In this document: in pieces, positions 1 through 23,238 of the stretch | How positions within the stretch are numbered: position 1 is the first letter of the stretch | Layout of the letters: each line of letters opens with the position of its first letter | Virus record (IMG/VR): IMGVR_UViG_3300028423_000597 | Location: 1-23,238 of that record | DNA: 23,238 nt | Origin: a virus | Strand: one strand, 5' to 3' | Translations under genes and position numbers: made by a program | Notes under the pieces: generated by a model | The model's input: only the letters and a program-made list of their open reading frames with translations | Told to the model about the DNA's origin: nothing | Databases searched by the model: none

Positions 1-385
1 CTGTGAGCAGGTCTAAATCGCCATCATCGTTGGCTAGGATTTGAGAGTCTTGGATAGCGTCAGTGCCATCCCAGCGAACTACGCGGTTGTCCGTGCCTGT
101 GCCAGATACGCCATCACCACCCTCGGTGATGTTCACCGTGGTCATCGTCGCGGAACTGCCACCAGCGCCACCGGACGGGCCGCTGAACGCCTGGGCGTAG
201 AGAACACCGTCAGCTTCTTTGAGCAGCACCGTGTCGTCAACATTGACGTTGTCCGTCCCGCCAATGACGCGCAACCCTCTGGTGAGGGCTGTATCCCCGC
301 CTATCTGCACGTCAACGTAACCCTCGAAGACGTTGACGACCGTGGCTGTGCGGCGCTGGCGGTTGGGGCCCCTTCTCAGCGTCAT
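1..385 (-). CDS. OB-fold plus fibre protein (3'-partial)
   Basis: The ATG at 385 overlaps the preceding TGA (ATGA). The frame stays open to position 1, giving at least 128 residues of a gene that continues outside the window. Residues ~12-66 ('RTATVVNVFEGYVDVQIGGD', 'LRVIGGTDNVNVDDTVLLKE') look like a small OB-type barrel as in tail-hub spike proteins. A glycine-rich hinge 'GPSGGAGGSS' follows, then 'NITEGGDGVSGTGTDNRVVR' and 'WDGTDAIQDSQILANDDGD'. The 'NRVVRWDGT.AIQDS' unit is very common in phage tail fibres and central fibres. This is therefore probably the spike or central fibre attached to the hub. Confidence 0.65.
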   Translation of the reverse strand, partial: MTLRRGPNRQRRTATVVNVFEGYVDVQIGGDTALTRGLRVIGGTDNVNVDDTVLLKEADGVLYAQAFSGPSGGAGGSSATMTTVNITEGGDGVSGTGTDNRVVRWDGTDAIQDSQILANDDGDLDLLT

Positions 386-3300
386 GTGAATCTCCTCAAT
401 AATCCCATGATTTGAAGGTTGGGCGAGCGGTCGAAGCTGAACGACACGCTGTCCACAATGTAGTAGTCACTGACCTCTTCACCGTCGTCATAGGTTGTGT
501 AGTCTAACAATAGGGCGTCCTCTGGCTCCCAGTCCAACTGGGCTGCTGCGGTTGGTTTACGGCTCCCGGAATGGGCAATGGCGTCCTTGACAATGTAACT
601 GGCCTCGGTATAAGCGGCCTCCTCGTCCAGGCTGGGAACATGATGGCTCTGGAACATCAGGCCGTATCTGCGCGCAGAGTTGTCGTCAATGTAGTCACCC
701 GTCTCATATCCCTCCACTCGTATGTGTGTGGGGATACGGTCGGTCTCGGCTGTCTGGTCGCGGTAGATGGACACATGTGCCCCACCGGCCGGGTAGTTGG
801 CATCCCCGCTCTGATGGTCTGTGATGGTGCCCAACCACTGGGAGAAATTGCTCAGCGTGGCCGTAGTATACCGGAGCGCCATGTTGGAGAACCTCAGCAT
901 AGGTTGACCGGTATCGGTATCCAATGTACCCACGAACCTCACCCTTCTATCCCTGATAGCCGAGTCAAGCCCGTTGATGGCGTTCTGCCTGCTGTCCAAC
1001 GTGATGGCGTCTGTCCACTCCCACAACTCAGGCTGTGTAACGTCCACAACTGGTGTGTAAGAGCCATAGCTCTGGACCGCGATGTAGCCGGGTTGTGTGA
1101 ACGTCTCGGCGTACCCATCCGCATCCACGCCGAATATCTCCTCAGTGTGCAGCGTGCCCAGCTTACACCCGTTGCTGTACACGGTGATAAACTTCTCCCT
1201 ACCAACGAACCGCACGGTGTTGCCGATGTTATCACCCGGAATCTCGATGCGGTCCACCATTATCCAGCCCGATGTGTTGGTGCTCGTCTGTTGAAGCTCA
1301 AGGACGGGAGAGGTGATACCCGCCCTGAGCCCAAGGTTGACAGCCAGCGCACTGAGGCTTGACACGTCACCCGTTGTCGCTGAGCCGAACTTGGTGTTAG
1401 CCCTGCAAAGCAATGTTAGGAAATCACCCTGAGACTCCGGCACTGTCGGTAGCGTCACTGTGATGTCGAAATCTTTCTGATACACATCATCACTGAAGAC
1501 ATCTGTAAGCCAGTATGGAATGGACGCCTGGGTGGACACACTGGCCTCGTTGATGGAGTACTCTGTGTCGAAGTCAAGGACGCCAGCCTTAGCCGCAATC
1601 TCCTCGATAGCCCATTCCAGGGTTTTGTCCGTCTCATCATCATAAGCCCACACACCCTCCACCATGATGACGGGGTTCCAGTGCTGGCGTATGATAGTAC
1701 CCTTGCCATGCGCGGTCTCCGTCTCATGAGGGCTGGCTCTACCAGGGAGATAGAAGCCGGGGTAAATCTTGCCATCCGGCATCTTGTCATCGTAGCTGTC
1801 ACCAGACGCGTAGTGCCAGGAGCCCATCTTAGACCAGTCGTCAGAATCAACATCCCAGAGATAAAGCGCGTCTATCCCGGACTCGCCCTTGGCGCACACC
1901 ATCTCCGTCCACCGGGCGAACCCGTAATGCCACTTGATGGTGTCGTCCTGCAGGTCCTGGTTGTCCCCGCGAATGAACATGGGGAGCATATTACTCCCAT
2001 AGGTACCATCCCAGATATTGCTCCCAGCGTTCTCATAACCCCAAGGCATCTGGCGCGTAGCCTCATCAGGCCCCCAGTTCCCCTGACCTGTGTTATAGCT
2101 GGCCGCGTAGTTGGTGGGACTGACCTTAGGTCTTCGCCAGCGAGAGTGTGATGGGGTGTAGTCGTCCAGGTCATCGTACTCCCACTGGTCGCCGAAGTAC
2201 TCAGTGTTGGCATAATCATCCGTGGTCGAGGGATTGAAGGTCTCGCCGCCGAAATGGAAAGGCGGAATCTCCGAGTTAGCTTTCTGGGCCCAGGCACTCC
2301 CGTTCCAGGTATACCCGTTGGTGAAGTCTTGCCAGTCGGAGAACGGGTCCTTGAGCAGTGTCTGCGTGCCAGACGCCACTTCTACCGTGAACAGGTCGGG
2401 GTTTCTGATGAGCCAGTCCCTGTCGCTCCTACAGGAGCCAAGCTGCGACTCAGGGACGCTGATGGTACAGATAACGCCTACCTTACCCTTATCTGTGGCG
2501 TTCCATGCCTCAGAATCCAAGTACACCATGGGGTCGTCAAAGGGCCAGGTCTCGGAAATCTTGTCCGTGGCGGCCGAGCGGCTGCTTCCGGATGCGGAGA
2601 ACTGATACATCCTGGCCTCAACCAGGTTGCCACGCCTGACAAGTTCCACCTCGTATTTCTTACCCTTGGTGACTGTGACGTTTATGTCCTCGTATGCCCA
2701 CGGAATCCAAGCAGAGTCATCCTCATCACCGCGCCGGATGACGAGCCAGAACTTACCACCGATAAGGTCAGGGATAGCCGCGATGAGGTTGTACTGCGAG
2801 TCAGCGCCGCCCACACAGCCGACGCAACCGATACCCGTTCCGAGCCTGGCCCACCCATCAGCCCTTGCAATACGCCAGGTGGAAGCAGTCTTGCCTGTAC
2901 TACCGGCTCCATTCCATTCTGAAGAGCTGGAAGAAGCCACCTCACTGACCTCTGTCACCTGGAACTTCTCATCCTGACCGCTGTATGCCCTGTATATCCA
3001 AGCCCAGGTGATGGTGCCATCTGTGTTTGTCACCACGATGATGTAGCGACAGTAATCCTCGCCATCGCAGTAGTAGTCGGAGAAGTCCTCTCCGGCAACC
3101 CCAAAAGTCGTCATGCCGTCAACAGCAAAGTTCTCATCGTACGTACCGCCAGTGCCTGTCATCTCGCTGAACGTGCTGTCCACATAACCAGATGAGAGCA
3201 CACTGGTGGAGCCTGCGTAGTCATCAGAGATGGAGAATCTAGTCCTAACGTGGAAGTTGCGGGTATCGGGGGGTTTGGTACACAGGTGAATACCAGGCTT

Positions 3301-4893
3301 GTTGGGAGTGTCAAAGATGAGGGTGTCGTCGGACTCGGTTATCTCGTCCTCGTCGACGCCGCCAGTAAGTTCTTCATCATCATCGGACTGGACCTCAATC
3401 TGGCCAGAGCTGATAGAGTACAGGTGGGAAAGCACATCGCAGTCGTCGTAGTGCTTGGTCTCCGACATGATCTGCCAGTTCTGGTCGCTCACCCAATCGT
3501 AGAGTAATCGCATCACAATCTCGCGGCTGGTGATGCTGAAAACCCTGTTGCCAAGCTCGTAGGAGCCAGGGACCTGGTCAATGCCCTCTACAGCGATGGG
3601 TATGCTAGGCATTGAAGCCGCAGACGCGTCATCGTACCCGGCGCCCCTCCACAGCCACATGCCAGGGGAGACAGCCAGCTCGCCATCAGCATTGGTCCAC
3701 CGGCCCAGATAATCGCTATCCTCAGTCACCCTGTTGTATGTGCCATCGCCAGCTGCCAACCTGGTTGACCCCTTGGCGGCAGCGCCGGCCCCGGACTGGT
3801 TGTAAGTCCATGAAAACACATCATCGCTGGCGTCAATCTCAAGAGCCGACTGCTCCGAGTTCATAAGCCAGGTGCGCCGACCCCTCATAACCGTGGCGCC
3901 GCGAGGATAGTAAACATAGTCGCCATACACAAGCAGCTTACCGCACATGTTTGTGCTAGTCAGATAGCAGTATCGGTCAAACGACCAATGAACCCCATCC
4001 TTGGTGCGCGTTACAAAGTCAAAGGCTTGTGGGTGTTCTCCCGTGCTTCCCGGACGGCTGATGCGCCCCGTGGCCCACAACACCTCATCACCATTTGAGT
4101 CAGTGATGTTAGCTATGCTGCCGATACGCATGAACGAGTTGCTGCCCAGATCGTCTATCCTAGATATATGCCTCGGCGTCGACCACATGCCCTGCTTGTA
4201 GCGCACCACCACCGGCTGGCCGTAGGTCCTCTCGTTGAGAATGATGATGTCCTCGTTGTTAAGCCTCTCCGCGTCAAACCACTGCAGGCTAGAGATGTTG
4301 TAATCAGCATCAACGGGGAACGTGTGAGGGCAATCTGTGATATCTCCGCCGAACTCCACGCGGTGCAAGGACACGTACTTGTATGTACCCTCTTCGTGGA
4401 GCTTGGCCATGTAGATGATGCTTGACCCACCCTTGGCGCATGCTAGAGCTACATGGTCAGTGTTGCAGGTATAAGCACTGGACTTGAATGTGTAATCATT
4501 CCCGCTGGCGTGGGTGAACAGAATGTCGCCGTTGTAGGCGTAATAGGTATACAGTTCTCTGCAACTCACACGGTGAACACCATCCGTGGTCCTGGTGAGG
4601 ACGTAAGAGCTGCCCTGCCAGTTGGAACTAGATGACATATCTCGCGCGTGATGGATGGTGACATTGGAGGCATCGCACCACGCACGCGTCATGTACTTGT
4701 CGTAGTCATCCTCATCGTACGGGTGCTGAGGAATATCGCTGCCATCATCAGCGTCGGGGAAGTCTGTATTGTAGGCCGATGTTTCCCAGTCCTGGTCCAG
4801 GCGCAGCATGACGTCCCGGATAACCAGGTCGGTTACCGGGTAGCGATTGAGGCTAGCCTGCTGGCTCTCAATGCCAGCATCAATAGTTCTCAT
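382..4893 (-). CDS. Large tail hub/tip protein
   Basis: 1503 residues from ATG 4893, coupled by ATGA to the gene before and, at its end, to the gene after. Residues ~1-480 are Tyr/Trp/Asp-rich with possible propeller-like strands ('GSSYVLTRTTDGVHRVSCRE', 'NNEDIIILNERTYGQPVVVR'). An acidic linker lies at ~500-525. Residues ~540-770 resemble a laminin-G/concanavalin-like beta sandwich ('NFHVRTRFSISDDYAGSTSV', 'KKYEVELVRRGNLVEARMYQ'). The last ~370 residues ('ITLDSRQNAINGLDSAIRDR', 'PTHIRVEGYETGDYIDD', ending 'SFSFDRSPNLQIMGLLRRFT') look like a baseplate-hub (gp27-type) fold. It probably forms the tail tip that contacts the host surface. The order, putative binding domains before the hub-like part, is unusual. 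Confidence 0.65.
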   Translation of the reverse strand: MRTIDAGIESQQASLNRYPVTDLVIRDVMLRLDQDWETSAYNTDFPDADDGSDIPQHPYDEDDYDKYMTRAWCDASNVTIHHARDMSSSSNWQGSSYVLTRTTDGVHRVSCRELYTYYAYNGDILFTHASGNDYTFKSSAYTCNTDHVALACAKGGSSIIYMAKLHEEGTYKYVSLHRVEFGGDITDCPHTFPVDADYNISSLQWFDAERLNNEDIIILNERTYGQPVVVRYKQGMWSTPRHISRIDDLGSNSFMRIGSIANITDSNGDEVLWATGRISRPGSTGEHPQAFDFVTRTKDGVHWSFDRYCYLTSTNMCGKLLVYGDYVYYPRGATVMRGRRTWLMNSEQSALEIDASDDVFSWTYNQSGAGAAAKGSTRLAAGDGTYNRVTEDSDYLGRWTNADGELAVSPGMWLWRGAGYDDASAASMPSIPIAVEGIDQVPGSYELGNRVFSITSREIVMRLLYDWVSDQNWQIMSETKHYDDCDVLSHLYSISSGQIEVQSDDDEELTGGVDEDEITESDDTLIFDTPNKPGIHLCTKPPDTRNFHVRTRFSISDDYAGSTSVLSSGYVDSTFSEMTGTGGTYDENFAVDGMTTFGVAGEDFSDYYCDGEDYCRYIIVVTNTDGTITWAWIYRAYSGQDEKFQVTEVSEVASSSSSEWNGAGSTGKTASTWRIARADGWARLGTGIGCVGCVGGADSQYNLIAAIPDLIGGKFWLVIRRGDEDDSAWIPWAYEDINVTVTKGKKYEVELVRRGNLVEARMYQFSASGSSRSAATDKISETWPFDDPMVYLDSEAWNATDKGKVGVICTISVPESQLGSCRSDRDWLIRNPDLFTVEVASGTQTLLKDPFSDWQDFTNGYTWNGSAWAQKANSEIPPFHFGGETFNPSTTDDYANTEYFGDQWEYDDLDDYTPSHSRWRRPKVSPTNYAASYNTGQGNWGPDEATRQMPWGYENAGSNIWDGTYGSNMLPMFIRGDNQDLQDDTIKWHYGFARWTEMVCAKGESGIDALYLWDVDSDDWSKMGSWHYASGDSYDDKMPDGKIYPGFYLPGRASPHETETAHGKGTIIRQHWNPVIMVEGVWAYDDETDKTLEWAIEEIAAKAGVLDFDTEYSINEASVSTQASIPYWLTDVFSDDVYQKDFDITVTLPTVPESQGDFLTLLCRANTKFGSATTGDVSSLSALAVNLGLRAGITSPVLELQQTSTNTSGWIMVDRIEIPGDNIGNTVRFVGREKFITVYSNGCKLGTLHTEEIFGVDADGYAETFTQPGYIAVQSYGSYTPVVDVTQPELWEWTDAITLDSRQNAINGLDSAIRDRRVRFVGTLDTDTGQPMLRFSNMALRYTTATLSNFSQWLGTITDHQSGDANYPAGGAHVSIYRDQTAETDRIPTHIRVEGYETGDYIDDNSARRYGLMFQSHHVPSLDEEAAYTEASYIVKDAIAHSGSRKPTAAAQLDWEPEDALLLDYTTYDDGEEVSDYYIVDSVSFSFDRSPNLQIMGLLRRFT

Positions 4894-5309
4894 TCAGCCT
4901 CCGACTTCGCTAGCCTGATAGTCACCCTGAACCAGGCGCAGGAGCCCTCAATCTTGGGGGACATAGGCTCCTCAATCATATCCCCCATAAGATAGACGTC
5001 GTGTGTGTTCCCGTAGTGGTCGGTTAGTGTGAGTAGGTTGGATGGCGTGCCATCAGGGTCGTTGAGTTGGTAGAGCGTACGTAAGTCGCTCATGTCGCCA
5101 TAATTACCTGTCTCACTGTCCGATACCATAAGGCTGTAGGTCCATTGGCGGAGTACTGGCCCAACCTGCATGTCGACTTTACCAGTGACAGTGAGTTGCA
5201 TGTTCTGAATCTTGTGCCACAGCGGCCGGTATCCGCCATCAGGGAACAACACCCGGAAGTAGTACTGGTTGCTGCTGGAATCCTCTAGGATGATGTACTC
5301 GTTGCTCAT
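4890..5309 (-). CDS. Distal-tail-like protein
   Basis: 139 residues from ATG 5309, coupled to the tape measure gene by an ATGA overlap. It is a compact beta protein: 'NEYIILEDSSSNQYYFRVLF', 'HKIQNMQLTVTGKVDMQVGP', 'LRQWTYSLMVSD', then 'LLTLTDHYGNTHDVYLMGDM' and 'EGSCAWFRVTIRLAKSEAE'. A short beta-barrel protein directly after the tape measure gene usually forms the hexameric ring at the tail end (Dit or a shortened form); 'L.D..G..H.VYL.G' followed by a C-terminal strand suits this tube-related fold. It is smaller than typical 200-300-residue Dit proteins, so it probably has only the N-terminal ring domain. Its stop overlaps the next gene's ATG. Confidence 0.6.
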   Translation of the reverse strand: MSNEYIILEDSSSNQYYFRVLFPDGGYRPLWHKIQNMQLTVTGKVDMQVGPVLRQWTYSLMVSDSETGNYGDMSDLRTLYQLNDPDGTPSNLLTLTDHYGNTHDVYLMGDMIEEPMSPKIEGSCAWFRVTIRLAKSEAE

Positions 5310-8300
5310 CTAGCCCCACCTCTGAACGCGTGGTCCGCACCGCTGTGCTGGTCCAGGAAGCCTTGGTACACGGCGCCGAGTTCCGGGTCCAGCTCCTTCA
5401 GAACCTCCATAAGGGCCTGGGACATTAACTGCTGCCACTCGGAGATAAGCACGGCCTGCTCCCTCTGGACGTTTCTCATCTCCTCCCTAAGCGCCGCCAT
5501 CTTCTTGGCGTGTCCTGCCGCCTCAGCAGCTGCGTCCTTGGCGATTTCCAGGTTCTTGCGGGCGTACTCAAGGTCCTCTTCCCGCTTCTCTTCCTGAATC
5601 TCCCAGTTATCTTTGAATCCCTGTTCCTGCTCCTCAATCTGCTGTAAGCGGAATTGATGAGCCTCTTCAGCTCTTTGCACCTGCATATCGTGCTGGCGCT
5701 GCTGAAGGTCAGCCAGCTCCTCTGCGTGAGCCTTGCGCTTCTCAAGCTGTTCCTCTTCCCGCTCGAACGCCTGTTCCTGCCACTTCCACATCTGCTCCTG
5801 GCGCTCTTTACCAGTCTCAAACCGCCCTCTCTGCTCACCATATCGGATGACGGCCCGTTCCTGCTGAGTCTGCAATCGCTCGCGCTGACGGCCGGTGGCG
5901 AACCGGATGTTCTCCTCGTAGTCCTCCATCTGCCAGCCGAATTCTCTGGCCGACCTGCCCTGCTGGAACGCCCAGTCCTCACGCTGCCAACCCTGTCTCA
6001 CACCAAATTGGTTCTGTCGTATGCCCAGATTCTCAGCCTGCCATTGGAACTGCTGCTGCTGCCACATCTGGTTGACATCCATGCGGCGCTGCTGGAGACC
6101 AAACTGTTGCTGTTGGTAGCCAAAGTTCATAGCCTCCTGCTGGTACATCATCGGGAACCGGCCGGTGTACTGATAACCAGGAGTGACCGGACTCTCGCCA
6201 CCCAGCGCTGTCACGTATTGCAGCTGCCTCGCCAGTGCGTTTGGCCCCTCGCCAGCTTCTTCCTGCGCCAGCCTCTCTTCCCGGAGAGCAAGCCGCCTTT
6301 GTGTGAACCCGGCCTGAGCCATGGAGTGCCTGAGACCTTCCGCAGACATGGCATCCTGCAGACCCCAAGCTGTGTCTTCACCCCACCCACCAAACTCGGC
6401 GCCACTCCACGTGGTGCCACCCACAAAGTCTCCCGTGGCCTTGCCGGCCATCATCCTGGCGTTGGCCTGCTGATAGCCAGCCTGGAACTGCGGCATAGTC
6501 ATGCCGTATCCTACAGGGGCCGCGGTGCCGATACGGAGACCAGCGGGGCCGCGGGTTACCATCTGGGGCGTGATGGACATCCCCAGCGCCTGTCCTAACT
6601 GCTGCATCTGAGGGAGCCTGCCCTGACCGCTGATGGCCTGGCTCATTTGGTAATACTGTTGTTGTGTTAGCTCCTCAGGGAGCGCTTGCTGCAAGGCCTG
6701 GGCAGGTAGCCCAAACTTCTGGGCCGCAGTGCTTACCATCTGCGCCCCTCTGCGCGCAGAGACAGCCTGCTGGAGAATCCGCTGTTGGTCTTCTGGTGTA
6801 GCAGATTCTAACGCCCGCTCGACACCAGGGCCTACCTCGGGAGTCATAACCCCTTGGGCCATAAGGGTGCCGCGCGTGCCCTCAAGGATACCAGCCACAG
6901 TCTTGGCATACCGAATTTGCTTGCCCGAATATTCGGGTTCCTGGAAGTAGAAGCTGGGTCCGCCGAACTCCCCTGGTACATCAGTCTGCCTTGGCATAGA
7001 ACCAGCGTACTGAAGGATGTCCTCGCCAGCCGTGCCATACTGTCTCATCCAGGAGAACTTGCCAACCTGCGCTTCAGCTCTGGCTTTCTCAAACGCGGAG
7101 GCCCCTTCTGGTGTAAAGCGCTTGACGAGCTCTTCTGTACCCTCGATGCCCATACCCAGGCCCTGAGCCATCTTAGCGTACTGAGCAGGGTCAACCCCAA
7201 GGGCTGTGGCCCTCGTCATCCATTCCGGCGGCGCCTGACCAAGCTGCTCGGGTGTCATCCCCTCAAGCGCCTGTGTGTAGGTTGCAAATCCCCCCAGGGT
7301 TTTTAGGATGCTCCCCTCATCCATCCCGGACCAAATAGTTCCCTCTTGCCCGTGAAGATTTCTCGCTGCAAAGTTGAGGGAGGCCATTCTATTTTGTGCA
7401 GACATGGCGCTGAGTCTCGTGCCGCGAAGTTCTTCCCCAAGTTGTTGTTGGGATATCCCCACGTCAGCAGACGCTTGCAGATTTGTTGCAAGTTGGTTAG
7501 AGAGGCCCTGTATCCCCCTGTCACGATATGCCGCGCCCAGCTCCCTTGTTAGACCGCCACCAATAAGGTTTCCAGCAGCAGCCCTAAAAGCGCCTGTTGT
7601 TTCATAGCCAGCCCAGCCGAGACCTCCGCCACCTCGAGTAGCGGCAAAGGCGTTTTCGGCTGTTTTTGGGCCATAAGACCTGAGGTAGTTGTACCCACCA
7701 TACAAACCAGCAGCACCAGCTACCGCTGCTCCTACTGGGCCTGCAGCAGCGGTAGCGCCAACGGCATTGAGACCAATCATAGAGACCAAGCCCGCACCGG
7801 CGGCCGGGCCAGCCACACCAAGCAGGCCTGGCATGGCAGAACCAGCGCCAACCAATCCACCATAGGCCCGATAAGCTGACCGGCCAGCATTAATCTGAGC
7901 TTGCTGCATTTGAGCCCTGGCCCTGATGACACCGCCGGCTACGCCCTCGGGCAACCCCCCGCCAGCATATCCACCAATGGCCTGAGTCATACCCCAGCCA
8001 GCCATCTCAGCCTCTGCAGCGGCTGGCATGTACTTCTTGAAGGCCGGGGCACCCAGCATACCCCATGCACGGCGCATCTGCATGGGAGCCCACCCGACGG
8101 CAAGGCGCTTGATACCCCGAGCAGCTTGCGTCATAAAGCCGCCGCCACCCTCATCACCGCCACCAAGCATTGCCCTAAGCTCTTGTATTTCGGCTTGCCC
8201 ATAGGCCTTTTTCAGGCGCTCGATCTTGCCGCCCTTTTTCCACTGTACAGCTTGCCTCCAGGGGCCCTCTGCAGCACCGCTCCACATAGAGGCTTTCTCG

Positions 8301-11300
8301 GGATACTTGAGGCCCCTGTCGATGGCCTGAGCCATCCTACCGAGCTTCTTGGTTAGCCTGAGCTCGCCCTTGGTAAAATCTCTAGTCCCGTCAATAGCTG
8401 GCTTGACAGCTTTAGCCCAATCATCAAACAGCTTGCTCACCTTGTTTACCGAGTCAACGAACTTGCCTTCCGGTACGCCGCTAAAGTCTGGCCCGCCACC
8501 ACCACCCTCAATACGCTCCCCCAGCTCCATAACAGCCCTAATCAAGGAGTCTTCCGGGCTGGGTTGTTCTTCTGGCTCGGCTGCGGCTGATGGTGCGCCG
8601 GACGGCGGTTCCTCTGGGGGTTTCTGACCACCAGCATCACCCATAGCGGGTAACCCCCCAGCCTTGGAGATACCAGCGCCAAACGAACTCTTTCGCCTAG
8701 CTCGCATACGCTCTGCAGTGGATTGAATACCCGTGGTGGCCCTGGCCTGCCTGGACGCAGAGGCCTTTCCTGGCGGTCTGGTTGCTGCAGAGAAAGGTGG
8801 TTGAGCAATCTTGTTGGGAGCCTCTTTGATTAGTTCTTCAGCAGCCTTCATCTGCTCGCCGTAGCGTGCTGGCATGCCGCCCACCTGGCTCCACTCGGTA
8901 GGTAGCTGCCCGGTTTCTTGCCATCGTTGTACCTGTGTCTGCTGGGCAACGTGCTGCTGAACGGCGCCACGCGTGGCCTCCATAGCTTCCTCGCCCAGGT
9001 CAATGGAGACCTTACGCCCACCTGTTACAATCTCATTACCAATTTTCTCTGCTAGATTGACCATATCTGGCGTGGCATCAGTCCACGAAGTGATACCCTT
9101 GCTCTCAAACATGTTGCGCAGCCTGCGTATCTTGGTAACCGTTTCACCCCTGGGCGCCCAGATCTCTGCGCTCTCGGCTCCGGTCAATGCTGAATAGAGC
9201 CTGAGCTGGTGGCCGTACTCCTCACGCAACTCCCGGTCTGTGCCCAGACTGGTCGCAGTCTTGATGTCAATTACTTTCTTAGAAGCCGGGTTCCAAACGT
9301 CAACTCGACCAGACACCTGCTGGCCGGCAAACTTACCACTGACTCTCTTCTCGGTCTCGATGTCACCGCCAAGCTCAAACATGCTCTCCATCTGCTTGTG
9401 TATCAGGCTTCCGGCCTCACCCTCAATGGACCCACCACCAGAGACGCCTTTGCCAAGCCCTCGGCGCCTAGACCCTCTGGCTAGGGCATTCACCAATAGG
9501 CGTGCTTTGTCGCCGCCAACAGCTGATGGGCTAATCGTGCCCTGCCACTTACCCGGACCCTTACTCCTACCAGATAGGAATGGCGCCAGGCCGTAGCCAA
9601 GCTCTCGAGCAGCATCTACCTTTGCCGATAGGTAGCCCATAGGTGTGGTGTTGGCCTGCCCGGCCCTCAACTTGCTACCCACAAGGCGGCGAGCCTTAAA
9701 CTCACGCCCTTGAGTTAATGCCTGCTGCCAAATCTTGAGCTGTTCGGACTCTGGGATATCCTGGGGCAGCTCTAGCCGGAATGGCTCACCCGCTCTCTCT
9801 GCTCTCGCTCGCTCCCTGCGTAGCTGGTGAGCAAATAACGCTGCACCTAGTGGGGACTTCACGCGCTCTGCAAAGGAGCCCAACACCTCACTCGGCGGCG
9901 TCTCTTGCCAGAGCGCAGCCCTTTCATCTCCCGGTTTCGCCCCACGCCAACGCCTGACAAACTCCTCGGCGCTCTTCACCTTGCCAGGCCCGGCTGTAAG
10001 CTCTGCTATCTGCCTGGGCGTCAGAGCACCCTTCTCAGTGCCGCCTGCCAACTCCTCAAACAGGCTGATGAAGCTCTGGCTGTACCCGGAACCAAGTGTC
10101 CTCTGGTATTGCTCAACGTCGATACCCTCAACCTGTTTAAGGGCATCAGCGCTCCAGCCTGTCTTTGTGGCCGTCGCCATTAGGTCCATCGTGCGCTTGA
10201 GGGACTTGGGAAGAGGGGTCTTTCCCTGTGTGCGCCCATGGACAGTCCTGAACAGCTCCTCGCCAGCCTTACCCCTACCAATCTTCCTGGACGCTGACCA
10301 GGCGTCCTCAAGCAGGTTGTAGTAGCGGCCGATATACTTGCCGTGACCGCGGTAGTAGTCCTCGACCATAGCTTGCCTGACATCACCCTGGCCAAGGGTG
10401 AATAGCGTACTGGGGTCTACGTCTAGAGGGATTTCTTCTCCCCTGACATTACTAGGCCTTCCCAACTCCTCGTGGGCCCTGATAGCCCCCTCTTGTATCT
10501 GCTCCTCTGTGAATATCTGGGCGCCAGTCAGGTCAGTCTTGGTCCACTCGCCATCCTTATAGGCTACTTGCTCGCCAGCTATTGCATAGATGGGGTCACC
10601 GTCGGCGTCACGCCCAAGGAACTGACCAGCCTGCGGGTTGAGGACCATTCTTTGACCCAGGTCCTCCAGATTCAGCCATCCCTGCTCCCTTGCATACTGG
10701 GGACTGGTTATCTGCATTGCCCCACGTGTGTATTCCTCACCAGGTGTAGGCTGACCAAAAACAACACCCTTGGGTGACCACTCGCCAGAGCGATACTGCT
10801 CCAACAATTCCTCTCTGTGCGGATGCTCCTGAATACCCAGGGCCCTTACGAGTTCCTGTTCCGGCATGACGATACGGTTGGACGGCAGGGCCGGGTCCAT
10901 AAGCAGCCGACCCGCCCTACTTCTCTCCGTCCATGCCCTCATACCCATCTGGAAGAAGTTGCGCCCAGTGGCTAGGCCGCTCACAGCCTCAGCAGCGCCT
11001 TTCACGGCACCACCTTGTTTCTCGGTGCCGTACATCTCTATGGCGCGAGAGAACGCGCGACCAACCTGTGATGCCTCTTCAAAGATGTAATCACCTGTGG
11101 TTGTGAAGTGCTTGACATGGCTAGGGGCACCGATAAGGCGGTCGCCAATGCGGATGTTCTTTCCACCATACCTCTCGGCGGCGGACTCGATAATCATTCT
11201 GGACATCACGCCGGGCTGCAGCTCTCCCGGCTCGACACCCTGAGTCTCAGCCAGGGCCTTGGCCCTTGTGCGAGCGGAGGCCATTATGGCCTCCTGACCC

Positions 11301-12970
11301 CTTGCTGTCAGGTCGACAACATCGCTCGGGGCTTCTGCACGGCCAGCATTGTACTGGGCCGTGTTTATCATACTGGCATACGCCATACGCCTGGGGAGTG
11401 CTTCCTTCTGAAGCTGGGCATGCAGCTTGGGCATAGTGCGCTCAAGCGCCCGCATTTCCTTGGCCGGCACATTGTGCCTGCGAATGGGCCACTCCATACT
11501 CAACTGTGTGAACCAGTCACCAGCCACCATCTCCATCGGCTTGGTGATGACGTCTACACGCCCCTCACGAGCCTCTCTGGGGGTCGTGACGCGCTCAATA
11601 GGAAGGTCCCCATACATACCCTTACCCTCTTCAGCGGTGCCGAAAGGAGCCCTTAACTGGCTCGTGGGGATGTCGTGGAGAACGGCCCTTCTGGTTGTCT
11701 TGATTTCTGGGTAAACCTTCTCGCGGTAACGCTGATGCAGTTGATAGCCCACATCGCGCCAGGTACTGGTCTCTGGTAGGCCCATCTCCTGTAGAGCGGC
11801 CGCTCGCTCCTCAGGGTGAGCCTGCCAGTAGGCGTAAGACTGTGCACCCGGCTCCTTCAGGGCTCCTACGCCATGTTTCTCAAACCCTGGAATTGTGACC
11901 TGCTGCCCAGATGCAAGTTGGTGCTTGAACAAGCCTGAACGCGCCATAAGCTGCGCGTGAGCGGGGTCCATCCTTTGCCTGAACCCAAGGCGGACCCACT
12001 GGCCTTCTACATCTTGTCCACCCACCCGCCTTGTGCTTTCCCTGCCAGTCTCCTCAAGCTCCTTTTGGGATAGAGGCGTGGCACCCCTAAACTCTACTGA
12101 TGTGGCATACCGTCCCAAACCCAGGTCAAGCGGCTGCGCCCCCTCAAACGGAACGATGTCCTGACCAGGCTTCCACCTGGTACCGCGCTTTGTAAAGGAT
12201 GGCTCTTTACCCTTGGGGAACCAATACAGCTTCTCTTTCTTGAGCTCGGCTTCTGAAACATAGTCCTTCGGGGCCTGAATCTGGCCCTCCGGGGTGATGT
12301 CCCTGCTCGTGAACACCATAGGAAGGTTGACACCCTCTGGAACCCGCGTGGCCTTTTCACCAGTCTTCATGGGGGCGAGGTGTGTGAGCTTCCTCCTGCC
12401 CCTGGTGACCTCACCCGTTCTCGGGTCTACCACATCCCTTGGGGACTGGTACAGATCAGGGTACTCGTAAGATGATGTCCACGGTTTCTTGGCGTACTTG
12501 GCAATCTTCAACCGACCCTCGAGTGTACTTGGGTCCTTGCTGACCTTCATCTCACCTTGCGGGGAGGGGACACCCATGAATGACTGCTCATACACCCAGG
12601 TGGGCCACTGGCGTGTGGATTCCGGCGTTGAGACATAGCCTTCTTCCCACTGCGAGGGATGGCCTTCCTCGCCCTCCTTGAAGGGCTTTGAGTGGAGCAC
12701 GCGCATTTGCTTACCGGTACCGGTTCGCTGCCAGTTGATAGTCGAGGATGTACCGGGCTCTCTACCAACATCTTCACCCTCCAGCCTTGGCGCCTTGCCA
12801 CCATAAGCAGCATACCGAGTCTCAAGCGCCTGACGCACCTCTGCTGGGGACACCTGGGTGACATCAGTTCCCAGGATTTCCGCCGCCTGACCCATCAGCT
12901 CTCTGGGCATGTAACCGGTAACAGTGTACTCCCGAAGCAGTTCTCGGAGGGTGTCGAAATCACTTGGCAT
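5306..12970 (-). CDS. Giant tape measure protein with nuclease and polymerase-like domains
   Basis: 2554 residues from ATG 12970 (MPSDFDTLRELL...), overlapping the chaperone stop by 11 nt. A TTG start 18 codons upstream has no ribosome binding site. Layout: residues ~1-680 charged and helical; ~690-800 polymerase-like motifs with D788-A-D-G-D792; ~1180-1280 a PD-(D/E)XK nuclease core; ~1340-1450 a Pro/Gly/Ala/Glu disordered linker; ~1700-1762 a Gly/Ala hydrophobic stretch able to span a membrane; ~2280-2355 Gln-rich repeats; ~2330-2515 a long charged coiled coil. The C-terminal half is typical of tape measure proteins, which set tail length and are ejected with DNA. The N-terminal enzyme-like half is not. 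Its stop overlaps the next start (ATGA). Confidence 0.85.
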   Translation of the reverse strand: MPSDFDTLRELLREYTVTGYMPRELMGQAAEILGTDVTQVSPAEVRQALETRYAAYGGKAPRLEGEDVGREPGTSSTINWQRTGTGKQMRVLHSKPFKEGEEGHPSQWEEGYVSTPESTRQWPTWVYEQSFMGVPSPQGEMKVSKDPSTLEGRLKIAKYAKKPWTSSYEYPDLYQSPRDVVDPRTGEVTRGRRKLTHLAPMKTGEKATRVPEGVNLPMVFTSRDITPEGQIQAPKDYVSEAELKKEKLYWFPKGKEPSFTKRGTRWKPGQDIVPFEGAQPLDLGLGRYATSVEFRGATPLSQKELEETGRESTRRVGGQDVEGQWVRLGFRQRMDPAHAQLMARSGLFKHQLASGQQVTIPGFEKHGVGALKEPGAQSYAYWQAHPEERAAALQEMGLPETSTWRDVGYQLHQRYREKVYPEIKTTRRAVLHDIPTSQLRAPFGTAEEGKGMYGDLPIERVTTPREAREGRVDVITKPMEMVAGDWFTQLSMEWPIRRHNVPAKEMRALERTMPKLHAQLQKEALPRRMAYASMINTAQYNAGRAEAPSDVVDLTARGQEAIMASARTRAKALAETQGVEPGELQPGVMSRMIIESAAERYGGKNIRIGDRLIGAPSHVKHFTTTGDYIFEEASQVGRAFSRAIEMYGTEKQGGAVKGAAEAVSGLATGRNFFQMGMRAWTERSRAGRLLMDPALPSNRIVMPEQELVRALGIQEHPHREELLEQYRSGEWSPKGVVFGQPTPGEEYTRGAMQITSPQYAREQGWLNLEDLGQRMVLNPQAGQFLGRDADGDPIYAIAGEQVAYKDGEWTKTDLTGAQIFTEEQIQEGAIRAHEELGRPSNVRGEEIPLDVDPSTLFTLGQGDVRQAMVEDYYRGHGKYIGRYYNLLEDAWSASRKIGRGKAGEELFRTVHGRTQGKTPLPKSLKRTMDLMATATKTGWSADALKQVEGIDVEQYQRTLGSGYSQSFISLFEELAGGTEKGALTPRQIAELTAGPGKVKSAEEFVRRWRGAKPGDERAALWQETPPSEVLGSFAERVKSPLGAALFAHQLRRERARAERAGEPFRLELPQDIPESEQLKIWQQALTQGREFKARRLVGSKLRAGQANTTPMGYLSAKVDAARELGYGLAPFLSGRSKGPGKWQGTISPSAVGGDKARLLVNALARGSRRRGLGKGVSGGGSIEGEAGSLIHKQMESMFELGGDIETEKRVSGKFAGQQVSGRVDVWNPASKKVIDIKTATSLGTDRELREEYGHQLRLYSALTGAESAEIWAPRGETVTKIRRLRNMFESKGITSWTDATPDMVNLAEKIGNEIVTGGRKVSIDLGEEAMEATRGAVQQHVAQQTQVQRWQETGQLPTEWSQVGGMPARYGEQMKAAEELIKEAPNKIAQPPFSAATRPPGKASASRQARATTGIQSTAERMRARRKSSFGAGISKAGGLPAMGDAGGQKPPEEPPSGAPSAAAEPEEQPSPEDSLIRAVMELGERIEGGGGGPDFSGVPEGKFVDSVNKVSKLFDDWAKAVKPAIDGTRDFTKGELRLTKKLGRMAQAIDRGLKYPEKASMWSGAAEGPWRQAVQWKKGGKIERLKKAYGQAEIQELRAMLGGGDEGGGGFMTQAARGIKRLAVGWAPMQMRRAWGMLGAPAFKKYMPAAAEAEMAGWGMTQAIGGYAGGGLPEGVAGGVIRARAQMQQAQINAGRSAYRAYGGLVGAGSAMPGLLGVAGPAAGAGLVSMIGLNAVGATAAAGPVGAAVAGAAGLYGGYNYLRSYGPKTAENAFAATRGGGGLGWAGYETTGAFRAAAGNLIGGGLTRELGAAYRDRGIQGLSNQLATNLQASADVGISQQQLGEELRGTRLSAMSAQNRMASLNFAARNLHGQEGTIWSGMDEGSILKTLGGFATYTQALEGMTPEQLGQAPPEWMTRATALGVDPAQYAKMAQGLGMGIEGTEELVKRFTPEGASAFEKARAEAQVGKFSWMRQYGTAGEDILQYAGSMPRQTDVPGEFGGPSFYFQEPEYSGKQIRYAKTVAGILEGTRGTLMAQGVMTPEVGPGVERALESATPEDQQRILQQAVSARRGAQMVSTAAQKFGLPAQALQQALPEELTQQQYYQMSQAISGQGRLPQMQQLGQALGMSITPQMVTRGPAGLRIGTAAPVGYGMTMPQFQAGYQQANARMMAGKATGDFVGGTTWSGAEFGGWGEDTAWGLQDAMSAEGLRHSMAQAGFTQRRLALREERLAQEEAGEGPNALARQLQYVTALGGESPVTPGYQYTGRFPMMYQQEAMNFGYQQQQFGLQQRRMDVNQMWQQQQFQWQAENLGIRQNQFGVRQGWQREDWAFQQGRSAREFGWQMEDYEENIRFATGRQRERLQTQQERAVIRYGEQRGRFETGKERQEQMWKWQEQAFEREEEQLEKRKAHAEELADLQQRQHDMQVQRAEEAHQFRLQQIEEQEQGFKDNWEIQEEKREEDLEYARKNLEIAKDAAAEAAGHAKKMAALREEMRNVQREQAVLISEWQQLMSQALMEVLKELDPELGAVYQGFLDQHSGADHAFRGGAR
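5426..5983 (-). other. C-terminal charged coiled coil of the tape measure protein
   Basis: Residues ~2330-2515 are an unbroken Glu/Arg/Gln/Lys-rich helix ('ERQEQMWKWQEQAFEREEEQ', 'LQQRQHDMQVQRAEEAHQFR') with no helix breakers over long stretches. It follows a Gln-rich part with recurring 'QWQ', 'FGVRQ' and 'FGWQ' units. This is the rod-like portion expected inside the tail tube. Confidence 0.7.
7685..7873 (-). other. Hydrophobic Gly/Ala segment of the tape measure protein
   Basis: Residues ~1700-1762 consist almost only of Gly, Ala, Val, Leu, Met and Pro ('LVGAGSAMPGLLGVAGPAAG', then 'GLVSMIGLNAVGATAAAGPV'). Tape measure proteins often carry such segments, thought to insert into the host inner membrane during DNA ejection. 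About two to three membrane passes are possible. This is an inference from composition. Confidence 0.6.
9131..9433 (-). other. PD-(D/E)XK nuclease domain inside the tape measure protein
   Basis: Residues ~1180-1280. In order: 'GSLIHKQME' (H1191); 'DIETEKRVSG' (E1205 or E1207); 'SGRVDVW' (D1224); 'KKVIDIKTA' (D1235-x-K1237); and 'EYGHQLRLYSALTG' (Q1255-x3-Y1259). This is the full motif set of the RecB/Cas4-like branch of PD-(D/E)XK nucleases, with metal-binding acidic residues, the catalytic lysine and the QxxxY motif all present. It should fold as a metal-dependent DNase, acting on DNA ends or single strands if it behaves like relatives. No cysteines of a Cas4-type iron-sulphur cluster are seen. 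Confidence 0.75.
10571..10903 (-). other. Candidate RNA polymerase double-psi beta-barrel motifs
   Basis: Residues ~690-800 of the tape measure protein. Three segments appear in order: 'NRIVMPEQELVRALGI' (R699 to L707), 'GVVFGQPTPG' (Q740-P-T) and 'FLGRDADGDPIYAI' (D788, D790, D792). They resemble the beta-prime segments 'GRSVI..GPEL', 'NRAPT' and 'NADFDGD..AV'. The 48-residue gap from QPT to DxDGD is close to that in QDE-1. DxDGD aspartates hold the catalytic magnesium in this superfamily. An alternative is a DxDxD-type calcium loop. Motif level only. Confidence 0.4.
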
Positions 12971-13322
12971 TTTGGATGATATCCCGGTAACTTTGAAGCT
13001 GGTCGTCGAAGATATCTCTGGCAATCTCGCAGGCCGCGAACTCGAGATTCATGATGTAGGGCTGGTTTGAGATACCCCCAGACCACCAGAGCGTGTTGTG
13101 ACGCTTGCACAGCAGCCAGATGCGATACGATTCAGGCATCTCCGCATCGGGCTCCATGGGCATTAATCCACTTTTGCGCAACGCCTTCTTTACCTGGCTG
13201 TCAGCGTTTCTGAAGAAACTTGCTTCCAGGTAGTTGATAACCGCTTCCTCGAGCTTGTCGAGGTGCTCGGAAAGCGGGTTGTCTATTCCCCCTCTGTCAT
13301 CAGACCGAAAACATCCCACTGG
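12960..13322 (-). CDS. Tail assembly chaperone, -1 frame extension
   Basis: This frame is open from 13385 to the stop at 12960 but has no convincing start or ribosome binding site of its own. It is best read as the C-terminal 120 residues of a -1 frameshift product, entered at the heptamer 13328-13322, after codon 144 of the upstream frame. The domain is helical, 'NPLSEHLDKLEEAVINYLEA' and 'MPESYRIWLLCKRHNTLWWS' followed by 'GGISNQPYIMNLEFAACEIA'. The 'WL...H..LWWSGG..QPY' pattern recurs, as far as I recall, in frameshift-expressed tail chaperones (gpGT-like T domain). The stop overlaps the tape measure start by 11 nt. Confidence 0.65.
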   Translation of the reverse strand, partial: PVGCFRSDDRGGIDNPLSEHLDKLEEAVINYLEASFFRNADSQVKKALRKSGLMPMEPDAEMPESYRIWLLCKRHNTLWWSGGISNQPYIMNLEFAACEIARDIFDDQLQSYRDIIQNAK

Positions 13323-13753
13323 GGGTTTAGCTTGTAGATAGCTAGTTCGATGGCGTCGGCTGCCACAGACGGGATGAGGCCCCACCTGCTCTTAAAATCA
13401 GCCCAACTCCCATCAAACTTGGGGTAATCATCACCTTCGGAGAACTTGAACACAGGCTTGCCATCAGGTGCGACGATGTTACCAGCATCAACAAGAACGA
13501 GGTAGGCTTTGAACATGCGCTCTTCCAAGGGGTTGTTGGAACGCTTCTCCCTTGCGCCCCCATCCGCTTGCCACACGACTTCACTGTCAGCATTGCGGGC
13601 GCTAATTTGGAGCTGGTCTCCCTCGGTCGCCTGTCGAATCTTGACCCAGGCCTGCTCTTTCCTGGGGTCTTCTCCCTCCAGCTTCTTTACGCGCTCGGTC
13701 AAGTCCTGCAGGTAAATCTCCTCACTGATGGTCGGTACTGCTTGGATAGCCAT
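13283..13753 (-). CDS. Tail assembly chaperone, zero-frame product
   Basis: 156 residues from ATG 13753, with AGGAGG about 7 nt upstream. It is acidic and helical near the N-terminus ('SEEIYLQDLTERVKKLEGED'), with a helix 'NNPLEERMFKAYLVLVDAGN' and 'SVAADAIELAIYKLNPQWDV' at the end. It is the equivalent of lambda gpG: a soluble chaperone that coats the tape measure during tail assembly. Its last ~20 codons overlap an open -1 frame that continues as a second domain. The slip heptamer A-AAC-CCC is in phase at codons 143-144, 12 codons before the stop. A frameshifted product would have 264 residues. The location, immediately before a giant tape measure gene, is the standard one. Confidence 0.7.
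   Translation of the reverse strand: MAIQAVPTISEEIYLQDLTERVKKLEGEDPRKEQAWVKIRQATEGDQLQISARNADSEVVWQADGGAREKRSNNPLEERMFKAYLVLVDAGNIVAPDGKPVFKFSEGDDYPKFDGSWADFKSRWGLIPSVAADAIELAIYKLNPQWDVFGLMTEGE
13322..13328 (-). promoter_or_regulatory. Predicted -1 ribosomal frameshift site
   Basis: The minus strand reads A-AAC-CCC in the zero-frame phase (codons 142-144 of the chaperone gene). It fits X-XXY-YYZ: AAC can re-pair on AAA and CCC re-pairs perfectly. It is the only heptamer of that form in the region where both frames are open (13385-13283). A proline-codon slip site is less common than AAA or UUU types, and I see no strong stem-loop just downstream. Confidence 0.55.
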
Positions 13754-13764
13754 TATCTTTCCTC

Positions 13765-13995
13765 CTACTTACATCCGCAGTCTTTGCGGACCCAGAGCTT
13801 ATCCTCGCGCTCAGCTCTGGCGAGCGCTTTCTTTCCTTCCTCCGACATTTCTCTCTGCACGCAGAGACTTCCGTATGTTCCCACAGTGCGCATCAGCTGC
13901 CCCAGACGCTTCAGAATACTGTTCTTCTTCAGTCCGTCCGGGGCAGCCTCAGCCACCGTGTCGTATGTCAGCTCTAAGAGCTGGTCTACGTTCAT
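13765..13995 (-). CDS. Small helical protein between tube and chaperone genes
   Basis: 76 residues from ATG 13995, coupled to the tube gene by an ATGA overlap; the upstream in-frame extension lies inside the tube gene and is rejected. The sequence is helical and charged ('MNVDQLLELTYDTVAEAAPD', 'KKNSILKRLGQLMRTVGTYG', 'EEGKKALARAEREDKLWVRK') and ends DCGCK, so two cysteines sit at the C-terminus. It may be a tail-assembly accessory protein. No recognised family. Confidence 0.6.
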   Translation of the reverse strand: MNVDQLLELTYDTVAEAAPDGLKKNSILKRLGQLMRTVGTYGSLCVQREMSEEGKKALARAEREDKLWVRKDCGCK

Positions 13996-15173
13996 GGCAG
14001 GGCGTAGTCTGCCTTGGAGTTCTGCAGGACTAGGTACAAGCCCGTCTCGCCCGACACAGCCTCGACAGTGCCTGTAATCTGCATGACCACCGGCCGCCGG
14101 GGCGTTACTCGAATGGGCTGTGCCATCCACGCCACATTGTTGTTGTCCGCGTTGGACACAATGCGGAGTTTGTACTTCTCAGATGAATCTCCCGCGGCCC
14201 CGATAGCAACCTGCGATGCAAGCATCACGTCCAGGTCACCCTTGTAGACCGTGCATGCGGCCGTCTGGTCCGACCCTGACGAGACATCCACCGAGCTGCC
14301 CGTGAAGGTCGTGACGTACAGGTCGTAGTTCTCGATGAGAATCGTAGCGGTCACGGTGACGTCACGCGACAACAGCGGGAAGTCCTTGGGGTCAAGGGAC
14401 CCCATGATAATGCTCTGCTGCGGAGGTAGAACGTTGTTGTTGATAGTGAACGTGACGTTGGTGACGTCGTGCTCAGTACCCTCTACCTTGAAGTGCCCCT
14501 CACAGCTCGGAATGGCAAACGTGGTGAAGTCGTCGTACGATGCCGACCAGCCAGGATTGACGTCGAACTCCTCAGAGGCCTGCAAGCGACGCCCCACAAG
14601 GTCTAGGTCAATCGTCACCGGCGCGCCACTGGCAGCCGTGAGCGTAAACGAACCGATACGAGAGTCTTGGAATATCTCCCCAACCTCTTCTGCGGCCGTC
14701 GCGTTAGGGAGTAGGTGCCGAATCGTCAGCCACGGCGCGAAGAACTCATCATTGTCGCTGAAGTAAAAGATGTGTGAGTTAATGCCAGAGGTGTCGCCGC
14801 TAGAGCCAGAGCCACCGCAGATGCCAAGGTTTTCGGCCTTGATATCAGTCACGGTAGAGCACTCGCCCGTGGCGGCCAAGAGCAGCCATCCAAGTCGGTT
14901 GTCCAACCTGGCAATCAGGCTAGCCGTCCCCTGTCCCCACACACCTGTTGCGAACGTGCCGAAGGTCATAGCCTTGCCACCCATCTCTGGCGGCAGCGAG
15001 TCCTGCATCTTAGCCATGCCCATCGACATATCAAGCAGAGGGTAGTAGTAGATGTTAGTCGTCTCTGCGTTATCGTACCCGTCCGCCATCTTTGCGTAAT
15101 CAGTGCCCCCGGACCCTTGCTGGATACCAACTCCAAACAAAGAGTCCTGCGGCATTTGCATCCCTGATGCCAT
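13992..15173 (-). CDS. Major tail tube protein
   Basis: 393 residues from ATG 15173, with TAGGAGG about 6 nt upstream. The protein is nearly all beta with few charged clusters: 'VWGQGTASLIARLDNRLGWL', 'IGSFTLTAASGAPVTIDLDL', 'TEHDVTNVTFTINNNVLPPQ', 'RDVTVTATILIENYDLYVTT'. The C-terminal part ('PRRPVVMQITGTVEAVSGET') may be an added beta domain. Abundant Asp/Asn/Gly/Thr strands, size and position before the assembly chaperones and tape measure gene support the tail tube, a hexameric ring stacked around the tape measure. Its stop overlaps the next start (ATGA). The length is at the upper end for tube proteins. Confidence 0.75.
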   Translation of the reverse strand: MASGMQMPQDSLFGVGIQQGSGGTDYAKMADGYDNAETTNIYYYPLLDMSMGMAKMQDSLPPEMGGKAMTFGTFATGVWGQGTASLIARLDNRLGWLLLAATGECSTVTDIKAENLGICGGSGSSGDTSGINSHIFYFSDNDEFFAPWLTIRHLLPNATAAEEVGEIFQDSRIGSFTLTAASGAPVTIDLDLVGRRLQASEEFDVNPGWSASYDDFTTFAIPSCEGHFKVEGTEHDVTNVTFTINNNVLPPQQSIIMGSLDPKDFPLLSRDVTVTATILIENYDLYVTTFTGSSVDVSSGSDQTAACTVYKGDLDVMLASQVAIGAAGDSSEKYKLRIVSNADNNNVAWMAQPIRVTPRRPVVMQITGTVEAVSGETGLYLVLQNSKADYALP

Positions 15174-15183
15174 ATCGAACCTC

Positions 15184-15753
15184 CTAACTTACAGACACCC
15201 GGCAATTACTGGAGTGAATAAAGGCCCTCCAGGAAATCCAGCGCCGGTCGACTGTGATATTCTTGCCGCCCGATGCGACCCCTTGCGTCTCGAACGTTGT
15301 AATACTGCTCATGGACCAGCCCATGTCATCCTCAAGATACTCAAGCCTATCATCTGTATTGATAGCCTTCTTGATGCGACCGATGATGGGTGCCACGATG
15401 CCAATCGCATCTTCGTACGGCTCCTTCTCGCGGTAGTTCACCTGGACAGCCCCGATAATCTCCTCAGTGTTCATGCCACCCCACGTCTCAAAGGGGTACT
15501 TGTACGGCCTCTCCCTTTGAGCCCTGGGGGTGCCCTCAGCAACGTAGTGGCCGCCTTTGGAGAACCCAAGAGGGTGATACATGTAGACGCTCACCACAAT
15601 CGAGTTCCTGAGCTCTCTGGTCGGCTTCCCCAGAACGACGTTGTTCGCACGGCTAGAGTCGTCGTCCGATACGAAGTTGATACACCAATCGGTGAGAACC
15701 TCTTTCAGCGTGCTGGCGATAAGATTCTCTATACTCTCTGGCGGGACTGCCAT
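15184..15753 (-). CDS. Neck or tail-terminator-like protein
   Basis: 189 residues from ATG 15753, with GGAGGT immediately upstream and one nucleotide after the adaptor stop. It begins with an amphipathic helix ('ESIENLIASTLKEVLTDW'), has a central 'WGGMNTEEIIGAVQVNYREK' segment, a helix 'YEDAIGIVAPIIGRIKKAIN' and a C-terminal strand 'RRWISWRAFIHSSNCRVSV'. One helix packed on a beta sheet suits tail-completion/terminator proteins (lambda gpU-like fold), and the slot between adaptor and tube protein is where these genes normally lie. Sequence alone does not separate a stopper, tail-completion or terminator role. Confidence 0.6.
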   Translation of the reverse strand: MAVPPESIENLIASTLKEVLTDWCINFVSDDDSSRANNVVLGKPTRELRNSIVVSVYMYHPLGFSKGGHYVAEGTPRAQRERPYKYPFETWGGMNTEEIIGAVQVNYREKEPYEDAIGIVAPIIGRIKKAINTDDRLEYLEDDMGWSMSSITTFETQGVASGGKNITVDRRWISWRAFIHSSNCRVSVS

Positions 15754-15754
15754 G

Positions 15755-16444
15755 CTACCTCCTGGCTGGCGAGACTGTCCTCAGTAGCTCGTTATACCAC
15801 CTCATGTGGTCCCAAGCTGCTGCCTGACGCGGGTTGTGCATCGGCGTACCTGCATCCACGCTTATCTTCCACTCGTTGATGTCATTGGCCAGCATGCTGC
15901 CTGGCTGCCAACAATAAGCGATGGCAAGGTGAATCAGAGCCGACTCGGCCCACCTGGGCACGTAAATCGTCTCGTGCTCGTAGGTGATGTCCTCGTCAGT
16001 GCTGCCTACCGAGTACTCTATCTCTGGGTAATAAGCCCAGTAGTAGAGCGTGAGGTAGTCCACATCGTAATCCACCTCTCTCTCCAGAATCATGCTGTCA
16101 TCCCAAATCCAGTACTGCGGGATGTCAGAGTCTGGGTCTCGATAGTCACCCTCTGAGAACGTTACCTTGCTCCACCAATACTCGTTATAGGAATCGTAGA
16201 TACCCTTGACGTCGAAGAAGTCGTCAGGGAGCAAGGCCGACCGCTCACCCGTGTCTATAGTCAGGGACGCAGATTGCTGCCTTGGTGTATGGTGCACAAA
16301 TACATCCTGTGCCCAGTTCCACCCATCAATACGGAGCGGTAGGGAGAAGCGCCTAGCCTGCGCCTCTCCCGACGCGTCCTCCTGCAAGGCATCGTCTGCG
16401 AACCTATTCAGCTTAGACTGGAGGTCAGTGAACGTCTTGGTCAT
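15755..16444 (-). CDS. Head-tail connector (adaptor) protein
   Basis: 229 residues from ATG 16444, sharing one base with the capsid stop (TAATG), so probably translationally coupled. The start 'KTFTDLQSKLNRFADDALQE' is a helix, followed by acidic, Tyr/Trp-rich beta sequence ('YWWSKVTFSEGDYRDPDSDI', 'DVDYLTLYYWAYYPEIEYSV'), and then helices 'PRWAESALIHLAIAYCWQPG' and 'AAAWDHMRWYNELLRTVSP'. This helical-beta-helical layout with a late 'A...LA.AY' helix is typical of ring-forming adaptors that dock on the portal after packaging. The position directly after the capsid gene agrees. No nuclease or ATPase motif is visible. Confidence 0.7.
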   Translation of the reverse strand: MTKTFTDLQSKLNRFADDALQEDASGEAQARRFSLPLRIDGWNWAQDVFVHHTPRQQSASLTIDTGERSALLPDDFFDVKGIYDSYNEYWWSKVTFSEGDYRDPDSDIPQYWIWDDSMILEREVDYDVDYLTLYYWAYYPEIEYSVGSTDEDITYEHETIYVPRWAESALIHLAIAYCWQPGSMLANDINEWKISVDAGTPMHNPRQAAAWDHMRWYNELLRTVSPARR

Positions 16445-17919
16445 TACGTATAGCCAATGCTACCGCGGTTGCCGAACTTGGCGGCGGTGTAGAAGACCTC
16501 GTAGATGTCGAGGTTCCACGGGTTAACCTCACCGTACCAGTTAGCCGTCACGCGCTCAATGGACGGGAAGTCCACGTTGTTGTCCACAGGGCGATTGTAC
16601 TCAACGAACTCACCGGTGGGCTGCATGCGCTTGACGAACTGCACCATCTCCCGCGCGCCAACCACGATGACCGGATGCACATGCTGTGCCTTGGTCACCA
16701 CTGCATATGCTAGGCTGGTGTCGCTGGAGCCAGCGAGGTAGCTAAGCTGGAACTGGTCCACGTACTGCTCGGTGATGGGGTTGCGGACCGTAATGCGGTT
16801 GCTGCTCGCATCAACGCTGTAGACCTCGGCCAGGTACGTCTTACCGTCTAGCGGGTCACATCCACCTGTGATGCCGTATTCACTGGTCTGGTTGGTGTGA
16901 ATGCTAACCATGTCACCCTTGGAGAAGTCGCCGCTCGAGAAAGCGGAGCACTGGATGTAGTGGGTGGTGTCATCGGCATCCTGGCCCATGTACCAGACGC
17001 TGTCGACAGCCGAGCTGTCCGGGTCGGGGGCGCCATCACCAAACTCGATGGGGCTCGTGACCCGCACCTGCTTGGAGATGGTACCGGCGTTCCAGAGCAC
17101 CATCTTGTAGCCAGTGTCCTGGACCACCATGTTGCGGTACTCAATACGCCCACCGTTGATGATGCGCTCGTCTCGGAGCTGCCGCAGGTCAATCATATAC
17201 TCCTGCTCGTCCGAGTTCCAGATACCCCAATACGTCGGGGTCGTCACCATCACCAACACAGAGTCCCTGAAGTCGGAGCCTGGCACCGGCTGGGCATAGT
17301 TGCCGTACTGCTTCAACGTGTCCTCAACACGGAAGGACATGCGCAGGGCAACGTCCTCCAGGAGAGTTACGTCAAACAGGCCGGTGTCGTCGGTCGGGAG
17401 GTCGGAGAAGTCATTGGAGCCGCTGGCGAAGGCGTCGCCATTGTGCATGAACTCATGGTCAACGTTGTCCAGGATGCCGTCCCTGGCCACCTTCTCCTGC
17501 TGCCCAACGATGTTATCGGCCAGTTGGTCTCGCAACACAGCACTGATGAACGCCGCGCTGTCATTGCCATAGCGCGTAACCATCTGGTCGCGTCGGTCGT
17601 ACTGAACCTTGGCGCCCCAGCGGTCTCGCGCCCGGACCTTGCGCTGACGGGTGTCGATGTAGAGCGGTCCCATCATGCGCTGATACCGGCCGATAGTGTT
17701 GTGGTTAACGTGCGCCGGGACAATCTCTGCCCCAACGTACCAGTACTGGTCGAATCCCACACCTTCTGGCATGGTCATCGAGTTTCCAATTAGGGGGGTG
17801 AAGAACACATCGGTCTCGTGAAACCGCGTGTCGATGACCGCAGAACGCTCGTCCCACTTGTCCTGGGTCCACTCCCTAAATGGATTGAAATCCAAATAGG
17901 CTTCTACTTCGTTTGCCAT
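16444..17919 (-). CDS. Major capsid protein
   Basis: 491 residues from ATG 17919, preceded by GGAGG and lying just after the scaffold gene. The N-terminal ~150 residues ('DTRFHETDVFFTPLIGNSMT', then a basic Arg-rich loop and a long helix 'DSAAFISAVLRDQLADNIVG') fit an N-arm, E-loop and spine helix of the HK97 fold. Residues ~295-395 look like an inserted beta domain ('GDFSKGDMVSIHT', 'GKTYLAEVYSVDASSNRITV'). The chain then returns to 'VHPVIVVGAREMVQFVKRMQ' and a C-terminal beta segment ('IYEVFYTAAKFGNRGSIGYT'). Length is above the usual 300-400 residues, consistent with an insertion. Identification rests on size, domain rhythm and the order scaffold-capsid-connector; I cannot assign a subfamily. 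Confidence 0.8.
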   Translation of the reverse strand: MANEVEAYLDFNPFREWTQDKWDERSAVIDTRFHETDVFFTPLIGNSMTMPEGVGFDQYWYVGAEIVPAHVNHNTIGRYQRMMGPLYIDTRQRKVRARDRWGAKVQYDRRDQMVTRYGNDSAAFISAVLRDQLADNIVGQQEKVARDGILDNVDHEFMHNGDAFASGSNDFSDLPTDDTGLFDVTLLEDVALRMSFRVEDTLKQYGNYAQPVPGSDFRDSVLVMVTTPTYWGIWNSDEQEYMIDLRQLRDERIINGGRIEYRNMVVQDTGYKMVLWNAGTISKQVRVTSPIEFGDGAPDPDSSAVDSVWYMGQDADDTTHYIQCSAFSSGDFSKGDMVSIHTNQTSEYGITGGCDPLDGKTYLAEVYSVDASSNRITVRNPITEQYVDQFQLSYLAGSSDTSLAYAVVTKAQHVHPVIVVGAREMVQFVKRMQPTGEFVEYNRPVDNNVDFPSIERVTANWYGEVNPWNLDIYEVFYTAAKFGNRGSIGYT

Positions 17920-17941
17920 TGCTGCCTCCTGCTCTTATGAG

Positions 17942-18724
17942 CTAGGACGACAGCTTAGCCTCGGCCTCCCTGGCTTTCTGTGTGAACTCCTGCATCTGGT
18001 CGAGGAACTCCTCCCTTTGGGAAGGGTTCTCGATGGCCTGTTGATGTGCCTCTCGCGCTTTCGTCTGCCAGTACTCAGGCGTCTGTTCTACCTGCTCGCC
18101 CGGACTGGGTGCGGCGCCATCGGTCACCGATGTAGATTGCGGCTCGGGGACCTCGCCGGCTTTCTGATACACCTTGTTCAGGCGCCTCAACTCTGCGCGC
18201 AGAGCCTCCCCCTCCAGGGTGCTGGACTCGACCAACGACATAATGGGATTGGAGAGAAGTTCTACCTCCTCGCCCTCCTCGTTGGTCATCATGTCCTTTA
18301 CCTGTAAGTTGGCCAGCTGCGGGTACTCCAGGATTGCCTCCAGCTTAGCTGCACGTCCAGCCTTGCTTTCAAGTTCGGGTATTCGGTCTTTGAGGGCCTG
18401 GAGCTCCCCCAGCTGTTCACCAGCTGATTCCAACTTGCCGGTCAACTCCTGGACGGCGCCCTGTCGTTGTTCCAGCTCCTGCTTGAGCTTCTGTAGGGTC
18501 GTAGCCTTTTCTTCCAGCTTCTCCCCGTACTCCTCCTCAAGCTGCTGAACGCGGCCCTTCTGACCGTGATATTTCTCTCTCCACGGTTTGCCATCTGGTG
18601 CGTACACCAAATCGCGGTCATACGTAGGGCCAACGTTCGGCGGAGCAGATGTCTTGGGCGAGCTCGCGTTGTTCGCGGACGCGTCCGAGTTATTCTCCGT
18701 CGTGACGTCAGTCTTAGGTGGCAT
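17942..18724 (-). CDS. Capsid scaffolding protein
   Basis: 260 residues from ATG 18724, with AGGA about 6 nt upstream. The N-terminal ~35 residues are Asn/Ser/Pro-rich and disordered. Residues ~55-130 form a long Glu/Lys/Gln coiled coil ('QQLEEEYGEKLEEKATTLQK'). A middle segment contains 'ILEYPQLANLQVKDMMTNEE' and 'NPIMSLVESSTLEGEALRAE', and the C-terminus is another charged helix. This low-complexity, coiled-coil, acidic make-up directly before the major capsid gene is the hallmark of phage scaffolding proteins, which guide procapsid assembly and then leave or are degraded. No protease domain is fused, and a maturation protease is not seen in the window. Confidence 0.8.
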   Translation of the reverse strand: MPPKTDVTTENNSDASANNASSPKTSAPPNVGPTYDRDLVYAPDGKPWREKYHGQKGRVQQLEEEYGEKLEEKATTLQKLKQELEQRQGAVQELTGKLESAGEQLGELQALKDRIPELESKAGRAAKLEAILEYPQLANLQVKDMMTNEEGEEVELLSNPIMSLVESSTLEGEALRAELRRLNKVYQKAGEVPEPQSTSVTDGAAPSPGEQVEQTPEYWQTKAREAHQQAIENPSQREEFLDQMQEFTQKAREAEAKLSS

Positions 18725-18744
18725 TGTTATCCTTGATGGTTAGG

Positions 18745-19269
18745 CTACCACTCAGCCTCTGCGTCCTCGTGATAGCTGATAATCTTCAGGAACAGGAGAG
18801 CCTTGCCCTGAGAGGGCACGGTACCAGTGGCTGTCTCGACATCCACCGTGTCTCCGTCCTCGTAGTACTTCCCGCCGCCGGAGCCGCCGGGCTGATAAGC
18901 CGCATCCGGGTCAATTTTCAGGCCCGTACCGGTCAGGTTCAGGCTCTGAGCCCACCCATCAGCATCGCTGCCATCGCCGATGTTGACCGAGCTGGCATTG
19001 TCGAACGCCTCGTCCACACGAACCACACACTGAAGTGCAATAGTATCGCGCGGGACGATGAACTGCGCCCGGTAGCCGGTTGCGTCAGGATTGCTGGCGA
19101 AGTCGCTGTTGTCCAGAGTCGCCGTTAGCCAGCGGCTGATTGGGCTGAACCCCGGATTCTCGTCCACCGTAGAGGCCGAGTTATTGCCAGCTCGCTTGTC
19201 CCGCTTGGGCTCGAACTGAAAATACTCGGTACTCGGGTGGTCCTCGTTGCGTGCGTGTGTAATCGTCAT
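18745..19269 (-). CDS. Second beta-rich capsid decoration-like protein
   Basis: 174 residues from ATG 19269. This start has GGGAGG 5-6 nt upstream and lies 11 nt after the previous stop; a longer in-frame version begins inside the preceding gene with atypical Arg/Pro-rich residues and is rejected. The segment 'AQFIVPRDTIALQCVVRVDE' followed by 'AFDNASSVNIGDGSDADGWA' matches the preceding gene's core ('P..A.I....V.V..AF......S..IGD.SDADG'). A glycine-rich loop and 'KYYEDGDTVDVETATG' complete a beta-sandwich-like sequence. It is probably a capsid surface or head-fibre protein, encoded just upstream of the scaffold gene. Exact role not known. Confidence 0.65.
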   Translation of the reverse strand: MTITHARNEDHPSTEYFQFEPKRDKRAGNNSASTVDENPGFSPISRWLTATLDNSDFASNPDATGYRAQFIVPRDTIALQCVVRVDEAFDNASSVNIGDGSDADGWAQSLNLTGTGLKIDPDAAYQPGGSGGGKYYEDGDTVDVETATGTVPSQGKALLFLKIISYHEDAEAEW

Positions 19270-19280
19270 ATTATCCTCCC

Positions 19281-19664
19281 CTAAGCCATCGGGGTCTCTT
19301 GGTCGACGCTGAATACGCAAGTGAGCCTGAGCGAGCCGGCGCTGTTTCCAGAACCAACCAAACCCTTGATGGTGGTGATGTCCGACAACTTCTCGCCACC
19401 CTTCTTGAGGGCCGTGCCCAGGGCTGCCTTCCCCACGGATGAGACGTCCAGACCGTCGATGAAGTAATCCGTATCGCTCGTCTTACCCACGTCGAGTGTG
19501 GTCGTGCCACCTCCTGAGAACGCAGTCCGCACGTTGACGACCCAGTCTACAATGCGGGCGTTCTTGGGAAGGCTAAAGAGCTCAACTGCGCTCGTGTCCG
19601 CGTAGTCCAGCGTAACAGTAATCTCTCGGAGGGTCTTACGCTCCTTGAACTTAGCCTCTGCCAT
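19281..19664 (-). CDS. Beta-rich capsid decoration/head-fibre-like protein
   Basis: 127 residues from ATG 19664, overlapping the zinc-ribbon gene by 14 nt. The core reads 'LFSLPKNARIVDWVVNVRTA' then 'FSGGGTTTLDVGKTSDTDYF'. The pattern 'LP..A.I....V.V.TAF.G.GT.T..VG...D.D.' is familiar from phage proteins encoded next to major capsid genes, usually taken as head decoration or head-fibre proteins. The neighbouring product (18745-19269) shows the same pattern and may be a diverged relative. No catalytic motif or membrane segment is visible. The role is inferred from pattern and position. Confidence 0.65.
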   Translation of the reverse strand: MAEAKFKERKTLREITVTLDYADTSAVELFSLPKNARIVDWVVNVRTAFSGGGTTTLDVGKTSDTDYFIDGLDVSSVGKAALGTALKKGGEKLSDITTIKGLVGSGNSAGSLRLTCVFSVDQETPMA

Positions 19665-19905
19665 CTACCGCCTCCTTAGCCAATACTGGCGGCATGTACC
19701 TGGGGCGCTTGTCCGATGAATGATGCGCCAGCCTCGGGTTCTTGAACCAGATGCTGACGGCAGGCGCGCTCAGGTATATCTTGCTTACCTCGGCGGTTCC
19801 GCAGACCGGACACATCACGGGCGACCTCGGGTCGGGGCCGTCCATAGAGTGCTCTGCCTCGAACAACTCGCCGCACTTCGAGCAGTGATAATCGTAATAA
19901 GGCAT
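19651..19905 (-). CDS. FmdB-like zinc-ribbon protein
   Basis: 84 residues from ATG 19905 (MPYYDYHCSKCGELFEAEHS...), one nucleotide after the previous stop; GGAG lies about 10 nt upstream. The frame extends 11 codons further upstream, but this internal ATG gives the classic 'MP.Y.Y.C..CG..FE' start. Two zinc knuckles are visible: C8-x2-C11-G and C32-P-V-C35-G, followed by 'VSKIYLSAP'. This is the FmdB/zinc-ribbon-8 family layout, a single four-cysteine zinc site. Such proteins occur in bacteria and in many phages; in phages the role is unknown. It could be a small regulator or assembly cofactor. The 3' end overlaps the next gene by 14 nt. Confidence 0.75.
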   Translation of the reverse strand: MPYYDYHCSKCGELFEAEHSMDGPDPRSPVMCPVCGTAEVSKIYLSAPAVSIWFKNPRLAHHSSDKRPRYMPPVLAKEAVDGRG

Positions 19906-19906
19906 A

Positions 19907-20212
19907 TCACGGAAACTCCGGGGGCGTAACTGACACACGCCCCTTGCTATCCTGCTTCATGGTCATGTACATATAGCGTTCGTTGACTGTGTACCAGCCC
20001 TCCTTGGTCACCTGACCGTAGTCGTTGACCTCAGTAGGGCCGTCACTGAACGCTACGAAAAAGTCCGGGCTGTCGGCGTCCGTGTCGTGACACCGATACA
20101 CAGCACCACCAAACGAGCCATGCCGGTCAAACTGAGACGGCCGGCCGTTCTCCACCCATGCGTCGTGGATGTCGTCGTAGTCGCTATGTGTCGGTGTTAT
20201 TCTCGTCGACAA
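19907..20212 (-). CDS. Hypothetical protein with TTG start
   Basis: 101 residues, read from TTG at 20212 (MSTRITPTHSDYDDIHDAWV...). This start is chosen because GAGGAG lies about 10 nt upstream, and because the same open frame further upstream gives Arg/Thr/Ser-rich sequence typical of a shadow of the preceding gene. It overlaps that gene by 29 nt. The protein is acidic and aromatic, with 'DSPDFFVAFSDGPTEVNDYG' and 'GWYTVNERYMYMTMKQDSKG'; it is likely a mixed alpha/beta soluble protein. It ends one nucleotide before the zinc-ribbon gene. Function unknown. Confidence 0.55.
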   Translation of the reverse strand: MSTRITPTHSDYDDIHDAWVENGRPSQFDRHGSFGGAVYRCHDTDADSPDFFVAFSDGPTEVNDYGQVTKEGWYTVNERYMYMTMKQDSKGRVSVTPPEFP

Positions 20213-20633
20213 GTCCCAGAATCTCCTCTTCAGGAATGGCGCCGCTCCAGCTGTAGCTCTCGGTCCGCTCGGTTTCGTCCGTGACGTAGAACCCATCCTC
20301 GTCCCGGGCGACAAGCAGGCCGTAGTAACGCTCGCTGTTGGAACGCGTCGCCTCTCCAACTTCCAGGTCGTAGAGACGCTTGTCGACAATATCGTAGGGG
20401 GGCTTCTTCTCTTCTGGCTGCGCCTGCTTCTCGTCGTATCGGCGCTTCTTGTGGGCGTACATGCGATGGACCCTGAAACGAAGGTCCTGTACGTCGTCAC
20501 CTCTACGCGCCCAGGCGAGCAACTTGCGCTTAGCCTTGGCTAGATAAGCTACCTGCTGTCTGAGGGGTAGCCTAGCCAACCGAGAGATAGCACCATTGAT
20601 GTCGTCGACGGTCTCGGATTTGAATGTTAACAT
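20184..20633 (-). CDS. Hypothetical protein, first gene after the internal promoter
   Basis: 149 residues from ATG 20633. The only upstream purine tract is a weak AGAGA, and the predicted transcription start is about 4 nt before the ATG, so initiation may be leaderless or use read-through mRNA from above. The N-terminal ~80 residues are helical and strongly basic ('AYLAKAKRKLLAWARRGDDV', 'HKKRRYDEKQ'). The C-terminal ~60 are acidic and beta-prone ('YYGLLVARDEDGFYVTDETE', 'EEEILGLVDENN'). This two-part layout suggests a small adaptor or nucleic-acid-contacting protein, but I recognise no family. Its 3' end overlaps the next gene by 29 nt. Confidence 0.6.
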   Translation of the reverse strand: MLTFKSETVDDINGAISRLARLPLRQQVAYLAKAKRKLLAWARRGDDVQDLRFRVHRMYAHKKRRYDEKQAQPEEKKPPYDIVDKRLYDLEVGEATRSNSERYYGLLVARDEDGFYVTDETERTESYSWSGAIPEEEILGLVDENNTDT

Positions 20634-20643
20634 ATGTATCTCT

Positions 20644-20672
20644 ATTTTAAGGTATCACACACCCGATGTCAA
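20644..20672 (-). promoter_or_regulatory. Sigma-70-type promoter, near-leaderless
   Basis: On the minus strand, TTGACA (20672-20667, perfect -35) is followed by a 17-nt spacer and TAAAAT (20649-20644, five of six matches to the -10). It sits in the only non-coding gap above 50 nt in the window. Transcription would start near 20637, only about 4 nt before the ATG at 20633, so the first gene would be made from a leaderless or nearly leaderless mRNA. It would drive the operon running into the scaffold and capsid genes. Confidence 0.6.
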
Positions 20673-20687
20673 GGCCAGGTGCAGTTT

Positions 20688-20951
20688 TCAGTCCTCTTTG
20701 TCCTTTTCCTTGGCCTTTTTAGCCTTTTTGAGGCATGCAGAGTCGTCATTCCGCCTGGCCCAGCTCATGACATGAGATAGTACACGGCTGGCCGATATGC
20801 CTGACCCGTGATGGCGGAGGTCTACGGCGCTCACACATGACTTGTGGTCGAAGACTGGGAACTTGCCGCTGTCGCCGATGCCGTACTTCTCACGAGCATG
20901 TTTGGTTGGATTGCCGGAACTTGTGCGCAGCTTCTTGTCGTCGTCTGCCAT
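20688..20951 (-). CDS. Hypothetical small basic protein
   Basis: 87 residues from ATG 20951, with an excellent ribosome binding site (AAGGAGG, about 7 nt upstream). The middle section 'YGIGDSGKFPVFDHKSCVSA' followed by 'VDLRHHGSGISASRVLSHVM' resembles short helical proteins encoded near phage head genes, where a 'GKFP..D.KSA..A..LR.HG' pattern recurs; I do not know their role. The C-terminus is a lysine-rich tail (KKAKKAKEKDKED) that could bind nucleic acid or be disordered. It is the last gene before a 54-nt gap that holds a predicted promoter. Confidence 0.6.
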   Translation of the reverse strand: MADDDKKLRTSSGNPTKHAREKYGIGDSGKFPVFDHKSCVSAVDLRHHGSGISASRVLSHVMSWARRNDDSACLKKAKKAKEKDKED

Positions 20952-20962
20952 GTTATACCTCC

Positions 20963-21331
20963 TTACTCAATAGCTACCAGGGTGTAGGACTTGCTAGATG
21001 ACTCTGCGTTGGACAGCCAAATCTCACTGATACCCAGGCCGTTCGTGATGTCGGATAGACAGGCAAAGGGATACGCGGCAATGGAGTCACCAGCGCTTGA
21101 GACCTTAAAGCTAACCCCATCATCGCCCCAGATGCACAGCATGAGGGGGTCAGTCAGGGCGCCCAGCTTGATATTAACGTCGCTTGCACTGGCCGCCAGG
21201 CTGCCCGGCATTGTCACGAACGATTCCGTTACCGTACCGGTCTCCTCTGAACCAGGAGATGTCAACACCGTGCTTGAGTCCTCAAGCAAGGATAAAGTTA
21301 GCTCTGCTGAATATGCATTGATTGTTGCCAT
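20963..21331 (-). CDS. Hypothetical beta-rich virion protein
   Basis: 122 residues from ATG 21331, with ribosome binding site GGAGA a few bases upstream. It is predicted to be almost all beta strand: alternating hydrophobic/polar stretches such as 'NAYSAELTLSLLEDSSTVLT', 'DPLMLCIWGDDGVSFKVSSA' and the C-terminal 'SKSYTLVAIE'. No signal peptide, membrane helix or catalytic motif is visible. It lies among small structural genes upstream of the scaffold and capsid genes, so a capsid accessory or head-fibre role is the most likely guess. I do not recognise the family. Confidence 0.65.
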   Translation of the reverse strand: MATINAYSAELTLSLLEDSSTVLTSPGSEETGTVTESFVTMPGSLAASASDVNIKLGALTDPLMLCIWGDDGVSFKVSSAGDSIAAYPFACLSDITNGLGISEIWLSNAESSSKSYTLVAIE

Positions 21332-21375
21332 ACAGTCTCCTAGTCGAACTGGCTCTGCTCGACGATTATTCTTGA

Positions 21376-21522
21376 CTATGTGGTCACATCACCGCTGCTG
21401 GTTATCTTGTATGAGAAATAGACAGCCGACGGGTCGGCCGCATTCCCGTTGATGTCTGTGAACGTACCGGTTACCCGAACTTTCTGACCCAGATAATAGT
21501 GGTTCCATAAAGGTGTAGCCAT
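21376..21522 (-). CDS. 48-aa small structural-module protein
   Basis: A 48-codon frame starting at ATG 21522, 11 nt after the previous stop, with GGGAGA as ribosome binding site about 6 nt upstream. The product begins MATPLWNHYYLGQKVRVTGT and continues 'FTDINGNAADPSAVYFSYKI', ending SSGDVTT. The pattern 'GQ.VRVTGTFTD.NGN.ADPS.V.F.Y' is that of a single beta-sandwich (Ig-like) edge seen in small phage virion proteins. It fills an otherwise empty gap between two genes of the same strand. Function unknown; perhaps a small decoration or tail-tip component. Confidence 0.6.
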   Translation of the reverse strand: MATPLWNHYYLGQKVRVTGTFTDINGNAADPSAVYFSYKITSSGDVTT

Positions 21523-21533
21523 ACACTATCTCC

Positions 21534-21740
21534 CTATGAAGCGCATACCCTCTCGGACAACGACACGCTACCAACCTCAGACTCGGATAACGATACCTCA
21601 CTGGACGACTGGGATAACACCAGGCAACCTACATAGATAGGGATGCCGTAGATTGGCCAGTACAGATACGTAGCCGGCCAGTAGTAGTAGCCGTTGTCAG
21701 GCCAGTAGTAATACGTCCCAGGCCAGTAACCAGCGCTCAT
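21534..21740 (-). CDS. Small Tyr-Trp-Pro repeat protein
   Basis: 68 residues. The ATG overlaps the previous gene's TGA by 4 nt (ATGA), so translation is probably coupled. The N-terminal half is a short repeat: YWP occurs at residues 5-7, 12-14, 20-22 and 27-29, spaced 7-8 residues apart and flanked by Gly, Tyr and Asp. The C-terminal part is a Ser/Glu run ('LSQSSSEVSLSESEVG') ending in VCAS. There is no signal peptide or obvious membrane span, although the YWP part is very aromatic. I recall similar aromatic-Pro repeats in small phage virion proteins, but know no function for them. By position it is a minor virion or assembly protein. The coding call rests on start coupling, the in-frame repeat and the tightly following gene. 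Confidence 0.6.
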   Translation of the reverse strand: MSAGYWPGTYYYWPDNGYYYWPATYLYWPIYGIPIYVGCLVLSQSSSEVSLSESEVGSVSLSERVCAS

Positions 21741-23238
21741 GACGCATCCAGTGTGGCGTCCCTGTTACCATCGTTGTCAAGCGTTGCGGTTACCCTATCG
21801 GTGGACCCAGATGTGTCTTTGAACACCGCTGTTGCCGTGCCACCGCCTGACGTATCGCCAAACAGCACCGCGCCCATCAGCCTCATCCACTCCTTGAGCG
21901 AATATGTGCCTTCTATGACGCCAGCTAAGATGTCTGACACCGAGATGTCATTCAGTGCCGCCACCTCATCGCTTATGTCTTCTAGTGTGTCAGAATCCGC
22001 CCCAGTCCTGGCAACCTCAGTTGACCCACTATCCTCTGACTTGAGGGGATACGCGGTTGTTTCATCGTATTTGTCCGACGTGATTGCATCGTCAGTAAGG
22101 GCCATCTCGTCACCGGCTTGCGCCGCCGTCTTAGCGTCGTCGTAAGCAGCGCTTAGCGTGATGCCCGTAGTTGTATCTGGCCCTTGTTCAAGAGCGTTGG
22201 CCGTGAATCTCTGCGTGCCGCCATCGTCCTCTGTGAGGTCGCCAAGGAGAGAGCCCGCTGACGGCTGGGCGCTAAGGGCCGCGGTAATCAGCTCGTCCAG
22301 CCTGTAGTTCTCGATTGCCTCGTCTACCTCGGCGTCTACATCGCTTGCGCTTATGTCGTTTAGGCCGGATATGAGCCCTGGAACATCATCTGACTGCAGC
22401 TCGTTTGTGTCTGCCTGGATTTCGTCTATGTGTTCGGCCAAGGAGCCGGCCGTGCCCTTATGATCGTCTACACTCTCCTGTAAGACTGCATCGGCAATAT
22501 CTGCAGCAGAGGCTCCGCCCCCGGCATCGTCAAGGCTTTCACCAGTCGAACCGGCGCTGGTGTGATCGGCCTGTGCCTCATCCCATACGGCATCAGCGAT
22601 GTCAGCCGAAGCCGGGTCATTGAGCCCCGCAATCTCGTCACTGATGTCTTCTAGCGTATCCGAGTCCGCACCCGTCCTCGCCACCTCTGTCGAGCCACTA
22701 TCTGCGCTCTCTAGCGGATATGCAGTCGATTCATCGTACTTGGCGCTGGTGATTGCGTCGTCAGCCAGCTCAATCCCCGTTGTCGTATCCGGCCCCTGCT
22801 CCAGCGCGTTGCTCGTAAATCGCTGTGTACCGCCATCGTCTTCTGTCAAATCAGCCAGCAGGGAGCTTGCCGTGGGCTGTGCGCTCAAAGCTGCCGTGAG
22901 TAGCTCGTCAAGCCGGTACGTTTCAATCGCTGTATCCACCTCAGCGTTGATTGCGGCCGTGGCGTCGCCGCCCTCAATCTGCGTGGCGTCCACTTGCAGC
23001 TTGTCGTTGCCCAGCTGCGCGTCAAACACGTTGGCGGGTAACACCATGAAGTCCTTCCACATCGGCAAGCACGCATCGTCGTCCCGCACGAACAGCCGCA
23101 GTCGCCCCACGGTGTCCGTGTCGCCCGTGTCCAGCGTGACGGTGTACATACCACCCGCACGATGGGTGAACGTGGTATCGCCGCTGATGTCCACCAGACT
23201 GGTGCCCTCGTGCTTGTAGACGCCAATCTCGTCCACGG
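21737..23238 (-). CDS. Repeat-containing phage structural protein (5'-partial)
   Basis: The reading frame is open to the window edge, so the true start lies beyond position 23238; the GTG at 23236 is simply the first start-like codon in view. About 500 residues are visible. The first ~80 are beta-rich, with a 'VLPANVFDA..GNDKLQVD' segment of a kind I recognise from phage virion proteins of unknown structure. Two long near-identical repeats follow, separated by an alanine/aspartate-rich region with 'ADIADAVWDE' and 'ADIADAVLQE'. The end, 'LKEWMRLMGAVLFGDTSGGG' and then '..DRVTATLDNDGNRDATLD', is a recurrent C-terminal module of phage structural proteins. It is strongly acidic with almost no Cys. 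Its stop overlaps the next start (ATGA). It is probably a fibre or appendage protein of head or tail; no enzymatic motif is visible, and the exact role is unknown. Confidence 0.75.
   Translation of the reverse strand, partial: VDEIGVYKHEGTSLVDISGDTTFTHRAGGMYTVTLDTGDTDTVGRLRLFVRDDDACLPMWKDFMVLPANVFDAQLGNDKLQVDATQIEGGDATAAINAEVDTAIETYRLDELLTAALSAQPTASSLLADLTEDDGGTQRFTSNALEQGPDTTTGIELADDAITSAKYDESTAYPLESADSGSTEVARTGADSDTLEDISDEIAGLNDPASADIADAVWDEAQADHTSAGSTGESLDDAGGGASAADIADAVLQESVDDHKGTAGSLAEHIDEIQADTNELQSDDVPGLISGLNDISASDVDAEVDEAIENYRLDELITAALSAQPSAGSLLGDLTEDDGGTQRFTANALEQGPDTTTGITLSAAYDDAKTAAQAGDEMALTDDAITSDKYDETTAYPLKSEDSGSTEVARTGADSDTLEDISDEVAALNDISVSDILAGVIEGTYSLKEWMRLMGAVLFGDTSGGGTATAVFKDTSGSTDRVTATLDNDGNRDATLDAS
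21947..22327 (-). repeat. Internal protein repeat copy 2
   Basis: Second copy of the repeat, from 'VDEAIENYRLDELITAALSA' to 'EDISDEVAALND'. It carries an extra stretch of about 19 residues containing 'AYDDAKTAAQAGDEMA' before 'DDAITSDKYDETTAYPL'; copy 1 goes directly to 'DDAITSAKYDESTAYPL'. Confidence 0.85.
22616..22939 (-). repeat. Internal protein repeat copy 1
   Basis: First copy of a long direct repeat in the structural protein at 21737-23238. It runs from 'VDTAIETYRLDELLTAALSA' to 'EDISDEIAGLND'. It matches copy 2 at 21947-22327 closely at protein level, including 'LTEDDGGTQRFT.NALEQGP' and 'STEVARTGADSDTLEDISDE', but is 19 codons shorter. The DNA has diverged at many third positions, which suggests an old duplication kept by protein-level selection. 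Confidence 0.85.

Follow-up and report, generated by a model that had tools for sequence, protein, structure and literature searches.

A tape measure protein with a predicted Cas4/RecB-like nuclease domain and a probable two-barrel RNA polymerase region in a metagenomic phage

The giant tape measure protein (TMP) of the phage studied here probably unites three parts, namely an N-terminal two-barrel RNA polymerase (RNAP) of about 1,060 residues, a PD-(D/E)XK nuclease and the tape, and it would be delivered through the tail, with the nuclease processing the entering DNA. The polymerase-like region and the tape measure lie in one chain, in the tail module of the phage. Several relatives carry other nucleases in their TMPs, which suggests that phages of this kind deliver, along with their DNA, machinery for reading genes and processing DNA. 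The TMP may serve as a loading platform for enzymes that are active during DNA entry.

The tape measure gene and its predicted nuclease domain

The window, that is, the whole stretch of DNA analysed, is a complete IMG/VR record (23,238 bases) whose minus strand carries a structural module (Table 1). The 2,572-aa open reading frame (ORF) at 5306-13024 was taken as the TMP because of its gene position and the Q-rich coiled C-terminus that is common to the long proteins of its relatives. The gene is flanked by the tail tube gene with two small overlapping ORFs, which precede it in the usual tail-chaperone position, and by distal tail genes; two tail-type genes lie beyond it, and an adaptor gene was also recognized (SU10_adaptor, E=5.4e-7). 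The tape portion includes a hydrophobic segment (aa ~1727-1775) and the Q-rich coiled coil. Scanned as a whole against Pfam and PHROGs, the 2,572-residue protein gave no match. Elsewhere in the window, a protein of 499 aa is encoded at 21737-23236 and contains a long internal repeat (LSAQP...LEDISDE...).

Table 1. Features of the window
Feature	Position	Strand	Details
TMP gene	5306..13024	minus	2,572 aa from TTG at 13024; cysteine-free
TMP gene, alternative start	ATG at 12970	minus	2,554 aa
Tape measure portion, aa ~1510-2572	5309..8497	minus	25-35% identity to the TMP C-termini of relatives
Conserved TMP C-terminal motif QREDxAFQ...WQMED...ATGRxR	5735..6007	minus	Alignment and scans; served to find relatives
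PD-(D/E)XK (RecB/Cas4-like) nuclease domain, predicted, aa ~1161-1345	8990..9544	minus	Motif and profile matches
Catalytic core H1209, E1223/E1225, D1242, D1253-x-K1255, Q1273-x3-Y1277	9194..9400	minus	69 residues
Two-barrel RNAP-like region, aa ~200-1060	9845..12427	minus	12-row alignment, AlphaFold model, Foldseek
DADGD, D806/D808/D810, RNAP DxDxD metal-binding motif	10595..10609	minus	Invariant in 12 aligned TMPs
K367, candidate DPBB-B lysine	11924..11926	minus	K in 11 of 12 aligned TMPs, R in one
Tail tube protein gene	13992-15173		Phage_tube_2, E=7.4e-14
Major-capsid-like protein	16444-17919		Related to a protein in an 82-kb contig; capsid role judged from size and place

The original prediction placed the complete set of RecB/Cas4 signature residues at 9131-9433. 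They are all there, in frame on the minus strand and in the order H, (E), D, (D/E)-x-K, Q-x3-Y; the residue numbers of that prediction were counted from the ATG, and the TTG-based numbers used here are 18 higher. That such a core is embedded in the TMP was borne out by profile searches, in which matches appear only with the excised domain as query. In PHROGs, the excised 149-aa domain matched phrog_1706 (CRISPR/Cas-associated, Cas4-like; E=1.9e-7) and phrog_1227 (E=2.4e-4), and the other scoring phrogs were mostly exonucleases. The Cas4 model TIGR00372 gave E=4.5e-5 with 23.3 bits, under its curated cut-off of 65, and the best Pfam match was weak (DUF3799, a PDDEXK domain, E=0.029). When the complete TMP sequence was shuffled 20,000 times, a regular expression written for the core matched in 4 cases; across the six frames of every locus compared, the expression matched only this TMP and one related TMP. 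Motif and profiles together support a predicted RecB/Cas4-like PD-(D/E)XK domain inside the TMP. The domain, like the rest of the protein, lacks cysteine; it therefore cannot bind a Cas4-type Fe-S cluster and is named Cas4/RecB-like, not Cas4.

Close homologues of the domain were not found in viral-contig and database searches. The nearest database matches, a rod-shaped virus nuclease and plasmid PD-(D/E)XK proteins, were not significant (E 0.4-9), and a PDB sequence search returned nothing useful. An AlphaFold model of the isolated domain reached a pLDDT of 37, a low confidence that is expected because the alignment had two rows. The aligned relatives G003 and G001 have no nuclease domain at the corresponding place. 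Three origins of the domain were considered and rejected. An intein or homing insertion was set aside since Pfam scans gave no such domain and cysteine is absent. Against an assembly chimera, the reading frame is unbroken, and GC content differs little between the nuclease stretch (0.547) and the gene (0.585), with the former slightly lower. Comparison gave no support for the idea that the domain was recently copied from the free-standing Cas4-like nuclease that these phages encode. Such free-standing phrog_1706 proteins, with cysteines, are encoded in the relatives G001 (L044, G001:53800-55000; E=1.5e-13) and G007 (L045, G007:34700-35767; E=3.3e-13).

The polymerase-like region and the related tape measure proteins

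Single-protein scans of viral contigs with the nuclease, the TMP and the tail tube found no relatives. They were reached via the capsid-like protein (G001, G003 and G004), and further TMPs via the conserved C-terminal motif. Thirteen distinct TMPs were compared, 12 of which entered the alignment of the polymerase region. Each of these twelve has exactly one DxDxD, a motif that in two-barrel (double-psi beta-barrel, DPBB) RNAPs belongs to DPBB-A; shuffles predict 0.04-0.53 per protein, and the motif aligns in all twelve. Just four columns of the alignment are invariant, the three aspartates of this motif and one glycine. K367, upstream of the motif and a candidate for the conserved lysine of DPBB-B, was placed there by alignment and position alone. 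The thirteenth TMP (L039:3917-10753) belongs to the same C-terminal family, lacks DxDxD and apparently has no polymerase. In L018 the chain is split, and a 1,587-aa ORF with DxDxD (3039-7799) precedes a separate tape ORF (7769-10711). One contig, L040 (LDXR01000011.1, from the NC10 bacterium CSP1-5 MAG), shows the same TMP ORF coordinates and motif as L027 from IMG/VR. It was binned to candidate division NC10, which is either a possible hint of the host or a misbinned phage contig.

The AlphaFold model built on the 12-row alignment has an overall pLDDT of 56 and pTM of 0.35, with a pLDDT of 70-90 over much of model residues 340-890. Searched with Foldseek against 350,542 PDB chains, the model gave a best 50 matches listed that are all RNA polymerases, mostly beta-prime chains, with a best E-value of 6.2e-5 and a probability near 1 for most of these 50. 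The global TM-scores to RNAPs are just 0.07-0.16, as expected when the domain arrangement is poorly modelled. In the viral structure library BFVD, viral RNA polymerases were among the best matches. At the sequence level, the region had no significant RNAP match in Pfam, PHROGs, NCBIfam or PDB sequences. Aligned by hhalign with the family of gp96, the TMP-fused RNAP of Thermus phage P23-45, it gave its best local match exactly on DxDxD (P=0.016); gp96 as a single sequence ranked first among 20 proteins tried, with a small lead. The model and the motif mark aa ~200-1060 as a probable two-barrel RNA polymerase.

Accessory domains were found in several related TMPs. Two of them carry an N-terminal DEDDh (DnaQ/PolC-like) exonuclease with complete catalytic residues, in G001 (L006:696-1400; RNase_T, E=5.8e-23) and in G003 (L013:11450-12304; RNase_T, E=1.3e-20), and among NCBIfam models the PolC exonuclease is nearest to the G001 domain. 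The TMP of L027/L040 begins with a PD-(D/E)XK-like segment (GRPDVVLW...SDVK...QPQMY) whose profile match is weak (E about 0.2); judged by its motif, it is probably the second PD-(D/E)XK nuclease of these TMPs. Between this segment and the nuclease of the window, BLASTP gave E=0.003 in one comparison and single-sequence hhalign was uninformative. After the polymerase region, the TMP of L019 has a zincin-like segment (aa ~1406-1456; peptidase M78-like match, E=0.0012) and that of L029 an HExxH motif (aa ~1235), both of which recall the metallopeptidase noted in P23-45 gp96. Rho_N matches were obtained in the TMPs of L018 (E=2.1e-6) and L025 (E=3e-4).

The position of the nuclease varies, after the polymerase region in the window and before it in the relatives. 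The design does not depend on a nuclease, since most related TMPs have none that is recognisable. Independent acquisition of these nucleases would be the simplest account. The original prediction treated the nuclease as an oddity of its TMP and missed both the RNAP-like region of the same polypeptide and the nucleases of related TMPs. In the light of these two findings, the domain makes more sense as an accessory to a TMP that carries a probable virion polymerase.

Cysteine is depleted throughout the family. Eleven of the thirteen TMPs (window, L013, L006, L018, L020, L027, L029, L031, L035, L037 and L039) have none, and these giant cysteine-free proteins are about 2,300-3,700 aa long. In the other two, every cysteine falls among the first 48 residues of the reading frame, possibly upstream of the true start. 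P23-45 gp96 likewise has zero cysteines in 5,002 residues. The thirteen proteins neighbouring the TMP in the window contain 33 in 4,448 residues (0.74%). The lack of cysteine extends to the nuclease and agrees with carriage of the whole chain in the tail.

Proposed function of the nuclease and alternative readings

We infer that the TMP enzymes are located in the virion, delivered into the cell and active. The TMP most likely lies extended inside the tail tube, and at infection its N-terminal enzymes would enter the cell with the DNA or ahead of it. In lambda, the TMP is located beside inner-membrane proteins during injection (PMC13190303). The polymerase would transcribe the first genes, by inference from P23-45 (PMC10770324), and meanwhile the nuclease would act on DNA at the entry site. 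As to its substrate, our guess is the terminus of the entering phage genome itself, which the nuclease might trim or resect for circularisation, recombination or polymerase loading.

It is also conceivable, although we doubt it, that the nuclease is an injected weapon that degrades the DNA of the host chromosome, of plasmids or of competing phages early in infection, with the TMP merely the delivery route, as in the polyvalent proteins of phages and conjugative elements. Injected multidomain proteins are on record in which polymerases, peptidases and nucleases are mixed with other effectors (PMC5512222), and the accessory domains differ among the relatives, which carry nucleases, zincin-like motifs (L019, L029) or Rho_N (L018, L025). 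However, the few TMP copies of a tail would be too few for bulk degradation unless the enzyme is highly processive. Moreover, the nuclease adjoins the polymerase, and the DEDDh fold in relatives is of the proofreading type.

A broader proposal, which we hold to be unlikely, is that the two-barrel polymerase is a constant of the TMP family, to which nucleases of unrelated fold (PD-(D/E)XK, DEDDh) have been added repeatedly to form a functional unit with it. Such a unit would either proofread or process its nucleic acid, possibly as a two-barrel DNA polymerase, or ready the incoming genome end. Its narrower form, in which the nuclease acts on the product or template of the polymerase (proofreading, transcript cleavage or R-loop removal) and both are one unit like PolD or PolC, appears rather improbable. 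In its favour, one of the two-barrel polymerases is the DNA polymerase PolD, whose partner is an exonuclease subunit (PMC4996933), the DEDDh domain of G001 has its nearest NCBIfam model in the PolC exonuclease, and unrelated nuclease folds accompany the same polymerase-like region. Against this, in many relatives that region occurs without a recognisable nuclease, P23-45 gp96 is not described as having one, and the place in the chain changes from the N-terminus to the stretch between polymerase and tape.

Slightly less credible again is a nuclease fold that has been retained but is catalytically dead, or that serves only to space the polymerase from the tape. The linker that holds the domain is indeed poorly conserved, and most relatives lack the domain, but its catalytic positions are all intact, whereas dead copies usually lose them. 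A motif arisen by chance, with no nuclease fold behind it, is very improbable, for although AlphaFold gave no confident fold and full-length scans were negative, two libraries returned matches at E=1.9e-7 and 4.5e-5, exonuclease families stand among the further matches and shuffling produced the core expression so rarely (4 of 20,000).

The reading that we prefer, a tail-delivered polymerase and nuclease with the latter processing the entering DNA, makes the role of the TMP N-terminus inside the cell testable by single-domain biochemistry.

Comparison with known systems

In the open-access literature found, one group alone has a virion RNAP fused to the TMP, namely P23-45 and its relatives. 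The titles and abstracts of that literature describe no nuclease domain in a polymerase-fused TMP; their coverage is incomplete, and this is a weak sign of novelty. To this group the present analysis adds divergent metagenomic phages in which fusion of polymerase and TMP seems to be general, and it shows predicted nucleases within that polypeptide as well.

The P23-45 protein gp96 carries DFDGD (PMC10770324). Like it, the TMP of the window is a giant protein whose N-terminal part holds a probable two-barrel RNAP with DxDxD; it is also free of cysteine and yields a profile alignment to gp96 that is centred on DxDxD. On the other hand, a nuclease is not mentioned for gp96 in PMC10770324, sequence similarity is not clear beyond the DxDxD region, and the phage lineages differ. 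The virion RNAP gp66 of the crAss-like phage phi14:2 (the 2,180-aa ORF of L023) is also a giant virion polymerase with DxDxD; it differs in that a TMP fusion is not known, and its profile similarity to the window region is weak.

The nuclease domain resembles Cas4 and Cas4-like phage exonucleases (phrog_1706, TIGR00372) in the order of its motifs, H, E, D, D-x-K and Q-x3-Y. Unlike Cas4, it has no Fe-S cysteines, scores under the curated cut-off and lies inside a TMP instead of being a separate enzyme. PolD, a two-barrel DNA polymerase with an exonuclease subunit, and PolC likewise combine a polymerase and an exonuclease in one machine. Both are cellular replicases with other nuclease folds or another arrangement, and DNA synthesis is not evidenced for the TMP of the window. 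Polyvalent proteins are similar in being injected multidomain proteins with polymerase, peptidase, nuclease and other domains, but their RNAPs are of the N4 type (PMC5512222), whereas the probable RNAP described here is of the two-barrel type and is part of a TMP.
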